From IMG/VR virus record IMGVR_UViG_3300020167_000001, positions 21,021 to 85,020 of that record: DNA of 64,000 bases; one strand, 5' to 3'. The position numbers were made by a program, and so were the translations under genes. Below the pieces are notes generated by a model. The model was not told the origin of the DNA. It saw only the letters and a list, made by a program, of their open reading frames with translations, and made no database searches. How positions within the stretch are numbered: the stretch's first letter is position 1; the number at the start of each line of letters is the position of its first letter. This stretch comes from a virus. This document shows, piece by piece, positions 1-64,000 of this stretch.

Positions 1-1
1 C

Positions 2-3000
2 CAGTTTGCTACAGTTGAAGCTGCTTTAGCTTCTATTACAACTAACTCGTCACTAAATAGGTTTTTGATTAAAGTTGGTGTAGGAGATTTTCCGGAGAAT
101 CAGTTGAACATGAAGTCTTATGTTTCTGTTATAGGTTCTTCTATTCAAGAAACTATTATCAGACCCGCAGGTAATCATGATTTATTCGTATTTACAGATG
201 TATTTTCTGAATTATCTTTTATGTCTTTACAAGGAACTCCTTTAGGATTTTCCGCTGTATTTTGTAATGATTCTGGTGATTATACTCAGTTACATAAAGT
301 CAACTTTGTTGATAATGATACCAATGTAAAAGTAGTAGCATTGACACAAAACACAGTAATCTATATTGAGTATTGTGATGTAAATGGTGTAATGACTTAT
401 GGTACTTATCAAGATGGTTCAAGTGGATTTAGAGCTGTTGTGAATACTGAAAACTGGTATACTTTCCCAAGTACAACTGGATTCACATCTTCTTTCTTAA
501 CTGGACCAGATGCTTTATTAACAATCAATGCTTCTGGAGTTTATGGATCTGTTATTATTGGAGACCCTCCTGTAGTAGGTAACTTTGGTATAGTATTTCA
601 AGATGGTGCTCGCGTTGTTTTAAATGGTGTAGAAATAGGTTCCTTTGACACAGCTATACAAAATAATAATACAGGCGTTAGTTGTATTGTTCATGGCACT
701 GGTATAAATTTAGATAATAATAATATTGATATAAACATACAACATCCTAATACATCAGGTGGTATGTTAGGTGCAGCCACTTTAACTAAAGTATTTATTG
801 ATCCAATATCAACATTCACACCTTTATTTACTGAGCAATCAGTTACCGGTGGTTTAGTTGTAGTTGGTAATATTTATACGGGAGCTAAGTTGGCCGAAGT
901 AGTAGAGATATCTACATTTATCGGATCTCAATCTGTAGGTCTTATCTATGGAGCAGATCTTACTGATGGAGGTGGTTTTCAAGTAGATGTATCAGCTGGT
1001 ATAGGTTATATCAATGATGGTACTTTAAGACAATTAACTTGGAACAATACAAACATTACATTAGCTGCAGATCAAACAAAGTTTTTATACTTTGATAACT
1101 TAGGTGTATTATTAACAGCTAACTCTAAACCTGATACCATATTTAATCTTTACTTAGGTAAGATAAGAACAAATGCTACAGGTATTGAATTCATAAGTGA
1201 AACTCCTTTTAAAATACTATGGTCAGATAACAACTCAGAAGATTATCAAAGAAATATCTTTGGTGCTTTGTATCAATTTGGATCTATCGTATCCGAAAGT
1301 GCTACACCTTTTGAATTAGATGTACAACCTGGTTCATATTATTATGGTAATAATAAGTATACTCCTTCCGGTGGGACGGCTATAACCTTCAATAGATATT
1401 ATCAAGATAGTGTATCTACGTATGCAATAGAGTATACACAAACACTTGTGCCTAATGCTCTTATAAATACAGGATTTGCTTTAGTTGCAATGACTGCTAC
1501 TTTTTATGCTAAACATTTACTATTAATAGTAGGTGATGGTACAAATGAGAAGTACTTTTTAGTATATGCTCAATCAGAGTATGCAACATTGTTAGCTGCT
1601 GAGACAGCTCCTTTACCAAGTATTCCTACTTATTTTGATGAAAATGTTACTACAATAGCTTCTATTATAGTACAACAAGGTGCAGCAAATATCATTCAAG
1701 TATTATCAGAAAGAAGATTACCTACAACCCAAACATCTGCTACAGCACCGGTTTCTAGTCACTTGGCATTAACAGATTTAACTACTGGAAATGCAGGTCA
1801 TACTCAATTCTTATTGTTAGATGGTTCTATATCTATGATTGGAAGTTTGGATATGGCAACAAATAATATTATAAACATAGGTACACTTAACGGGGTTACT
1901 ATTGAAGCGCATGCTTCAAGACATTTACCTAATGGATTAGATCCTTTAACAACAGCGGCTCCTACTACAAATTTAGGAGGAGCTTCTACAAACGCAGTAG
2001 GTATTCAAAATTCATTTTCAAGAAGCGATCATAGTCATGCGATCGATGTATCAGGAATTGCTACAACAGGTTTGCTTACATCTGCGGATTGGAACATATT
2101 TAATAATAAACAAAATACACTTGTGAGTGGTACAAATATTAAGACTCTTAATGGAGCTTCTTTACTTGGTGCCGGAAATATTACTACAACACTTGCTCAA
2201 GTATTAGCAGTAGGTGCTTTAACAAATAGTGTTCCTATTACATCCAATAATGGTAAAGCTAGTTTAATAATAAACAATACTCTTGCTACTTTACAATTTG
2301 TAAATGGTACGGATACATCATTCTTTACAACTGGTCCTACTTATTTAAACTTTGGGTTTGCTGCCGCAGTAAATTATCTGGATGTTTATCATGATAAAAC
2401 TGGTAATAATACAAATATTCAAGGTAATGGTACTATACAGTTTAGTAATTTTACTGATTTCAGATTACCTGTAAGTGCTGGAATTGGTCCAAATAGTCTT
2501 ATCTATGCAAATGGAACAAGCAGTATTAAAAACGTTACATTAAGTGGTGGATTAACATTAACTGCAGGAACTTTATCTTTAGGAGCAATAACCGGAGCAA
2601 CAAGTTTTAATGGATTAGTTGTTACAGCTAATACAGGTGTTATTACAACAGGTACTTGGAATGCTGCAGTAATAGATGTAACTTTTGGTGGAACAGGTAC
2701 TACAACAGCATTTACTATAGGTAGTATTGTTTTTGCAGGAGCAAGTGGTGTATATACTCAAAATAATGCAAATTTCTTTTGGGATAATACTAATACACGA
2801 TTAGGTATTAAAACAGCAGCACCAACAGCTTTTGTAGATATTGGTGCTTCAACTACTGCTGCAGCTGCATTAAGATTAAGATCAGGTGTTGCTCCAACTA
2901 CTCCTAATTTAGGAGATGTATGGTATGATGGTACAGATGTATTAGTAAGAACTGCTGCAAGAACTGATAAAGTAGCTAGAACATTAACAGGTTCTGCAAC

Positions 3001-3241
3001 TTTAGATTTTCCTAATACTGCTGCATTTAGTTTTTCTGATTTAACAATAACTGTTACAGGAGCTGCTGCTGGTGATGTTGCTGTCGTAGGTCCTGCTGCA
3101 GCCTCTATACCGAATAATACTTTGTATTTTGCTTGGGTTAGTGCTGCTAATACAGTATCAATAAGATTTATTAATAATAATTTAATAGCTAGTAATCCTG
3201 CTTCTGGTACATTTAAAGTAATGGTATTTAAAAATATATAA
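2..3241 (+). CDS. Tail fibre/spike protein, 5' end missing
   Basis: The frame is open from the first bases of the window with no stop, so the gene begins upstream; a TTG at 65 is not a convincing start. About 1,079 residues are visible. The first half is rich in short Gly/Asn/Thr/Val strands with N-N-N-x-I patterns, as in beta-helix (pectin-lyase-like) tail spikes. The second half has fibre-type motifs: SADWNIFNNKQNTL, LNGASLLGAGNIT and a GLTLTAGTLSLG stretch, followed by a compact C-terminal region (last ~80 residues) typical of a receptor-binding tip. It probably trimerises and contacts the host surface. No catalytic site is evident. The small gene that follows starts 3 bases after the stop and is likely co-transcribed. 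The tail fibre/spike assignment is from composition and layout, not from a known homologue. Confidence 0.75.
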   Translation, partial: QFATVEAALASITTNSSLNRFLIKVGVGDFPENQLNMKSYVSVIGSSIQETIIRPAGNHDLFVFTDVFSELSFMSLQGTPLGFSAVFCNDSGDYTQLHKVNFVDNDTNVKVVALTQNTVIYIEYCDVNGVMTYGTYQDGSSGFRAVVNTENWYTFPSTTGFTSSFLTGPDALLTINASGVYGSVIIGDPPVVGNFGIVFQDGARVVLNGVEIGSFDTAIQNNNTGVSCIVHGTGINLDNNNIDINIQHPNTSGGMLGAATLTKVFIDPISTFTPLFTEQSVTGGLVVVGNIYTGAKLAEVVEISTFIGSQSVGLIYGADLTDGGGFQVDVSAGIGYINDGTLRQLTWNNTNITLAADQTKFLYFDNLGVLLTANSKPDTIFNLYLGKIRTNATGIEFISETPFKILWSDNNSEDYQRNIFGALYQFGSIVSESATPFELDVQPGSYYYGNNKYTPSGGTAITFNRYYQDSVSTYAIEYTQTLVPNALINTGFALVAMTATFYAKHLLLIVGDGTNEKYFLVYAQSEYATLLAAETAPLPSIPTYFDENVTTIASIIVQQGAANIIQVLSERRLPTTQTSATAPVSSHLALTDLTTGNAGHTQFLLLDGSISMIGSLDMATNNIINIGTLNGVTIEAHASRHLPNGLDPLTTAAPTTNLGGASTNAVGIQNSFSRSDHSHAIDVSGIATTGLLTSADWNIFNNKQNTLVSGTNIKTLNGASLLGAGNITTTLAQVLAVGALTNSVPITSNNGKASLIINNTLATLQFVNGTDTSFFTTGPTYLNFGFAAAVNYLDVYHDKTGNNTNIQGNGTIQFSNFTDFRLPVSAGIGPNSLIYANGTSSIKNVTLSGGLTLTAGTLSLGAITGATSFNGLVVTANTGVITTGTWNAAVIDVTFGGTGTTTAFTIGSIVFAGASGVYTQNNANFFWDNTNTRLGIKTAAPTAFVDIGASTTAAAALRLRSGVAPTTPNLGDVWYDGTDVLVRTAARTDKVARTLTGSATLDFPNTAAFSFSDLTITVTGAAAGDVAVVGPAAASIPNNTLYFAWVSAANTVSIRFINNNLIASNPASGTFKVMVFKNI

Positions 3242-3243
3242 TC

Positions 3244-3786
3244 ATGGAAAAACCTAGGTTTAAAATAAACAACAGTTACAACTCACCAGAGAATATTGAC
3301 TTTACAATCTTTGGTTTTCATAAGGAACTTATTATAGCTTCTAGTGGATTCTTGACAGATATTAAGTATTGGAAAACTTATGATGGTATAACTTATTCAG
3401 ATCTTTATGTACATGAGAAAAGATCTTTTACAGTTGATAGTGTAACAGGACTTGCTATAACAAGAACCATGATTATTGATTGGTATCTTACAGACGATAC
3501 TGTAGGATATTCTCGTACATATCCTCTTAAATATTATGATCAATACCAATCTATAAAAGAAGGTATCACAAGAAGAAATAATGTAATAGATAAAGCTAAA
3601 GTCTACTGTATTAATAATCTTGGTTTAAACTATTCATTTGATCTTCTTAATTCTCTTAAAGTATACATTGATCTTTTTTCAAATGGGTATACACAACCTT
3701 TAAGAGATGCTGTTCAAGCAAGTACTAAACCTTATTTAACAGCTCAAATGAAAACGGATATAGTTACAATCCTAACTTACAACTAA
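3244..3786 (+). CDS. Hypothetical protein following the tail fibre
   Basis: This 180-residue protein is not recognised. It has mixed alpha/beta composition, many aromatic residues in the first 100 positions (repeated Tyr and Trp, for example KYWKTYDGITYSDLY), no signal peptide and no membrane segment. It starts 3 bases after the fibre stop and ends 2 bases before the next gene, so it belongs to the same transcript. In many Bacteroidetes phages a small gene directly behind a fibre encodes a chaperone or accessory tip protein; that role is inferred only from position. Confidence 0.6.
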   Translation: MEKPRFKINNSYNSPENIDFTIFGFHKELIIASSGFLTDIKYWKTYDGITYSDLYVHEKRSFTVDSVTGLAITRTMIIDWYLTDDTVGYSRTYPLKYYDQYQSIKEGITRRNNVIDKAKVYCINNLGLNYSFDLLNSLKVYIDLFSNGYTQPLRDAVQASTKPYLTAQMKTDIVTILTYN

Positions 3787-3787
3787 C

Positions 3788-4336
3788 ATGGAGGATATAA
3801 ATCAGAAATATAGAAGATTGAGGTCTCTTATTAATGATGGAGATCTTATATTATTTCATGGAACAGGTATTGTTGCCAGAACTATTCAGGCTGCGGATTC
3901 TTCCTACTACAACCACATAGGAGTAGTATTCAAGAAATGTGGAGCACTCTATATTGTTGATGCCAATGAAGACGGTGTACAAGCCGACAGATTATCTAGA
4001 AGAATCCATAAGTACAGAAAAGGTGGAGACTTCACTATAGTAAAACCATTAAGAACTTCTCAAGAGATTGAGACAGCTTTGACCCGGTTACTTACGCGTA
4101 GTGATGAAAAGACCATAAAGTATGACTTTGCTAATGGTTTTAAGGAGCTTTTAAACAGAAGATTTGGTTGGAGCTTAGTATTATCAGCTGATGATAACCG
4201 TGATATCTGCTCAGATTTTGTAAGTCAATACCAGATAGACCTTGATATCGTAGTAGAAGAATTCAAACACTTAAGAATAGCTTTTCCAGAAGACACAATC
4301 AGATATAAAAATGATTATGTGTTGGTGGTAAACTAG
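3788..4336 (+). CDS. Permuted NlpC/P60 (YiiX-like) cysteine peptidase
   Basis: A 182-residue protein with the features of circularly permuted papain-like enzymes of the YiiX/NlpC group. The N-terminal part has GDLILFHGTG (residues 18-27), then the probable catalytic His43 in YYNHIGVV. The nucleophile candidate Cys141 lies in DICSDFVSQY near the C-terminus. The order His before Cys is the permuted arrangement. Such enzymes cut amide bonds in peptidoglycan stems or lipids. It lies directly upstream of holin and amidase, so a role in wall degradation is likely. No signal peptide is visible, so it would need the holin or the virion to reach the wall. The substrate is unknown. Confidence 0.7.
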   Translation: MEDINQKYRRLRSLINDGDLILFHGTGIVARTIQAADSSYYNHIGVVFKKCGALYIVDANEDGVQADRLSRRIHKYRKGGDFTIVKPLRTSQEIETALTRLLTRSDEKTIKYDFANGFKELLNRRFGWSLVLSADDNRDICSDFVSQYQIDLDIVVEEFKHLRIAFPEDTIRYKNDYVLVVN

Positions 4337-4352
4337 TAAATTATTATATTTG
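4322..4352 (+). promoter_or_regulatory. Putative Bacteroidetes-type promoter for the lysis genes
   Basis: TTG at 4322-4324 is followed after exactly 20 bases by TATATTTG at 4345-4352, a perfect TAnnTTTG -7 element. The holin start codon lies 12 bases downstream. The -33 part falls within the end of the upstream peptidase gene. Four other sites in the window have the same 20-base spacing. Confidence 0.55.
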
Positions 4353-4364
4353 TAAAAACATACC

Positions 4365-4874
4365 ATGAAACATTTAAACCCTGCACTCGATACATTAGGC
4401 TTCAAGGATACTGCATCATTTGTAGAAAGTACATTTCACCCTAATAACATCAACTTCTCTCTCATTATGTCCTCTATCTTTGGTTGTATTGCTTATTTTA
4501 TTGAAAGCTTTTTAGGCTTTGAATCCATGGTTGCTGTAGCAATCCTTATACTGTTTACCTTAGAAATAACAACAGGAATAAAAGCCTCGTTAAAAGAAGG
4601 TGAATGTTTTAGTAGTAAAAAACTCGGCAGAGGTTTTCTCAAAATGATGATTTATATGTCCATGATTGGAGCAGCAAACTTATTATCTCAGCACATTCAT
4701 ATTAAGCCTATTTTAGGTTGGACTTTTAATTATTATGAATGGATACATTATACATCTATGAACTTTGTAATACTACAATTATTCATATCAAATATAGAAA
4801 ACTTTAATAGACTAGGCTGGACAGAATTTGTACCAGTATTAAAAAAGCTGTCTAAATTTTTAAAACTTAAATAA
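4365..4874 (+). CDS. Holin, phage holin 4 family
   Basis: A 169-residue membrane protein. The N-terminal third is soluble, followed by hydrophobic segments around residues 35-50 and 52-68. It then has the family pattern LFTLEITTGIKASLKEG, with the conserved acidic-Gly-Lys motif and a Ser-Lys-Lys stretch (FSSKKLGRG). Further hydrophobic stretches lie at about 93-112 and 125-142. Holins of this family form lesions in the inner membrane that release or activate endolysin. It sits between a peptidase and an amidase, with its own promoter-like site just upstream. The amidase starts 7 bases after its stop. Confidence 0.8.
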   Translation: MKHLNPALDTLGFKDTASFVESTFHPNNINFSLIMSSIFGCIAYFIESFLGFESMVAVAILILFTLEITTGIKASLKEGECFSSKKLGRGFLKMMIYMSMIGAANLLSQHIHIKPILGWTFNYYEWIHYTSMNFVILQLFISNIENFNRLGWTEFVPVLKKLSKFLKLK

Positions 4875-4881
4875 ACCAACA
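4873..4881 (+). promoter_or_regulatory. AAACCAACA start-proximal leader motif
   Basis: AAACCAACA lies immediately before the amidase ATG. The same nonamer, or a close variant, precedes several other starts in the window (6782, 15494, 19109, 25439), in place of a Shine-Dalgarno sequence. Confidence 0.4.
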
Positions 4882-5571
4882 ATGATAGTAAAGAATTTTT
4901 TATTAGCATCTGATGAGTATTATAATGAAATCTTTGAAAAAGATACAATTTATATTCATCATACAGCAGGTTCTCATAGACCTGATTATGTAGTTAATGG
5001 GTGGGAACATGATAAAACTAAAGCCGGCCTAACTTTAAAGGTGGCCACTTCCTACATCATCGGTGGAGTTTCTACAAGAGATCTTACAGATGTTACTTGG
5101 GATGGTGTAATAGTTAAAACCTTTGATGACAAATATTGGGCTCATCACTTAGGTACAACTGGAGCTAATAATTCTATCTTAAATAAAAAATCAATTGCTA
5201 TTGAAATATGCAATTATGGTCCATTAGTTCTTGGTAAAGATGGGCAGTATTACAATTATGTAAACAACCAGGTGCCAGCTAATATGGTTGTTAAATTAAA
5301 CAAACCATTTAGAGGATACACTTATTACCATGCTTATACAGAAAAACAAATAGCTGCTCTTAAAGAGTTGCTTTTAGATATCATCAAACGTCACCCTAAG
5401 ATCGATCTTAAAAAAGGGCTTAGAGAAGACATCAGCAATCCAGATTGTCTGGAGTTAAATCAAGCTGCTTTAAAAGGTTATCCAGGTGTGTGGTCTCATA
5501 GTAATGTGAGAAAGGATAAATTTGATGTGTACCCTCATCCTCAATTAATTGCTTTATTAAATTCATTATAG
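4882..5571 (+). CDS. N-acetylmuramoyl-L-alanine amidase endolysin
   Basis: A 229-residue protein matching the amidase_2 (T7 lysozyme/PGRP) family. The zinc site is visible as IHHTAG (His26/His27), WSHSNVR (His206) and probably Asp215 in the KFDVYP segment. A core strand KSIAIEICNYG carries the usual Glu. The enzyme cuts the bond between N-acetylmuramic acid and L-alanine in peptidoglycan. There is no N-terminal signal and no separate wall-binding domain, so it is a compact endolysin needing the upstream holin to cross the inner membrane. The spacing to both neighbours is short, so it is part of the lysis operon. Confidence 0.9.
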   Translation: MIVKNFLLASDEYYNEIFEKDTIYIHHTAGSHRPDYVVNGWEHDKTKAGLTLKVATSYIIGGVSTRDLTDVTWDGVIVKTFDDKYWAHHLGTTGANNSILNKKSIAIEICNYGPLVLGKDGQYYNYVNNQVPANMVVKLNKPFRGYTYYHAYTEKQIAALKELLLDIIKRHPKIDLKKGLREDISNPDCLELNQAALKGYPGVWSHSNVRKDKFDVYPHPQLIALLNSL

Positions 5572-5573
5572 TT

Positions 5574-5876
5574 ATGAGAAATATATTACTTAAATACTTC
5601 CCAGGCACTTTTAAATTTTTAGATAACTTCTTTGAAGCAATGTCTAATAATAAAGCTGGCCATAGTTTACGTAAATGGTTAGCTGTAGGTTTTTGGTGGA
5701 TCATGTTTACATTAAGTGTAAAGTATACTACTAGTGAAAATTTAACACCTGTACTAACTATTCATGCCGGTATGATTACAGCTTTAGTTATTACCTATAC
5801 TGCAGGTAACATCCAAGAAAAAAAACTTAATAATGTATCAAATAAACCAACCCAAGATGAAGATCCTAAAATTTAA
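5574..5876 (+). CDS. Small two-segment membrane protein of the lysis cassette
   Basis: A 100-residue protein with a basic N-terminal half and two hydrophobic segments, about residues 38-50 (WLAVGFWWIMFTLSV) and 61-80 (VLTIHAGMITALVITYTAG), then a polar charged tail. It starts 2 bases after the amidase stop, and its 3' end overlaps the start of the next gene by 20 bases. Its position suggests a second holin, antiholin or inner-membrane spanin component. No family motif is recognised, so this role is inferred. Confidence 0.6.
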   Translation: MRNILLKYFPGTFKFLDNFFEAMSNNKAGHSLRKWLAVGFWWIMFTLSVKYTTSENLTPVLTIHAGMITALVITYTAGNIQEKKLNNVSNKPTQDEDPKI

Positions 5877-6420
5877 TCTAGTACTAATCAGTACCGTACT
5901 GGTACTATTAAGTAGCTGTGTAGCAACTAAGAAACAAAAAGCCAATTTCCTTGCCAAATACTGTGAGAGAAAAGATAGCATTAGTTATGTGGTTAAAGAC
6001 TCTATTGTATACAAGGATACTACCATATTTCTACCTACAATTGTTAACACTCCTATATATCTAGAGAATCCTTGTAAATTGCTTTGTGACTCACTAGGAA
6101 ATTTAAAACCCTTCAGCAAGACTTCCGGTAAAGGTTCAGGACTTATATCTCATGTGCACACTGTAGGAAATAGTATTGTTTTTGACTGCAGAACAGATTC
6201 TTTAAAGGCCCGTATCCAGTGGCTTGAAAAACATCAAACTGTTGAAACCTTTTCTCATACTGAAAACACTGTCCAAAAACCTTGTGAACTAGACCATAGA
6301 ACCAAGTTTGATGGATTTACCTGGTGGTGGTTCTGGATCACCGCAGGCTTGTTATGCTTATGGATTCTAATTAAAGTGGGTAAAACTTACTTAAAAGCAT
6401 ACCTCCCCTTCCTAAAATAA
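5857..6420 (+). CDS. Lipoprotein with C-terminal membrane anchor, spanin-like
   Basis: Translation probably begins at the ATG at 5857, because this gives a clean lipoprotein signal: basic start MKILKFN, hydrophobic core, and lipobox LSSC with Cys at about residue 21. An in-frame ATG at 5833 would place polar residues before it. A periplasmic-type region of about 120 residues follows, then a C-terminal hydrophobic segment WWWFWITAGLLCLWILI and a basic tail. One end in a lipid anchor and the other in a membrane is the layout of a unimolecular spanin, which disrupts the outer membrane at the last step of lysis. The overlap with the upstream membrane-protein gene is also typical of spanin genes. 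The function is inferred from topology. Confidence 0.6.
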   Translation: MKILKFNLVLISTVLVLLSSCVATKKQKANFLAKYCERKDSISYVVKDSIVYKDTTIFLPTIVNTPIYLENPCKLLCDSLGNLKPFSKTSGKGSGLISHVHTVGNSIVFDCRTDSLKARIQWLEKHQTVETFSHTENTVQKPCELDHRTKFDGFTWWWFWITAGLLCLWILIKVGKTYLKAYLPFLK

Positions 6421-6433
6421 TTTAAAGTAAACA

Positions 6434-6464
6434 TTGTAAGTTTAAAAGTTTATATGTACATTTG
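6434..6464 (+). promoter_or_regulatory. Putative promoter upstream of the small-protein operon
   Basis: TTG at 6434-6436, a 20-base spacer, then TACATTTG at 6457-6464, a perfect TAnnTTTG -7 element. The first gene starts at 6491. The spacer length equals that of the sites at 4322 and 41940. The -7 element is the loop of a perfect inverted repeat (see 6444-6477). Confidence 0.6.
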
Positions 6465-6477
6465 CATATAAACTTTT
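6444..6477. repeat. 13-base perfect inverted repeat framing a -7 element
   Basis: The left arm AAAAGTTTATATG (6444-6456) and right arm CATATAAACTTTT (6465-6477) are exact reverse complements. The eight bases between them are precisely the -7 element TACATTTG. It could be an operator for a dimeric regulator, a cruciform, or an early hairpin in the transcript. Which of these is not shown by sequence alone. Confidence 0.6.
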
Positions 6478-6490
6478 TAAATTTAAAACA

Positions 6491-6769
6491 ATGTCTACAG
6501 AAACAAACCAACCAGAACAAGAGCCACTTACCCCTGAGCAGATTGCAGAACGTAGGGCTCAACTTAAAGAATTTTATGAAAATCAAATGGAATTACTCAA
6601 ACCTCAACTTGAGTATGAAACTGCTTTGGCCTCAATTGAAGAACAAAGATTTAAAAGAATGACCATGATTATTCGTCAAGCTGAAATGTCTATGGGTCCT
6701 AAAGAAGAGAAAGAAAAAATACAAGCTGAGGGTGGAGAAAAAAAAGAGAGAACTCTTAAGAAAGATTAA
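6491..6769 (+). CDS. Small charged hypothetical protein
   Basis: A 92-residue, highly charged, helix-forming protein. It has a Glu/Gln-rich N-terminus, a likely amphipathic helix over residues 20-70 and a Lys/Glu tail ending in KKERTLKKD. It is not recognised. It is the first gene after a strong promoter-like site, and the next gene follows 20 bases later. Composition suggests a coiled-coil or scaffold-like adaptor. Confidence 0.6.
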   Translation: MSTETNQPEQEPLTPEQIAERRAQLKEFYENQMELLKPQLEYETALASIEEQRFKRMTMIIRQAEMSMGPKEEKEKIQAEGGEKKERTLKKD

Positions 6770-6781
6770 TAATTAGTCAAC

Positions 6782-6790
6782 AAACCAACA
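6782..6790 (+). promoter_or_regulatory. AAACCAACA start-proximal leader motif
   Basis: The nonamer overlaps the first base of the ATG of the winged-helix-like gene at 6790. It is the same element as at 4873. Confidence 0.35.
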
Positions 6791-7203
6791 TGGCTAGATT
6801 TAATAAAGTAGATAAAAAAGTCAAACTGACTTTGGAAGAAATAATTAAGTTTCAGATAATCACTCATTGTTATATAAATCATATAACAATCAGTGATTCT
6901 GAGATTAATTGTTTGACCCTATTGGGTCTTAACGGTAAAGCAGAATTATCAGATTTTTGTAATGCATGCTGTGTACCCGAGAACAGGGACAAAGATTCTA
7001 AGCTGGCTATTACCAAAGTTATATTCAAGACCCCACAAACAGTTAGAAATTGTTTAGCTAAACTGGCTAATTACAATATCATTAGTAAAGTTGGCTTAGG
7101 TCATAATAAAACTGTGGAGTTAAATCCGGATTTGATGATTCAGATTACAGGTAACATATTGTTGGACTATAAAATTTTTCACATTGATACCCAAGAAAGC
7201 TAG
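6790..7203 (+). CDS. Probable winged-helix DNA-binding protein
   Basis: A 137-residue protein. The segment around residues 45-110 reads as helix-turn-helix plus wing: a helix LSDFCNACC, then TPQTVRNCLAKLANYNIISKVGLGHNKTVELN. The latter is the usual 'recognition helix, then beta wing' pattern of MarR/replication-initiator type wHTH folds. A regulatory role in late transcription or DNA binding is inferred. It is followed, with a 20-base overlap, by the HU-like gene, so two DNA-binding proteins are encoded side by side. Confidence 0.5.
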   Translation: MARFNKVDKKVKLTLEEIIKFQIITHCYINHITISDSEINCLTLLGLNGKAELSDFCNACCVPENRDKDSKLAITKVIFKTPQTVRNCLAKLANYNIISKVGLGHNKTVELNPDLMIQITGNILLDYKIFHIDTQES

Positions 7204-7570
7204 AGATTTTAAGAAAGCCACAGCTGAAGAGACTGGGTTTTCTGAAGAATTAACAAGTTCTTTGATTGATTTTTATTGGACAACTATTAGAAAGGACCTT
7301 TCTGCTCTAGTGCACCCAAATATATCGATAGTAAACTTAGGTATATTCAAGATAAAACACTGGAAGCTTGATGAGACAACAGCCCATTATGAAGAGATCA
7401 TTGGTAAGATTGAAGGTAATTTTTATAAGCATGCCATGAGGATTGATATCAATGATAAACTTGATAAGATTCAAAGAATTAAAAAATTATTAAAAGAAGA
7501 TGAAGAAAGATTAAACAAGAAAAAAGCATTAAGAGAAAATGAAAACATTGATAAAAATATGGAACAATAA
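7184..7570 (+). CDS. HU/IHF-like DNA-bending protein
   Basis: A 128-residue protein. An N-terminal helical region (KKATAEETGFSEELTSSLIDFYWTTIRKDLSA) precedes NISIVNLGIFKIKHWKLDE, which matches the strand and GxFxxx region of the bacterial HU/IHF fold. A Lys/Glu-rich C-terminal extension of about 50 residues is added. HU-like genes near the packaging genes are a recurrent feature of crAss-like phages. The only available start upstream of the fold is TTG at 7184, inside the preceding gene; no in-frame ATG occurs before residue ~85. It probably bends or compacts phage DNA. Confidence 0.7.
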   Translation: MIPKKARDFKKATAEETGFSEELTSSLIDFYWTTIRKDLSALVHPNISIVNLGIFKIKHWKLDETTAHYEEIIGKIEGNFYKHAMRIDINDKLDKIQRIKKLLKEDEERLNKKKALRENENIDKNMEQ

Positions 7571-7817
7571 ACACTTGATTTGGCAAGGTGTTATAAACAA
7601 GTTATTTAAAAAAGACCCGATTGAGATTCTCTACAGAGACCGTAAAGCTATTTGTATGAAATGTGAATTAGTTGACAGGGTAGGTCACAGTTGTGTAATG
7701 CCAGGAACCCAACCTTGTTGTAGTGATTGTGGATGTAGTCTTGCTTTAAAATTAAGATCTCCAGATTCATCCTGCCCACATCCTGATGGACCTAAATGGA
7801 AGGAGGCTCAAGTATGA
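7539..7817 (+). CDS. Cys-rich zinc-ribbon-like protein
   Basis: A 92-residue protein with a metal-binding type Cys pattern: CMKC, then HSC, then TQPCCSDCGCSLALK, then SSCPHPDGPKW. This pattern (CxxC, GTQPCC, CGCSL, CPH) recurs in small proteins of many Bacteroidetes phages. The likely role is zinc binding with nucleic-acid or protein contact; no enzyme activity is evident. It overlaps the HU-like gene by 32 bases, and its stop overlaps the next start (ATGA), which indicates translational coupling. Confidence 0.65.
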   Translation: MKTLIKIWNNKHLIWQGVINKLFKKDPIEILYRDRKAICMKCELVDRVGHSCVMPGTQPCCSDCGCSLALKLRSPDSSCPHPDGPKWKEAQV

Positions 7818-8047
7818 GTGGATTAATGGAGCAATTAAAAGTAGAAAATAAAAGAGTTTTTGATACATCTAAACTTCAAGATAATTATGAAGAATTTGGT
7901 ATGCTGTCTTTATTAAACTATTATTGTTCAAATGGTACTATAGATTTATCCGAATATATTAGATTAAAGGAAATGACAGAATCCCCAGATAAAGAAAACA
8001 TAGAAGTAGTTAAACAAATTTTACAATTTAAATATAACTTATTATGA
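7814..8047 (+). CDS. Small protein, first of three related copies
   Basis: The start at 7814 is chosen because ATGA overlaps the previous stop; an upstream in-frame ATG at 7796 lies well inside the previous gene. The product is about 77 residues. Its C-terminal half, LSEYIRLKEMTESPDKENIEV plus VKQILQF, resembles the C-terminal parts of the next two gene products: a helix, an M-[IT]-x-S-[PT] turn, and an amphipathic helix. Function is unknown. It ends in an ATGA overlap with the next gene. Confidence 0.6.
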   Translation: MSGLMEQLKVENKRVFDTSKLQDNYEEFGMLSLLNYYCSNGTIDLSEYIRLKEMTESPDKENIEVVKQILQFKYNLL

Positions 8048-8400
8048 GTGTAAGTCATGTATTATTAAAATCTAGAAGAACTGGAGCTATGCAATTTACG
8101 GAAGATTTATTTAAACAAACCTTATCAGATTTTCATAAACCGTATACTGAAAAAAGAGAGTTAGTTATTATGACTGGCCGCGGAGGTAGGGATATGCTTG
8201 ATGAAGCAATTCAAAAACAAAATGATTTAGACTTTGCTGATTTTTTAGCTTCTAAAACTTATATCTCCGAAGATGAAAAAACTCGCATTCATCAAATGAT
8301 TAATTCTACTCCTGATGATTATGAAGTAGCAAAAAGTATATTAACAAGCTTATCAGAAAAACATTTTTCTTATTATCACACAACTAAAAGATTAAAGTAA
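8044..8400 (+). CDS. Small protein, second of three related copies
   Basis: A 118-residue protein coupled on both sides by overlaps (ATGA at 8044, TAATG at 8400). The N-terminal part contains a Gly-rich patch TGRGGRD. The C-terminal part, DEKTRIHQMINSTPDDYEVA then KSILTSL, matches its neighbours' pattern of helix, MINS[PT] turn and helix. Function is unknown. Position just before packaging genes suggests a morphogenesis or packaging accessory. Confidence 0.6.
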   Translation: MSVSHVLLKSRRTGAMQFTEDLFKQTLSDFHKPYTEKRELVIMTGRGGRDMLDEAIQKQNDLDFADFLASKTYISEDEKTRIHQMINSTPDDYEVAKSILTSLSEKHFSYYHTTKRLK

Positions 8401-8690
8401 TGAGTACCACACGTAATGCAATATTTATGACTATGGCCGAACAAGCTCATTTAGCAAATGTTGCTTTAGACATGGAGAAGTTTATAATGTATGGTACTCC
8501 CGATACCCAGAAAAAAGAAGCTAAAAATGCTCTTAGAAAATTATTAACAGAAAAGAAAATAACATTTACAAAAGCTAAAAATATTTTAAACATGATTAAT
8601 TCTCCCTCTAAGGATAATTTAGATTTTGCACAAATACTTTTAGATACTTTATTAACTCAAAATGTAGCAGAATATGTCAGTAACATTTAA
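8400..8690 (+). CDS. Small protein, third of three related copies
   Basis: A 96-residue, largely helical protein. The C-terminal part KAKNILNMINSPSKDNLDFA and ILLDTLL repeats the pattern of the two preceding proteins. Its 3' end overlaps the start of the PD-(D/E)XK nuclease gene by 17 bases. Function is unknown. Confidence 0.6.
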   Translation: MSTTRNAIFMTMAEQAHLANVALDMEKFIMYGTPDTQKKEAKNALRKLLTEKKITFTKAKNILNMINSPSKDNLDFAQILLDTLLTQNVAEYVSNI

Positions 8691-9492
8691 ATCAGCCAAC
8701 CATAAATATGAAAGTCTTGATCCTGAAGAAAGGATTGACTGGATTAGTGTAACTAGTTTTGTAGCAATGTTCAAACAGAAGTTTGACCCTGTTAAGCAAT
8801 CAGTTAAATCTTCTACAAATCCAAGGTCTAAATGGTTTGGTATGGATCCTTTAGAAATTCAAGCTCATTGGGCTAATGAAACAGACAGAGCTATTACTGC
8901 AGGTTCTTGGTATCATGACCAAAGAGAAAGTGATTTAACTAGCATTGATACAATTCAAAGAGCTGGTAGAGAAATTCCTATTATCAAACCTATAATTAAT
9001 GATGGTGTAAAGCATGCTCCAGTACAAAGATTAACTGAAGGAATTTATCCTGAACATATGGTTTATCTTAAGTCTGCAGGTATCTGTGGCCAGTCAGATA
9101 GGGTTGAAGTTATTAAAGACACTGTTGATATTGTGGATTATAAAACTAACAAAGAAATTAAGATTGCAAGCTTTGTTAATTGGGAAGGTAAATCTCAAAA
9201 GATGGAAGGACCTTTATCACATGTTGATGATTGTAATTTTAATCACTATGCCTTACAGCTAAGTATTTATATGTATATTATATTAAAGCATAATCCAAGA
9301 TACAAAGCTGGTAAAATGTTTTTACATCATGTAGTTTTTGAAAAAGAGAGTGAAGACAAGTTCGGTAATCCTATTCTTAAAAGAGATACTAACGGTGAAG
9401 TAATTGTGAAAACTGTTATCCCTTATGAAGTACCTTATTTAAAAACTGAAGTTATTGCAATGATTAATTATTTACAAGATAAGAAAAAATGA
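8674..9492 (+). CDS. PD-(D/E)XK nuclease, RecB/Cas4-like
   Basis: A 272-residue protein with the motif order of RecB/Cas4-type PD-(D/E)XK nucleases: an early His in TAGSWYHDQRE (His81), GQSDRVE (Asp142), VDIVDYKTNK (Asp155-x-Lys157), and HYALQLSIYMYI with the conserved Gln and Tyr. These residues would hold one or two metal ions and cut DNA. It lies three genes upstream of the large terminase. A role in trimming replicated DNA before packaging is plausible, or a recombination role. Exonuclease versus endonuclease cannot be told from sequence. Confidence 0.8.
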   Translation: MSVTFKSANHKYESLDPEERIDWISVTSFVAMFKQKFDPVKQSVKSSTNPRSKWFGMDPLEIQAHWANETDRAITAGSWYHDQRESDLTSIDTIQRAGREIPIIKPIINDGVKHAPVQRLTEGIYPEHMVYLKSAGICGQSDRVEVIKDTVDIVDYKTNKEIKIASFVNWEGKSQKMEGPLSHVDDCNFNHYALQLSIYMYIILKHNPRYKAGKMFLHHVVFEKESEDKFGNPILKRDTNGEVIVKTVIPYEVPYLKTEVIAMINYLQDKKK

Positions 9493-9689
9493 GTGATGAA
9501 TATGAACACCGGTCATACTGGACTAAGCTAAATGAAAGATTAAATGAAGAACAAGAAGCTATTATGTCAGAACCAATATGTTTTCATGAAGATGAAAAAG
9601 GTAACTGTTTACAGAGTTTTAGATTTGTAATGATAGATTTTAGTAAAGATGATAAACCTTTTTGTGAAACTGTAAAAAATAAAAAATGA
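9489..9689 (+). CDS. Small acidic hypothetical protein
   Basis: A 66-residue protein, acidic in the N-terminal half, with CFHEDEKGNCLQSFRFVMIDF suggesting a small beta unit. It overlaps both neighbours (ATGA at 9489 and at 9686), which supports translation. It is not recognised. Confidence 0.55.
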   Translation: MSDEYEHRSYWTKLNERLNEEQEAIMSEPICFHEDEKGNCLQSFRFVMIDFSKDDKPFCETVKNKK

Positions 9690-10201
9690 TAAGAATATTT
9701 GATTTACAAAATGGGAAGATTATTCCTACTGAGCACTGTTATACTATAGGATATCTTAAAGATATTATGGATGAATATCCTGAAGATTATTTATCAGTAT
9801 ATGCATTTCTTTTCTACATGGTTTGTCCAAATGAAGACCTTAATCCTTATTTCAATATAGCAGAAGATGTAAAAGAAGAAACTATTATGAGAGATGTTCG
9901 CGGTAACTTTACAACTGAAGATCCTTTAGTTATTGTAGCATTAACTAACTTAACAGTTATGTTTACCACTCCAACATCAAGGGCTTACAAGGGTATAAAA
10001 ATTGCCTTAGATAACATGGGTCAAGTGATGGCTGAAACTAAACCTACATTTGGTAGAGATGGTTCAGCTACAGCTCTATTAAGAATTGCTGAGAAGTTTG
10101 ACTCCGTACGACAATCTTACAAAGGAGTATACAAAGATTTACAAGATGAACAATCAACTAGAACAAGAGGTGGAGGCTCTTTAGCTTATGATCAACAATG
10201 A
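9686..10201 (+). CDS. Conserved-looking protein upstream of terminase
   Basis: A 171-residue protein without a recognised domain. Residues 40-60 are hydrophobic and aromatic (YLSVYAFLFYMVCPNEDLNPYFN). The central region is helical (SRAYKGIKIALDNMGQVM), and the C-terminus is Arg- and Gly-containing. It is two genes upstream of TerL, where many phages place the small terminase subunit, but no helix-turn-helix is obvious, so that role is only a possibility. The overlaps with its neighbours indicate coupled translation. Confidence 0.6.
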   Translation: MIRIFDLQNGKIIPTEHCYTIGYLKDIMDEYPEDYLSVYAFLFYMVCPNEDLNPYFNIAEDVKEETIMRDVRGNFTTEDPLVIVALTNLTVMFTTPTSRAYKGIKIALDNMGQVMAETKPTFGRDGSATALLRIAEKFDSVRQSYKGVYKDLQDEQSTRTRGGGSLAYDQQ

Positions 10202-10412
10202 TGAGTTACATAGTTGGTTATTTCACTATAACCCTTATAAAAAAGAATGGTGTGCTTTTAAAAGAGACCAGCTTAATGATTATTTTAATGGCACTTTAAA
10301 AGATGCTATTATTTCAAAAAATCACCGTATCTTAGTGACAGCTATTACAAAAGCTAATGGTGATACAGATAAGATAAAGCTTTTACTAAGAATTAAAAAA
10401 TTAAATGGATAG
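10188..10412 (+). CDS. Small basic protein abutting terminase
   Basis: A 74-residue protein with aromatic residues at the N-terminus (LHSWLFHYNPYKKEWCAF) and a basic helical C-terminus. It overlaps the upstream gene by 14 bases and the TerL start by 8 bases, so it is probably translated together with TerL. It could be a packaging adaptor; no family is recognised. Confidence 0.55.
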   Translation: MINNDELHSWLFHYNPYKKEWCAFKRDQLNDYFNGTLKDAIISKNHRILVTAITKANGDTDKIKLLLRIKKLNG

Positions 10413-12606
10413 TTTCTTTTTCACAGACATACCTACATGGGAAAATGGTGTTTGGACTACTACTAGTTTTAGTACTCAGGAAGACTTTGCTCTTTTTATT
10501 AAAACACTATTTCTAGAACCAGGTAAGTATGAGTTTGATGAGACTTCTTTTATTTTTGCTAAAGAAGCCAAGAAGTATCAGAAAGATAAGTTCTATTGTG
10601 AAGCTGCAGTAAAAAGTAGAGACTACATTGAATATTGGGATTCCCAAAAAATGAGATGTAGAAAAGGAGCTTTTTACAAGAACAAAGGGAAGACCTGGTT
10701 TCTCACTAGGGAATACTACATGTGGTTGAACTTCCTACCGATCAATGATAAGGAGAAAAAGAAATTTGATTTCCCTTCTGTAAGGGATGCTCAATATCAC
10801 ATGGCCCTATATGAATTTCTGGCTGAGTTAAATTACATGCATTGTGCTATCTTAAAGAAACGTCAGATAGCTTCCTCATATTATCATGCCGCCAAGATGA
10901 TTAATTTAATCTGGTTCGAAGAAACTCCTATTCTTAAAATTGGAGCTTCTTTGAAAGGGTATGTTCTTGATACTTGGAAATTCTTAGCTGAATATAAAAA
11001 CTTCTTAGATTTAAACACTGCTTGGTACCGTGATATGAATCCTGGAAAACCTTTGGATTGGATGCAGCAAATTGAAACAACCATTCAAGGAAGTAACCGA
11101 AAGACAATGGCTGGTTTGAAGGGGGTTCTAAAAGGAACATCTTTTGAGAAAGATCCAACTGCCGGTGTTGGTGGACCTTGTACTTTCTTCTTTCATGAAG
11201 AGGGTGGAATTGCTCCACATGCCGACAAAACTTTAGGTTATATGAAGCCTGCATTAAAGTCAGGTTTGATTACTACCGGAGTATTTGCTATTGCAGGTTC
11301 TGTGGGTGACTTGAGTCAGTGTGACCCTTTAAGGAAGATGATTCTTCATCCAGAGGCTAATGATATTTATCCTGTTGAGTCTAACTTACTGGATGCTAAA
11401 GGTACTTTTGGTAAATCAGGATTATTTATTCCTGAGCAATGGTCTATGCCGCCATGTGTAGATGAGTTCGGTAACTCCAAGGTTGAAGAAGCTTTGAAAA
11501 TGCTAGATGTTTATTTTATACAAAAGAAAAAAGATTTAAGTCCTGAAGATTACCAGTTAGAATTGTCTCAGCATCCGCGTAATATTGAAGAGGCTTTTGC
11601 TACAAGAACTGTATCTTTATTTCCAAGTCATTTAGTGGCTGCTCAAAAAAGAAGAATTGAAGAAAAAGAATATGTTACTGAATTTATTGAATTGAGTAAA
11701 AATGCTGATGGTAGTTTCAATGTTGATAAGAGTAATAAGATTCCGGTGATGGAATTCCCTGTAACAAAAGCAACTGAAGATAAAACAGGAGTTATTGTTA
11801 TGCATGAAAAACCAATACCTGGTGCCGCCTGGGGAACTTATTATGCTTCTATTGACCCGGTTTCTCAAGGTAAAACTACAACTTCAGAATCCTTATGTTC
11901 TATTTACATTTACAAGATTCCCGTAGAAGTAACCAAGGATAACGGAATAGAAGTTACAACTCATATTGAACAAGACAAGATTGTAGCTCACTGGTGTGGT
12001 CGTTTTGATGATATCAACAAAACACATGAAAGATTAGAGCACATGATTGAGTGGTATAATGCATGGACATTAGTAGAAAGTAACGTGCCCGGCTTTATCA
12101 CTCACATGATCAAGAAGAGAAAACAAAAGTATCTGGTTCCTAAAGAACAGATTACTTTTAGAAAAGATATCGAGTATGTACAATCCAACTTCCAAGAATA
12201 TGGATGGAGAAACACAGGTACTTTATTCAGAGCTCATATTCTTCCTTACTTAATCGATTATTGTAAAGAAGAGTTGGATACTCAAACTGATGATACAGGT
12301 AAGATTTACAAAACCATTTATGGGATTGAACGTATACCTGATATCATGGCTATGAAAGAGATGCAGGAGTACAGAGATGGACTCAATGTGGATAGGTTAA
12401 TTGCTTTAGGAGCACTGATTGCCTTTGCTAAAGTTCAAGAAGCCAACCGTGGTATTAAGAAGAGATTTGAGAAAACAGATAAAAAAAGCTTGGAAAAGTC
12501 AGAAAATTTGTATAAATTGAATAACAGTCCGTTTAGACATATGGGGAATACAGGAGGAAATTTTGGCCAAAAACCACCAAGAAATCCATTTAAAAATTTA
12601 AGATAA
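10405..12606 (+). CDS. terL: Terminase large subunit (packaging ATPase-nuclease)
   Basis: A 733-residue protein with the layout of phage large terminases. The N-terminal ATPase has a degenerate P-loop region KKRQIASSYYHA (about residues 151-162, Arg153), and a Walker B strand TFFFHEEGG with Glu265/Glu266. The C-terminal RNase H-like nuclease begins at YYASIDPVSQGKT (Asp484), with further acidic positions in LVESNVPG and in ERIPDIMAMKEM. It pumps DNA into the prohead through the portal and cuts concatemers. It is followed 5 bases later by the portal gene. A P-loop lacking the classic GKT agrees with crAss-like terminases as I recall them. Confidence 0.9.
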   Translation: MDSFFFTDIPTWENGVWTTTSFSTQEDFALFIKTLFLEPGKYEFDETSFIFAKEAKKYQKDKFYCEAAVKSRDYIEYWDSQKMRCRKGAFYKNKGKTWFLTREYYMWLNFLPINDKEKKKFDFPSVRDAQYHMALYEFLAELNYMHCAILKKRQIASSYYHAAKMINLIWFEETPILKIGASLKGYVLDTWKFLAEYKNFLDLNTAWYRDMNPGKPLDWMQQIETTIQGSNRKTMAGLKGVLKGTSFEKDPTAGVGGPCTFFFHEEGGIAPHADKTLGYMKPALKSGLITTGVFAIAGSVGDLSQCDPLRKMILHPEANDIYPVESNLLDAKGTFGKSGLFIPEQWSMPPCVDEFGNSKVEEALKMLDVYFIQKKKDLSPEDYQLELSQHPRNIEEAFATRTVSLFPSHLVAAQKRRIEEKEYVTEFIELSKNADGSFNVDKSNKIPVMEFPVTKATEDKTGVIVMHEKPIPGAAWGTYYASIDPVSQGKTTTSESLCSIYIYKIPVEVTKDNGIEVTTHIEQDKIVAHWCGRFDDINKTHERLEHMIEWYNAWTLVESNVPGFITHMIKKRKQKYLVPKEQITFRKDIEYVQSNFQEYGWRNTGTLFRAHILPYLIDYCKEELDTQTDDTGKIYKTIYGIERIPDIMAMKEMQEYRDGLNVDRLIALGALIAFAKVQEANRGIKKRFEKTDKKSLEKSENLYKLNNSPFRHMGNTGGNFGQKPPRNPFKNLR

Positions 12607-12611
12607 AAGAT

Positions 12612-15392
12612 ATGCAAGTATTAAATGCAATGCAGTTAAAGAGTGGTAAGAAAGCCGATTATAATAGAATGGGTTCTATTACTCAGCCACTTCAATTTTT
12701 ACCTAAAAGTGAGAAAGATCCTGAATGGACTGCCTGGAATATGGACTGGTTAGAATGGAATGGTCTTAAGCAATTAAGAAAAAATGCTAAAAGGTTAATG
12801 AAGAATTACAAATTAGCTAAAGGCACCATTGACAGAACTGACTATGTGAATGAGCCAGATAATGAAATGAGAGAAATTGTAGATACATTAGCTCAAGAAG
12901 ACTTCAGTGCTTTAGAGTTAAAGTTCTACCCGATAGTTCCCAATGTTATTAATGTGATGGTATCTGAGTTTGCTAAACGTAATACTAAAATTACATTTAA
13001 TGCTGTTGATGATTATTCTTATAATGATCAATTAGAGCAAAAAAGAATGCAAGTTCAGGATGTTTTATTCCAACAAGCTTCTCAAGATATTCTTGCTAAG
13101 ATGTTAGATGCCGGTCTAGATCCTGAAGACCCTGAAGTACAACAACAATTACAACAACAAACTGCACCCGAGAACTTAAAAACTTTACCCGAAATCCAAG
13201 GATTCTTTGATAAAAGTTATAGAGGAATGTGTGAGCAATGGGCTGTTCATCAACATAAAATTGATGAGGAAAGATTCAAGATGGATGAACTTGAGGAAAG
13301 AGCCTTCAGAGATATGCTTATTACAGACCGTGAGTTCTGGCACATGAAGATGAATGAGGATGACTATGATGTTGAATTATGGAATCCGGTAACTACTTTT
13401 TATCACAAGTCTCCTGAAGTACGTTATGTATCTCAAGGTAACTGGGTAGGTAAAGTTGAGATGTTAACAATCTCTGATGTTATTGATAAATACGGTTACT
13501 TGATGACTCAAGAACAGTTAGAATCTATTGAGGCTATTTATCCGGTAAGATCTGCAGGTTACCCTTTACAAGGTTACCAAAATGATGGTTCTTACTATGA
13601 TGCTACTAAATCTCATGATTGGAATGTCAACATGCCTTCTTTAGCTTATAGACAATACATGTCTATGTATGCTAATGGTGGTGGTATGATCGGAGATGGT
13701 GGTGGAGATATCATGCAGTGGATTATGGGAGAAAATGAAGATTATGCTCCTATGGGTGCCGCTTTTTTATTGAGAGCTACTACAGCTTACTGGAAGTCTC
13801 AACGTAAGGTTGGACATTTAGTTAAGATTACTGAAGAGGGTCAAACTATTACAGATATTGTAACTGAAGATTACAAGATTACGGACAAACCTTTGTACGA
13901 TACAACCTTACTTAAAAATAAAGGTAAAGATAACTTATTATTTGGAGAGCACATTGATTGGATTTGGATTAACCAGGTATATGGTGGTGTTAAAATTGGA
14001 CCTAATCAACCTTCTTTCTGGGGAATGAATAATCCTGGTGGTATTAACCCGATGTATTTAGGTATTGACCAAAATAGAATTGGGCCATTGAAATACCAAT
14101 TAAAAGGTGACAAGACTCTCTACGGCTGTAAACTTCCTGTAGAAGGAGCTATTTTCAATGACCGAAATACCAGATCAACTTCTATGGTTGATTTAATGAA
14201 GCCTTTTCAAATTGGCTACAACCTTGTTAACAACCAAATTGCTGATATCCTAGTAGACGAGTTAGGCACCGTGATCATGTTAGATCAAAATGCTTTACCT
14301 CAACACTCATTAGGAGAAGACTGGGGTAAGAATAACTTAGCTAAGGCTTATGTAGCAATGAAGAATTTCCAAATGCTCCCTTTAGATACAGCAATATCTA
14401 ATACAGAGAATCCTTTGAACTTCCAACATTTCCAAGTAATGAACCTGGAGCAAACTCAAAGAATGCTTTCTAGGATTCAAATGGCTAACTATTTCAAACA
14501 ACAATGCTTTGAAGTAATCGGTATTACTCCTCAGAGATTAGGTCAACAAATTGGTCAAACAGATACAGCTACAGGAGTAGAGCAAGCAATTGCAGGCTCA
14601 TATGCTCAAACTGAAACTTACTTTATTCAACACTGTGATTATTTGATGCCGCGTGTGCACCAGATGAGAACTGATGTGGCCCAATATTACCAATCAAGAA
14701 AACCATCTGTTAGACTACAGTATATGACTTCAGCTGATGAAAAGGTTAACTTTGAAATGAACGGTACAGATTTGCTATTAAGAGATATCAATGTGTTTGC
14801 TACAACTAAAGCAAATCAAAGAAATATCCTTGAGCAAATGAAAAAATTAGCTGCTACTAATAATACAGCCGGTGCTTCTATTTATGATTTAGGTAACTTG
14901 ATGCAGGCTGAATCTTTAGGTGAGCTTACTACTACTATGAAAGCCATAGAGAAAAAAGTTGATGCTAAAGAACAAGCTGAACGTGAGTCTGCTGAAAATA
15001 TGAAACAGCAAGAAATTGAAGCTGCTATTAAAGAAAAACAAATGCAGCTTGATCATGATATGTCTGAGGCTGAGAAGAACCGTAGAAAAGATATCCTCAT
15101 TGCTGAAATAAAATCTGCAGGTTATGGAGCTATGCAAGATATTAATGCTAATAAACAATCTGATTATCTTGATGCATTAGGAGAAATCCAAAAGTCAGAA
15201 CAGTTTCAAGAAAGTATGAATCTTCAAACTAATAAAGAAGCTTCTCAAACAGCCAATAACCGTGAGAGAGCCCAAATAGAAAGAGAGAAAATGAACACTT
15301 CTATGCAAATGAAACAGATGGATTTACAGATTGCCAGAGAAAATAAAAACAAATTTGATAGTAAAGCTAAAGCTGATAAAAAGAAGAAATAA
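12612..15392 (+). CDS. Portal protein
   Basis: A 926-residue protein directly behind TerL. It is longer than most podovirus portals, as expected for crAss-like phages. Portal-type features include the N-terminal wing and clip region, the segment IGITPQRLGQQIGQTDTATG around two thirds along (near the stem/crown transition), and a long Glu/Lys/Gln-rich helical C-terminus (residues ~770-926) that would form the barrel or a scaffold contact. It forms the dodecameric ring through which DNA enters and leaves. The identification rests on gene order and on resemblance to crAss-like portals. Confidence 0.88.
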   Translation: MQVLNAMQLKSGKKADYNRMGSITQPLQFLPKSEKDPEWTAWNMDWLEWNGLKQLRKNAKRLMKNYKLAKGTIDRTDYVNEPDNEMREIVDTLAQEDFSALELKFYPIVPNVINVMVSEFAKRNTKITFNAVDDYSYNDQLEQKRMQVQDVLFQQASQDILAKMLDAGLDPEDPEVQQQLQQQTAPENLKTLPEIQGFFDKSYRGMCEQWAVHQHKIDEERFKMDELEERAFRDMLITDREFWHMKMNEDDYDVELWNPVTTFYHKSPEVRYVSQGNWVGKVEMLTISDVIDKYGYLMTQEQLESIEAIYPVRSAGYPLQGYQNDGSYYDATKSHDWNVNMPSLAYRQYMSMYANGGGMIGDGGGDIMQWIMGENEDYAPMGAAFLLRATTAYWKSQRKVGHLVKITEEGQTITDIVTEDYKITDKPLYDTTLLKNKGKDNLLFGEHIDWIWINQVYGGVKIGPNQPSFWGMNNPGGINPMYLGIDQNRIGPLKYQLKGDKTLYGCKLPVEGAIFNDRNTRSTSMVDLMKPFQIGYNLVNNQIADILVDELGTVIMLDQNALPQHSLGEDWGKNNLAKAYVAMKNFQMLPLDTAISNTENPLNFQHFQVMNLEQTQRMLSRIQMANYFKQQCFEVIGITPQRLGQQIGQTDTATGVEQAIAGSYAQTETYFIQHCDYLMPRVHQMRTDVAQYYQSRKPSVRLQYMTSADEKVNFEMNGTDLLLRDINVFATTKANQRNILEQMKKLAATNNTAGASIYDLGNLMQAESLGELTTTMKAIEKKVDAKEQAERESAENMKQQEIEAAIKEKQMQLDHDMSEAEKNRRKDILIAEIKSAGYGAMQDINANKQSDYLDALGEIQKSEQFQESMNLQTNKEASQTANNRERAQIEREKMNTSMQMKQMDLQIARENKNKFDSKAKADKKKK

Positions 15393-15464
15393 CCTTTAGC
15401 CATATACTGCAAAATATTTTTATGGAGACCTTAAAAAAATATCAAGTTTTAAAGTTTATATCTG

Positions 15465-15472
15465 TAAATTTG
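15465..15472 (+). promoter_or_regulatory. Weak promoter-like -7 element before the scaffold gene
   Basis: TAAATTTG fits TAnnTTTG but no TTG lies 20 bases upstream. The sequence before it (15445-15460, with AAAGTTTATAT) resembles that before the 6457 element. The gap is 113 bases, so a promoter here would be reasonable. Confidence 0.3.
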
Positions 15473-15493
15473 TGTATATTAATATAGTCAATT

Positions 15494-15502
15494 AAACCAA
15501 CA
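15494..15502 (+). promoter_or_regulatory. AAACCAACA start-proximal leader motif
   Basis: The nonamer sits 3 bases before the ATG of the scaffold-like gene at 15506. Confidence 0.35.
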
Positions 15503-15505
15503 AAT

Positions 15506-16783
15506 ATGATAAACGAAACAAAAACAACTGTAGAGGAAACTGATATTGATATTGATGCTTTATTAGGTACTCCAGGAGCTGACAATGTTATGACTCCTGC
15601 AAATACAGACACAGAAAAAAAACCTAGTCTTTTCAGTAGAGAAGGCAAGATGGATTTAACGTTCATTGACAAACCTGATGACAAAAAAGATGCTTCCTCA
15701 CAGCAAGCAGCTTCAACTGAAGGAGCTGACAACCCGGCTGGAACAGATAAAAAACCAGAAACTGTTACAAAAGATGAATTCGAAAACATCATCAATTCAA
15801 CTGAAGCCTCTACAGAAACTGAAGAAGCTACTAAAAAATCTGGTAGAGCTGGTGGCTTGGTGGAATTAACTACCAAGTTAATTGAAAAAGGCTTATTAGT
15901 TCCTTTCGAAGGTGAAGAAGATGTTTCCAAATATACTCTTAAAGACTTTGAAGATCTTTTTGAGATGAACAATAAACAAAAGGATGATAAAGCTAAAGAA
16001 GAAGTTTCTACTTCTTTCTTTAAAGGTTTACCTGAAGAATTACAAGTAGCTGCACATTATGTAGCTAATGGTGGAACAGACCTTAAAAATCTTTTCCGTT
16101 CTTTAGCAGCTTCTGAAGAAATCAAAGCTTTAGATGTTACTGATGAAGATTCTCAAGAGCAAATTGTAAGAAGTTACATGCATGCTAAAAAAGTAGGTAC
16201 AGCTGAAGAAATTGAAGCTGAGATTGAAGACCTTCGCGATAGAGGAAAGTTAGAAGCAAAAGCTTTACAATACAAACCTAAATTGGACTTAATGCAAGAA
16301 GAAATTATTGCAAGACAAGTTCAAGATCAAGAAAAAATCCGAAAACAACATATGGAACAAGCTCGTGCTTACTCAGATAATATCTACAAAGCTCTTGAAC
16401 CTGGTGAATTAAACGGATTAAAACTTGATAAAAAAACCCAAAGTGAATTATACGGAGGATTGACTCAAGCCAATTACCCATCTATGTCTGGCCGTCCTAC
16501 AAATCTTTTAGGACATTTGTTAGAAAAATACCAATACCAAGAACCAAATCATGCCTTAATCAGTGAAGCCTTATGGTTATTAAAAGACCCTGAAGGTTAC
16601 CGATTAAAAGTTAGAGAAGGTGGTAAAAAAGATTCAGATACTGAAACTGCTAGAAAGTTAAAAACAGAACAAGCTAATAAAACGGCTTCTTCTACCGCGA
16701 CTGATGAATCTGATAATAAAAACAAGAAGACAGTAGGAGTACAAAGACCATCAGGAAATAATTTTTTCAAAAGATCATTTTAA
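15506..16783 (+). CDS. Probable head scaffold protein
   Basis: A 425-residue acidic, low-complexity protein between portal and major capsid protein, the usual place for scaffold. The first 130 residues are Thr/Asp/Glu-rich and likely disordered. The middle has long helices (for example EEIEAEIEDLRDRGKLEAKA), and the C-terminus is Lys- and Ser-rich and ends in NNFFKRSF, a plausible capsid-binding tail. It would guide capsid assembly and then leave or be cleaved. No protease domain is seen in it. The function is inferred from position and composition. Confidence 0.65.
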   Translation: MINETKTTVEETDIDIDALLGTPGADNVMTPANTDTEKKPSLFSREGKMDLTFIDKPDDKKDASSQQAASTEGADNPAGTDKKPETVTKDEFENIINSTEASTETEEATKKSGRAGGLVELTTKLIEKGLLVPFEGEEDVSKYTLKDFEDLFEMNNKQKDDKAKEEVSTSFFKGLPEELQVAAHYVANGGTDLKNLFRSLAASEEIKALDVTDEDSQEQIVRSYMHAKKVGTAEEIEAEIEDLRDRGKLEAKALQYKPKLDLMQEEIIARQVQDQEKIRKQHMEQARAYSDNIYKALEPGELNGLKLDKKTQSELYGGLTQANYPSMSGRPTNLLGHLLEKYQYQEPNHALISEALWLLKDPEGYRLKVREGGKKDSDTETARKLKTEQANKTASSTATDESDNKNKKTVGVQRPSGNNFFKRSF

Positions 16784-16827
16784 AAAACAAATAAATAAAT
16801 ATAAACTAAAAACCCAAAACAAACACA

Positions 16828-18453
16828 ATGTCAACTCCAGTTTTAAACAACGGTATATTCTTGCGTGACACAAACTACAATGCTAGTTCTCATGTAGATT
16901 CTTACCACTTAGTAAACATGCTTAAGGATGCCGAACCAATGGATATGGGACCAGTAGATATCTGGGCTATGTCTCAAAAAGTTGAAATGCCTTTATACCA
17001 ATTATCATCTTTTGGTGGTAAGAACATTATCATGGTTGATAATGCTCGCGGTGAATACAAATGGCAAACTCCTGTATCTCAGGATTTACCTTACATCATT
17101 GAAGATATTGAACCGGCTAACCTTAACAAAGGTGTTGATGGTACAACTTTCAAGATTAAAATCAACAAACGTGAATTTGGTCATGGTGATATCATCACTT
17201 ATGATAAATATAATGGTGTTGAGATGTACATTACAGCTGATGATATCTTACCTATGGGAGATGGATTCATCTACACAGTACAATTAGTAAACAATGACAA
17301 CTACAAATTCCTAGAGAATAAGTATTTAACTCCTCAAACTAAATTATTCCGTAAAGGTTCTGCTCGTGGAGAATATGGTGAAAGATTCTCTGATATCCAA
17401 ACTAAAGCTGGATTCCGTGAGTTCTACAACTTCGTAGGTGGAGCTGAAGCACATGTTCATTATTCAGTATCTTCTCGTGCTGACTTAATGTTAAAAGGTG
17501 GTATGAATGCAGATGGTACAGTTCCTGTAACTGAAATCTGGAGAAACTTTGACAAGAATGTAGATCCATCAATTTCTAAAATTGAGGACATTGCTTCTAA
17601 GATGGGTAAAGACTACTTAAAACGTGCTGTAGGAAATGGTACATTAACCCGTACTTTCTTAACATCGATGGAGTCTGCTCACTTAACTAAAATTGCTACT
17701 GACATTGAGACTTACTTAATGTGGGGTCATGGTGGTGGATTGAAGCAAGATGGTCCAGATGATATGCGTTTATCAGTGGGTCTTTGGAAACAATTAGACA
17801 ACTCTTACAAACGCGTATACAACAAGTCTAGTTTCTCATTAGAATTGTTCCGTTCTGAGTTGTATAACTTCTATGCTGGTCGTGTAGAGTTCCAAGGTCC
17901 AGATCCTAAGAGACAATTAATTGTTCAAACAGGTATGGGTGGTATGAGATTAGTAAATGAGGCTATCAAGCGTGAAGCTGTTAACTCTGGTTTAGTAATC
18001 CAAGCTGCAAGCAACAATGGTATTGGAGCTATCTCTGGTCAAGGAATGGACTTAAACTTTGGATTTGCTTTCACATCTTATGTGATTCCTTTCTTAGCAA
18101 ATGTGAAATTTGTATTAAACCCTGCATTTGATAACTTACATACAAATGATATTGAGAACCCAATCATTGATGGTAACCCATTAAGTTCTTACTCATTTGT
18201 TATCTTTGATATCACTGATACAGGAAACGATAACATCTTCATGTTAAAATTATCTTGGGATAATCAATTGAAATGGTGGTACCAAAACGGTACTATGGAT
18301 TACATGGGAAGAACTCAAGGGTTCCAATCATCTGGTCAATTCAATGGTTACCGTGTGATGATGTCACAAACAATGCCAGCTATTTGGGTTAAAGATCCAA
18401 CTAAGGTATTAAAAATTGTAATGAGAAACCCTATCACAGGAGGATCATTCTAA
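16828..18453 (+). CDS. Major capsid protein
   Basis: A 541-residue protein after the scaffold-like gene, in the position and size range of crAss-like capsid proteins (HK97 fold by family knowledge). The sequence has many short beta strands and a long helical part, with no Cys clusters. Codon choice shows more C-ending codons (TAC, AAC, TTC, CGT) than the surrounding small genes, typical of a very highly expressed product. It has a 44-base A-rich leader with no Shine-Dalgarno sequence. A strong intrinsic terminator begins 6 bases after the stop. Confidence 0.85.
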   Translation: MSTPVLNNGIFLRDTNYNASSHVDSYHLVNMLKDAEPMDMGPVDIWAMSQKVEMPLYQLSSFGGKNIIMVDNARGEYKWQTPVSQDLPYIIEDIEPANLNKGVDGTTFKIKINKREFGHGDIITYDKYNGVEMYITADDILPMGDGFIYTVQLVNNDNYKFLENKYLTPQTKLFRKGSARGEYGERFSDIQTKAGFREFYNFVGGAEAHVHYSVSSRADLMLKGGMNADGTVPVTEIWRNFDKNVDPSISKIEDIASKMGKDYLKRAVGNGTLTRTFLTSMESAHLTKIATDIETYLMWGHGGGLKQDGPDDMRLSVGLWKQLDNSYKRVYNKSSFSLELFRSELYNFYAGRVEFQGPDPKRQLIVQTGMGGMRLVNEAIKREAVNSGLVIQAASNNGIGAISGQGMDLNFGFAFTSYVIPFLANVKFVLNPAFDNLHTNDIENPIIDGNPLSSYSFVIFDITDTGNDNIFMLKLSWDNQLKWWYQNGTMDYMGRTQGFQSSGQFNGYRVMMSQTMPAIWVKDPTKVLKIVMRNPITGGSF

Positions 18454-18458
18454 TAACT

Positions 18459-18487
18459 AGGAAGGGTGTAACAGCCCTTCCTTTTTT
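18459..18487 (+). terminator. Intrinsic terminator after the capsid gene
   Basis: The stem AGGAAGGG (18459-18466) pairs with CCCTTCCT (18475-18482) around an 8-base loop. It is followed directly by a run of T. It closes the packaging/capsid transcript. Confidence 0.85.
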
Positions 18488-18561
18488 CTTCACAAGTTGC
18501 AACAGACGAGGGAATCAACATCCCGGTGAAGATCAAATATTAACTATAAAAACTAAAAACA

Positions 18562-19086
18562 ATGTCTATATTATCAACACTTGTTGCAACAAGAAAAAGA
18601 ACTTTTAATTTTTTATCAGGTACCAATCAATTAGCTACCATAGCTGATGTAAATAAAGTTATTAATGCTCTTAATAACTTAGTACCTTACAGAATGTATG
18701 ATGTAGCTATTACTCAATCAAGTACTGATGCTCCTGTATTATCTAAATTAGCAGCTGGTGCTAAAGAATGCGGAGTTACATGTGATTGTAAAACTGTAAA
18801 TTGTGATTGTTCTTCTCCATGTGGCGATGATTCATCATTTAGTGTATCTACTAGTTATTCTGCTGTTGGTGTTTATGATTTTACTTTTACTTTAGATCCT
18901 AAAGCTTATCCTAAACCTATTAAAAATATAGGGTTCTTCTTTGGTACTTTACCAAGTGTAGAATCAAAAGTAGGTGTTGCTAAAATCAGCACTAATGTTT
19001 ACAGATTAACAACAGCTGATAAATCTAATGTAGCAACAAACGGATTGTTAACAGATACAGTTCTTGCTATGAAGATTTATTTCTAA
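18562..19086 (+). CDS. Capsid-linked small protein with a Cys cluster
   Basis: A 174-residue protein. The N-terminal 60 residues are helical and basic at the start. Then come six cysteines within 18 residues (Cys70, 74, 76, 81, 83, 87). A beta-rich C-terminal domain of ~85 residues follows (FSVSTSYSAVGVYDFTFTLD). It is likely a head decoration or auxiliary protein by position behind the capsid gene, with a separate A-rich leader. The Cys cluster could bind a metal or form disulfides outside the cell. It is not recognised as a known family. Confidence 0.6.
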   Translation: MSILSTLVATRKRTFNFLSGTNQLATIADVNKVINALNNLVPYRMYDVAITQSSTDAPVLSKLAAGAKECGVTCDCKTVNCDCSSPCGDDSSFSVSTSYSAVGVYDFTFTLDPKAYPKPIKNIGFFFGTLPSVESKVGVAKISTNVYRLTTADKSNVATNGLLTDTVLAMKIYF

Positions 19087-19108
19087 ATAATTATTACCTT
19101 TACAATAT

Positions 19109-19127
19109 AAACCAACAAAAACCAACA
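19109..19127 (+). promoter_or_regulatory. Doubled AAACCAACA leader motif
   Basis: Two copies (19109-19117 and 19119-19127) lie in tandem just before the ATG at 19130. Confidence 0.4.
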
Positions 19128-19129
19128 AC

Positions 19130-20146
19130 ATGAGTATTTCAATTGTATCACTAGCTGAAACAGCTAAATCTGGTAGTATATCTATCAAACCGTTCTTTGA
19201 CCCAACTAAAACTAATCTAGGACTTGAAAAGTACGGCATGTCTTTATTTGATGGCATCTTTCATGAAGAGCAATTAGCTTGTATTGAAAGAAATGGTATT
19301 CAAAGATATCTTACCGGATTAAATGAATATGCTCCTGAAATCAAAGCTATTACTGATGAAGCTGCAAAAGAAGCTAAGATTAAGGAAATTAGAAAAGTAG
19401 TAGCTGAACTTGAAAGAGATTTAGCAGCAAATTATATTAAAGTTGATGATCCTGATTTCTGGTCTAAAGTAGTTTTACTTAAACCTGACAATCATGAGTT
19501 TTGGAGTAAGATAACAATCCGTTGTGGAAACGAGCCTGTTTATCTTGACCCCGTAAAAGACCCGCATGATTTAATTAAACTTTATGCAATTGAGGCTGGT
19601 GGATTTTCTATCATCGGTAAGAGCTTTGAAGAAGCTAGAAGCCGTTCAGTAGCTCCTAAGTTTTTCTTAGATAAGTTTGTTGAAACTGTTTCTACAAAAA
19701 CTGAAGTAAGTAAATTGAGAAATAAAGCTATTTCTGAACTTACTAAGTTGTTTGATAAGAACCAAAACAAGTTATTATATGTAGCTAAAGTGGTTGATGG
19801 AAACAGTGTTCAGTATAAAAAATCTACTCCTAATGATGTTGTTTATGATAACATGGATAAATTCATTAGAGGAGAAGGTGTTGAACCAAATATCAAACGA
19901 GCTGCTCAAACTTTCATAGATGCTGCAGCTTTAGATATGGAGACTTTAAAAATAAGAGCAATTGTAAAAGATTCTACTTATTATAAATTCATCATTCCTA
20001 AATCTGATGGTTTTATTTACCATACTGAATCTAATGCTATGATGGGTCGTAATGCTGCTGATTGTATTGAATACTTAAAGAATCCTTTACAAGATCAAAT
20101 CTTGTTGGATTTAACTAAGAAATTAGAAAAACACTGGAATTTATAA
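19130..20146 (+). CDS. Probable virion protein, function unknown
   Basis: A 338-residue soluble alpha/beta protein. A helical, charged region (residues 60-105) is followed by mixed segments and a C-terminal helical end. There is no Cys cluster, signal peptide or membrane segment. It is placed between the head auxiliary gene and the cluster of very small basic proteins, as is usual for crAss-like head-associated proteins. Its leader has the doubled AAACCAACA motif, which suggests good translation. No catalytic motif is recognised. Confidence 0.6.
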   Translation: MSISIVSLAETAKSGSISIKPFFDPTKTNLGLEKYGMSLFDGIFHEEQLACIERNGIQRYLTGLNEYAPEIKAITDEAAKEAKIKEIRKVVAELERDLAANYIKVDDPDFWSKVVLLKPDNHEFWSKITIRCGNEPVYLDPVKDPHDLIKLYAIEAGGFSIIGKSFEEARSRSVAPKFFLDKFVETVSTKTEVSKLRNKAISELTKLFDKNQNKLLYVAKVVDGNSVQYKKSTPNDVVYDNMDKFIRGEGVEPNIKRAAQTFIDAAALDMETLKIRAIVKDSTYYKFIIPKSDGFIYHTESNAMMGRNAADCIEYLKNPLQDQILLDLTKKLEKHWNL

Positions 20147-20164
20147 ACATTAAAAATTAATATC

Positions 20165-20335
20165 ATGGCTGGACAAATGAAAACCGCAAACAAGTTTCCT
20201 CAAGTTGTAACATCTCCTACTAGATACACTGGTGGAAAAAATGCAGATGTTACTGTAGTTACTAACCCTACCCGTTACACTGGTGGTTTGAATAAAGCTG
20301 CATGTGATGTACCAAATGGTAGATTAAAAAAATAA
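20165..20335 (+). CDS. Very small protein with doubled PTRYTGG motif
   Basis: A 56-residue basic protein with two copies of PTRYTGG (residues ~18-24 and ~35-41) separated by an 11-residue spacer. It is the first of nine consecutive tiny genes. The repeats suggest binding of a repeated surface such as a capsid lattice or DNA. It is not recognised. The regular spacing and overlapping neighbours support it as a gene. Confidence 0.55.
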   Translation: MAGQMKTANKFPQVVTSPTRYTGGKNADVTVVTNPTRYTGGLNKAACDVPNGRLKK

Positions 20336-20337
20336 TC

Positions 20338-20478
20338 ATGGCAAAAGTAAAAACAAATACTCCAGCAAAAGTTTCTAAAAAAGCATCTGTTAAATTTACA
20401 GGTCCTCAAAGCAAAGCTCCAAAAGGGGCTGTACCAGCAATGAAAATGGGAGGTGCTAAATCTAAAAAATCTTGTTAA
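20338..20478 (+). CDS. Very small Lys/Ala-rich protein
   Basis: A 46-residue protein, strongly basic, with AKVSKKASVKF and KSKKSC at the end, resembling histone-tail-like or DNA-neutralising peptides. It starts 2 bases after the previous stop. Function is unknown; DNA binding is inferred from charge. Confidence 0.5.
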   Translation: MAKVKTNTPAKVSKKASVKFTGPQSKAPKGAVPAMKMGGAKSKKSC

Positions 20479-20479
20479 T

Positions 20480-20683
20480 ATGGCAAAGACAAAAATATCA
20501 AGTGATCCTTACCAGGCTAAATGGGATTTGGATACTTTAAGACAGGCTAAAGAAATTGAAGCTAATAGAGCTAGAATGAATGCTGCAAAAACATATGCTA
20601 AAGAACAAGTTAAAATGTTAGGTGGTATAGTTTCAGGTTCAGGAAAGGCTCCAGCTAAAAAAACTACTACAAAAAAGAAGTAG
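20480..20683 (+). CDS. Very small basic helical protein
   Basis: A 67-residue protein. The ATG at 20480, 1 base after the previous stop, is preferred over a GTG at 20453 lying inside the upstream gene. The central region (residues 12-45) is a charged helix. The C-terminus PAKKTTTKKK is a basic tail. Function is unknown. Confidence 0.55.
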   Translation: MAKTKISSDPYQAKWDLDTLRQAKEIEANRARMNAAKTYAKEQVKMLGGIVSGSGKAPAKKTTTKKK

Positions 20684-20685
20684 TC

Positions 20686-20835
20686 ATGGCTGATAAAAAG
20701 TGGATACAGAAAGCTACCGCTTCCATTAAAAAAAGAGGTACAGCAGGTAAATGTACACCTATTAGTAAACCAGGTTGCACAGGTAAAGCAAAAGCATTAG
20801 CTTTGACTTTTAAAAAAATGGCTAAAAACAGATAG
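20686..20835 (+). CDS. Very small basic protein, DUF5872-like
   Basis: A 49-residue protein with pattern KKWIQKATASIKKRG, then GKCTPISKPGC, then AKALALTFKKMAKNR. This resembles the DUF5872 type known from phages and large viruses, a match made from memory of the pattern. Its last 13 codons nearly repeat the end of the gene at 21275, including a 30-base identical stretch. Confidence 0.6.
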   Translation: MADKKWIQKATASIKKRGTAGKCTPISKPGCTGKAKALALTFKKMAKNR

Positions 20836-20836
20836 T

Positions 20837-20986
20837 ATGGCTAAAGAAATGATTAAAAGAAAAGACGGTAGTGTTTCCCAAAGAGGTCTCTGGGATAACG
20901 TCCGTGCTAACAAAGGCTCTGGTAAAAAACCTACCAAAGAAATGCTTAAACAAGAAAAAAAGATTAAATCTAAAACTAAGAAATAA
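20837..20986 (+). CDS. Very small basic protein with RGLWDNVRANKGSGKKPT motif
   Basis: A 49-residue protein. The RGLWDN-(V/I)-RAN-KGSGKKPTKEMLKQE pattern recurs in tiny proteins of many tailed phages. It is strongly basic, and its stop codon shares a base with the next ATG. Function is unknown; a virion or DNA-associated role is inferred. Confidence 0.55.
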   Translation: MAKEMIKRKDGSVSQRGLWDNVRANKGSGKKPTKEMLKQEKKIKSKTKK

Positions 20987-21165
20987 TGGCTGATACAGAT
21001 CAAAAAATTAATAAGTGGGGATTAGGTTTAGAATATGCTGACTCTACTAAATATAAAATGGAAAAAGGAGATCATATTTCTAAGTATGAAATATGGGAAG
21101 AAATAAAAAAAGCTTTTGAAGAAGGTTTTGATAAAGCTAAAGAACTTTATAATATAAAAGACTAA
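20986..21165 (+). CDS. Very small acidic protein
   Basis: A 59-residue helical protein, acidic in contrast with its neighbours, with helix YEIWEEIKKAFEEGFDKAKELY. It starts on the last base of the previous stop and shares its final base with the next ATG. Function is unknown. Confidence 0.5.
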   Translation: MADTDQKINKWGLGLEYADSTKYKMEKGDHISKYEIWEEIKKAFEEGFDKAKELYNIKD

Positions 21166-21275
21166 TGGTAAAAGATTTAAAAATATGGAATATGCTTTGT
21201 AAAAAGCTAAAACATCTAAATGATAATAACTATACTGCTAGAAAAATTTATGATAATTTAAAAAGAATTAAATAA
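21165..21275 (+). CDS. Very small basic protein
   Basis: A 36-residue basic peptide (MVKDLKIWNM...). It is supported mainly by its one-base overlaps with both flanking genes, which indicate coupled translation. No function can be given. Confidence 0.4.
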   Translation: MVKDLKIWNMLCKKLKHLNDNNYTARKIYDNLKRIK

Positions 21276-21529
21276 TGGCAAAAACTCCAGCATGGACCAG
21301 ATCTGAAGGTAAAAGTAAAACTGGTGGGTTAAACCAAAAAGGTAGAGACTCTTATAATAAAGCTAATCCCGGATCAAATCTTAAGGCTCCACAGCCTGAA
21401 GGAGGTCCTAGAAAAAAATCATTCTGTGCAAGAATGTCTGGTGTAAAAGGGCCAATGAAAAAACCTAATGGTGAACCTACAAGAAAAGCATTAGCTTTGA
21501 CTTTTAAAAAAATAGCTAAAAAGAAGTAA
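21275..21529 (+). CDS. Small basic protein, DUF6321-like
   Basis: An 84-residue protein with AWTRSEGKSKTGGLNQKGR, NPGSNLKAP and KSFCARMSGVKGPMKKP. This pattern is known in small phage and bacterial proteins of the DUF6321 type (recognised by pattern, not searched). The C-terminal KALALTFKKIAKKK is shared with the 20686 product. It is very basic. Its function is not established. Confidence 0.6.
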   Translation: MAKTPAWTRSEGKSKTGGLNQKGRDSYNKANPGSNLKAPQPEGGPRKKSFCARMSGVKGPMKKPNGEPTRKALALTFKKIAKKK

Positions 21530-21530
21530 T

Positions 21531-21734
21531 ATGAAAAAAGCAAATGCAGCCAAAGTAATGAAACACTTCAATGATCAGCAAGATAAGTTGAACAAAGGTG
21601 GTTCTATTCTTTCTACAGACTCAAAGATTTTGGGTGTGTATGGTAAGACAGTAGAAGGTAATTCTCCTAACAAGAAACAACCGCGTGTTGAGGTTCAGCA
21701 GGTGTTTAAAACAAAACCATTTAACTTTGGATAA
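21531..21734 (+). CDS. Small basic protein ending at the homing-gene junction
   Basis: A 67-residue basic protein (KKANAAKVMKHFNDQQDKL...). It starts 1 base after the previous stop. Its stop TAA overlaps the ATG of the endonuclease gene (TAATG), which before the insertion was probably the junction to the connector gene now at 22233. Function is unknown. Confidence 0.55.
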   Translation: MKKANAAKVMKHFNDQQDKLNKGGSILSTDSKILGVYGKTVEGNSPNKKQPRVEVQQVFKTKPFNFG

Positions 21735-22240
21735 TGCTTAATTCAGCTATTCTCATAACTAATACAGTAGAGCCTACCCCTAAAAAAAGTAGAGCTCTTA
21801 CTTATTATTATAAAAATAAAGAAAAAATAGCTGCATATAAAAAAGCTCATTATCATGCTAATATTGATACATATAAAGCAAGAGCTGCCAAGTTTGGTAA
21901 AAGTGAAATTAGAAAAAAGTATTTAATTAACAATAAAGAAAAAACAAAGACCTATAATAAAGAAAGATGGTTAAAAGTAAAAGATGCTAAACCTCATTTA
22001 AAAGCTATTTATGGTATAACTTTGGAAGAATATTCTTTAATGTTTGAAAAACAAGAAGGTTGCTGTTCAGGTTGTAAAAAACATAGATCAACTTTAAAAA
22101 GTGATTTATGTGTAGATCATTGTCACACAACTGGAAAAGTAAGAGGTTTATTATGTGCAAAATGTAATACAGCTTTAGGAATGATTGAAGATAATACTAA
22201 TACATTGTTAAATCTTATAACTTATTTAAACAATGCTTAA
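21734..22240 (+). CDS. Endonuclease VII-type HNH homing nuclease
   Basis: A 168-residue protein. The basic N-terminal half is followed by YGITLEEYSLMFEKQEG, a zinc pair at Cys111/Cys114, the catalytic VDHCHTTGKVRGLLC region with His129/His131, a second pair at Cys141/Cys144, and CNTALGMIEDN. This is the recombination endonuclease VII family pattern. Free-standing members spread as homing endonucleases by cutting unoccupied alleles. The first eight residues MLNSAILI copy the start of the next gene (MLNQAILI). The 3' end overlaps that gene by 8 bases. It is likely a recent insertion among virion genes. Confidence 0.88.
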   Translation: MLNSAILITNTVEPTPKKSRALTYYYKNKEKIAAYKKAHYHANIDTYKARAAKFGKSEIRKKYLINNKEKTKTYNKERWLKVKDAKPHLKAIYGITLEEYSLMFEKQEGCCSGCKKHRSTLKSDLCVDHCHTTGKVRGLLCAKCNTALGMIEDNTNTLLNLITYLNNA

Positions 22241-22937
22241 TCAGGCTATATTAATCAAAGTGAAAAATCGCTTAAACAAATTATCATCTAATGACTACGA
22301 TAATATTGAGTCATGGCAAATTGTTGAGGCTTTTAACAAAGGACAGGTTGACTGGTGCCGTAGAAATTTACATGGATTAAATATTGTAAAAGAAGGTGAT
22401 GAACAGTCTACTAGGAGAATAGATGATTTACAGGTTTTATTAACTACTTTATCATTAACCCTTGTTAATAAACAAACTTATTTTGAGAGTACTAATTTCC
22501 CGGCTAATTATTTACAGTGGAAAAGAGTATCAGCAAATGCTAAAAGTGATTGTTGCCCAGAACCAAAACCTATGATTGTTTATCTAGGTGAAGTGGCCAA
22601 TGTAGATGATATCTTAAGAGATAAAAACAAAAATCCTAATTATGATTGGGGTGAAACTTTTGCTACTATTTCCAATAACCAAATCCAGATTTATACAAAC
22701 GGAGATTTTACAATAGCTAATGCTTCATTTGTACATTATAGACAACCAAGACATATTCAAATTGCTGGAGTTACGGATCCTTATACAGGAATTGTTCCTG
22801 CAATAGATATAATCTCAGAATTTAAAGATGACTTAGTTGAAGTATTTATTGATGAAGCTGTGAAAATCATAGCTGGTGATATTGAGTCTATGACTCAGGT
22901 ATCTATCGCGGCACAAAGAACTGAACAAAATAATTAA
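22233..22937 (+). CDS. Connector/tail ring-like protein
   Basis: A 234-residue protein with an N-terminal helical region (ESWQIVEAFNKGQVDWCRRNLHG), a beta-rich middle and a helical end. This resembles the head-tail ring proteins of crAss-like phages by size, layout and position. A second and third candidate for ring proteins lie at 33197 and 33897. It starts inside the end of the homing nuclease gene, which carries a copy of its N-terminus. Structural role inferred. Confidence 0.6.
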   Translation: MLNQAILIKVKNRLNKLSSNDYDNIESWQIVEAFNKGQVDWCRRNLHGLNIVKEGDEQSTRRIDDLQVLLTTLSLTLVNKQTYFESTNFPANYLQWKRVSANAKSDCCPEPKPMIVYLGEVANVDDILRDKNKNPNYDWGETFATISNNQIQIYTNGDFTIANASFVHYRQPRHIQIAGVTDPYTGIVPAIDIISEFKDDLVEVFIDEAVKIIAGDIESMTQVSIAAQRTEQNN

Positions 22938-22942
22938 TTATC

Positions 22943-23371
22943 ATGAATCAACCTTTTGTAAAAAGACCAGGCACAGAAAAAAAATCAGATACCCTAGAGA
23001 CCAGTGTTGCTAGTTGTGTATCTGAGTTAATGAATGCTGCAGTGTCTATGCACAAGATGCATTTAAAGATTACAGGTGTTGGATCATATGCCGGCCATAA
23101 AGCTCTTAATGAATTGTATGATGCTTTACCGGGACATGCCGATGACTTAGCTGAACAGTTCCAAGGAGCTTCTGAAAAGTTATTATCTTATGAGGATCTT
23201 GCTCCAAAATCTATTAACTCTGTAGGAGAAGCTCTAACTTATATGAGAGAGATGGCCCAAACAATTACAGCTTTACAAGCTAAAATGCCTTACAGTGAAA
23301 TCATAAATGACCTTGATACTATCAAGTCTACATTGAACTCAATAAAATATAAATTACTTTTCTTAAAATAA
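22943..23371 (+). CDS. Ferritin/Dps-like helical protein (DUF5856-like)
   Basis: A 142-residue helical protein. The segment SMHKMHLKITGVGSYAGHKALNELYDALPGHADDLAEQFQG matches the H-x(n)-H-x(n)-E-x-Y-x(n)-D-x-x-AE spacing of ferritin/Dps-like four-helix proteins. It also resembles small phage proteins annotated DUF5856, as recalled. Metal binding or a structural role is possible; ferroxidase residues are not certain. It starts 5 bases after the connector-like gene, and a promoter-like site begins right after its stop. Confidence 0.55.
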   Translation: MNQPFVKRPGTEKKSDTLETSVASCVSELMNAAVSMHKMHLKITGVGSYAGHKALNELYDALPGHADDLAEQFQGASEKLLSYEDLAPKSINSVGEALTYMREMAQTITALQAKMPYSEIINDLDTIKSTLNSIKYKLLFLK

Positions 23372-23372
23372 A

Positions 23373-23404
23373 TTTGGAAATTCATAAAGAATAACATATA
23401 TTAG
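23373..23404 (+). promoter_or_regulatory. Putative promoter of the 451-residue protein gene
   Basis: TTTG at 23373-23376, a 20-base spacer, then TATATTAG at 23397-23404. This copies the site at 28985, where TTTGGAAAT-N15-TATATTA is also seen. The gene starts at 23445 after an A-rich leader. Confidence 0.5.
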
Positions 23405-23444
23405 TATTAACTTTTATTTATAAACAACAAAAAACAAAAACAAA

Positions 23445-24800
23445 ATGGCTTATTTTAATCACGCGTTCAGCAAAAGATTCTTAGGAACTGGTGCTACAAG
23501 AACAGCTCTTTCAACAGGAGCTCCAATCACAGCTTTAAACCCTGCTTCAACAGGTGGTATGATTACTACTGCAGGAACTACTACAGCTACATTATCAACT
23601 TTAACTCCAGGTTACTTTGGATTCTTTGATCCAAAAACTTATCTATGTGTAGGTACCGTAGTTGCAGATGCATGTTGCCCTTTATTGTTAGCTAGTTCTG
23701 CTTTGCAAACTAATGACAAAATTGGACCTTTTCACGGAGGATATAAAGAAACTAACAAATCAAAAGTTATTAACCCTAAATATGTACAAGCTGCATATCG
23801 TGTTGATGACTGTGTTCCTAAACAAGCAGTAACTTCTGTAGGTGTAACTCCTGAAACAGTAGTACCAGGTTTACCTGTTACAGGTTTCCAAGGTGGTACA
23901 GTTCAAGCTAACTGTCCATATGAGTTCTTATGTGGTGAAACTTACTACTTAAGAATTGATGTTAAAGGTTCACCAGCTTTACGTGCTTTAAATCACAATG
24001 CTTACCAAACATTATCTGCTTACACAGGTTGTTGTTCTGGTCCTGTTCCTGATGCAGTTGACCCTACATTAGTGTACATTGAGTGGGCAAAAGCTTTAAT
24101 TATCAATAACTATTTAAATCCATTCGTATTACCAGTTGTATTTGATACAACAGGAGCTCCTTGGTATGCACCAGGAACAACTGTAGATCCTATTTCAGGA
24201 GCTGCTGTAATTCCAGCTCAATGGTGGGATGCTTACGTATCTCCAGCAGGACCATATGCAGGTTTAACTGCAGGTATGCGTTTATTTGGAGCTTATGTAG
24301 GAACTGTATTTGGAGATTGTACTTTCCAAATCACTGATTTCTTCGAAAGAGAGCCAGTTAAAATTTATGCATCTTTAGTAGATTACAATGGTGATCCATG
24401 TGTATTTGAAGGATTATGTGTATACAATGATTGTTTAGGTTTACAAGGTATGGGCTTTGGAGATACAGTTTTAAAAGACTTTATCTTATCTGAGTCTTAC
24501 TTACAAAACTTCTTCCACTCTGATTTACGTATCCGTGAAATTACTCAAGGTTATGATATCAGTAATGCTATCCCAAGAAATGCTTTATACACTCGTTACT
24601 ATATCTTACATAGTGTACCTCGTTTCAACAACCCATCTGGAGTTTTTGATAATGACCGTTACATGTTAGAAGTAGTTACAGGAACTGCAGGTAATGCTGC
24701 TTTAGATACTTTCTTAGCTACATGGTTAGATACATGTGCAAACTGTGTTCCTTTTGACACACATGCTTGTGTAGCTTGTGTACCAGAACCTAATGCTTAA
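23445..24800 (+). CDS. Abundant virion protein, function unknown
   Basis: A 451-residue protein with a beta-rich body and scattered Cys residues (including CCP, GCCSG, CANCVPFDTHACVACVPEP at the end). It is not a recognised fold. Three features suggest high expression: its own promoter-like site and 40-base A-rich leader, a perfect terminator behind it, and codon choice like the capsid gene (more TAC, TTC, CGT). It is therefore probably a major structural component such as a head fibre, decoration or tail protein. No enzyme motif is visible. Confidence 0.65.
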   Translation: MAYFNHAFSKRFLGTGATRTALSTGAPITALNPASTGGMITTAGTTTATLSTLTPGYFGFFDPKTYLCVGTVVADACCPLLLASSALQTNDKIGPFHGGYKETNKSKVINPKYVQAAYRVDDCVPKQAVTSVGVTPETVVPGLPVTGFQGGTVQANCPYEFLCGETYYLRIDVKGSPALRALNHNAYQTLSAYTGCCSGPVPDAVDPTLVYIEWAKALIINNYLNPFVLPVVFDTTGAPWYAPGTTVDPISGAAVIPAQWWDAYVSPAGPYAGLTAGMRLFGAYVGTVFGDCTFQITDFFEREPVKIYASLVDYNGDPCVFEGLCVYNDCLGLQGMGFGDTVLKDFILSESYLQNFFHSDLRIREITQGYDISNAIPRNALYTRYYILHSVPRFNNPSGVFDNDRYMLEVVTGTAGNAALDTFLATWLDTCANCVPFDTHACVACVPEPNA

Positions 24801-24820
24801 TTATTAACCTAATAAAAAAT

Positions 24821-24853
24821 AAAAAGGAGGAGACAAAAACTCCTCCTTTTTTT
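24821..24853 (+). terminator. Strong intrinsic terminator
   Basis: AAAAAGGAGGAG pairs perfectly with CTCCTCCTTTTT around a 7-base loop, ending in a run of seven T. It isolates the 451-residue protein gene as a single-gene unit. Confidence 0.9.
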
Positions 24854-24854
24854 A

Positions 24855-24862
24855 TATCTTTG
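24855..24862 (+). promoter_or_regulatory. Possible -7 element just before 24867
   Basis: TATCTTTG fits TAnnTTTG and lies 4 bases before the ATG. The -33 position is occupied by the terminator stem with no TTG, so support is weak. Confidence 0.3.
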
Positions 24863-24866
24863 TATT

Positions 24867-25430
24867 ATGTCAAAACATGTATTAAGTCTGGAAATTCCAG
24901 ATACAATGAATAAATGTATCTTCAGAGTAGTAGATACTAGTGTGTATGCAACAGGTATACCTATTACATGTCCACTTTTACAAATAACGGTTCCGGGATT
25001 TAATACTCCTGTAAACTTTGCTTCCCCTCAAATTGAACCAGGTTTTAATGCAAATATGACAGCTTGTGATTTAGAGATTCAATCTAATGAATGTGGTACT
25101 CAATTTTATGATGTTCCTGATGGAATTTATGTTATTAAGTATAGTGTGCAGCCAAAAGATTATGTATATGTAGAATATAATCATCTTCGCGTAACATGTG
25201 CACTTAATAAAATCAAAGCTATTTATTGTGATTTACAATTAGGAGCTTGTGATCCACCAGCAAGTAAGAAAGATAAGCTTAATCAGATTAGATTAATAGA
25301 ACAATATCTTAAAGCGGCCAAAGCATATGTAGAAGATTGCCACGATCCTAAAAGAGGTATGGAACTTTACAAATATGCTAATTCTCTATTAGATAAAATG
25401 ACCTGCAGTACAGGTTGCAAAACATGTTAA
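24867..25430 (+). CDS. Cys-containing structural protein
   Basis: A 187-residue protein: a beta-rich N-terminal domain (about 1-125) and a helical C-terminal part (KLNQIRLIEQYLKAAKAYVEDC) ending CSTGCKTC. It lies in the Cys-rich appendage block and is likely a virion or assembly protein. There is no signal peptide and no known family motif. A terminator lies immediately upstream and a possible -7 element is 4 bases before its ATG. Confidence 0.6.
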   Translation: MSKHVLSLEIPDTMNKCIFRVVDTSVYATGIPITCPLLQITVPGFNTPVNFASPQIEPGFNANMTACDLEIQSNECGTQFYDVPDGIYVIKYSVQPKDYVYVEYNHLRVTCALNKIKAIYCDLQLGACDPPASKKDKLNQIRLIEQYLKAAKAYVEDCHDPKRGMELYKYANSLLDKMTCSTGCKTC

Positions 25431-25447
25431 ACCAATAAAAACCAACA
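25429..25447 (+). promoter_or_regulatory. Leader motif pair AAACCAATA/AAACCAACA
   Basis: One variant and one exact copy with the same 10-base repeat as at 19109, before the ATG at 25452. Confidence 0.35.
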
Positions 25448-25451
25448 TAAA

Positions 25452-25631
25452 ATGACTTGTTCAAATTGTAAAACAACACTAGGTTGTTCTTGTCAAAGAA
25501 AGACAGCCTCAAATGGAGTTAGTGTGTGTAACACATGTTTAGCTACTTACGAAGCTTCATTGAAAGGATTAACTGTTCCCAAACCGGGAACTCCTCAAGT
25601 AAGAACTTTTAGAGCACCTAATTCAAAATAA
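25452..25631 (+). CDS. Small zinc-ribbon-like protein
   Basis: A 59-residue protein with CSNCKTTLGCSC near the N-terminus and VCNTC at residues 25-29. It therefore has two CxxC pairs plus extra Cys, a zinc-ribbon-like layout. The basic C-terminal tail (PQVRTFRAPNSK) is likely flexible. It sits between two Cys-rich structural genes. Metal binding is inferred. Confidence 0.6.
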   Translation: MTCSNCKTTLGCSCQRKTASNGVSVCNTCLATYEASLKGLTVPKPGTPQVRTFRAPNSK

Positions 25632-25640
25632 AAATAAGCT

Positions 25641-28600
25641 ATGGCATGCATAACATTAACATCTTGTACTTTAAATGATACTACAGTATTAATTACTGAT
25701 TCAGTTGTATCAGCTCCTTTGATGGCCTATATAGGACAAAATGTTAATGTTATAGGCTATCCTGGTATTTGTTTTTATGTAGAATTAAATGAAACAGGAT
25801 GTTTAGATTGTGAAAAAGCTGCTAGTATATTATTAGCACCTGGTAATCCAATTTGTATTAATACCATTCCCTACAGAGCCTATATATTAACACCGTGTGA
25901 TCCTCAGTTGCCAAGCTTATTTACAACACAAGTTTTATATCCATATGATGGATTAACTATTACTTTTTTTGGACAAGGTGGGGCATGCTATACAGTTAAC
26001 GGAAGCCTTACAGTACCTACAGATATAAACTCAGTAATTGTACAATGTCCTGAACCTTGTGCTTGCACACCTGTGGTATGTGGATGTCCTGATGGTTATG
26101 TATTAAATCAAGCCGGCTTATGTGAAGGTACAGTGAGTGTTCCTCCTATTAATAATGGCACACAGTATACAGTAGCTCAAGCTCTTTGGTTTGAAGGTAC
26201 TTTTGGTACATTAGCTGCAGAATTTTATGAAGATATCACTAACAAACCTTGGCCTATTTTATCAACAGCTCCAGGTAATGTAAGTGCTTATACGGATAAT
26301 ACCTTAGTTCCTTTATTAATTACCAATACTTTATCTAATCAAATTTGGGGAGGACTGATGTCTTCTTTAAATTTTAGAATGAGAATTGCTGGTGTATGGA
26401 CTAACTCATTTACATGGGATCCTATTGATGAATGGATTGGTTTTAGTTATTGTGTTACCCTTACAGAAACTAAAACTTATTACATAGCATATGCTGTAGA
26501 TGACTTTGCCCGAATATTTATTGATGGTGTATTGATGCTTAATCAAGATACTTCAGGTTGGGCTTTCAAGAAATTACAGATATTTCCAATAACTTTAAAT
26601 GCCGGCTTACATATCATTACAGGTGAAGTAAAAAATGCAGGAGTAAGTGCTATATTTGCTTTTGAAATTTATGATGCTACTTTAGCTCAATTATTAGCCG
26701 TTGCTCTTCCTGGTGATATTGATCCTTATATTGTATTTAGTTCTGGAGATCAGATTGGCCTTAATTGGCAAACTGGTGAAACTTCAGGTTATTCATGTCC
26801 CGATGGATATGCTTTAAATACTTGTGATGGTTTAAGTTGTACTCAAATTGTAACAATTCCTCAAGTTCCTTGTGAAGCTTGGCAAATAACTTTTTGTGAA
26901 GGAACAGGTTTAGATCCTATTATTACAAGTACTGATTTATCAGGTTATATTGGAAGTGTCTATGAAATTACATATACCCCTTTAATAAATCCAATAGCTA
27001 TTACAGCTTGTGGTAGTGTAGCTCAAGCCCCCTCTCAACTAGCTCCTGCTTTTACCGGTACCTTTTCTGAGATAAGTTATGACTGTTGTGAATCTTGTAT
27101 GGCTATTTGTTATCTTTTAGAAGATTGTCAAAATGCTGTGCCAGATATGATTTTATGTACAGATTTAAGTGAATATGTAGGAAAAATCATTAAGATTAAA
27201 GGTTGTGGTGATATCTGTTGGACCGTATCTGAAGCTAATTCTTGTGTGAATAGTATTAAGTTTGAAGGTGAAGTTACAGAATTTGATACTTGCTTGGAGT
27301 GCTTACCTCCTACTCCGGTACCAGTTCCTTTAGAACTTAACCTTAGAAAAGTAAAACCTGGTTATAACAGTCCCAATTCATGTGTAACACTTGAGTATTT
27401 ACAACGCGTTAACTGTAATTTTGCATTACAAGTATATAATGAGATGTTGATTAAAAGATATGGTATTACTGTATGTTGTGATCAGGATGTTGATACTTGG
27501 GATATTCAAAAATCAGAATTAGATTATATGCTTATGGGTGACCCGAGCATGTGTAAATCTACATTATGTGATTGCAAAGCTCCTTGTTTAATAGATGCTA
27601 TCTTTACTTTGGTACCTACTTGTGTAGAACCTATATTAATCAGTGCTACTTTAGATGATTTGTGCTTTCCTCCTGTTTTTACAGATGGTGTAGTTACTGT
27701 AGAAACTCAATCACTTCCTTGTAATTGTTATATATTAACAGGAACTGATTATACTTTAGGTTGGATTGATTGTTGTTGTGAATACCAAACAGCAACTTTT
27801 ACTTCTAATGCTACAGTATGTGCACATTATCCACCTGTTATTTTAAGTGGTGTAGTTGCTATACTTGCAGCTGAAGAATGTGGTAGTGATTTATGTGTAG
27901 CTCCTTTACCTGTATGTTATTGTTGGAATATAATTCCAGGACCTGGTGGAGATCAAATAAGATATACAAGTTGTAATGATATAGATGTTATAATTAGGGT
28001 TTCATCAAGTGATAATATTAGCGTTTGTTCTGAAACAACCCCTACAGTTATCAATGGCTCCACAGTAACTAATACTGGATTCTGTACTACAAATTGTGGT
28101 TTAACACCTTCTTGTGTGTGTTATCAAGTTATAATAACATCCAATGATCTTAATCCTGCTACAGTAGATATGGTAACTACTTCTTGTAATAATCCTTTAG
28201 TTCCTATTACTACAACTATTGTATCAGGAACTCCGACTTTATTGTGTTCTGGAAAAGTACCTACATTTACATCAGCTAGTGCTAATGCTGTTATAAATAT
28301 ATTAGTTAAAAATACTATAGCTTGTGTAGATTGTCATATTCCTATTCCTTGTGTATGTTACCAAGTATTAATGCCAGCTTTAGGGGGAACAATTTCTTAT
28401 ATACCTTGTGGTTCTACATCGGGTTATTTAAATGTTACATTAGGAGCTGGATGGTCTTATCATTGTTCAGAATCTGGTGCTCCATTTTCAATATCTGGAG
28501 GAGCTCCTTTAAATGTAACCGCTATCAGTAATGATTGTGGTTTAGGCGAATGTGTACTAACACCTGTTTGTAATACACAAACTAGTTGTTATACAATAAC

Positions 28601-28982
28601 AAATTTAGGAGCACCTACTACTTTATTATATGATAATTGTTTTGCTTCATATATTATATTGAATATGACTGGTGTAATTAATATTTGTGATGCAGGTTCT
28701 GCACCTCAAATTGGTTCTGGTACAGTAGTACTTAATGGTCCTTGTACAACAGCTTGTACATCTACACCAACAGAAACTTGTCAATGTTATAGAATTTCAA
28801 TTAATACAGCAACTCCGTGTACTTTTGAATATATTGATTGTAACGGTGTTCCAGCTACAAAAGTTATCACAAGTACTGGTACAATATGTGCTAAAAATTA
28901 TCCTAACTTAACAACTTTTGCAGGAGGTGTTGTAACTATAACTTATTCAACTGATAATTGTGGTTTAGGTCAATGTATATAA
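25641..28982 (+). CDS. Large Cys-rich appendage protein with PA14-like and repeated domains
   Basis: A 1,113-residue protein. Residues 1-170 form a Cys-containing N-terminal region. Residues ~173-355 resemble a PA14-type carbohydrate-binding fold (ALWFEGTFG, TYYIAYAVDDFARIFIDGVLML, LHIITGEV). Residues ~560-660 carry a helical segment with further Cys. From about residue 694 to the end there are six divergent repeats of 60-85 residues with the pattern CxCY, then (Y/W)xxC, then a single C, then CG. The product is likely an extracellular fibre or collar element, with disulfides or bound metal giving rigidity. It is not a known family in full. Confidence 0.65.
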   Translation: MACITLTSCTLNDTTVLITDSVVSAPLMAYIGQNVNVIGYPGICFYVELNETGCLDCEKAASILLAPGNPICINTIPYRAYILTPCDPQLPSLFTTQVLYPYDGLTITFFGQGGACYTVNGSLTVPTDINSVIVQCPEPCACTPVVCGCPDGYVLNQAGLCEGTVSVPPINNGTQYTVAQALWFEGTFGTLAAEFYEDITNKPWPILSTAPGNVSAYTDNTLVPLLITNTLSNQIWGGLMSSLNFRMRIAGVWTNSFTWDPIDEWIGFSYCVTLTETKTYYIAYAVDDFARIFIDGVLMLNQDTSGWAFKKLQIFPITLNAGLHIITGEVKNAGVSAIFAFEIYDATLAQLLAVALPGDIDPYIVFSSGDQIGLNWQTGETSGYSCPDGYALNTCDGLSCTQIVTIPQVPCEAWQITFCEGTGLDPIITSTDLSGYIGSVYEITYTPLINPIAITACGSVAQAPSQLAPAFTGTFSEISYDCCESCMAICYLLEDCQNAVPDMILCTDLSEYVGKIIKIKGCGDICWTVSEANSCVNSIKFEGEVTEFDTCLECLPPTPVPVPLELNLRKVKPGYNSPNSCVTLEYLQRVNCNFALQVYNEMLIKRYGITVCCDQDVDTWDIQKSELDYMLMGDPSMCKSTLCDCKAPCLIDAIFTLVPTCVEPILISATLDDLCFPPVFTDGVVTVETQSLPCNCYILTGTDYTLGWIDCCCEYQTATFTSNATVCAHYPPVILSGVVAILAAEECGSDLCVAPLPVCYCWNIIPGPGGDQIRYTSCNDIDVIIRVSSSDNISVCSETTPTVINGSTVTNTGFCTTNCGLTPSCVCYQVIITSNDLNPATVDMVTTSCNNPLVPITTTIVSGTPTLLCSGKVPTFTSASANAVINILVKNTIACVDCHIPIPCVCYQVLMPALGGTISYIPCGSTSGYLNVTLGAGWSYHCSESGAPFSISGGAPLNVTAISNDCGLGECVLTPVCNTQTSCYTITNLGAPTTLLYDNCFASYIILNMTGVINICDAGSAPQIGSGTVVLNGPCTTACTSTPTETCQCYRISINTATPCTFEYIDCNGVPATKVITSTGTICAKNYPNLTTFAGGVVTITYSTDNCGLGQCI

Positions 28983-28984
28983 AC

Positions 28985-29016
28985 TTTGGAAATATAATAG
29001 AAAATCCGTATATTAA
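28985..29016 (+). promoter_or_regulatory. Putative promoter of the 29035 gene
   Basis: TTTG at 28985-28988, a 20-base spacer and TATATTAA at 29009-29016, as at 23373. The gap between genes is 52 bases. Confidence 0.5.
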
Positions 29017-29034
29017 TAATAAATTTACAACATA

Positions 29035-30528
29035 ATGAAACCATTAAATATAGATAAATCAGGATGTTCTAATACATCATCAAATTGTGTAGTTTGGCAA
29101 GGACCTGATATTCCTTGTATTGCTCTATGTAAAGGAGATTCTATTACAGAAGTGGTGTATAAATTAGCAACTGAATTATGCACAATCATGGATACTTTTG
29201 ACATGAATGAGTATGATTTAAAATGCTTTGCCGGTGGTGCTTGTAAGCCAGAGACATTTAAAGAATTTATTCAACTTGTTATTAACAAGATTTGCTATGT
29301 TCAAGAATGTTCAGGTTGTTTAAATAGTTGTGACCCATGTAATACTACGGTGACTCCAACTGTTCCTGTAGTACCGCCTCCATCTGGAGGAGATCCTATT
29401 GTTCCAATAGCACCAGCATTTAGATATGTTAACCAATTTGGTGATATAGTAACTACTATGACTACTAGTGAATATGCTGTAACTATTGGTAACCGTGTTT
29501 CAAATATTGTAACTACTATTAGTACTATAAATGCCACATTAGTAAATCATAATACTAGAATTACTAATTTAGAAAATGCTCCAGCACCTGTCTATCCTAC
29601 TCCTGTAATGACTCCGGTTTGTGTAACAGCCTCTATACCTACAGATTCATTTACAGTATTAACAGCATTAGAACAACAATTTTGTGAGTTAAGAATTGCA
29701 ACAGGTACTCCTAATAATATTTTTACAAATATTGGCAATCAACCTGCAAATTTAGGAGCTACTCCAACTTTAAATAATCCATTAGCTCTTATTAGTTCAT
29801 TACCTGGTTTTAACAATACAGTAGCTAATGAAGCTGATTCTATTGGTAATCTTTGGGTTGTAGTTTCAGATATGAGATTAGCCATTAAAAATATTATTGA
29901 TAATTATTTACCAAGTGATTGTGCAGCTATAGGAATGACCATATTTGCAAGTTATGCTCCTACAACATTAACAATTTTTATTAATGGTACCATACCTGGT
30001 ACATTCTCAAATACATTTCCTGCAGGAACTATATTTACTATAACTGATGATTTTGGTGCTAGTATGAGAGTTACTATTGATATACCAAGTATGATTAATA
30101 CAATGGGAGGGTTTCCTGTTAATATATCAGGTAGTGGTTTAAATACAACTTCTAATTTAACAATTAATGCTAGTCCTAGCTTTACAAGTACTACTACTGG
30201 ATCACAGTGTCAATCAACATTACAATTTGTAGTTGTTAATCAAGCTAATTGTGCAGTAGTTACTTATGGTACAACTACAACAGCTCAGATTGATTACACG
30301 TATACTACAGCAGCTATTACAGCAACATATAGTATTGAGCTTTGGGATGCTTTAACAAATACATTCTTAGGAGGATATAGTGTTGCTAATACTATAGTTC
30401 AAGTAGTATCAGGTTCATTCTTAGCAGCTTTCCCTGTATTACCATTAACTCAATACAAATTAAGATTAGTAGTAACAGTAAATTCAGTAGATACTTATTG
30501 TGACTTTACTTTAGTAACAACCACATAA
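29035..30528 (+). CDS. Appendage/fibre protein with Cys-rich head
   Basis: A 497-residue protein. The Cys-rich first 100 residues contain NCVVWQGPDIPCIALCKGDSI and a helix EVVYKLATELC. A Pro-rich linker (VPVVPPPSGGDP) follows. Then come a probable coiled-coil (NRVSNIVTTISTINATLVNHNTRITNLENA, residues ~150-180) and a beta-rich C-terminal half with Thr/Asn-rich strands. This is a trimeric fibre layout: an anchoring head, a neck and a receptor-binding end. The anchor resembles the N-terminal region of the next gene product, so both may dock at similar sites. Confidence 0.6.
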   Translation: MKPLNIDKSGCSNTSSNCVVWQGPDIPCIALCKGDSITEVVYKLATELCTIMDTFDMNEYDLKCFAGGACKPETFKEFIQLVINKICYVQECSGCLNSCDPCNTTVTPTVPVVPPPSGGDPIVPIAPAFRYVNQFGDIVTTMTTSEYAVTIGNRVSNIVTTISTINATLVNHNTRITNLENAPAPVYPTPVMTPVCVTASIPTDSFTVLTALEQQFCELRIATGTPNNIFTNIGNQPANLGATPTLNNPLALISSLPGFNNTVANEADSIGNLWVVVSDMRLAIKNIIDNYLPSDCAAIGMTIFASYAPTTLTIFINGTIPGTFSNTFPAGTIFTITDDFGASMRVTIDIPSMINTMGGFPVNISGSGLNTTSNLTINASPSFTSTTTGSQCQSTLQFVVVNQANCAVVTYGTTTTAQIDYTYTTAAITATYSIELWDALTNTFLGGYSVANTIVQVVSGSFLAAFPVLPLTQYKLRLVVTVNSVDTYCDFTLVTTT

Positions 30529-30539
30529 AATAATACAAC

Positions 30540-31757
30540 ATGAATAATTGTCCAAATTGTAAAAAAGAATGTAATAATGGTGAATGTGGTTGCATTCCTA
30601 AAGGGTTGACTACACCACCATCTTGTCCTGGAGATTTACCAAGCTGTCCAGAGCCGAGTCCTTGTAATGAAACATTTGATGCTAAATGTGTATATTATAC
30701 AGGTACAGGAAATGACTGTTTAAGTATAGAAACTGGTCAGACTGTTGAAGCGGTTATTAATAACTTAGCTTCTCAGTTGGCTCCTTTTATTTGCTTGGAG
30801 TGTGCAAGTTTGATTATTCCTGCAAACAATGCTACAGCTGTATCTAATACACAAGCTCTTAATTGGAACATGATACCTGGAGCTTCTTCTTATGATGTAT
30901 ATTTAGGTACAGATTCTTTAAATTTAACTTTGGTATCAGTAGGTCAAATATTAACTTCTTATACTCCAGCCTATCCTTTATTACCGGATACAACTTATTT
31001 TTGGAAAATCATACCTTATAATTTAGCTGGAGTACCAGTGGCAACTTGTCCTGTCTTTACTTTTAATACAGTAGCTGCTCCATGCTTAAATCCTTTATCT
31101 GATTTATTTACAAAAATATTAGGATATATACCATCACAAGGTATTAGAACTATTGATGTTGTAATAAATGGTATTGAAAATTATTTAGATGCTGGAGAAT
31201 TATTAACTAACTGTAATCTATGTTGCCCTGATTGTGAAGCTACTCATAGATATGTTTTAGCATCAGCTCCTTTATATTCTGTATATTATGAGGCTGTTTA
31301 CTCAACTACATGTTTACCTCCTTGTTGTATTGAAGTTGATGCTTCATTAACAGCTATGAACACAATTAAAGAAGGTCAGGGTAATGTAGCTTTAAGTACA
31401 GCTTTTGCAACGGTTCCTCCTAATACTAATTGTTGTGGTACTAATTTTAGTGAATGTGCTGCTAGAATAAAAACTTTATTACCTAATAAATGGGGAGGAA
31501 TATTTGTTGGATTAGGTGTAGTTGAAGAATCTAGTTTTAATGGTACTACTGAATTATGTATTATAGCTGATTTTATTGAAACTTTATTACCCTTATTTAC
31601 AGAAACAGATGTGGCAGACGTTATCAAAGCTCTTTTAAATAAAGGTTTTGTTGTAGATTGCCGTCCTGAAGGAACTATCATTGCTAGTGTAGCAACTTAT
31701 CTTACTTATTTAAACAATGTAAGTGTTGGTGGATGCTTATGTTACAAACCTTGTTAA
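30540..31757 (+). CDS. Cys-rich appendage protein with FN3-like domain
   Basis: A 405-residue protein. Residues 4-30 hold CPNCKKECNNGECGC. Residues ~46-80 resemble the anchor module of the preceding protein (KCVYYTGTGNDCLSI, VEAVINNLA). Residues ~90-178 read as a fibronectin type III-like domain: LIIPANNATAV, ALNWNMIPGASSYDVYLGTD, LLPDTTYFWKIIPYNLAG. The C-terminal half is helical with paired Cys (CNLCCPDCE, CLPPCC). It is probably a virion surface component; FN3-like domains in phage proteins often bind carbohydrates. The function is inferred. Confidence 0.6.
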   Translation: MNNCPNCKKECNNGECGCIPKGLTTPPSCPGDLPSCPEPSPCNETFDAKCVYYTGTGNDCLSIETGQTVEAVINNLASQLAPFICLECASLIIPANNATAVSNTQALNWNMIPGASSYDVYLGTDSLNLTLVSVGQILTSYTPAYPLLPDTTYFWKIIPYNLAGVPVATCPVFTFNTVAAPCLNPLSDLFTKILGYIPSQGIRTIDVVINGIENYLDAGELLTNCNLCCPDCEATHRYVLASAPLYSVYYEAVYSTTCLPPCCIEVDASLTAMNTIKEGQGNVALSTAFATVPPNTNCCGTNFSECAARIKTLLPNKWGGIFVGLGVVEESSFNGTTELCIIADFIETLLPLFTETDVADVIKALLNKGFVVDCRPEGTIIASVATYLTYLNNVSVGGCLCYKPC

Positions 31758-31776
31758 TTAATTAAAAAATAAAAAT

Positions 31777-32451
31777 ATGACACCAGCTATTATAACTGTA
31801 AATTTTATATCAAATTATGCCGGCCCACATAGAATCTGTTGGAGAATTCAAGGTTCTGGCAATCCTTATGTATGCACTAATATTGTTGATTGTTTAGGAG
31901 GTGGTAATACTTGCCAGGCTTTAATTAACACAATGGTTGATCCTGAGTTATGTGATCCTATAATTTTTGAAGGATATATCCAAGCTACTTGTAATGCCGA
32001 AGGTTCTCCTACAGGCCAAGTACCATTTACAGTAACTTATACACCAGATCCGAGTTGTAAAGCTTATCAATTATCAAATAACACAGGTGATGCGTATGAT
32101 TTTAATATATCTGAATTAGGTTTAAATTGTGATGGTACAACTAGACCTGATATCTTATTAGCTGATGGAGGTATTATTTACTTATGTGGTATTGCTGGTA
32201 TGCCTCAACGTATTATTGATTTATTCAATGTAATTCCATATCCTAATATATGTTGTGGAGTATGTAAGAATTATACCGTAAATTCAGCAACCGGTACTGA
32301 TGCTACAATTTATTATATTGATTGTACTACAAGACAGTTTATGACAGCAGAAGGACCTAAAACAGGAGACCCTGGTTTAGTAATTTGTGCAGTAGAAGGA
32401 AGTATAACTGGAGATCAACCATTAACTATTATAGTCAATGGTGATTGTTAA
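31777..32451 (+). CDS. Cys-rich protein with single Cys-repeat units
   Basis: A 224-residue beta-rich protein. The last ~65 residues, CKNYTVNSATGTDATIYYIDC and onward to LVICAVEG and NGDC, are one unit of the repeat seen six times at the end of the 25641 product. The middle (CKAYQLSNNTGDAYDF...) looks like a second unit. The first ~95 residues form another Cys-containing domain. It is likely a partner or cap of the appendage. It is followed by a terminator-like hairpin. Confidence 0.6.
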   Translation: MTPAIITVNFISNYAGPHRICWRIQGSGNPYVCTNIVDCLGGGNTCQALINTMVDPELCDPIIFEGYIQATCNAEGSPTGQVPFTVTYTPDPSCKAYQLSNNTGDAYDFNISELGLNCDGTTRPDILLADGGIIYLCGIAGMPQRIIDLFNVIPYPNICCGVCKNYTVNSATGTDATIYYIDCTTRQFMTAEGPKTGDPGLVICAVEGSITGDQPLTIIVNGDC

Positions 32452-32496
32452 ATATTGAAAGTCAGGGTTTGTTGGTTTAAACCTGGTCTAACAGGC

Positions 32497-32527
32497 ACTC
32501 CTCGGTTAAATTATACCGGGGAGTTTT
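32497..32527 (+). terminator. Probable intrinsic terminator
   Basis: ACTCCTCGGT (32497-32506) pairs with ACCGGGGAGT (32515-32524) with one G-T wobble across an 8-base loop, then TTT GCTTT. The T run is short, so efficiency may be moderate. Confidence 0.65.
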
Positions 32528-32600
32528 GCTTTATAAACACTTGTAATTTACACAATAAAAGTTTATTTTTAAAACTTGAAAATATTATGTATATTTAGTT

Positions 32601-33191
32601 ATGAAAGACTTTAAAAAACCAGACTTAAATGCCCCTAGATGTCGCGAAAGTATACATCAAATCTTAAGTAATGATTTTGTTAAAAAGTTCATTGAAAAAT
32701 ATCCTCAGTATGCTCATCTTAGTTTAAAAGATGTAAGATTAATATTGAATACTTTTCATGGTAAATTATGGGATCATGTGGTTCATAATAGAGAAGGTAT
32801 AGAATTGCCTGAAGGACTGGGTTATATATTTTTAGGAACTTGCTTTAGTGCTAAAAAATATAATACTGATTTTGGAAACTCTATTAAATCAGAGAATTTA
32901 CTGAGACATAGAAATTTTGAATCTGATAATTTTTTAGCTAAGATTTTTTATACCAATTATGCTAACAAATACAAGTTTCGAAACAGAGAACTTTGGATAT
33001 TTAAAGCTCATAGGGATTTTAAAAGAGCTGTGCCTCCATCATATAGAGAAAATTGGAAGATATTTTTACAAGTAGAGAATGGTAAACACATTACAAAATA
33101 TTTAAAAACTATATTTAAAAGTGACTGGATTAGAAAAGTTCAGAGTAACTTTGTAATTGATCCTTTATATAATGAATTTGATTTAACATAA
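32601..33191 (+). CDS. Probable tail-associated protein
   Basis: A 196-residue basic protein rich in aromatic and Lys residues, mostly helical, without a membrane segment or catalytic motif. It is the first gene after the terminator at 32497 and sits 5 bases before the ring-like gene at 33197. A tail assembly or connector role is inferred from position. Confidence 0.55.
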   Translation: MKDFKKPDLNAPRCRESIHQILSNDFVKKFIEKYPQYAHLSLKDVRLILNTFHGKLWDHVVHNREGIELPEGLGYIFLGTCFSAKKYNTDFGNSIKSENLLRHRNFESDNFLAKIFYTNYANKYKFRNRELWIFKAHRDFKRAVPPSYRENWKIFLQVENGKHITKYLKTIFKSDWIRKVQSNFVIDPLYNEFDLT

Positions 33192-33196
33192 ACAAA

Positions 33197-33868
33197 ATGA
33201 CTACAATAGGTGATAGCGTATCAAGATTAAGAAACTTAGTTAAAGGTGTCAAAGAAGATGCTTTCTTAACTGATCGATTTTTGTATTCTCTTGTATTAAA
33301 ATATGCAAAGACTCTAATCCGTAGACAGGATAATGAGAACAAGATTATGAGATTTCAAAGTTTATTTGAACCATTACCTTGTGTTGAATTAATTGAAGTT
33401 GATAAGATTGAGGCATGCTGTGCTGGAATAAAATCCAATTGCACAATCATGAGAACTAAAGATAAATTACCTACAGTATTAGAAGGAGCTTATGGTCCAT
33501 TATTCAGAACAGTAAGTTCAATCGATGGTTCTATTCAATGTTTTAAAACTTATCCGAGTACTTATACTAGTATGGCTAATACTAAAACATTCAAGTATAA
33601 TACTAATAAATATTACTGGTATTTAGATGGCTATTTATATTTTCCAAATATTGTATGGGAATCAGTAAGAGTAGAAGGCTTATGGAATGAAAGTGTAGCC
33701 ATGTATAAATGTGACGGAGATGTATGTAAAAAAAGACAAGATGATGATACACATATTCCAGAATACTTATTTGCAGAAATTGAACAAATGGTACTTAAAG
33801 ATTTAACTGTGTTAATCCAAATACCAATACAAAGTGTAGACGATAATCAGTCACCCCTTAGAACTTAA
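33197..33868 (+). CDS. Tail ring/connector protein
   Basis: A 223-residue protein. The N-terminal helical region (DSVSRLRNLVKGVKEDAFLTDRFLYSLVLKYAKTLIRRQD) is followed by a beta-rich centre and a helical end (EIEQMVLKDLTVLIQIP). This is the 'helix-sheet-helix' layout expected for ring proteins in short-tailed phages. The order with the next two genes (ring, ring, muzzle) is that of crAss-like tails. The structural role is inferred. Confidence 0.65.
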   Translation: MTTIGDSVSRLRNLVKGVKEDAFLTDRFLYSLVLKYAKTLIRRQDNENKIMRFQSLFEPLPCVELIEVDKIEACCAGIKSNCTIMRTKDKLPTVLEGAYGPLFRTVSSIDGSIQCFKTYPSTYTSMANTKTFKYNTNKYYWYLDGYLYFPNIVWESVRVEGLWNESVAMYKCDGDVCKKRQDDDTHIPEYLFAEIEQMVLKDLTVLIQIPIQSVDDNQSPLRT

Positions 33869-33896
33869 TTAACAGTTACTATAAAAATATTTAACA

Positions 33897-34922
33897 ATGT
33901 ATAATTACACCGTAAAATACAGAACTTTTGATGAGATGCTTAATGATGTACAAGTAGATTTTCAAAATCTATCATTACAAAATATGATAGAGCCTCAACA
34001 ATTATTAAAAGTTGCCAAACGTGTAACTTATGATTTAGGCTTAAGAGTTATGATGACTAAAGAAGCTATTCTTGATGTATGCAATGATCATGTAAAATTA
34101 CCTGATGATTTTTATACTTTAAATTATGCATTAGTTTGTGATGATGTTACTATTCATGAAGCTGTAAGTCAAGGAACGCATATCACAGAACAATCTGTTA
34201 TACCTCAGTATCATCAAACACCGGCTGTTATTAGTTCTTGTACTGATGGTACAGTGAATTGCCAATCTTGTGGTGTACCTTGTAATACTTGTGCTTGCCA
34301 GGTTAATCCTGCAGTTTGTCCTGTATTACCTGAAGGACAAAGTTATTGTGTGAAACCAAAGATTCAAATGAATTGTAAAGGTGAATCTTATGAGTTAGTT
34401 CAGATTGTAAATACTCAATCTAGAACATATAAAAGATTATGGCCTTTACAAATGTTGACTAATGATCAAAGTATTGAGTGTGGTTGTCCGAATCTTTATG
34501 TAAAATCACCTACTCAAGGTTGGATTAAAGATAATTTTTTATTTACTAATCTTGGAGAAGGTAAAGTTTATATTAGTTATCAAGGAGCTATGGAAGATGA
34601 CCAAGGTAATTTATTAGTTGTTGATCATCCTGAAATTAATGAATATTATGAGTATGCTGTTAAACAGAGAATACTTGAAAATTTATTAATGAATGATGAG
34701 AATGTAACAGCTAAACTAAACCTGGTAGAACAACGCTTAAGACAAGCTCGTAATATTTCAAAGTCTATTGTAAATACTCCTAATTTTTCTGAAATGAAAG
34801 CTTTATGGGAAGCTAATAGAAAAGCTCAATATGCTAAATATTATGACCAATTTAAAAGTTATAGTCAATATAGTGATTTCGGTAGAGTGAATGGTTTCCA
34901 ACAATCTAGTAACAGATTTTAA
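33897..34922 (+). CDS. Tail ring/tubular protein with a Cys-rich insert
   Basis: A 341-residue protein with a tail tubular layout: N-terminal helices (residues 10-60), a central beta domain and a helical C-terminus (EYAVKQRILENLLM). A loop at residues 115-141 holds seven Cys (CTDGTVNCQSC, CNTCACQ), probably a surface insertion. It lies directly before the muzzle-like gene. The role in the tail tube is inferred. Confidence 0.65.
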   Translation: MYNYTVKYRTFDEMLNDVQVDFQNLSLQNMIEPQQLLKVAKRVTYDLGLRVMMTKEAILDVCNDHVKLPDDFYTLNYALVCDDVTIHEAVSQGTHITEQSVIPQYHQTPAVISSCTDGTVNCQSCGVPCNTCACQVNPAVCPVLPEGQSYCVKPKIQMNCKGESYELVQIVNTQSRTYKRLWPLQMLTNDQSIECGCPNLYVKSPTQGWIKDNFLFTNLGEGKVYISYQGAMEDDQGNLLVVDHPEINEYYEYAVKQRILENLLMNDENVTAKLNLVEQRLRQARNISKSIVNTPNFSEMKALWEANRKAQYAKYYDQFKSYSQYSDFGRVNGFQQSSNRF

Positions 34923-34924
34923 TT

Positions 34925-37900
34925 ATGGCTGATGAACAACAAAATAATAGTGGTGGTCAAGTAAGAACCTTTGACAAATCTTTAAATGAAGATGTCAATG
35001 ATTTTCACTTGCCTTCAAATGAATGGACTCAAGCCCGTAATGCTATTAATAATTCAATAACAGGGGATTTAGGAAAGTTGGGTAATGAACCAGCCAATAA
35101 AGAATGCATTAGGTTAACATATCCTTTTGCAACCATGACTGGTTTTATTTATGTAATTGAAGATTACTGGTTAGTATATTCTACAGATGGTGCAGGTATT
35201 TCTGAAATTGGTTTATTCCAAGAAGGTAGTTGTTCTTACTTACCTTTAGTAAATGATTCTTGTTTAGGTTTTACTTTAGAAAATCTAATCAAAGGAGTAT
35301 CTCGTTCAACAAGTGCTTGTACTTATAAAGCTTACTGGGATGATGGATTAAATCCTTCAAGAAATTTAGAATTTAATATTCCTGAAGATATGATTGCAGC
35401 GGCTGCTGCTCCTACAGACCCCATTCTAAACCCTAATTATTATACTAATCCTGAAAGTGCTATTCCTTGGATACAGACTTGTGTTGATTCAAATGGTGGA
35501 TTACCCGGAGGTTGTATTATTTGTACAAATACACCAGCATTAGACTGTGACAAAATCAGATTAGCTTTATTAATCAAGCCTATTTGTATACGCGTTGAAA
35601 GAGGATATGCTGGAGGTAACTTATTGAATGGCTCCTATATGGTAGCCATGGCCTATGCTGTAAAAGGACAAAAAATTAGTGACTTATATGTTTCTAATAT
35701 TCAACCATTATTTGATCAGAACAACAGTGCTTCAGCTTTAGATGTATTTATTGATGATATCGATCTTACATATGATGAAGTTATTGTATATACAATTTCC
35801 ACAATCAATCAACAAACTGTTGTTAGACAAGCTGGCTTATACAGTACGCGTCAAACAAGATTAAGCTTTGATACAATTTTTGATACATGGCCGGCTTTTC
35901 CTATTGAGCAAGTCCCAATCATGTCACCAATAGTTAATAAATCTGATGCTATGTATAACGTAGGAGAGTATTTATTAAGAGTAGGTCCTACATCAAAAGA
36001 AGATTTCAATTACCAACCTTTAGCCAATCAAATTACTTGTAAATGGCAATCTGTAGAATACCCTGCTGATTACTATCATAAGGGCGGTAATAATGTGGGA
36101 TATATGAGAGATGAAGTCTATCCTTATTTTATTCAATGGATATATGATACAGGAGATAAATCTGCTTCTTATCATATTCCAGGTAGACCAGCTTCAGCTG
36201 CAGATAAAGCTCCTTTGCCGCCAACTGTAGGTAATAATATTTATCCAGATGATGATGAGTATTGGAAAGTTTATAGTACTTCTTCAATGGGGCCACTAAC
36301 ACCTTTTCCAAATACTGTACAAGCTGATGGTGGAGTTCTTATTGCTGAAGGCTTAATGAGTTATTGGGAATCTTCTGAATTTTATCCAGATAAAAAACCA
36401 GACATCTGGAATTCAAGTGCACATCCTTGGTCTACAGTGGGAACACTTCCTTATTCTTATAGTCAAATTTCTGATTATGATTTGTGTGGTACACCGATAA
36501 GACATCATAAATTTCCTGAAGATGCTATTCCTGGTAGCTTTGATAAAGCTTCAATATTTGAAACTGGTGGTAATAAGATTAGAGTTATGGGTGTAGCTTT
36601 TGATAATATCAAAGCTCCTCGCGATAACAGTGGTAATGTTATACCTGGTATTGTAGGATATAGAATTTTAAGAGGTACTCGTAATGGTAACAAAACTGTT
36701 ATTGCTAAAGGTATTATCAATAATATGAGATCTTATCTTATACCAAATGCAGGTTCTTCAAAATTAGGATTATTTCCTAACTACCCGTATAATGATTTAG
36801 GAGGAGATGATTATTTATCTATTAACAGATCTCGTACATTAAATGATACAGTAGTAGGTTTTCCTTATCCTTCAGGTATAAGTGGAGCACCTAATCATTT
36901 TAGTGAAAGAGATTATACTTTTCATTCACCAGAAACTAACTTTAATAATCCTTTTCTAGCAACAAAAGAATTTAGAGTTTATGGTAATATGTGGGGAGAA
37001 ACTACAGGTAAATTTGATTTATCTGAAAAGCATCCTAAAGAAAAACTTATTAGTAACTTATCTTTTTTAATTGCCAGTATTGGTGGTGTTGGTCTTGCTG
37101 TAGTAGCGGCCAACGGAACAAGACAAAGTACATATAAAAAACCACAAACTATGGGACTTACTACAAGTTCTACGGGTTATACTATTATATTTTCACCATC
37201 TATTAGTGATCAAGTTTTAATTCCTGTAGAAAATGCAGCAATAAATGCAGCTACAGGTATTGCTACACCTCTTATTGAATCTACAGTATTACTTAATACT
37301 ACAGTTACAGGTCTTAGTACGGGTGCTCAATATCAAATATTACAAGATACTATTAATGGTATTGCTACTTCTTCAAGTTTTACAAAGACTACAGAACATG
37401 TACAATCAAATGGTTATTTAGATGATTTAGGTACAGGTATAGCAACTCTTGTTGCTGCCCCAATGTTTGTAAATGCTTTCTCTACAGGTACTGATAGTAT
37501 TATAGAGTTAATAAAAGCTTTATTAGAGTATCGCGACTTTGCTGTAAGATATCATTCTAAAGGTTACTATAGTAACTATGATACAACTGGAGGTACTAAA
37601 AGAAATTTAATAGATAATCAAAGATATCTTAATCCTGAAATTGCATTATTGGATAATGGAAAAAGTATAAACAACTTATTCCGTTCAAGAACTGTACATT
37701 TTGAAACAGCTGCTGGTACTAATCAATTTGGTGCACCAGGTATTGTTGATAATTCTAGATTTACAGGTAATGATTTAGGTATTACAGATATTGATAGTTT
37801 ATTAAAAGAAGAAATTAATAGAACATGTTCTTCACATTATGGTGCTTTAAAAGTTAGAATAAGAAATCAATATGGTCAGTTAAATAATATTGTTCAGCTG

Positions 37901-40060
37901 CCTGTAGGAAACTGTTATACTGAAGTTAAATATAATGCTGCAGGTAACTTGATTGATGATTTAGGGAATGTTATAGGTACTACTTCTAAAACCACAACTT
38001 TATTTAATGGAGATGTTTATATTAATCGATATACAGAAAAAAATACATTCTTCTTTTTTTATGATTGGTTAGAAGGTCAACCTGAAGGAGCTCATTTAAA
38101 TTATTTGGCACATACCATGGTGCCGTATCCTAGATATTGGGCTAATTTTGATGAATTTCAAACTAGTGATTTTACATCAAATGTTATAAGTCAATTAGCT
38201 GGTGGTAGTATACCTTCTATTACAGCTGGTTCTCCTATTAATCCTGCTGTACCTAGTGATTATTATGCTTTAGATGGAGCTACTATATCCGGTGGTGGTG
38301 GTATTGGTGGTATTACTTTAACCAACTTATTTAGATTTGATAAACGAGGTTGGTTCTATTTATTCAATTCAGGAGTAAGAGAGTTTTTTGTTGAGAGTGA
38401 AATTAATACAGCATACAGAGAACAAGGTCCTTTAGAATCTCAAAAATTCTTTGATCCATATAGTGGTGGAGATACTAAAACTATATTTAAAACTGAACAT
38501 ATTAAGTCAGGAAATTATTATAAATATGATATTTCATTAAGTGTAACCAAGTTATTTAGTAATTATGTTTCTTGGGCTGCAATGCAATCTCCACAGTATA
38601 ACCCCAACTTAGCTGAAAGTTGTTTTATCTATCAGGATAGCCGAGTTATATATTCTTTACCTGCACAATTTGAAGGTCTTAAAGATGGTTGGAAAGTTTT
38701 CTTAACTAATAATTATTATGATTTTGATAATGTACCGACATGTATAAAACCAATCAATAAAAGCGGAGCTATTATATTCTTTGATGCCGCCAGCCCAGTT
38801 CAGTTTCAAGGAACTGACCAATTACAAACAGGTCTTGGCACCAAACTTACAATTGGTGATGGTGGATTATTTTCTCAACCATTACAAGCTTTAGTAAATG
38901 TTGAAAACTCACATGAATATGGTTCTTGTCAAAATAGGATGAGTGTTATTAATACACCTGCAGGAGTATTTTGGATGAGTCAAAATCAAGGTAAGATATT
39001 TACTGTTGTAGGTAATGGAATTAAAGCTATCTCTGATGAAGGTTTAAAATGGTGGTTTGCTAGTTTTTTACCATATCAAATAGTAAAAGATTTTCCAGGA
39101 TTTGAATTATTAGATAATCCGGTTATCGGAGTTGCTTGTCAATCTGTATATGATAATGAGAATGGTTTATTATATTTCTGTAAAAAAGATTATTCTTTAA
39201 AAACAAATTTAAGTGAAACATTAACCTACGTGGGAGGAAATAACTTTCAGGTAGATCAAACTGGATTAGTACTCGAACTAGGGAATCCAAATTCTCCATG
39301 GGACTTGTATTTTGATGATGCGTCATGGACTATTAGTTATGATCCTAAAGGTCAAGGTGAATGGCTTAGTCTTCATGATTGGCACCCTAACTTTTGCTTG
39401 CCAGGTAAGAATACTTTCTTAACTGTAAATCCTTTAGATAGAAATAGTTTATGGATTCACAATGAACGCTGTGATTTATACTGTAACTACTATGGTATTG
39501 ATTATCCTTTTGAGGTTGAGTTTACTGTGAACACGGGTCAAGATGTTAATTCTTTAAGAAGTATTCAGTACCTTTTAGAATGCTATAAATATGCACCTAA
39601 CTGTTTTGATAGATTTCATGTTCTTGATTATAATTTTGATGAAGCTACTATTTACAATACTGAACAAACTTCAGGTTTATTGAAACTAGTATTAAATCCT
39701 AAAAATGATCCTACAGCTATCTTACAATACCCTATAATTAATCCAACTAATATTAATGTGCTCTTCTCTAAAGAAGAAAACAAATATAGGTTCAATCAAT
39801 TTTGGGATATCACTGATGACCGCGGAGAGTTCTTTAATCCTTTAATACCAGGCTTTGCACAAAGAACAATTTGGGATACACAACCTAATGGTTATGTTAG
39901 ATTATTAAATGCCAATAACTTAAATTATAATAAAGCCGATTTCCAAAAGAAAAAATTCAGACATTATACTGTATCTGTTTTATTAAGAAAATTAGTATCT
40001 GGAGACAGAAAGATGTTGGTGATGCTCAGTGACGTAAAGAATTTACTATCTCCTAGATAA
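34925..40060 (+). CDS. Tail muzzle/stabilisation protein
   Basis: A 1,711-residue beta-rich protein. The N-terminus FDKSLNEDVNDFHLP, then WTQARNAINN and SITGDLGKLGNEPANKEC, is like that of phage stabilisation/tail-closing proteins, which form large propeller-like assemblies. In crAss-like phages a protein of this size and place forms the muzzle at the tail tip. The C-terminus ends MLSDVKNLLSPR. The following homing nuclease gene begins 1 base after the stop and ends with nearly the same residues. No enzymatic motif is seen. Confidence 0.75.
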   Translation: MADEQQNNSGGQVRTFDKSLNEDVNDFHLPSNEWTQARNAINNSITGDLGKLGNEPANKECIRLTYPFATMTGFIYVIEDYWLVYSTDGAGISEIGLFQEGSCSYLPLVNDSCLGFTLENLIKGVSRSTSACTYKAYWDDGLNPSRNLEFNIPEDMIAAAAAPTDPILNPNYYTNPESAIPWIQTCVDSNGGLPGGCIICTNTPALDCDKIRLALLIKPICIRVERGYAGGNLLNGSYMVAMAYAVKGQKISDLYVSNIQPLFDQNNSASALDVFIDDIDLTYDEVIVYTISTINQQTVVRQAGLYSTRQTRLSFDTIFDTWPAFPIEQVPIMSPIVNKSDAMYNVGEYLLRVGPTSKEDFNYQPLANQITCKWQSVEYPADYYHKGGNNVGYMRDEVYPYFIQWIYDTGDKSASYHIPGRPASAADKAPLPPTVGNNIYPDDDEYWKVYSTSSMGPLTPFPNTVQADGGVLIAEGLMSYWESSEFYPDKKPDIWNSSAHPWSTVGTLPYSYSQISDYDLCGTPIRHHKFPEDAIPGSFDKASIFETGGNKIRVMGVAFDNIKAPRDNSGNVIPGIVGYRILRGTRNGNKTVIAKGIINNMRSYLIPNAGSSKLGLFPNYPYNDLGGDDYLSINRSRTLNDTVVGFPYPSGISGAPNHFSERDYTFHSPETNFNNPFLATKEFRVYGNMWGETTGKFDLSEKHPKEKLISNLSFLIASIGGVGLAVVAANGTRQSTYKKPQTMGLTTSSTGYTIIFSPSISDQVLIPVENAAINAATGIATPLIESTVLLNTTVTGLSTGAQYQILQDTINGIATSSSFTKTTEHVQSNGYLDDLGTGIATLVAAPMFVNAFSTGTDSIIELIKALLEYRDFAVRYHSKGYYSNYDTTGGTKRNLIDNQRYLNPEIALLDNGKSINNLFRSRTVHFETAAGTNQFGAPGIVDNSRFTGNDLGITDIDSLLKEEINRTCSSHYGALKVRIRNQYGQLNNIVQLPVGNCYTEVKYNAAGNLIDDLGNVIGTTSKTTTLFNGDVYINRYTEKNTFFFFYDWLEGQPEGAHLNYLAHTMVPYPRYWANFDEFQTSDFTSNVISQLAGGSIPSITAGSPINPAVPSDYYALDGATISGGGGIGGITLTNLFRFDKRGWFYLFNSGVREFFVESEINTAYREQGPLESQKFFDPYSGGDTKTIFKTEHIKSGNYYKYDISLSVTKLFSNYVSWAAMQSPQYNPNLAESCFIYQDSRVIYSLPAQFEGLKDGWKVFLTNNYYDFDNVPTCIKPINKSGAIIFFDAASPVQFQGTDQLQTGLGTKLTIGDGGLFSQPLQALVNVENSHEYGSCQNRMSVINTPAGVFWMSQNQGKIFTVVGNGIKAISDEGLKWWFASFLPYQIVKDFPGFELLDNPVIGVACQSVYDNENGLLYFCKKDYSLKTNLSETLTYVGGNNFQVDQTGLVLELGNPNSPWDLYFDDASWTISYDPKGQGEWLSLHDWHPNFCLPGKNTFLTVNPLDRNSLWIHNERCDLYCNYYGIDYPFEVEFTVNTGQDVNSLRSIQYLLECYKYAPNCFDRFHVLDYNFDEATIYNTEQTSGLLKLVLNPKNDPTAILQYPIINPTNINVLFSKEENKYRFNQFWDITDDRGEFFNPLIPGFAQRTIWDTQPNGYVRLLNANNLNYNKADFQKKKFRHYTVSVLLRKLVSGDRKMLVMLSDVKNLLSPR

Positions 40061-40061
40061 T

Positions 40062-40781
40062 ATGAAAAGATATTGTATATATAAAATAACTAGTCCTTCA
40101 GGAAAATTATATATTGGACAAACCTGTAATTTTTCTAAAAGGTATAATGCTTATAAAACTAGCAATGCAAAAAGTCAACCAAAACTTAATTACAGTTTTT
40201 TAAAGTATGGTATTGAAAATCATAAATTTGAAATAATAGTAGAAAATTTAGATAGTCATGAAGTAAATCCTATGGAAAATTTTTATATAAAGTATTATAA
40301 TTGTGTAACACTTGGTCTCAATTGTTCTTATGATGCTTTATCACCTATGAAAAATAGAAAACATTCTATTGAAACTAAAAATAAAATGTCTTTACAAAGA
40401 AAAGGTAAGAGTTTTGGTATTAGAACTACACAACATATAGAAAATTTAAAAAAAGCTATACAAAAAACTTTTATAGATGGTAGAATAGGTGCTAGAAAAG
40501 GTGTTGTTTTATCTGTAGAGACTAAAGATAAACTTAAAAAAGTTCAATTAGGTAGAATACATTCTGATAATCATAAATTAAAAGTAAGTTTAAATCATGG
40601 AAGCAGAAAATTATCTATGGATCAAGTTCTTGATATAAAAAATAGATTATTAAATGGAGAAAAAAGAATGAAACTTGTAAAAGAATTTAAAGTATCTTAT
40701 ACAACAATTAGAGATATTTATACAGGCCAAAGATCTGATTTAATGTTAGCTGATATTAAAAACCTTTTATCACCTAGATAA
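40062..40781 (+). CDS. GIY-YIG homing endonuclease with NUMOD motifs
   Basis: A 239-residue protein. The catalytic domain has CIYKITSPSGKLYIGQT (CIY at 5-7 in place of GIY, YIG at 17-19), Arg27 and Glu72. It is followed by NUMOD-type DNA-binding units (HSIETKNKMSLQRKGKS; VLSVETKDKLKKVQLGRIHS) and a helix-turn-helix end (MDQVLDIKNRLLNGEKRMKL). The last 13 residues LMLADIKNLLSPR copy the end of the upstream tail gene. The stop overlaps the next start (TAATGAAAAG). It is a mobile homing gene inserted between virion genes. Confidence 0.9.
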   Translation: MKRYCIYKITSPSGKLYIGQTCNFSKRYNAYKTSNAKSQPKLNYSFLKYGIENHKFEIIVENLDSHEVNPMENFYIKYYNCVTLGLNCSYDALSPMKNRKHSIETKNKMSLQRKGKSFGIRTTQHIENLKKAIQKTFIDGRIGARKGVVLSVETKDKLKKVQLGRIHSDNHKLKVSLNHGSRKLSMDQVLDIKNRLLNGEKRMKLVKEFKVSYTTIRDIYTGQRSDLMLADIKNLLSPR

Positions 40782-41956
40782 TGAAAAGTAATGGAGTTCC
40801 TAAAATAGAATATTCAGGCAAAGAGCCTGCTTCTACTAGACCAAATTATAAAAAGAAGGATAGAATAGTTGATCCTGGTTTTCCTGTTGACCCCATGGGT
40901 TATTGGAATCCGGCTAATATAGGAAAAATTGTTCAGGTTCCTACAGAAGATGGTCATATTACAATGAAAGGTGTAGACCAACCTCTATGGGGAATGGATG
41001 AACACGGTAATACTCAGTACCAAATGCCCGGTATGGAATATCATTATCCTGGTCAATTTATTACAGAGTATCCTATTGCTAAAGATGGAGGATGGTTAGA
41101 TACAATGCAAGAAGGAGGTTCTAAAAATCCTGAATGGTATAATGGTAAATTAGCAACCAGTTCTAAATATCCATTACCGTCAGCAGATAAAAGAAAGATT
41201 CCTCAATCAGGCATGGTTGTAGATAAAAGAACCAATCAAGCTTATTACTTTGGAGACAAAGGGGAGACTGGAACTTTTCCGGTTCTTACCGGTAAGAATC
41301 CTGAAGGTAATGTTAATACTTACTCTTTATCTGATCTTAAAGAAAATTCTAAATTAAGAAATACTCCCGCTGGCTACTACACTATAAACAGAGAATCTAC
41401 TTATAAATCTCCAGACATGTTGCAGCATTATGCCGGTATGATGAGAGATGTAGAACCTATTCCTGCATACGGAGTTCCTGCTCCAAATGCAAAAGATTTA
41501 GGCTTTCATCTTACTTATATGGACCCGTTTAACCCGGCTGTTTACAAAAACCGAGACAGTCTTTATAGAGGAAAAGAAAGTGACAGAAATGCTTCCTACG
41601 GCTGTGTGAATTGTGAAAGAGAATCTTATGAAGCATTCAATAAAGCTGTTCCTAAGACAGACACTATGATGGTTTTAGATAGCAAAAATTATGCTGATAA
41701 GATTTTATTAGAGCAGGCCAAAAACAGAATGAAGACTAAACCTTTAATGGAAGAAGGTGGTTGGCTGGATGAAGTTGATGAATTTAGGAGAGGTGGTCAA
41801 AAAGGTTTAAACAAGTTTACTTCTAAAAATATTCAATCTAGTGTTAATGACATCATGATGAGAAATGTAACTTTGTTTGGACCAACGGGTAAAAGAAGAT
41901 ACAAACCCGGCTTAAAGTTTGAAGAAGGTGGAGAATGGCTTGATAATATTGTTTAA
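40781..41956 (+). CDS. YkuD-type L,D-transpeptidase-like protein
   Basis: A 391-residue protein. Residues ~140-300 match the YkuD fold: MVVDKRTNQAYYF, then FPVLTG, TPAGYYTIN (195-203), GFHLTYMD with His243, and SYGCVN with the nucleophile Cys275. YkuD enzymes form or cut bonds between peptidoglycan stem peptides. It lies at the head of the cargo block, so the enzyme may act on the wall during entry or be a virion wall-remodelling factor. GGWLD or GGEWLD motifs occur three times (103-107, 326-330, 383-388). No signal peptide is present. Confidence 0.75.
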   Translation: MKSNGVPKIEYSGKEPASTRPNYKKKDRIVDPGFPVDPMGYWNPANIGKIVQVPTEDGHITMKGVDQPLWGMDEHGNTQYQMPGMEYHYPGQFITEYPIAKDGGWLDTMQEGGSKNPEWYNGKLATSSKYPLPSADKRKIPQSGMVVDKRTNQAYYFGDKGETGTFPVLTGKNPEGNVNTYSLSDLKENSKLRNTPAGYYTINRESTYKSPDMLQHYAGMMRDVEPIPAYGVPAPNAKDLGFHLTYMDPFNPAVYKNRDSLYRGKESDRNASYGCVNCERESYEAFNKAVPKTDTMMVLDSKNYADKILLEQAKNRMKTKPLMEEGGWLDEVDEFRRGGQKGLNKFTSKNIQSSVNDIMMRNVTLFGPTGKRRYKPGLKFEEGGEWLDNIV

Positions 41957-41970
41957 TTTTTGTATATTTG
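41940..41970 (+). promoter_or_regulatory. Putative promoter directly at a start codon
   Basis: TTG at 41940-41942, exactly 20 bases, then TATATTTG at 41963-41970, a perfect TAnnTTTG. Only 3 bases separate it from the ATG at 41974, so a transcript made here would be leaderless or nearly so. Confidence 0.6.
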
Positions 41971-41973
41971 TAT

Positions 41974-44900
41974 ATGACTAAAGAAGAGATTTTAGCCGCT
42001 GCAGGCTTTGATAACACACCAGCAGGTGTTGCTGCTTTTTATAAGAAGTTTAAATCTAAAGAAGATTTCGATAACCATATGGCTAGTGGGGGCAGCTCTA
42101 AAGGAGCACCCACTGCTAAAGAGTTTTTTGACTTTGGAGCTACAACTAATCTTAACATTCCTTTTGGGAACTTTGCTTATGGCGGAGCTCCCTGTATGGA
42201 CTGTGGAGGTTATATGAGTCATGGGGGTTTTACAGATATGTTAAATAGTGTGACTAAACAATATAAAAAAGATATCAGTAAAAATACAGTTACTCAAGGC
42301 GGGAACGATCTTAATCCTGGTCAAAATATGACCATGCAGTTTAAAAACAAATTAACTCAGAATTTTCAAATGGCTTCCCTTGATGAAATTCATAATGAAT
42401 TTAAACAGATGGGTGGAGCTAGTTTTAGTACAGGCATCGATTATCAAAACCAAGCTTATCAAAACATGTATCAATCCAAGATAGGTCAATATGATCAAAA
42501 CTTAAAGGATGATAGTAATAATTTATTTCAAGCTTTAAGTCAAGCTCAATATGGTATGCCTGTAGGTCCTAATCTTATAGGAGGATTATCGCCAGCTCAG
42601 ATAGCTGCTTTACAATTCTCTTCTAAATATGTAGGTGATAATGAAAGAAATAACTCTAATAAACAATCTTATCAGAGTAATCAAAATGCTGTAGGAAATC
42701 AACAAACACAAAATCCAGTTCCTGGAGCTTATGCTAATTATTATTTACAAGAATATCAAAATAAACATTTTGGTCCTTGGGGTAAAACTCGTATGACTTT
42801 TGGAACAGGTAACCCTAACCAGGGCAGTACAGGTTCCTATAATCAAAATGCCCCAGTTAAAGGAAATCCTTATGGAGATCATAAGTATAATCCTTTTCAA
42901 CCGGCTACTGAAGATGCTGGAGCTAATTCTAATGAATCATGGTTTAGCAGATGGAGAGCTGCTCAACAAGGTAAATCTGAAGATAGAGCTCGTGCTAAGA
43001 AATATAATCATAGACCTGAAGAAACTCAAACGGGTACAAACGGTGCTATTTACGATTATGAGAAAGACATGCCTACCGACTATAATCCTAAAAAGATGAC
43101 TAATTGGGATTGGTATAATCCTGATGAACCTATTTCAAAAGAATTTGGTGGGCCGATGTATCAAATGGCTGGAGCTGTTCAATATGATCAGTTTGGAAAT
43201 CCTATTGACCCAAACAAGCAAATGATGAAGAGAAATACTTTTGGTTCAAATGCTACCGATAACACTTTTGGTACAAATAACATTTTCAAAGGAGATGCTC
43301 AAAGAAATACTTTTGGTACACCTAAGCCTCAACAAGATATTCAAAATCAGCAAAACCCTCAAAATAATTCTAGCTTTACTGTTGAAAGTAAACATGGACC
43401 TCAATTTGGAGCCGGTGCCGCAGATATAATGATTGCTGGTATTAATACGGCTGCTTCTGCAATCAATAAAGCTAAAGATAAATCAGGTCAACAATTATCT
43501 AATTTACAATTAGCTGATAACTCTTTTATTAAAAATCCTTTAAATGCTCAATCTCAAGGTGACTATGATCCTAACTCAGGAATATTAAGACCTGACCAAT
43601 ATGTACCTGTACAATTTTATGGTCAATTTGGTGGAGAAAATGATTTACCTATGGCTAGAGAAGGTCTTGATTTAAGAGCTGGCTTGTACGGTACTAATGG
43701 TAACCGTCAATTTAGTTTACCTAATAGAACTCAAAGTACTAAATTTTCAGAACCTTTAACGGATGTTCGAACTACATTACAACCTGTAGATAGAGCCGAT
43801 GCTAATGTAGAAGCTGAAAAGAAAGAACAAGTAGTTATCAATATTGATAATCTTCCTACTAACTTTAAGATTGGTGGAGAAAGACATTCTAAAGGAGGAA
43901 CACCTTTAAATCTTCCTGATGATTCTTTTATCTTCAGTGATACACCTAAAATGGTTATTAAAGATCCTATTATCTTAGCTCAGTTTGGAATGATTCCTAA
44001 AAAATCAGGATACACTCCCGCAGAGATTGCTAAGAAATATGATATCAATAAGTTCAGACAAGTTCTGGCAAATAAAGATGCTGAAGATTTAGAAAAGAAA
44101 ACAGCTGAAATGATGATTGCTAATTACAATATGAAGTTAGCAAAACTTGCTTTACTACAAGAGTCAATGAAAGGTTTCCCACAAGGTATCCCTAAAATGG
44201 CTATGCCTTATGTTGAAGCTAATGAAATTAATCCTCAAGATTTAATCGGAGGAGCTAATCAAGCTGGGCCTAAACAGATGGATCCTAATATGGAAAGTAC
44301 TGAACAAGGTCAATCTGATGAACCTGATACAGACATGGGAGTTTCTAGATTTGGTGGTTTAGTAAAAGCTCAAGATGGACACGCGGTAACTAAAGGTTTT
44401 GGTGCACCTTTGATTAGAAAATCTGAAGGAGAATTCGCTGCTAAATATCCTGCAATTTACAATGCTTACATGACAGCTTTGAATAATAAAGATGCAGCTG
44501 AAATGCACAAGGTTGCCGACCTTATTGAGAAACAACAAAAAACTCAAACACCTTGGTATTCTTTGGATATGATTCCAGGCACTGATGCTGATATGTTTGA
44601 AAACTTATCTTCTGTTTTAAAAGAGGAGGCTGCAAAAATTAGTGGTAACTCTTCCTATAAGCCAGAGGTTATCAAAAGTAAATACAAAGATTTACCTGTT
44701 AAAGCTTTAGGTATTTACGGTAAGTTGAAACAAGAATATGCAGCTATTCCTAAAGATGACTACATGAAGCTTATTGAAAAGGATAATCAGATAAAGAAAA
44801 TTGAAAGTTATCTTCCTCAAAATAAAGCAAGATTTTTACCGGAGTCTGTAAAAGAACCTTGGCAATTATATAACAAAGAAGACTTAACTGTAATCAATGC

Positions 44901-45147
44901 TTTGTTCAATGATACTTTTAAACCAACATCTGGTGCTATCAAAGTAGATAAAACTAAAGTTGATAATACAACTAAGCCTGTTGAACAAAAAGTAGTTAAA
45001 GCTGCAACTCAAGCTGAACAACAACCTGCAAATATTGAGATAAAAACAAAACCTGCAAAGGCAACTAAATCTAATAAAACAAGTGTTGATACTTTTTATG
45101 TAGATGATTTGTCACCCGAAGAAAAAGCATTATTAGGATTAAAATAA
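41974..45147 (+). CDS. Large cargo protein with Gly-Gly and NTFG repeats
   Basis: A 1,057-residue protein; the ATG at 41974 is preferred to a TTG six bases earlier, which lies in the -7 element. Low-complexity Gln/Asn/Gly-rich sections fill the first 500 residues, with NTFG repeated three times. A conserved-looking core follows: NIDNLPTNFKIGGERHSKGGT, then PLNLPDDSFIFSD, with a helical region behind it. Repeated GG motifs (YGG, FGG) occur. Position among giant late proteins suggests packaged or ejected cargo. No enzyme motif is recognised. Confidence 0.6.
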   Translation: MTKEEILAAAGFDNTPAGVAAFYKKFKSKEDFDNHMASGGSSKGAPTAKEFFDFGATTNLNIPFGNFAYGGAPCMDCGGYMSHGGFTDMLNSVTKQYKKDISKNTVTQGGNDLNPGQNMTMQFKNKLTQNFQMASLDEIHNEFKQMGGASFSTGIDYQNQAYQNMYQSKIGQYDQNLKDDSNNLFQALSQAQYGMPVGPNLIGGLSPAQIAALQFSSKYVGDNERNNSNKQSYQSNQNAVGNQQTQNPVPGAYANYYLQEYQNKHFGPWGKTRMTFGTGNPNQGSTGSYNQNAPVKGNPYGDHKYNPFQPATEDAGANSNESWFSRWRAAQQGKSEDRARAKKYNHRPEETQTGTNGAIYDYEKDMPTDYNPKKMTNWDWYNPDEPISKEFGGPMYQMAGAVQYDQFGNPIDPNKQMMKRNTFGSNATDNTFGTNNIFKGDAQRNTFGTPKPQQDIQNQQNPQNNSSFTVESKHGPQFGAGAADIMIAGINTAASAINKAKDKSGQQLSNLQLADNSFIKNPLNAQSQGDYDPNSGILRPDQYVPVQFYGQFGGENDLPMAREGLDLRAGLYGTNGNRQFSLPNRTQSTKFSEPLTDVRTTLQPVDRADANVEAEKKEQVVINIDNLPTNFKIGGERHSKGGTPLNLPDDSFIFSDTPKMVIKDPIILAQFGMIPKKSGYTPAEIAKKYDINKFRQVLANKDAEDLEKKTAEMMIANYNMKLAKLALLQESMKGFPQGIPKMAMPYVEANEINPQDLIGGANQAGPKQMDPNMESTEQGQSDEPDTDMGVSRFGGLVKAQDGHAVTKGFGAPLIRKSEGEFAAKYPAIYNAYMTALNNKDAAEMHKVADLIEKQQKTQTPWYSLDMIPGTDADMFENLSSVLKEEAAKISGNSSYKPEVIKSKYKDLPVKALGIYGKLKQEYAAIPKDDYMKLIEKDNQIKKIESYLPQNKARFLPESVKEPWQLYNKEDLTVINALFNDTFKPTSGAIKVDKTKVDNTTKPVEQKVVKAATQAEQQPANIEIKTKPAKATKSNKTSVDTFYVDDLSPEEKALLGLK

Positions 45148-45159
45148 AATAACAAGACC

Positions 45160-46362
45160 ATGGCCGATAAAACACCCTTAACCCCAGCACAAGCTGAAAT
45201 TATCAGACAACATAGAGCTAAGTCTAATCCTAGTAGAGTATTAACTCAACAAGAATATGATGAGTTAGCTAATTTATATCATACAGCTGAAACTTCATCT
45301 AAAGGTGATATCAATAAAGTAACTGAAGAAACAAAAGCTTTTCAGAAAAGATACCATGAACTTTTACCTCAAGAGGCTACTCGTATTTTGGCTAAACATG
45401 ATAAAACTACCAATAAAGGTTTAAATGAAAAATTAGCTCAGTTTGATTTGGAAGGTAATGTGGATGGTATGTTTGGCCCTAGGACAAAACAATACTGGCA
45501 AGCTGTTCAGAAGCCTGCTGCTATGCCAGAGGCTCCTGATGATACTACTCAATTAACTATAGCTGATACAGCAAAGCCTGATCAAACTCTTCCTCCTATA
45601 GGAACCAATCCTATTATACCTCAGCTTCGAGGTAAGCAAAAAGCTCCTTGGTGGTTACAAGATATTATAGGAACTGCCGGGGCTGCCTACGACCTTGCTA
45701 ATATTAAGAGATATCAACCATGGCAAGCTACTCCTGAAGTACGCGTACCTGATTTAACATTATATAGTCCTGAAAGACAGCTGGCGGCTAACTCTGAGCA
45801 AGCTAATATGGCTTACCAGGCACAAACTGCTTTTACTAATCCTCAACAATTAGCTGCAGCTAGTTCTGTAATTCAAGGACAAGCTGCTAAAAATGCTGCT
45901 GATACTTTAGGTCAATACAATAACTTAAACGTAGGATTAACTAACAATTACCATAACAGAGTAACTGATATTTTAAACCAGGCTTCTCAAAATAAAGCTA
46001 ATCTTGATACTCAATTATTTGATAAGTATACTATTTTAAATCAGCAATTTGATAACAGTAAAGCTATGGCCCATCAAAATTTAAGACAACAAGTTATTAA
46101 TGGTGTTACCAATAGAGCCAACACAGCTAATTTAAATAGCTTGTATCCTCAGTATGCTGTTAATCCTATGGATGGTGGTATGGCTTATTTTAAAGGTGAT
46201 AATTCAGGAATTCAAGCCAACCCTAATTATGACCATGGTGATATTAATACAAAATATAATGAAGCTTTAAAGTTAACAGGGGATCCTGACCGAGCTTTGA
46301 AATTATTACAATTACAAATGAAAGGTAATACGGGGTCTCATGAAGCATACAGTAATACATAA
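45160..46362 (+). CDS. Cargo protein with peptidoglycan-binding motif
   Basis: A 400-residue protein. Residues ~88-117 carry a PG_binding_1-like segment with NVDGMFGPRTKQYWQAVQ. This is followed by a Pro-rich linker, and from ~200 a Gln/Asn/Ala-rich helical region (likely a coiled, secretion- or virion-type part). It could help the cargo proteins hold the host wall. No signal peptide is seen. The motif is short, so the function is tentative. Confidence 0.6.
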   Translation: MADKTPLTPAQAEIIRQHRAKSNPSRVLTQQEYDELANLYHTAETSSKGDINKVTEETKAFQKRYHELLPQEATRILAKHDKTTNKGLNEKLAQFDLEGNVDGMFGPRTKQYWQAVQKPAAMPEAPDDTTQLTIADTAKPDQTLPPIGTNPIIPQLRGKQKAPWWLQDIIGTAGAAYDLANIKRYQPWQATPEVRVPDLTLYSPERQLAANSEQANMAYQAQTAFTNPQQLAAASSVIQGQAAKNAADTLGQYNNLNVGLTNNYHNRVTDILNQASQNKANLDTQLFDKYTILNQQFDNSKAMAHQNLRQQVINGVTNRANTANLNSLYPQYAVNPMDGGMAYFKGDNSGIQANPNYDHGDINTKYNEALKLTGDPDRALKLLQLQMKGNTGSHEAYSNT

Positions 46363-46433
46363 ATAAACTTTATATGTGTATTACCCTATTCTTTAAATTT
46401 TGTACATTTAAAACATAATATTTAACCACAGCT

Positions 46434-49223
46434 ATGGCAACTTATATTCAAGGGGTAACCGATTATGTCCCTCAAATCCAACCATTTAAACCGGATTATA
46501 ATTTTTTAGGAAATGTATTACAAACTAAGCAAGGATCTTATGATTCTAATAAGCAACAAATAAGTGACTTATATGGTTCAGTTTTGTATTCTCCCTTATC
46601 AAGAAAAGGTAACATCAAACGAAGAGATGAGTTTTTAAAAGTTATTGACCAGGATATTAAAAAGATTTCTGGAATGGATTTATCCCTACAACAAAATGTA
46701 GATGCCGCCAAGAATATATTCAAAGGATTCACCAGTGATAATCACATCATTAATGATATGGTTAAAACTAAAAAATTATATAAAGAGTTTGAAAAAGCAG
46801 ATGCTATGAAGCATTGCTTAGACCCTGATAAATGTGGAGGTTCTTATTCTGAAGATAGTGTGATGGCTTTGCAATATAGATTGGAGGAGTTTAAAAATGT
46901 ATCCAATGAAGAAGCTCTTCATTATGATATGGGAACTTTTACTCCTCATTTTAATTGGCAGGAGAAAGCTATGAAATTAGCCAAAGACCAAGATTTTAAA
47001 GTAACTCAAGATTCTGTAAACGGCCAGTGGATTGTTACTAATACTAATGGTCAATTAATTCAAGGTGGTTTATATGGTATATTCAAAAGTGTATACGGTG
47101 ATGATCCTCGCGTAACAGCTAACTATAATGATAAAGCGTATGTAGCTAGAAAGAATGCCAGTAAGATGGGAGTTGCACAACATGGTTCAGAACAAAAAGC
47201 TGAAGAGAATTATATTCAAACTATGATGCAACATGGTATTACTTCTTTAAGTAAAAATCTTAAAGATGTAAACCAAGGTTATGATAATTTAGTAAGTACA
47301 GAGCTGGCTTTAAAAAAGAAACAAGCTACTAAAGGTTTAACCAAATCCGAACAAGAAATTTTAAACTCTCTTCCTGAACAAAAAGATAATATTAAAAAAT
47401 CTCAATCAGCTATTCAATCAAGTATTGATAATGTGAAAAACAATATGCATAATGCAGATATTAATAGTCTTCGTAGAAGAGTTGATATTGCTGCAGCTAA
47501 TGCATTTGAAGATGAAGATTTACAAAACTTAGCTCATTCTTTAGCTAATGTAAATAAGTCTCAAACCATTAAAGCTAACCCTTACGCGGAGAGAGCTCAA
47601 CAAGCTGGTATTGAAAGACAAATGAAGATGTTACAACATAGTCTGGATTTAGATAAGCTAAATCATGAGTATCAGTTAAAGCTGACTTTAGAAGATTATA
47701 AAAATGGAGTTAAGACTGGGGATATTCCTACAGACCAGTATCAATATGTTGATGCAGTTCCTGGTAGTGATGTCATGCTAGATGTTGAGAATAATCCTGA
47801 ATTAGGTTTTGAAAGAAACAGAGCTCAAATGCATAAGAGTCAAGCTGAGTCAACTGCTAAAACTAATGAGTTTTTGTTTAATCTATTTACTTCAGCACGA
47901 TCTGCTGTAAGAAATAACCCAGGTGAAAATGCTGGAGCTAAACAATACTTAGAAGAAAACTTTGGACCAGATTGGGATAAGATTTCAGACAGAGAAGGTT
48001 TAACTAATTACATTAAAAATTCTAAAAAGAACAGTACTATTCTTTTTAATAATGCATTAAAAGTTTTACCTGAAAGTAAAAACCCTACAGGGGCTAATAG
48101 TTGGGCTCAAGATTTATTAAAAAAACACGCGAGTACTATTTCAGATATTAAATTAAGTAATGATGCTTATTTAGCTGATATTAAACATAACACAACAACT
48201 AACAAGAAAATTGTAGATATAGTTAAAGGTACAGCTACCAATGATAATCCTGTTGCTAAATATGCTGATTTAATTTTAACTAATGGTAATTTCATATTAG
48301 CTGATAAGGAAGCTCCAATGTCTTTTATACAAAAGTATATTTCACAAAAAGCAACTGAAGGCGAAGTTGTATCTGCAGGAGATGCTGAAGATGCTTATGA
48401 TGAATTAAAAAGTCAATTTTATAGAACCTATAATCAAACTAAAGGTGTAAGCTTAGAACAAGGTGCTGGCCTAAATGGTACAGGTATGGTGAGCTCAAGA
48501 AGTTTATATGCTACCGTTGATGCCAAGAATAAAGCAGGTATTATGGGAGATGTAGTTGGTACTTTAAGTTCAGTATTAGCTCAACCTGGAACATTCACAG
48601 GAGTTGTTGGTAATTCAAGTATAGAGTCTTTACAATCAGGAAACAATGATAAGATTAATTCTTTCCTTACCGGATTAGTAAATGATGTTAAGAAAGCTGG
48701 ACCTAAAGATAAAGACCGTCCAATGTTTAATGTTTTGGTTTCTCCTATTGCTGCAGGAAGTGAAAACACTTCAGCTATAACTATATCTGGAATTGATCCG
48801 GAGTATGCTAAAAAATATGTAGGAACAAAAGATAATCCTGGTGTATTATTCGGACAGGATTTGTCAAAAGGTATTACATTATTCTATGACAATAAATCTG
48901 TTTCAACTCCCTTTGCACAAGAAGCTTCAATGAGTAATCTTGAGAAAATTTTAAAAGTAAAAGGTTCTTATACTATTGATGAATATCCTAATGCAGGTAA
49001 GGTTGATTTTCAATATGATGACATGAGTCATAATATAACAGCTACCTGGGAACAAAGAGAATTTGTGCCAGTTAAAAATAGCTATGTTACTAAAAGTCGA
49101 GTTTACAATATTGATCAAAGCAATTTAAAAAGTTTTCAAGAAAATGTAGTAGATAATCTAAACGCTTTATCTGAACATAATACAGCATTAGAAAATCAAG
49201 TAGCAGAATCAAATAAACAATAA
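46434..49223 (+). CDS. Large virion cargo protein, function unknown
   Basis: A 929-residue, mainly helical, charged protein with many Lys/Asn/Asp residues and no Cys clusters or transmembrane segments. It begins with MATYIQGVTDYVPQIQPFKPDY. A 71-base gap precedes it, with an imperfect -7-like TACATTTA at 46403. Size and place suggest an internal head or ejection protein, as in crAss-like cargo blocks. No catalytic motif is recognised. Confidence 0.6.
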   Translation: MATYIQGVTDYVPQIQPFKPDYNFLGNVLQTKQGSYDSNKQQISDLYGSVLYSPLSRKGNIKRRDEFLKVIDQDIKKISGMDLSLQQNVDAAKNIFKGFTSDNHIINDMVKTKKLYKEFEKADAMKHCLDPDKCGGSYSEDSVMALQYRLEEFKNVSNEEALHYDMGTFTPHFNWQEKAMKLAKDQDFKVTQDSVNGQWIVTNTNGQLIQGGLYGIFKSVYGDDPRVTANYNDKAYVARKNASKMGVAQHGSEQKAEENYIQTMMQHGITSLSKNLKDVNQGYDNLVSTELALKKKQATKGLTKSEQEILNSLPEQKDNIKKSQSAIQSSIDNVKNNMHNADINSLRRRVDIAAANAFEDEDLQNLAHSLANVNKSQTIKANPYAERAQQAGIERQMKMLQHSLDLDKLNHEYQLKLTLEDYKNGVKTGDIPTDQYQYVDAVPGSDVMLDVENNPELGFERNRAQMHKSQAESTAKTNEFLFNLFTSARSAVRNNPGENAGAKQYLEENFGPDWDKISDREGLTNYIKNSKKNSTILFNNALKVLPESKNPTGANSWAQDLLKKHASTISDIKLSNDAYLADIKHNTTTNKKIVDIVKGTATNDNPVAKYADLILTNGNFILADKEAPMSFIQKYISQKATEGEVVSAGDAEDAYDELKSQFYRTYNQTKGVSLEQGAGLNGTGMVSSRSLYATVDAKNKAGIMGDVVGTLSSVLAQPGTFTGVVGNSSIESLQSGNNDKINSFLTGLVNDVKKAGPKDKDRPMFNVLVSPIAAGSENTSAITISGIDPEYAKKYVGTKDNPGVLFGQDLSKGITLFYDNKSVSTPFAQEASMSNLEKILKVKGSYTIDEYPNAGKVDFQYDDMSHNITATWEQREFVPVKNSYVTKSRVYNIDQSNLKSFQENVVDNLNALSEHNTALENQVAESNKQ

Positions 49224-49227
49224 ACGT

Positions 49228-52200
49228 ATGGCTGAGGAAATAGTAGCATCTGAACAAAACACTGAGTTGGATAATACAGCTCCTGAAATTATCAATCAAC
49301 CTAGTTTAGCTGATCATTTAGATAATTCTTTAACATTAGCAGCAAAGCCTAAAGCTATTGATGTTTATAAAAATGTTGTAGGTAACCCTGTTGCAGGTTC
49401 TAATCCTGGAAGATATCGCGGAAATTTTGCTGATAGTTTAGGTAATGATCTTGAAAAGAAATTACAAGCTCCTACTACAAATTATCAACAGATGAGACCA
49501 TTTACTTATAATGGTGATTTTGACAATGCTAATTTTGAAAGATACTATTCTACAAGTAAATACAAGGACATAGGTTTTTCTCCATATCGCGACAATGAAA
49601 GTCTTTATAACAATAAGATGACCTTCGGTGACCAGTTTGTAAGAGCTGCTTCTCAGTGGGACAACTTAGCTGTTACAGGTTTCAAATCAGGTATTCGTGC
49701 TTGGGGTGATTTATTCACAGACCCTTTAGCTCCAGATATTGAAAGTGCACGAGAAATGCAAAAAGCTATGGCCATTGGTAATTCTAATGCAGGAGGCTTT
49801 GGAGGATTTGTTACAAATACATTTTTAAACTCAGCTTATACTATTGGTATTGCTGCAGACTTTTTAGCTGAAGAAGCCGCACTTGCTGCTATTACAGCTT
49901 TTACTGGAGGTTTATCTGGAGAAGCAACCTTACCAGGTATGGCGGCTAAAGCCGGCATGGCTACTAGAAAGCTTATGGGTTTTAGTGAAGTTGCTGCTAA
50001 AGCTGGTAAAGGTGCAACTGAGGCAGCTAAGGCTGCTAAGTTAGCTAATGAAGCTGAGAGCTTAAGTTCAGGTATCCGTTCTGTAGAAGGTGTAAATGAT
50101 CTTAGAAGTTTTTGGAATAAAGTTAAAGCCGGTGGTGTTGGCGGAGCTCTTAATAAAACTCTTGATATTTTAAATCCTCTTGAAAATACAACTCAAGCTC
50201 TTAAGACTGTAGACTATGCTACAGATTATGCAAAAGGTATTGCCACATTCGGAGCTTTTGCTGATGATATCATTCATATTAAAACTGCAGTATCTGAAGC
50301 CAAACTCGAAGGAGGTATGGTGAAGATTGATGCTACAAAAGATATGATTGAAGAATATAGGAATTCCCACTTTGGTGAAGATCCTACAGGTGAAGAATTA
50401 CAAAAGATTGAAAACCTGGCTAACCAAGCTTCTTTCAAAACTGCATTCTGGAACTTGCCAGCTATCATGACCAGTAATAAATTATTGTATGCTACCATGT
50501 TGGCACCAATGAAAAGATTAATGGGTAGAGCTACAGGTGCCGCGATGATGGGAGATATTGTAGCTGATAAAGCATTGAAAGCTGGAGCTGGTGAAGTTGC
50601 TAGTTTCTCAGCTGTAGGTGAAGGTATTGGTGCCAAGGCTCGAGTGTTTGCCAAGTCAATGGCTAATCCTAAATTATATGGGAATGTAGGGATGAACTAC
50701 CTTAAAGCAAACTTTGCTGAAGGTGCACAAGAAAATATTCAAGAAGCAATTTCTCAAGGAGCTATCCGTGAAGCTATGGATTTATACGGTGACCCAAGAA
50801 TGGCAGCTTACCAAGGTTACATGGGTTACTTCATGGATGGTATGAAAAACCAGTTTTCTGCTCAAGGTGCTGAAACTTTTGCAGGAGGTTTTGCTATGGG
50901 TATGTTTGCTCAACCGATCATGGCTGCCCCAGCTTGGTCCATATCAAAATTATCAGAACTTGCTAAAGACAAATCTAAGATAGCGGCAGCTAAGGCTGAA
51001 AGAGATGCTCAGATTAAAAAACAAGTTACAACACTTAATGAATTAGCAAGTAGCCCCTTAAAATACTTTGCTCCTGATTTAGCTAATGCTGTTAAAAATG
51101 GTAAGTTAAATGATACTTTATATGAAGCTGTCACCGAAGGTAATCAACAAAAAGCTGTTGATGCTAGAGATGCTCTTGAGTTTAATCACATTGCTACCGC
51201 TTTAGAAACTGGTAAGTATGATTTATTCATTAAGCAATTAAAAGATTATAAAAACTTATCTCCTGAAGAAGCTGCCGAAGCTTTTAAGAAATATGGCATT
51301 GATGTAAAAGATGCAGGAAAAGCTATGGCTCAAATTGATGCTATCATTGAGAGAGCTGAAAGTATCCGTGATTCTTTTAATGATCAGTCTACAGAATTCC
51401 CTAATCCTTACAATCCTACCAGATATGAACCTGGTAGTAAAATGAGAGAGGCTGTTGAATTATCATATCTTGCTTGGCAAAAAGCTACAAGAACATTGGT
51501 ATTTGCTAATACTAGTTTTAAACAGTATGCTCGTAGAATTGACAGTATGGCTCAAGCTTTTTCTACAATGTCTGCTAACATTGCTAAAGGAGATGCTCAA
51601 GCTATTATGACCTTATTAACTTTACCAGGCATTGAAACTGAAATTGCAGCTTTAAGAAAAGAAGTAGCTATTTTAAAAGATGTTGAAGGAGCTGGCAAGG
51701 AGAGACGCGATAAACAAAAAAGATTAGAGCTGCTTGAGCAATTCCATGTTGAAATGGATAATGCTCAAAAAACAGAGGATGAAAAAGAAGGAGCTAAAGC
51801 ACATAAAAAAGCTAAGAGTACTTTCAAAAAATATGTAAAGCATTTAAGTGAAAAAAATAATGTCATCACTTTTGATACGGAGATTGATGGAGCTTATACT
51901 GTATTAAAAGACAGTTTAGATTTACATGATGCCCGTCAAGGTTTTGCTCAAAGTATTAATGTATTAAGTCATCCTAAAGGTTTCTTGAATTTACAATACC
52001 GTTTGGCTGAATCTTTAAAAGAAACTTATGCAAAAAAGCAAGAGCAAATCTTAGAAAATCAAATGAACCATTTAAAGATGATTGATTTTAATCATGCTTT
52101 ACAAGAAGTTGGTAAATTAGGATTGGCTGTACCGGCTGAATATACTAGTGATTACAAAGATGCTTTGGCTAACAACAAAACTATTTTAGAGCCGACTTAT

Positions 52201-55200
52201 TTTGAAGATATCAAGACTGGTGAAAAAGTTACGTCTGGTGAAAAATTTGATAAAGCTTTAGAGCTTTGGAAAACACATTTAGAATTAATCAGCACTGTTA
52301 AAGAAATGCAGGCTGAAGCTGAAGCTGCTAATAAGAAAAAACTTGTTGACTTTAAAGCTGATGATTTCGAAACTTATCCTGAAGACTTAGTAGCTTTATT
52401 AGAGGCAACTTTACAAGAGGAAATAAAAGCTGGTAATGTTAGCCCCGAGATGATGGTTAAAGAATTTGCCATGACTCAGCTTACAGCTAAAAAAGTAATC
52501 AATGAGTATAAGGAGAGAATAAAAAATTTGCTTCCTATTGAACAGAACACAGTAAAGAAAACAGCTGCTCAACAAGATACTTTAGAAAAGCTAAAGAGTA
52601 TCAGCAAGAAAGTACAAGAGCCTACTAAAGAAAATCCTCATTATGTTATTGATGGAGTTACTTATGATTTACGTGTAACTACATTAGTTGATGAAATCTT
52701 ATTTAATACTTTAGGTAAGAAGAAGTTTGCTTTAGAGAACATTCCTAATGGTGGACCCGAGTTAGTAAAACTAATTGAAGATACCGTTAATAATCCAGCT
52801 TTAGTTGATGTTAATCCTAAGCAATATGCCAAGAACATTATCAAAGCTTTAAAAGAAAAGCAATTTGAGAGTCCTGTATTCTTTAAACAATTCTTTGAAG
52901 CAGAGAACAAACCTATTAACAGTAAGTTTGATAATCTGTTAATATTATTAGAAGCCGGCATATCTGTTGAAAAGGTAAAAGAGGCTGTAGGAAAAGTCCT
53001 TTATGAAGAGTCAACTATCCGCGGTAATACAATTGATAACTTAGGCCGAGATTTCTTTGAAGGAAAAACTATCACTAAACCTGCAGGTATGAGTGATGCC
53101 GCCTTCAAAACTATTGAAGATGCTTTCACTAAACTTAAGTCTGAGATAGATGGTCGAGGAGAAGTAATCATTAGTAGAGATTTAACTTTGTTTGGAGCTG
53201 TTACTTCTGGTCAATCTGTGGCTGGAACAATGGACTTACTTGTTATTACTCCTGAAGGTAACTTCAAGATTTATGATATGAAGACAGCTTCTCAATGGAG
53301 CCGCTTTGGAGAACAGGGAGATAATCAAGATGGCTACTTTAAGAAAGAAGGATATGCTTTACAATTGGCTATTTACAAGAACTTATTAGAAAACTTAACA
53401 GGTGTTCCTGTTGAGAGTCTTGAGTTATTAGGTTTCCAAACAACCAATGATTTAAAAGGTAATATCAGTGAAATCAAGGTTGTTGATGATAAAGCTAAGA
53501 CTACGATTAACTATAATACTTACAAAGTTACTCCAGAGAAAACTTTAAAAGAAGTGGTATCTGAATATGTACCATCTAATTTAGAGAAAGGTATTGATCT
53601 TGGTGCTGAGGTTAATCCCGAGGCTAAGGCTCAATTAAATGCTATGGGTTACAGTAATACTCAGATTAAAGAATTATCTCGCGAAGAAAGAGCTAAAATC
53701 CTTACTGGAGGTATTGCTCCAGAAGATTATTATAAGACTGAAACTCCTACACCGGCACAAGTGGAAACACCTGATGTTAAAGAAACTGTACCAGGAACAT
53801 TCAGTCTTCTTGACGGTCAACGTGTAACTAAGAATGGTGTAGAAGGTACTATCAAAGTGGAAGGTTATGGTACTATTATTTTTGAAACCAATAATGTTGA
53901 ATATGTTATTGAGAATGCCAAGAGTGATAGTAATCCTGCTGAATTTAATTTTAAAGGTATAACTATAGAAGAACCGTTGGCCGTGCCTGCTGCAAAAACT
54001 TTAGATACCAAGTATAAAATATCTGATATTTCTGAAAGATCTGTTACAGTAAATGATGTTGAATACATTATTAACACTAATTCTATTGGTACCATTACTT
54101 CCGTATCACCTGTTAATAAACCTAAGCAAAAACTTAAAAATGAGAAGTTATTAATAGCTATCGAGATTGAGAGAAATAAATTAGTTTATGATAATGTTAC
54201 ACCAGAAATAGCTAAAGAAGTTGTTAACCAAGCTAAGACTGAAAACCGTACTACCAGTGTATTAGAGGGAATTTATGTTGAAAACTTTACAGACACTGTT
54301 GCTTCAGGTATTGATAAATTATACAACAAAGAACCGTTAACTGAAGCTGAGAAATTACAAGTTGAGTTATGGGTGTTTGACACTTTAGATAAAGTGGATG
54401 ATTTATTGAGAAATGATGAGTACAAAAATAATGAAGAAGTAAAAAATAGTTTTTATAATTTAAGAATAATTAATCATTTACTACATGAACAAGACAAAAA
54501 AACCCAGCCTGAAACAAGAAGTGTTGAACAAGCTCCTGTATCTAAACCTATCAAAAAGTCAAAAAGAACCATTAAACAAAAAGCTCCCTCAAAAATAGAG
54601 GTTGCCGAAGCCAAAGAAGAAGCTCCTGTTGAAGAGGTTTCTCCTATTGATTTGTTTAATGCAATGTCTATTGAAGAAAAGTGGCTTAGTTTAATAATCA
54701 GCATGAAGCCCGAAGATGTTCTTGATGTTGATAATTTATATTCTGCAGGAGTAATGCAGGTTAAAATTACTACACCTGGACCTCATCAAGGTAAGATATT
54801 GGATGTTACTAATCAATTAGCTAATGCTCCAAGAAAAGTTAATCTTGAAGACCCGTCTTCCGTAATCATGTTACAAAAAATCACTAAAGATTTCAAAGGA
54901 GATGGTAAAATGAGATTAGCCATTGAGGTTAATAATTATCTGGGAGATGTTTTTGGATATGTGAGAGAGAATACACCGGGAGCAATTAAAGAATCTCCTG
55001 TAGAAACTCCTGTTGAAAAGACAGCTACAGCTGAAGCGATATCAAAAGATATTAACATTGATACGTTAAGAGTGGCTAAACAAAAAAATTATGAAGTGAT
55101 GTATGAATCTTTAGATAATCCTGAGAAAAACGGCAGGTATTTAATTACAAAAATCACAAAAAATTCAGTAACTTTAGCCAACTTAAATGATAAAATTACG

Positions 55201-55383
55201 GTAAAGACAAAGGATCTAGCAACTAATATCAAATCAGTTTTAGATAATGTGGAGCCAGTAACTTCAGTTGAGGATAAAAAAGTCATAAAAGAAAATACCA
55301 AGGTTAAAGAAGAACCGAAGTTTACTTTTACAAGACTTAATAAAGATGAGAGATTTAAAAACACTAATGATAAAACTTGTTAA
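49228..55383 (+). CDS. Giant cargo protein with PD-(D/E)XK nuclease domain
   Basis: A 2,051-residue protein. Residues ~200-330 and ~395-620 are Ala/Gly-rich and hydrophobic (for example YTIGIAADFLAEEAALAAI, FAEGAQENIQEAISQG), which may be membrane-active. A long helical part follows. At ~1310-1400 a RecB-like nuclease appears: GTMDLLV with Asp1336, KIYDMKT with Asp1350 and Lys1352, and ALQLAIY with Gln1379. The C-terminal part has Pro/Lys/Glu linkers. It is likely ejected into the host, where the nuclease might act on host DNA or on phage DNA. Stop TAA is in frame with the next giant gene, 3 bases before its ATG. Confidence 0.7.
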   Translation: MAEEIVASEQNTELDNTAPEIINQPSLADHLDNSLTLAAKPKAIDVYKNVVGNPVAGSNPGRYRGNFADSLGNDLEKKLQAPTTNYQQMRPFTYNGDFDNANFERYYSTSKYKDIGFSPYRDNESLYNNKMTFGDQFVRAASQWDNLAVTGFKSGIRAWGDLFTDPLAPDIESAREMQKAMAIGNSNAGGFGGFVTNTFLNSAYTIGIAADFLAEEAALAAITAFTGGLSGEATLPGMAAKAGMATRKLMGFSEVAAKAGKGATEAAKAAKLANEAESLSSGIRSVEGVNDLRSFWNKVKAGGVGGALNKTLDILNPLENTTQALKTVDYATDYAKGIATFGAFADDIIHIKTAVSEAKLEGGMVKIDATKDMIEEYRNSHFGEDPTGEELQKIENLANQASFKTAFWNLPAIMTSNKLLYATMLAPMKRLMGRATGAAMMGDIVADKALKAGAGEVASFSAVGEGIGAKARVFAKSMANPKLYGNVGMNYLKANFAEGAQENIQEAISQGAIREAMDLYGDPRMAAYQGYMGYFMDGMKNQFSAQGAETFAGGFAMGMFAQPIMAAPAWSISKLSELAKDKSKIAAAKAERDAQIKKQVTTLNELASSPLKYFAPDLANAVKNGKLNDTLYEAVTEGNQQKAVDARDALEFNHIATALETGKYDLFIKQLKDYKNLSPEEAAEAFKKYGIDVKDAGKAMAQIDAIIERAESIRDSFNDQSTEFPNPYNPTRYEPGSKMREAVELSYLAWQKATRTLVFANTSFKQYARRIDSMAQAFSTMSANIAKGDAQAIMTLLTLPGIETEIAALRKEVAILKDVEGAGKERRDKQKRLELLEQFHVEMDNAQKTEDEKEGAKAHKKAKSTFKKYVKHLSEKNNVITFDTEIDGAYTVLKDSLDLHDARQGFAQSINVLSHPKGFLNLQYRLAESLKETYAKKQEQILENQMNHLKMIDFNHALQEVGKLGLAVPAEYTSDYKDALANNKTILEPTYFEDIKTGEKVTSGEKFDKALELWKTHLELISTVKEMQAEAEAANKKKLVDFKADDFETYPEDLVALLEATLQEEIKAGNVSPEMMVKEFAMTQLTAKKVINEYKERIKNLLPIEQNTVKKTAAQQDTLEKLKSISKKVQEPTKENPHYVIDGVTYDLRVTTLVDEILFNTLGKKKFALENIPNGGPELVKLIEDTVNNPALVDVNPKQYAKNIIKALKEKQFESPVFFKQFFEAENKPINSKFDNLLILLEAGISVEKVKEAVGKVLYEESTIRGNTIDNLGRDFFEGKTITKPAGMSDAAFKTIEDAFTKLKSEIDGRGEVIISRDLTLFGAVTSGQSVAGTMDLLVITPEGNFKIYDMKTASQWSRFGEQGDNQDGYFKKEGYALQLAIYKNLLENLTGVPVESLELLGFQTTNDLKGNISEIKVVDDKAKTTINYNTYKVTPEKTLKEVVSEYVPSNLEKGIDLGAEVNPEAKAQLNAMGYSNTQIKELSREERAKILTGGIAPEDYYKTETPTPAQVETPDVKETVPGTFSLLDGQRVTKNGVEGTIKVEGYGTIIFETNNVEYVIENAKSDSNPAEFNFKGITIEEPLAVPAAKTLDTKYKISDISERSVTVNDVEYIINTNSIGTITSVSPVNKPKQKLKNEKLLIAIEIERNKLVYDNVTPEIAKEVVNQAKTENRTTSVLEGIYVENFTDTVASGIDKLYNKEPLTEAEKLQVELWVFDTLDKVDDLLRNDEYKNNEEVKNSFYNLRIINHLLHEQDKKTQPETRSVEQAPVSKPIKKSKRTIKQKAPSKIEVAEAKEEAPVEEVSPIDLFNAMSIEEKWLSLIISMKPEDVLDVDNLYSAGVMQVKITTPGPHQGKILDVTNQLANAPRKVNLEDPSSVIMLQKITKDFKGDGKMRLAIEVNNYLGDVFGYVRENTPGAIKESPVETPVEKTATAEAISKDINIDTLRVAKQKNYEVMYESLDNPEKNGRYLITKITKNSVTLANLNDKITVKTKDLATNIKSVLDNVEPVTSVEDKKVIKENTKVKEEPKFTFTRLNKDERFKNTNDKTC

Positions 55384-55386
55384 GCT

Positions 55387-58300
55387 ATGTCTATTTGTAA
55401 TTTAGAACAAAATTTAGAGTTAAAAAATGCTTTAGCCAATGTAATTTATAATGAAATTTTAGATGCTGTTGATGCAAAGAAGCCTTATAAATTATCCGAT
55501 ACCATTAAGGAATTATACAAGAATAACTATAATGAGTTCAAAGATGAAACTAAAGCATTAGGTTTAGTTGCTGCATTACCTTCTTTACTTTTTCAAGTGA
55601 TTGAAGCTGAACCTTCTTTGTTTACTAAATTGGCCAGCACGGGCTTTAACTTGGATGAGACTGTTAAATTCAAAAATGAAATTGAATCTGCTGAAGATCC
55701 TTTAGCAATAGTAAAAAGTATTGTAAGCACTGAACAGGTTAGTGTAAAAGTTCTTATCGATACACAATTAAATCCTGAAACTAAAACTACAGACTTACAA
55801 ACTTTTCCAGAAGTTGAAGTTATTGAGGTAACTGGTAAGTTTTTAAAATCAAACTCATACTTTGCTACCACCGGTCAACAACTTGATGAAGCTAATAAAC
55901 TTCCGTTCATTACAAAAACAAATGTTAACAAAAACTTTTACTATGATATTTTAAAAAAATTAGCTCTTAAACAAGGAGATGCTTTAACTTTTGAGAATGT
56001 AGAATACTCGGGTCACACAGGATTCAAATTAAAAGCATTGTATGAAGGTAACCTTCCTAATGCAGAGACCAATCTTTATCCAGGTACAAAATTAGATTCT
56101 AAATCAAGAATTGCTGCAATTACCGATAACAATGGTAACTTCTTATACTTTAATGAAGCTTTTGAGGTAACCACAGAAGATAAAGGTAAGATTGCCTATT
56201 TCTATTTAAAAAATGCTTCTGAAGACAGTAATGCTAAATTGGAAGCACAGTTATTTAATCAGCTGGATATTATCTTGAAAGATACTTACAATAATGATTC
56301 TATTAGATATGAGATAGAAAAAGCAAAAGCTAAAGATTATTTAAAGAAACAAATCACTCAGGAACATAATATGATGATGAGTATCAATGGTAAATTGATG
56401 AATGGTCAAACTGTTATGTTAGATATTATAAATGTTAATACAGGCTATGTGGAGAACACAGATGTTCTTTATAAAAACATTAAGAACCCTGAACAATTAA
56501 AAGAAGCTAAGAAAGTTTTAGATCAACCTTTGGTTAATTATGCTCTTTCTAAAGCTGAGATTGGTAGTATTACCGTAGCCTCAGCTCAGATGATGATTAA
56601 AGGTGAGTTAAAAAATAAAACAATTTCTGCTATTAAATTTGAAGGTATCCCTGAATTTATATCATTAAAGTCAGGTTTATTATCTAAAGTTGAACCTGAG
56701 ATTTACAATAACATCATTAGAACTTTTACTGAGTATTTAAAAAAATCTAACGGTAAATACTTAAATGCTCAAGAAATTTATGATTATGCAAAACAGTTTG
56801 TTAGATTAGAGAAAGAAGACATTGGTAATGAAAAAACTAATCTTACTGTAAGTGCCACTAACAACAAATTAATTGTAACCTTAAATGGTAAACAACTTAA
56901 TTTAAAAAATCAAGAAGACATTGAAAAGTTTAAAGATTATGTTTCTAAAAATGTTTTCTTCACCTATATAAAAAGTAATATAAACAATACTTATAAATCA
57001 ATGAGTATTGTTGATGGAGTAGTTACACAGAAAGATGAACTATACAGTGACTTAGTATTAAAGAATATGATACCGCGTGTAGGATTTGACTCAACTACTC
57101 AAAGACCTTTATCTCCTAACGGTTACTTCACTTTTAAATTAGCTGATGAAGTTACTGAAGTTCAAGATAAAGCTAAGGAAGTTGTCAATGTTGTAAAACC
57201 TGTTGACTTAAATTTTGATTTAGATGTGTATGAGAGATCAAAGTTATTACAAGCAATGGGTACGCCAGAGCAAAATGCTAAAGCTGAAGCTTGGTTAAAA
57301 TCAAGTGCACTGTTCAAAGCTAAGGATGCCAACGGTAAACCTTTGTTTAATATTCATGATTTAAGAAATGTAGTAAACTCAGATGCTTGGGCTACATTCA
57401 AAAAAGCTACAATCACATTATATGCTGGTTCAGATTTCACTACAGGATATCACGAGTCTTGGCATGCATTCAGTCAAGTGTATTTATCAAAAGCTGATAG
57501 AGATGGATTGTATGATGCTGTAGGTAAATTGCCAGGTACTTTTAAAGTTATCCGTAAGAATAACTTAGGTGGTGTTACCAACTTGTCTTTCGAGACTGTT
57601 AAGTTCAGTGAGGCTACTAGAAAAGAAAAAGAAGAATTTATTGCTGAGGAGTTCAGAACATTTGCTGTTAACAATGGTAAGTTCAAAACAGAGAATGCTA
57701 AAACTAATATTTTCCAAAGAATCTTTGATAGAATTTGGAAAGCATTGCAAACTTTATTTAAAGGTACGTCTACAGAAAATGTATTTTCTAACCCAGGTTC
57801 TGAAGGTATTCTATCTGAAATATTCAACACATTGTATACAGCTAAAACAGAAGCTGATTTAAGTGGTTATAAACCTGATATTAATAATGGAGAGTTTACC
57901 ATACTAAATTCGGGTCCCGTTAAAGAAGATGGTTCACCAATCTTCCAACCTACAGAATTAGCTTTGCTTACTCGTAGTATGGATGGTATCATATCTAAGC
58001 TTACTACAAGTTTACTTACAGCTAATGTACCAAAATACAATGCTGTAGCTACTCTATTAACTACCAACAAAGGTTTAACCAATCTTTATGGTACAACAAT
58101 TTTAACTGCCTTCACAAACAGATTGGAGACTTTAAAAGCTGAGTATGAGCAAGAACAAAAAAGCTGGGATGAGATAACAAAAACTTACAAAGCTGGCAAT
58201 ATTGATTTATTAGAAAGAGCTATTAAAAACTTTGGAGATATCAATGAAATTTTAAATACTAAATTATCAAAAGATAATTTGATTTCTTATCATATTGAGA

Positions 58301-61300
58301 CAAGTGCTTTTGCTGATAAAATCAGAAAAGAAGCTGATGATGATACTGTAGAAAAATTAGGAGACAAATCAGGTAATGAGACCGACTCTTTAGAATTGGC
58401 TGCACCAGATGCTGTTTTCCTATTGAAGAGCTTAATCAAACAAACAGAAACTCCTAATAAGGAAATAGTAGATAAAGCAAACAGTTTAGGTTTCCCTGAG
58501 CTAATTGACTACAGTTCTTTCTTTAGAGTATTGATTGATAAAGCCGGTGGAGAGAAGCGTGTTGATGAGCTTTACAATAAGCTTGTAGAATTAAAAAATG
58601 TATCTCCTTTATTTAACCAGCTATTGGTAAAATTAGGAGATCCTTCTAAAGTGATACCTGCATCAAAATATGCTGGTCAAATGTGGTTAGGTATAACTCG
58701 TACCTTAAACTTAGAAAAAGAAAATTTAGTTTCTGCCCAATACATTATTGAGGAAGATGCTGCTAAAAAATCTGACTTTAAAGTATTAGTAGGTAAAGTG
58801 AGTGGAGACAATTACTTGATTAAAAATAAAAAATGGCCAGCAAAATTTGCTACTGAAGTAAGTCCTTTTGTTGAACAGAATTCTGATAATCAAACTACAT
58901 TAAAGTTAGAAACTATTGCTGGTAAATTCTTAAAGCAAGAAGTTGATAGTGAAAATGTAATCCGTTATATGGTTCCAGCTGTACAACAAATAGCTTTCTT
59001 GAATGCAATAGGAATGTTTGTTGAAGACAACTCATATACTAGAAAAGCTATAGCTGAAATTTCAGATAGTGTTAATTATATTGCTGACTCTATTGGTCAG
59101 GCTAATTTTAATAAGTCATTCTTGGCTCAACGCGGTGAAGCTCCTATTACAAATATTGTTACTTTCTTAAGTAAGAAACACCCTAATATACAATTACAAA
59201 CTAAAACAGGTGTATTCAAAAAAGGTAATATTGAGTCTCAAGCTAGTTTAGTAAATAAGATAGCTCAAATTGATGCAGATTATTCTGTTGAATTTGGTAA
59301 CTCAATGATTAGCATTCCTGGTGGTGGTAAAAAATCTACCAGTTCTTTAAACAGCTCCTTAACTCAAATTGTATATGCAATGAATAAGGCGGCTGTTACA
59401 GGAGACTTTAAAGCTGATGGTAATTATTCTTATGCTCCACACTTAGCTTATGCTAACAATCCAACGGTGATGGGTTCTATATTCATGAAAAATCTATATG
59501 ATTTAAAAGGAGATAGAATTACTGATAAACATGTTGAGATTGTTGATTTAGTAGGTTCTCAAATTACAGATGCCGAAGGTATATCTGATGGTGTGGCTCA
59601 TGGTAAGATGAGCATGAATGATAAGTTCATTACAGACTTCTCTTCCTTATTGAGTGCAGGTTATATTGAAGCTGTACGACATGGTGAGAAGAGTACTTAT
59701 TCAGGTGTTCGTTTAAACAAGGTTGATACTTACAGAAACAAACTAACTCCATATTTATATATCGATACTCAAGCTTTTCTTAAAAACAAGAAAGGTGATT
59801 ATATATTAGGCTTTGATCCTTTTGATGTGCTTATTGAGAACATCATGATGCCAAAATTAGAAGGTGAACTTCGAAGAATTAAAATGATCAAGAGTAATCC
59901 TGAGCTTTACAAGAAAGTTAAAAACTTTTGGAACAGAGGTATCAAGTTAGATTTCTTTGATAAAATATTGCAAACTTCAGGAGAGAGTTTAGTTAGTGAA
60001 TATGCTGAACAATTAACTGATACTAATAATTTGAATGACTTGCTGAATACCAATCCAGGTCTTCGCGAGAAAATCAGCAATGATATCAAGAGTTATTATA
60101 CTGAGTTCAAGGAAAGAATTGAGAAAAACAACTACAATAAAACCTTTGAAAAGGATAGAGTATCTAAAGTTCCAACTTTCTTAAACAAGGTTGCCACAGA
60201 GCATTTATCTAAAGAACAAGTTGATGCTATTGCTAATGATAAAAACATTAAGGATGCTTTGTTGTATTCTTTTGTAATCAATAGTTCTATTCATGCTAAT
60301 GAGGTTATCTTGTTAGAATTAGGTGATGGGTTTCAGTTTGATCATAACAAAGATGAGAGTACAAAACGTGTACCTACATATAACTCAACAGGTATCATTT
60401 TCCCTACAGATACTTTAGCACAAATGTTTATTAACACTCATGTAGGCCGACCTTATGAGGATCAGTTAATTACTGAAGGAAAATTAGTAAGAAAGAATGC
60501 TAATCAGAAATCTAGCCGTACTTACAATGGTACCGGTATCAAAGCTATCATTAAGGAAAGTGTTGTTGATACCAACTCTACTACTTACAAGCAATATGCT
60601 GATATGTTCCGCCACTGGTTAAATCAAAGAAAATACAAAGGAGATATCAATGAAGCTTTGTTTGGTAAAGGTGGTACTTTCGAAAAACCTACAGGTGGTC
60701 TAATGAAACCTTATACAGGTATTAAAGATGGTGATGGTCAAGGTTGGGTATCATTTGATACTTACCGTCAGTTCAAAGAACTTGAGAATAACTGGTCACT
60801 AGAACAAGAAGCTGCTTACCAAAAAGAATTAAAAGGTCTTCCTATTAGTCCTGCTGAATTAGAGGAATTATTTCCCGTATATAAATTACAGTATGCAGGT
60901 CCATTAAAAACTAAAGATGGAGAGTATCCTGTGCAGTCTATTGACAAGTTCTCATTGTTTCCATTAATACCTAGTGTTATTAAAGGGATGCCCTTAGAAC
61001 AGATGCATTTAGCTATGATGGCTCAGAATGTAGATTATGCTTTATTTGATTCAGGAGCCAAAAGATCCTATATCAGAAAAGATGATTCTACAAATGGTGA
61101 TGTTATCTATGATGGAACTACCGATAAGATTAAACCTTATACTGAAATTGACTTTACACCAAATGATATTCACTTTGAATACTTAAAAAATCAAACTGAA
61201 ATTAGTAAAGTGTTCAAGGGAAAATCTACTTTATCAACCCAGCTCCGTAAAGTATTTAACATTAGTCTTTTTGATGAAGGTACTCCTATTGACTACACTG

Positions 61301-64000
61301 GCTCTAAAGAATGGTCTTCATTATCAAATGCTGATAAAATTAAAGCCAGCCCTATCTATAAAAACACTGAGGTAGTATATGATCAGATTTCTCGATTAAC
61401 TTCCTTCATGAAAGACCAATTGATTAAAGACTTAGGTTGGGAATTGGTAAACGGTAAGCCTCAAGGTGACATGCTTAACATGATCAATTTTGTTAAAAAA
61501 GAATTGGTTAAGCAAGATTATAGCCAGCATGAGATTGACTTCATTGAATATGAAGCTAATTCTGATATAGATTTAAGTTTAAGTCCTGAAGCTGCCCGTT
61601 TGGAAAAGTTATTAATGGCTGTTGTTAACAACCGATTAGTAAGACTTAAGATTAAGGGTGAAGCTTTGGTACAATTCTCTGCAGCATTTGCTAGTCCGAC
61701 ACCGGCTGACATTGCTAAATATGATGACTTTGGAACTAATGGTTTAAGACCATATGTAGTAGATTCAAAAGGTAAAGAGAATACTAAAGGAGTACGTGTT
61801 AAGGTTGCTCTTACCGAGAACTATCAGAACTTGTTTAACACAACTTACTATGAAACAAAGGATGGTAAAACTACAGACTCGGGCAAGAACATTGCCGTGT
61901 ACATTAAAAACCCAGATACTGAATCTAAGAGAAAGTTTATATTAGATTACCAAGCAAGTTTTAACCGTCTTAATGAGATGATTAAAAATGATACCTGGTT
62001 ATCTGATGAGAACAATAGAAAAGCTTTAATGATTACAGGTGTGAGAATTCCTACACAAGGGCCTAACTCAATTGAGTTTGCCGAGATATGGGAATTTTTA
62101 CCAGCTTCTGCTGGACCTATCATTATTATCCCTGCTGAGATTGTTGCTAAATCAGGAGGTGACTTTGACGTTGATAAGCTTACAATGTACATTAAGCATA
62201 TCACTAAGACTGGTAAGACTTTAAATGATTCATACAATAAGCCAGAAGATTTAGATTCTTTAATTAAAGAAGCTGAGGAGAAATTAAAAGCATTAAAAGG
62301 AGAAAAATTAAATGTAGTTAATTACTTGAATGATTTCCGCGAAGCTTTCAATACTGAGAAAAATCATAAGAATGTTAGTAAATCTGATGAAAGAAAATAC
62401 AGTAACAAAAACAATGAGCAGTTACTTAAAATTTTAAAAGATCCTAATTCACAAGAGTTTTTAAAGAAAAATTTTAAAGCTTCTTATAAAGTTTATGAAA
62501 ACACTTTAAAGAAATTTACTACTGAAGATTTAGTTGAGTCAGAGAACATGATTGATGAACTGTTCAGTAAGAAGGGTGAGTTAAATTCTTTATTCAAAAC
62601 AGTAACTGATTTAAAAGAACAAAAGAGATATTTCACTGCAGGTATTCAGAATAAGTTAGTTGATGATATTGTTAATGTTATGCAAATGCCTGAAATGGCT
62701 TTTGCTTTAATGCAACCTAATGATACTCACTTAACTCAGCCTTTAGCTAAAGAATTAGAAGAGACTTTTAAAACTTTAAATAATATTCAAGATAAAAAAG
62801 GACCATTGGGTACAAGCCCTACCTCTTTATCAGAGTATGATTATAACTTACAGAAACAACAAGATAATATTTCTGGTAAAGAGATATTAGGTATGATTGC
62901 ATTACAAAATACATTTTCAAACTTGTTAACTGTGGCCGGAGCTACAATGAACCCAAGTTTAAAAATTAAAGTAACTGTACCAAGTCTTAATGATAAAGGT
63001 GAAGTGTATCCTGAAATTGTTGAGAAAGAAGTACCTATTCATTTGAGATTAAACTCTAATATTAAAACAGTAAAAGATGAAACATTAAAAGCTGTATCAG
63101 TAATCTCTTTATCAAATAGAACCGATGCTGAAAAAATTAATGCTATATCTGATGTATTATCTCAATTGATGAATGGTGCTGTGGATGTTGGTAAAGATGC
63201 ATGGATAGCCTATTTACAAGGTAACATGGAAGTTATCAATAAGATATTGTTCTTGTTACAAACAGGTGTTCCTATTACAGACATTGCATACTTTGTAAGT
63301 AATCCATTGACTAAAGCTTATGTGCAAGAAAAGATAAATAGAAGTTCTCCATTAGCTAAAATTAAATATGGTCCAAAGACTAACACTTCAATCACTGCTG
63401 CTAAGAAAGAAGCAAGACGTAAGTTCTTAAGTAGTATTGGTACAGACCCTGTTTTAAAATACAACAAGAATAATATCTGGGCTTTTGACCACATACTTAA
63501 TACTGAATACAAGAATGTATCTTTTAGTAAAGCTACATTAAAAGCTGTTGCTAATTCAAAGATGAATGTTACAGACTCTAATCAAATTGCAGGGTTCTTA
63601 CAATATTTATACATTGAAGATTTAATTGAAGAGTTTGATAACTTTAAAAGTTATTTAAATGTGGATACCTCTACATCTATTGATAACTATGAGGCTCAAG
63701 CTAAGTTGAATGATATTAGTAAAATTGAAAACTTCCAAACTTTAAATAAGGATATCCTTAAATGGTTTAAAGAGAAGAGTCCTATTTCTTCTTTCTTTGT
63801 ACAAGAGTTTGCTAGATCTTTATTTGGTGAGAATTTATTTAAGACTCGTGATAATAAAGTCATCAATGATTTCTTATTAAACTTAACTGATGATTTAAAA
63901 GCTATGAGTATCTTAAAAAATACTACAACAGTTAATAAAGATTCTTTGGTAAGTAAATTCAAGAATGCATTAAGCTTATACATATTCACTAACAATCTTA
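55387..64000 (+). CDS. Giant crAss-like virion RNA polymerase-like protein with zincin motif, 3' end missing
   Basis: The frame is open from ATG 55387 to the end of the window: at least 2,871 residues and still no stop. KSGGDFDVDKLTMY at Asp2259-Asp2263 is the DFDxD metal-binding motif of the two-barrel RNA polymerase of crAss-like phages (for example phi14:2 gp66, whose motif is DFDID). About 1,570 residues earlier, GYHESWHAF gives an HExxH zinc motif (His689, Glu690, His693), with a possible third ligand in AEEF (Glu755). Such polymerases are packed in the capsid and transcribe early genes after ejection. The zincin could process the giant chain or attack a host protein. Confidence 0.8.
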   Translation, partial: MSICNLEQNLELKNALANVIYNEILDAVDAKKPYKLSDTIKELYKNNYNEFKDETKALGLVAALPSLLFQVIEAEPSLFTKLASTGFNLDETVKFKNEIESAEDPLAIVKSIVSTEQVSVKVLIDTQLNPETKTTDLQTFPEVEVIEVTGKFLKSNSYFATTGQQLDEANKLPFITKTNVNKNFYYDILKKLALKQGDALTFENVEYSGHTGFKLKALYEGNLPNAETNLYPGTKLDSKSRIAAITDNNGNFLYFNEAFEVTTEDKGKIAYFYLKNASEDSNAKLEAQLFNQLDIILKDTYNNDSIRYEIEKAKAKDYLKKQITQEHNMMMSINGKLMNGQTVMLDIINVNTGYVENTDVLYKNIKNPEQLKEAKKVLDQPLVNYALSKAEIGSITVASAQMMIKGELKNKTISAIKFEGIPEFISLKSGLLSKVEPEIYNNIIRTFTEYLKKSNGKYLNAQEIYDYAKQFVRLEKEDIGNEKTNLTVSATNNKLIVTLNGKQLNLKNQEDIEKFKDYVSKNVFFTYIKSNINNTYKSMSIVDGVVTQKDELYSDLVLKNMIPRVGFDSTTQRPLSPNGYFTFKLADEVTEVQDKAKEVVNVVKPVDLNFDLDVYERSKLLQAMGTPEQNAKAEAWLKSSALFKAKDANGKPLFNIHDLRNVVNSDAWATFKKATITLYAGSDFTTGYHESWHAFSQVYLSKADRDGLYDAVGKLPGTFKVIRKNNLGGVTNLSFETVKFSEATRKEKEEFIAEEFRTFAVNNGKFKTENAKTNIFQRIFDRIWKALQTLFKGTSTENVFSNPGSEGILSEIFNTLYTAKTEADLSGYKPDINNGEFTILNSGPVKEDGSPIFQPTELALLTRSMDGIISKLTTSLLTANVPKYNAVATLLTTNKGLTNLYGTTILTAFTNRLETLKAEYEQEQKSWDEITKTYKAGNIDLLERAIKNFGDINEILNTKLSKDNLISYHIETSAFADKIRKEADDDTVEKLGDKSGNETDSLELAAPDAVFLLKSLIKQTETPNKEIVDKANSLGFPELIDYSSFFRVLIDKAGGEKRVDELYNKLVELKNVSPLFNQLLVKLGDPSKVIPASKYAGQMWLGITRTLNLEKENLVSAQYIIEEDAAKKSDFKVLVGKVSGDNYLIKNKKWPAKFATEVSPFVEQNSDNQTTLKLETIAGKFLKQEVDSENVIRYMVPAVQQIAFLNAIGMFVEDNSYTRKAIAEISDSVNYIADSIGQANFNKSFLAQRGEAPITNIVTFLSKKHPNIQLQTKTGVFKKGNIESQASLVNKIAQIDADYSVEFGNSMISIPGGGKKSTSSLNSSLTQIVYAMNKAAVTGDFKADGNYSYAPHLAYANNPTVMGSIFMKNLYDLKGDRITDKHVEIVDLVGSQITDAEGISDGVAHGKMSMNDKFITDFSSLLSAGYIEAVRHGEKSTYSGVRLNKVDTYRNKLTPYLYIDTQAFLKNKKGDYILGFDPFDVLIENIMMPKLEGELRRIKMIKSNPELYKKVKNFWNRGIKLDFFDKILQTSGESLVSEYAEQLTDTNNLNDLLNTNPGLREKISNDIKSYYTEFKERIEKNNYNKTFEKDRVSKVPTFLNKVATEHLSKEQVDAIANDKNIKDALLYSFVINSSIHANEVILLELGDGFQFDHNKDESTKRVPTYNSTGIIFPTDTLAQMFINTHVGRPYEDQLITEGKLVRKNANQKSSRTYNGTGIKAIIKESVVDTNSTTYKQYADMFRHWLNQRKYKGDINEALFGKGGTFEKPTGGLMKPYTGIKDGDGQGWVSFDTYRQFKELENNWSLEQEAAYQKELKGLPISPAELEELFPVYKLQYAGPLKTKDGEYPVQSIDKFSLFPLIPSVIKGMPLEQMHLAMMAQNVDYALFDSGAKRSYIRKDDSTNGDVIYDGTTDKIKPYTEIDFTPNDIHFEYLKNQTEISKVFKGKSTLSTQLRKVFNISLFDEGTPIDYTGSKEWSSLSNADKIKASPIYKNTEVVYDQISRLTSFMKDQLIKDLGWELVNGKPQGDMLNMINFVKKELVKQDYSQHEIDFIEYEANSDIDLSLSPEAARLEKLLMAVVNNRLVRLKIKGEALVQFSAAFASPTPADIAKYDDFGTNGLRPYVVDSKGKENTKGVRVKVALTENYQNLFNTTYYETKDGKTTDSGKNIAVYIKNPDTESKRKFILDYQASFNRLNEMIKNDTWLSDENNRKALMITGVRIPTQGPNSIEFAEIWEFLPASAGPIIIIPAEIVAKSGGDFDVDKLTMYIKHITKTGKTLNDSYNKPEDLDSLIKEAEEKLKALKGEKLNVVNYLNDFREAFNTEKNHKNVSKSDERKYSNKNNEQLLKILKDPNSQEFLKKNFKASYKVYENTLKKFTTEDLVESENMIDELFSKKGELNSLFKTVTDLKEQKRYFTAGIQNKLVDDIVNVMQMPEMAFALMQPNDTHLTQPLAKELEETFKTLNNIQDKKGPLGTSPTSLSEYDYNLQKQQDNISGKEILGMIALQNTFSNLLTVAGATMNPSLKIKVTVPSLNDKGEVYPEIVEKEVPIHLRLNSNIKTVKDETLKAVSVISLSNRTDAEKINAISDVLSQLMNGAVDVGKDAWIAYLQGNMEVINKILFLLQTGVPITDIAYFVSNPLTKAYVQEKINRSSPLAKIKYGPKTNTSITAAKKEARRKFLSSIGTDPVLKYNKNNIWAFDHILNTEYKNVSFSKATLKAVANSKMNVTDSNQIAGFLQYLYIEDLIEEFDNFKSYLNVDTSTSIDNYEAQAKLNDISKIENFQTLNKDILKWFKEKSPISSFFVQEFARSLFGENLFKTRDNKVINDFLLNLTDDLKAMSILKNTTTVNKDSLVSKFKNALSLYIFTNNL

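Follow-up and report, generated by a model that had tools for sequence, protein, structure and literature searches.

A giant crassvirus protein with a zincin-like domain fused to a two-barrel virion RNA polymerase

The sequence analyzed here, referred to as the window, is the whole 64,000-nucleotide stretch corresponding to bases 21021–85020 of an 85,020-base virus record (IMGVR_UViG_3300020167_000001). The following genes are present at the locus.

16828–18453, plus strand: crassvirus major capsid protein (Pfam PF23898, Crass_capsid, E = 4e-32).
49228–55383, plus strand: upstream giant protein of 2,051 amino acids, which bears a PD-(D/E)XK nuclease domain and aligns colinearly with the initial part of crAss001 gp47.
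55387–64000, plus strand: giant frame, a zincin-like domain fused to a two-barrel virion RNA polymerase, 3′ end missing.

Given that a crassvirus capsid protein is encoded in the window, the genome can be assigned as crAss-like. Crass_capsid was also present in five of eight related records, these five being the records longer than 80 kb. Among phage records, the best match for the capsid protein was the cyanobacterial Leptolyngbya phage Lbo-JY46 (27% identity over 99%); the polymerase profile described below gives no match in this phage. For crAss-like phages, a PD-(D/E)XK nuclease like that of the upstream giant protein has also been reported in large proteins of the transcription block (PMC7886860).

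The giant frame stays open for 2,871 residues with no stop codon, because the virus record ends at that point. A full-length IMG/VR relative comprises 4,307 residues and is 41% identical over the shared part, and so about one third of the giant protein is probably absent from the window. Beyond the shared part, Pfam detects an AlkB-like 2OG oxygenase in this relative (E = 3.5e-7), and an ASCH-like segment is also present there. PHROGs returned no match for the giant protein, and Pfam searches of the whole protein returned nothing meaningful. As a preliminary description of this DNA had noted, HESWH (residues 689–693) and DFDVD (residues 2259–2263) occur in this single open frame. The features of the polymerase module are as follows.

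60196–62844, plus strand: two-barrel RNA polymerase core, residues 1604–2486, from profile, AlphaFold2 and Foldseek matches to 6vr4.
60883–61062, plus strand: invariant lysines K1833, K1854 and K1892 of the first-barrel region (gp66 K1012, K1027 and K1065).
62044–62052, plus strand: R2220-x-P2222, preceding the catalytic loop (gp66 R1322 and P1324).
62161–62175, plus strand: DFDVD, the predicted metal-binding catalytic loop (gp66 D1361, D1363 and D1365).

A profile of 48 relatives, covering residues 1604–2486, was searched against the whole PDB at E-values up to 10 and matched a single protein, 6vr4 (E = 1.1e-61), the virion RNA polymerase (gp66) of the crAss-like phage phi14:2. The AlphaFold2 model of the polymerase core (pLDDT 85, pTM 0.82) led to the same protein: the top Foldseek match was 6vr4 (E = 9e-21, probability 1.00), followed by QDE-1, another two-barrel polymerase. 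The model aligned to 6vr4 over 922 columns, with a TM of 0.55 by query and both barrel regions on one chain. Of 18 family-invariant residues that were mapped, gp66 shares 17, among them the three lysines listed above and the three aspartates; the catalytic residues correspond one to one, and DFDVD therefore falls within the expected catalytic barrel region. One DxDxD is found in the giant frame where 0.7 would be expected from composition; by itself, this motif would thus be chance-like, and it is conservation that settles both DxDxD and HExxH. In summary, homology of the polymerase module to phi14:2 gp66 is strongly supported by the sequence profile and by the modeled fold, which together uphold the earlier identification of a crAss-like virion RNA polymerase. 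CrAss polymerases can be giant, and examples reaching about 6,000 residues are already known (PMC10136315).

Two relatives depart from this pattern at the catalytic loop. The closest (L018, IMGVR_UViG_3300008261_000125, frame 8129–19000; 58–64% identical) is missing ∼40 residues in frame at about residue 2246. The gap is exactly the DFDVD stretch and involves no stop or frameshift, and no DFDxD is present elsewhere in the locus; either an assembly fault or a dead polymerase would account for it. In cr108_1 (L005, NC_055878), a stop lies inside the catalytic motif (AKAGSD*) at ∼13406 in the locus, and the sequence resumes ∼290 bases on as YDIDKMYL. This interruption looks like an intron placed within the DxDxD codons.

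Upstream of the polymerase, the giant protein contains the following features.

57349–57876, plus strand: putative zincin-like metallopeptidase domain, about residues 655–830, a conserved block in homologue alignments.
57451–57465, plus strand: HESWH, with predicted zinc ligands H689 and H693 and predicted general base E690.
57631–57654, plus strand: EEFIAEEF, residues 749–756, containing Glu750 as the probable third zinc ligand.

Across 56 relatives, the invariant residues of this region are Y688, H689, E690, W692, H693, Y709, E750, A753 and F756. In a more diverse set of 79 homologues (19–69% identity to the window copy), which was thinned at 70% identity, includes crAss001, Dulem virus 41 and the Suoliviridae, and mixes loci chosen partly on an HExxH peptide with polymerase-chosen loci, the sole invariant residues are H689, E690, H693, E750 and A753. 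By computation on these alignments, the H-E-H-E set is shown to be under strict selection. The preliminary description had pointed to an AEEF downstream of HESWH, with Glu755 as the relevant glutamate. AEEF is indeed present at 753–756, with Glu755 as its third letter, but the conserved glutamate is a different one: among the 56 homologues, position 755 is Asp in 50% and Glu in 34%, E754 is retained in 95%, and E750 is invariant. Glu755 was therefore rejected as a zinc ligand. Given that Glu750 is among the only invariant residues of the 79 homologues, it is probably the third ligand.

The best PDB matches of the 79-homologue profile are the zincins PPEP-1/Zmp1, at only E = 0.004; the alignment keeps HExxH and the EExxAE helix in register. 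E750 of the giant protein aligns with Glu185 of PPEP-1, presumably a zinc ligand. A model of the zincin region reached a moderate pLDDT of 75.7; the helices bearing HExxH and E750 were predicted at pLDDT 85–95, and the upstream strands and sheet were poor. Foldseek searches of this model against PDB and BFVD returned noise only, with no zincin match, and Pfam searches of the 56 homologues returned no zincin family. Assignment of residues ∼655–830 as a zincin metallopeptidase of gluzincin-like type is therefore supported by conservation and not by fold. Thus, the zincin proposed earlier holds with respect to its invariant catalytic residues and a profile search that weakly favors zincins, but not with respect to its third ligand, and the structure prediction provided no match to a zincin fold.

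To what extent the two modules share a chain was assessed by survey. The peptide patterns used in a first zincin survey included YHE[SA]WH, and HExxH intactness was left uncounted there. Given that this survey was partly selected on an HExxH peptide, it was repeated with loci found by the polymerase alone. Zincin and polymerase were readable in one frame in 74 of the 79 polymerase-selected loci, and HExxH was kept in all 74, although identical or near-identical contigs mean that the independent cases are fewer than 74. Four of the other loci are cut by a contig end, and one has an in-frame TAA between the modules. The distance from HExxH to DxDxD in the surveyed loci is 1,416–1,710 residues. 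The missing Pfam and Foldseek matches would be consistent with HExxH being a chance motif and no metallopeptidase being present. This explanation is highly improbable and was rejected: the giant frame contains one HExxH where composition predicts 0.014, so that the motif is not chance-like, and the 74 loci that retain it were chosen without regard to HExxH. In addition, Pfam likewise finds no zincin in the region of the phage N4 virion RNA polymerase that is assigned to zincins in the literature.

Several further observations were made on these loci. A single in-frame TAA lies between the zincin and polymerase modules in L027 and L104 (IMGVR_UViG_3300009170_000006), and the same frame goes on after it. 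Variable tail enzymes, namely AlkB-like 2OG oxygenase, NADAR, ASCH and SF1 helicase, occur C-terminal of the polymerase core in L004, L006, L022, L039, L082 and L085. Among 22 proteins whose genes directly follow that of the polymerase in IMG/VR relatives, 20 bear another HExxH, often as HEFAHP, and these may possibly represent a second zincin-like domain in the transcription block. Gp65 of phi14:2 also has an HExxH, and none is present in the sister phage L004. With regard to overall architecture, the giant chain shows a trait of polyvalent proteins (Iyer et al. 2017), among which zincins are common, in that unrelated enzyme domains are joined, zincin with RNA polymerase here and varied tail enzymes in relatives.

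The boundary between the two modules was located with an inter-domain profile.

57934–58086, plus strand: joint between zincin and polymerase modules, about residues 850–900.

The later columns of this profile match stand-alone polymerases near their N-terminal ends (gp66 from residue 64, crAss001 gp50 from 162 and the Dulem virus protein from 171), and the first columns match weakly (E 0.02–0.04) to the C-terminal ends of zincin chains. From these alignments, the gene break of split crassviruses maps to residues of about 850–900 in window numbering. Its position in the gene order differs between phages. The upstream protein carries the zincin at its C-terminal end in crAss001 and Dulem virus 41, which have the polymerase on a chain of its own. 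The window and most IMG/VR relatives place the break ahead of the zincin, and a single chain comprises upstream part, zincin and polymerase in some IMG/VR phages and in the Suoliviridae.

The polymerases of phi14:2 and crAss001 are present in virions and transcribe early genes (PMC10172136, PMC10136315), and gp47 of crAss001, the chain that bears its zincin, was detected in virions together with gp49 and gp50 (PMC10172136). Gels of crAss001 virions show bands at 150, 270 and >300 kDa (PMC6235969). The 270- and >300-kDa bands would fit uncut gp47 and gp50, which suggests near-full-length packaging of the chain that bears the zincin and makes cutting before packaging unlikely in crAss001. No cleavage product is reported in the literature searched. 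For the N4-type virion RNA polymerase, Iyer et al. (2017, PMC5512222) proposed that the zincin works either on its own chain or on host proteins, whether within the head or once injected. This proposal agrees with the present data, which name a likely cut region.

Taken as a whole, the locus is best explained as encoding a crassvirus virion RNA polymerase with a built-in zincin that cuts co-packaged cargo, to which we give a probability of roughly 0.5. By analogy with crAss001 and phi14:2, the giant protein would be carried in the capsid and enter the host along with the DNA, after which the polymerase would transcribe early phage genes. The zincin may cut one or several giant proteins of the co-packaged cargo, most likely at domain joints such as 850–900 and either after packaging or on host entry; such cutting could let the polymerase and tail enzymes act as separate proteins. 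Self-processing by the giant protein, as raised in the preliminary description, is possible. Release of the polymerase cannot be the only job of the zincin and was rejected as such, given that the crAss001 zincin stays intact on another, non-polymerase chain. A more general form of this scheme is put forward tentatively, in which crassvirus cargo constitutes a phage polyprotein system: a conserved zincin would cut the injected giant chain after packaging at domain joints (∼850–900 here), so that the virion RNA polymerase and the variable tail enzymes are set free, and lineages would differ in whether a gene break or the protease creates the joint.

Two other roles for the zincin were considered. 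It may be an injected effector that cuts host proteins, for example of defense or transcription, early in infection, with the polymerase fusion serving only to share packaging and delivery. Such action has already been proposed for polyvalent-protein zincins (PMC5512222), and it would be consistent with catalytic residues that are intact on the polymerase-free zincin chains of Dulem virus 41 and crAss001 and with the conflict- or repair-type tail domains of relatives' giant proteins (AlkB-like oxygenase, NADAR, ASCH and SF1 helicase). However, the analysis turned up neither a host target nor a specificity feature, and the near-constant position of the zincin beside the polymerase joint also fits a cargo role; host attack is thus a possible but doubtful function. 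A second role, mainly in packaging or ejection as a structural signal with proteolysis secondary or absent, is suggested by phage N4, in which the zincin-containing region is required for encapsidation and the polymerase is packaged uncut (PMC5512222). This is unlikely here, since a purely structural domain would have no need of H, E, H and E residues that are invariant in 79 homologues when nearly all else varies.

Crassviruses dominate the human gut virome, and megadaltons of giant proteins are injected through the tail, requiring partial unfolding. A putative protease that is built into the polymerase chain, and whose catalytic residues are invariant across a large clade, is a testable candidate for cargo maturation or for attack on host proteins.

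Both a zincin in the crAss transcription block and a zincin-polymerase fusion in N4-like phages are already known. The literature searched yielded no relevant paper on a crassphage zincin or a crAss-like metalloprotease. In the papers covered by that search, no description was found of zincin and two-barrel core on one chain across a large clade, of the H-E-H-E set as invariant or of a gene break that slides, although part of this may be published. An earlier mention is found in the GenBank annotation of cr110_1, which refers to NC_024711 and reads "putative RNAP associated protein fused to zincin protease." This annotated crAssphage zincin likewise belongs to the transcription block, but it resides on the upstream protein instead of the polymerase chain, and its divergence is too great for profile detection: comparison with the Intestiviridae zincin region was not significant as a whole, although the helix pattern looks alike.

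Among other known systems, gp66 of phi14:2 (6vr4) is the same two-barrel polymerase as that of the window, with conserved residues including DFDxD aligned, but it is a stand-alone chain of 2,180 amino acids that lacks HExxH, and a weak zincin-like stretch occurs in the neighboring gp65. In crAss001, a homologous zincin (HEAFH) in gp47 and a homologous polymerase in gp50 are present, as in the window protein, but on separate chains encoded on opposite strands, with the gene break just after the zincin. The Suoliviridae giants (cr118_1, cr4_1, cr53_1, cr7_1, cr1_1 and cr10_1) carry zincin and DFDxD polymerase on one chain, as in the window; in these giants, the upstream part is fused as well, giving 4,460–5,445 amino acids in total, and three of these frames are open only if TAG is read as an amino acid. 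PPEP-1/Zmp1, a Pro-Pro endopeptidase, shares the HExxH and EExxAE helix arrangement noted above but is a small free-standing enzyme, unlike the giant fused chain. The N4-type virion RNA polymerase, a polyvalent protein, also combines a virion polymerase and a zincin on one giant injected chain. By contrast, its polymerase is of the single-subunit T7 type, unrelated to the two-barrel enzymes, and its zincin is C-terminal to the polymerase. Profile comparison revealed no detectable similarity between the crassvirus and N4 zincins; a scan for further N4-type zincins found N4 itself only, and no N4 family profile could therefore be built. The pairing of zincin and virion polymerase is common in crassviruses and has a parallel in phage N4, and its recurrence with an unrelated polymerase suggests that phages injecting a polymerase of their own have a need in common.
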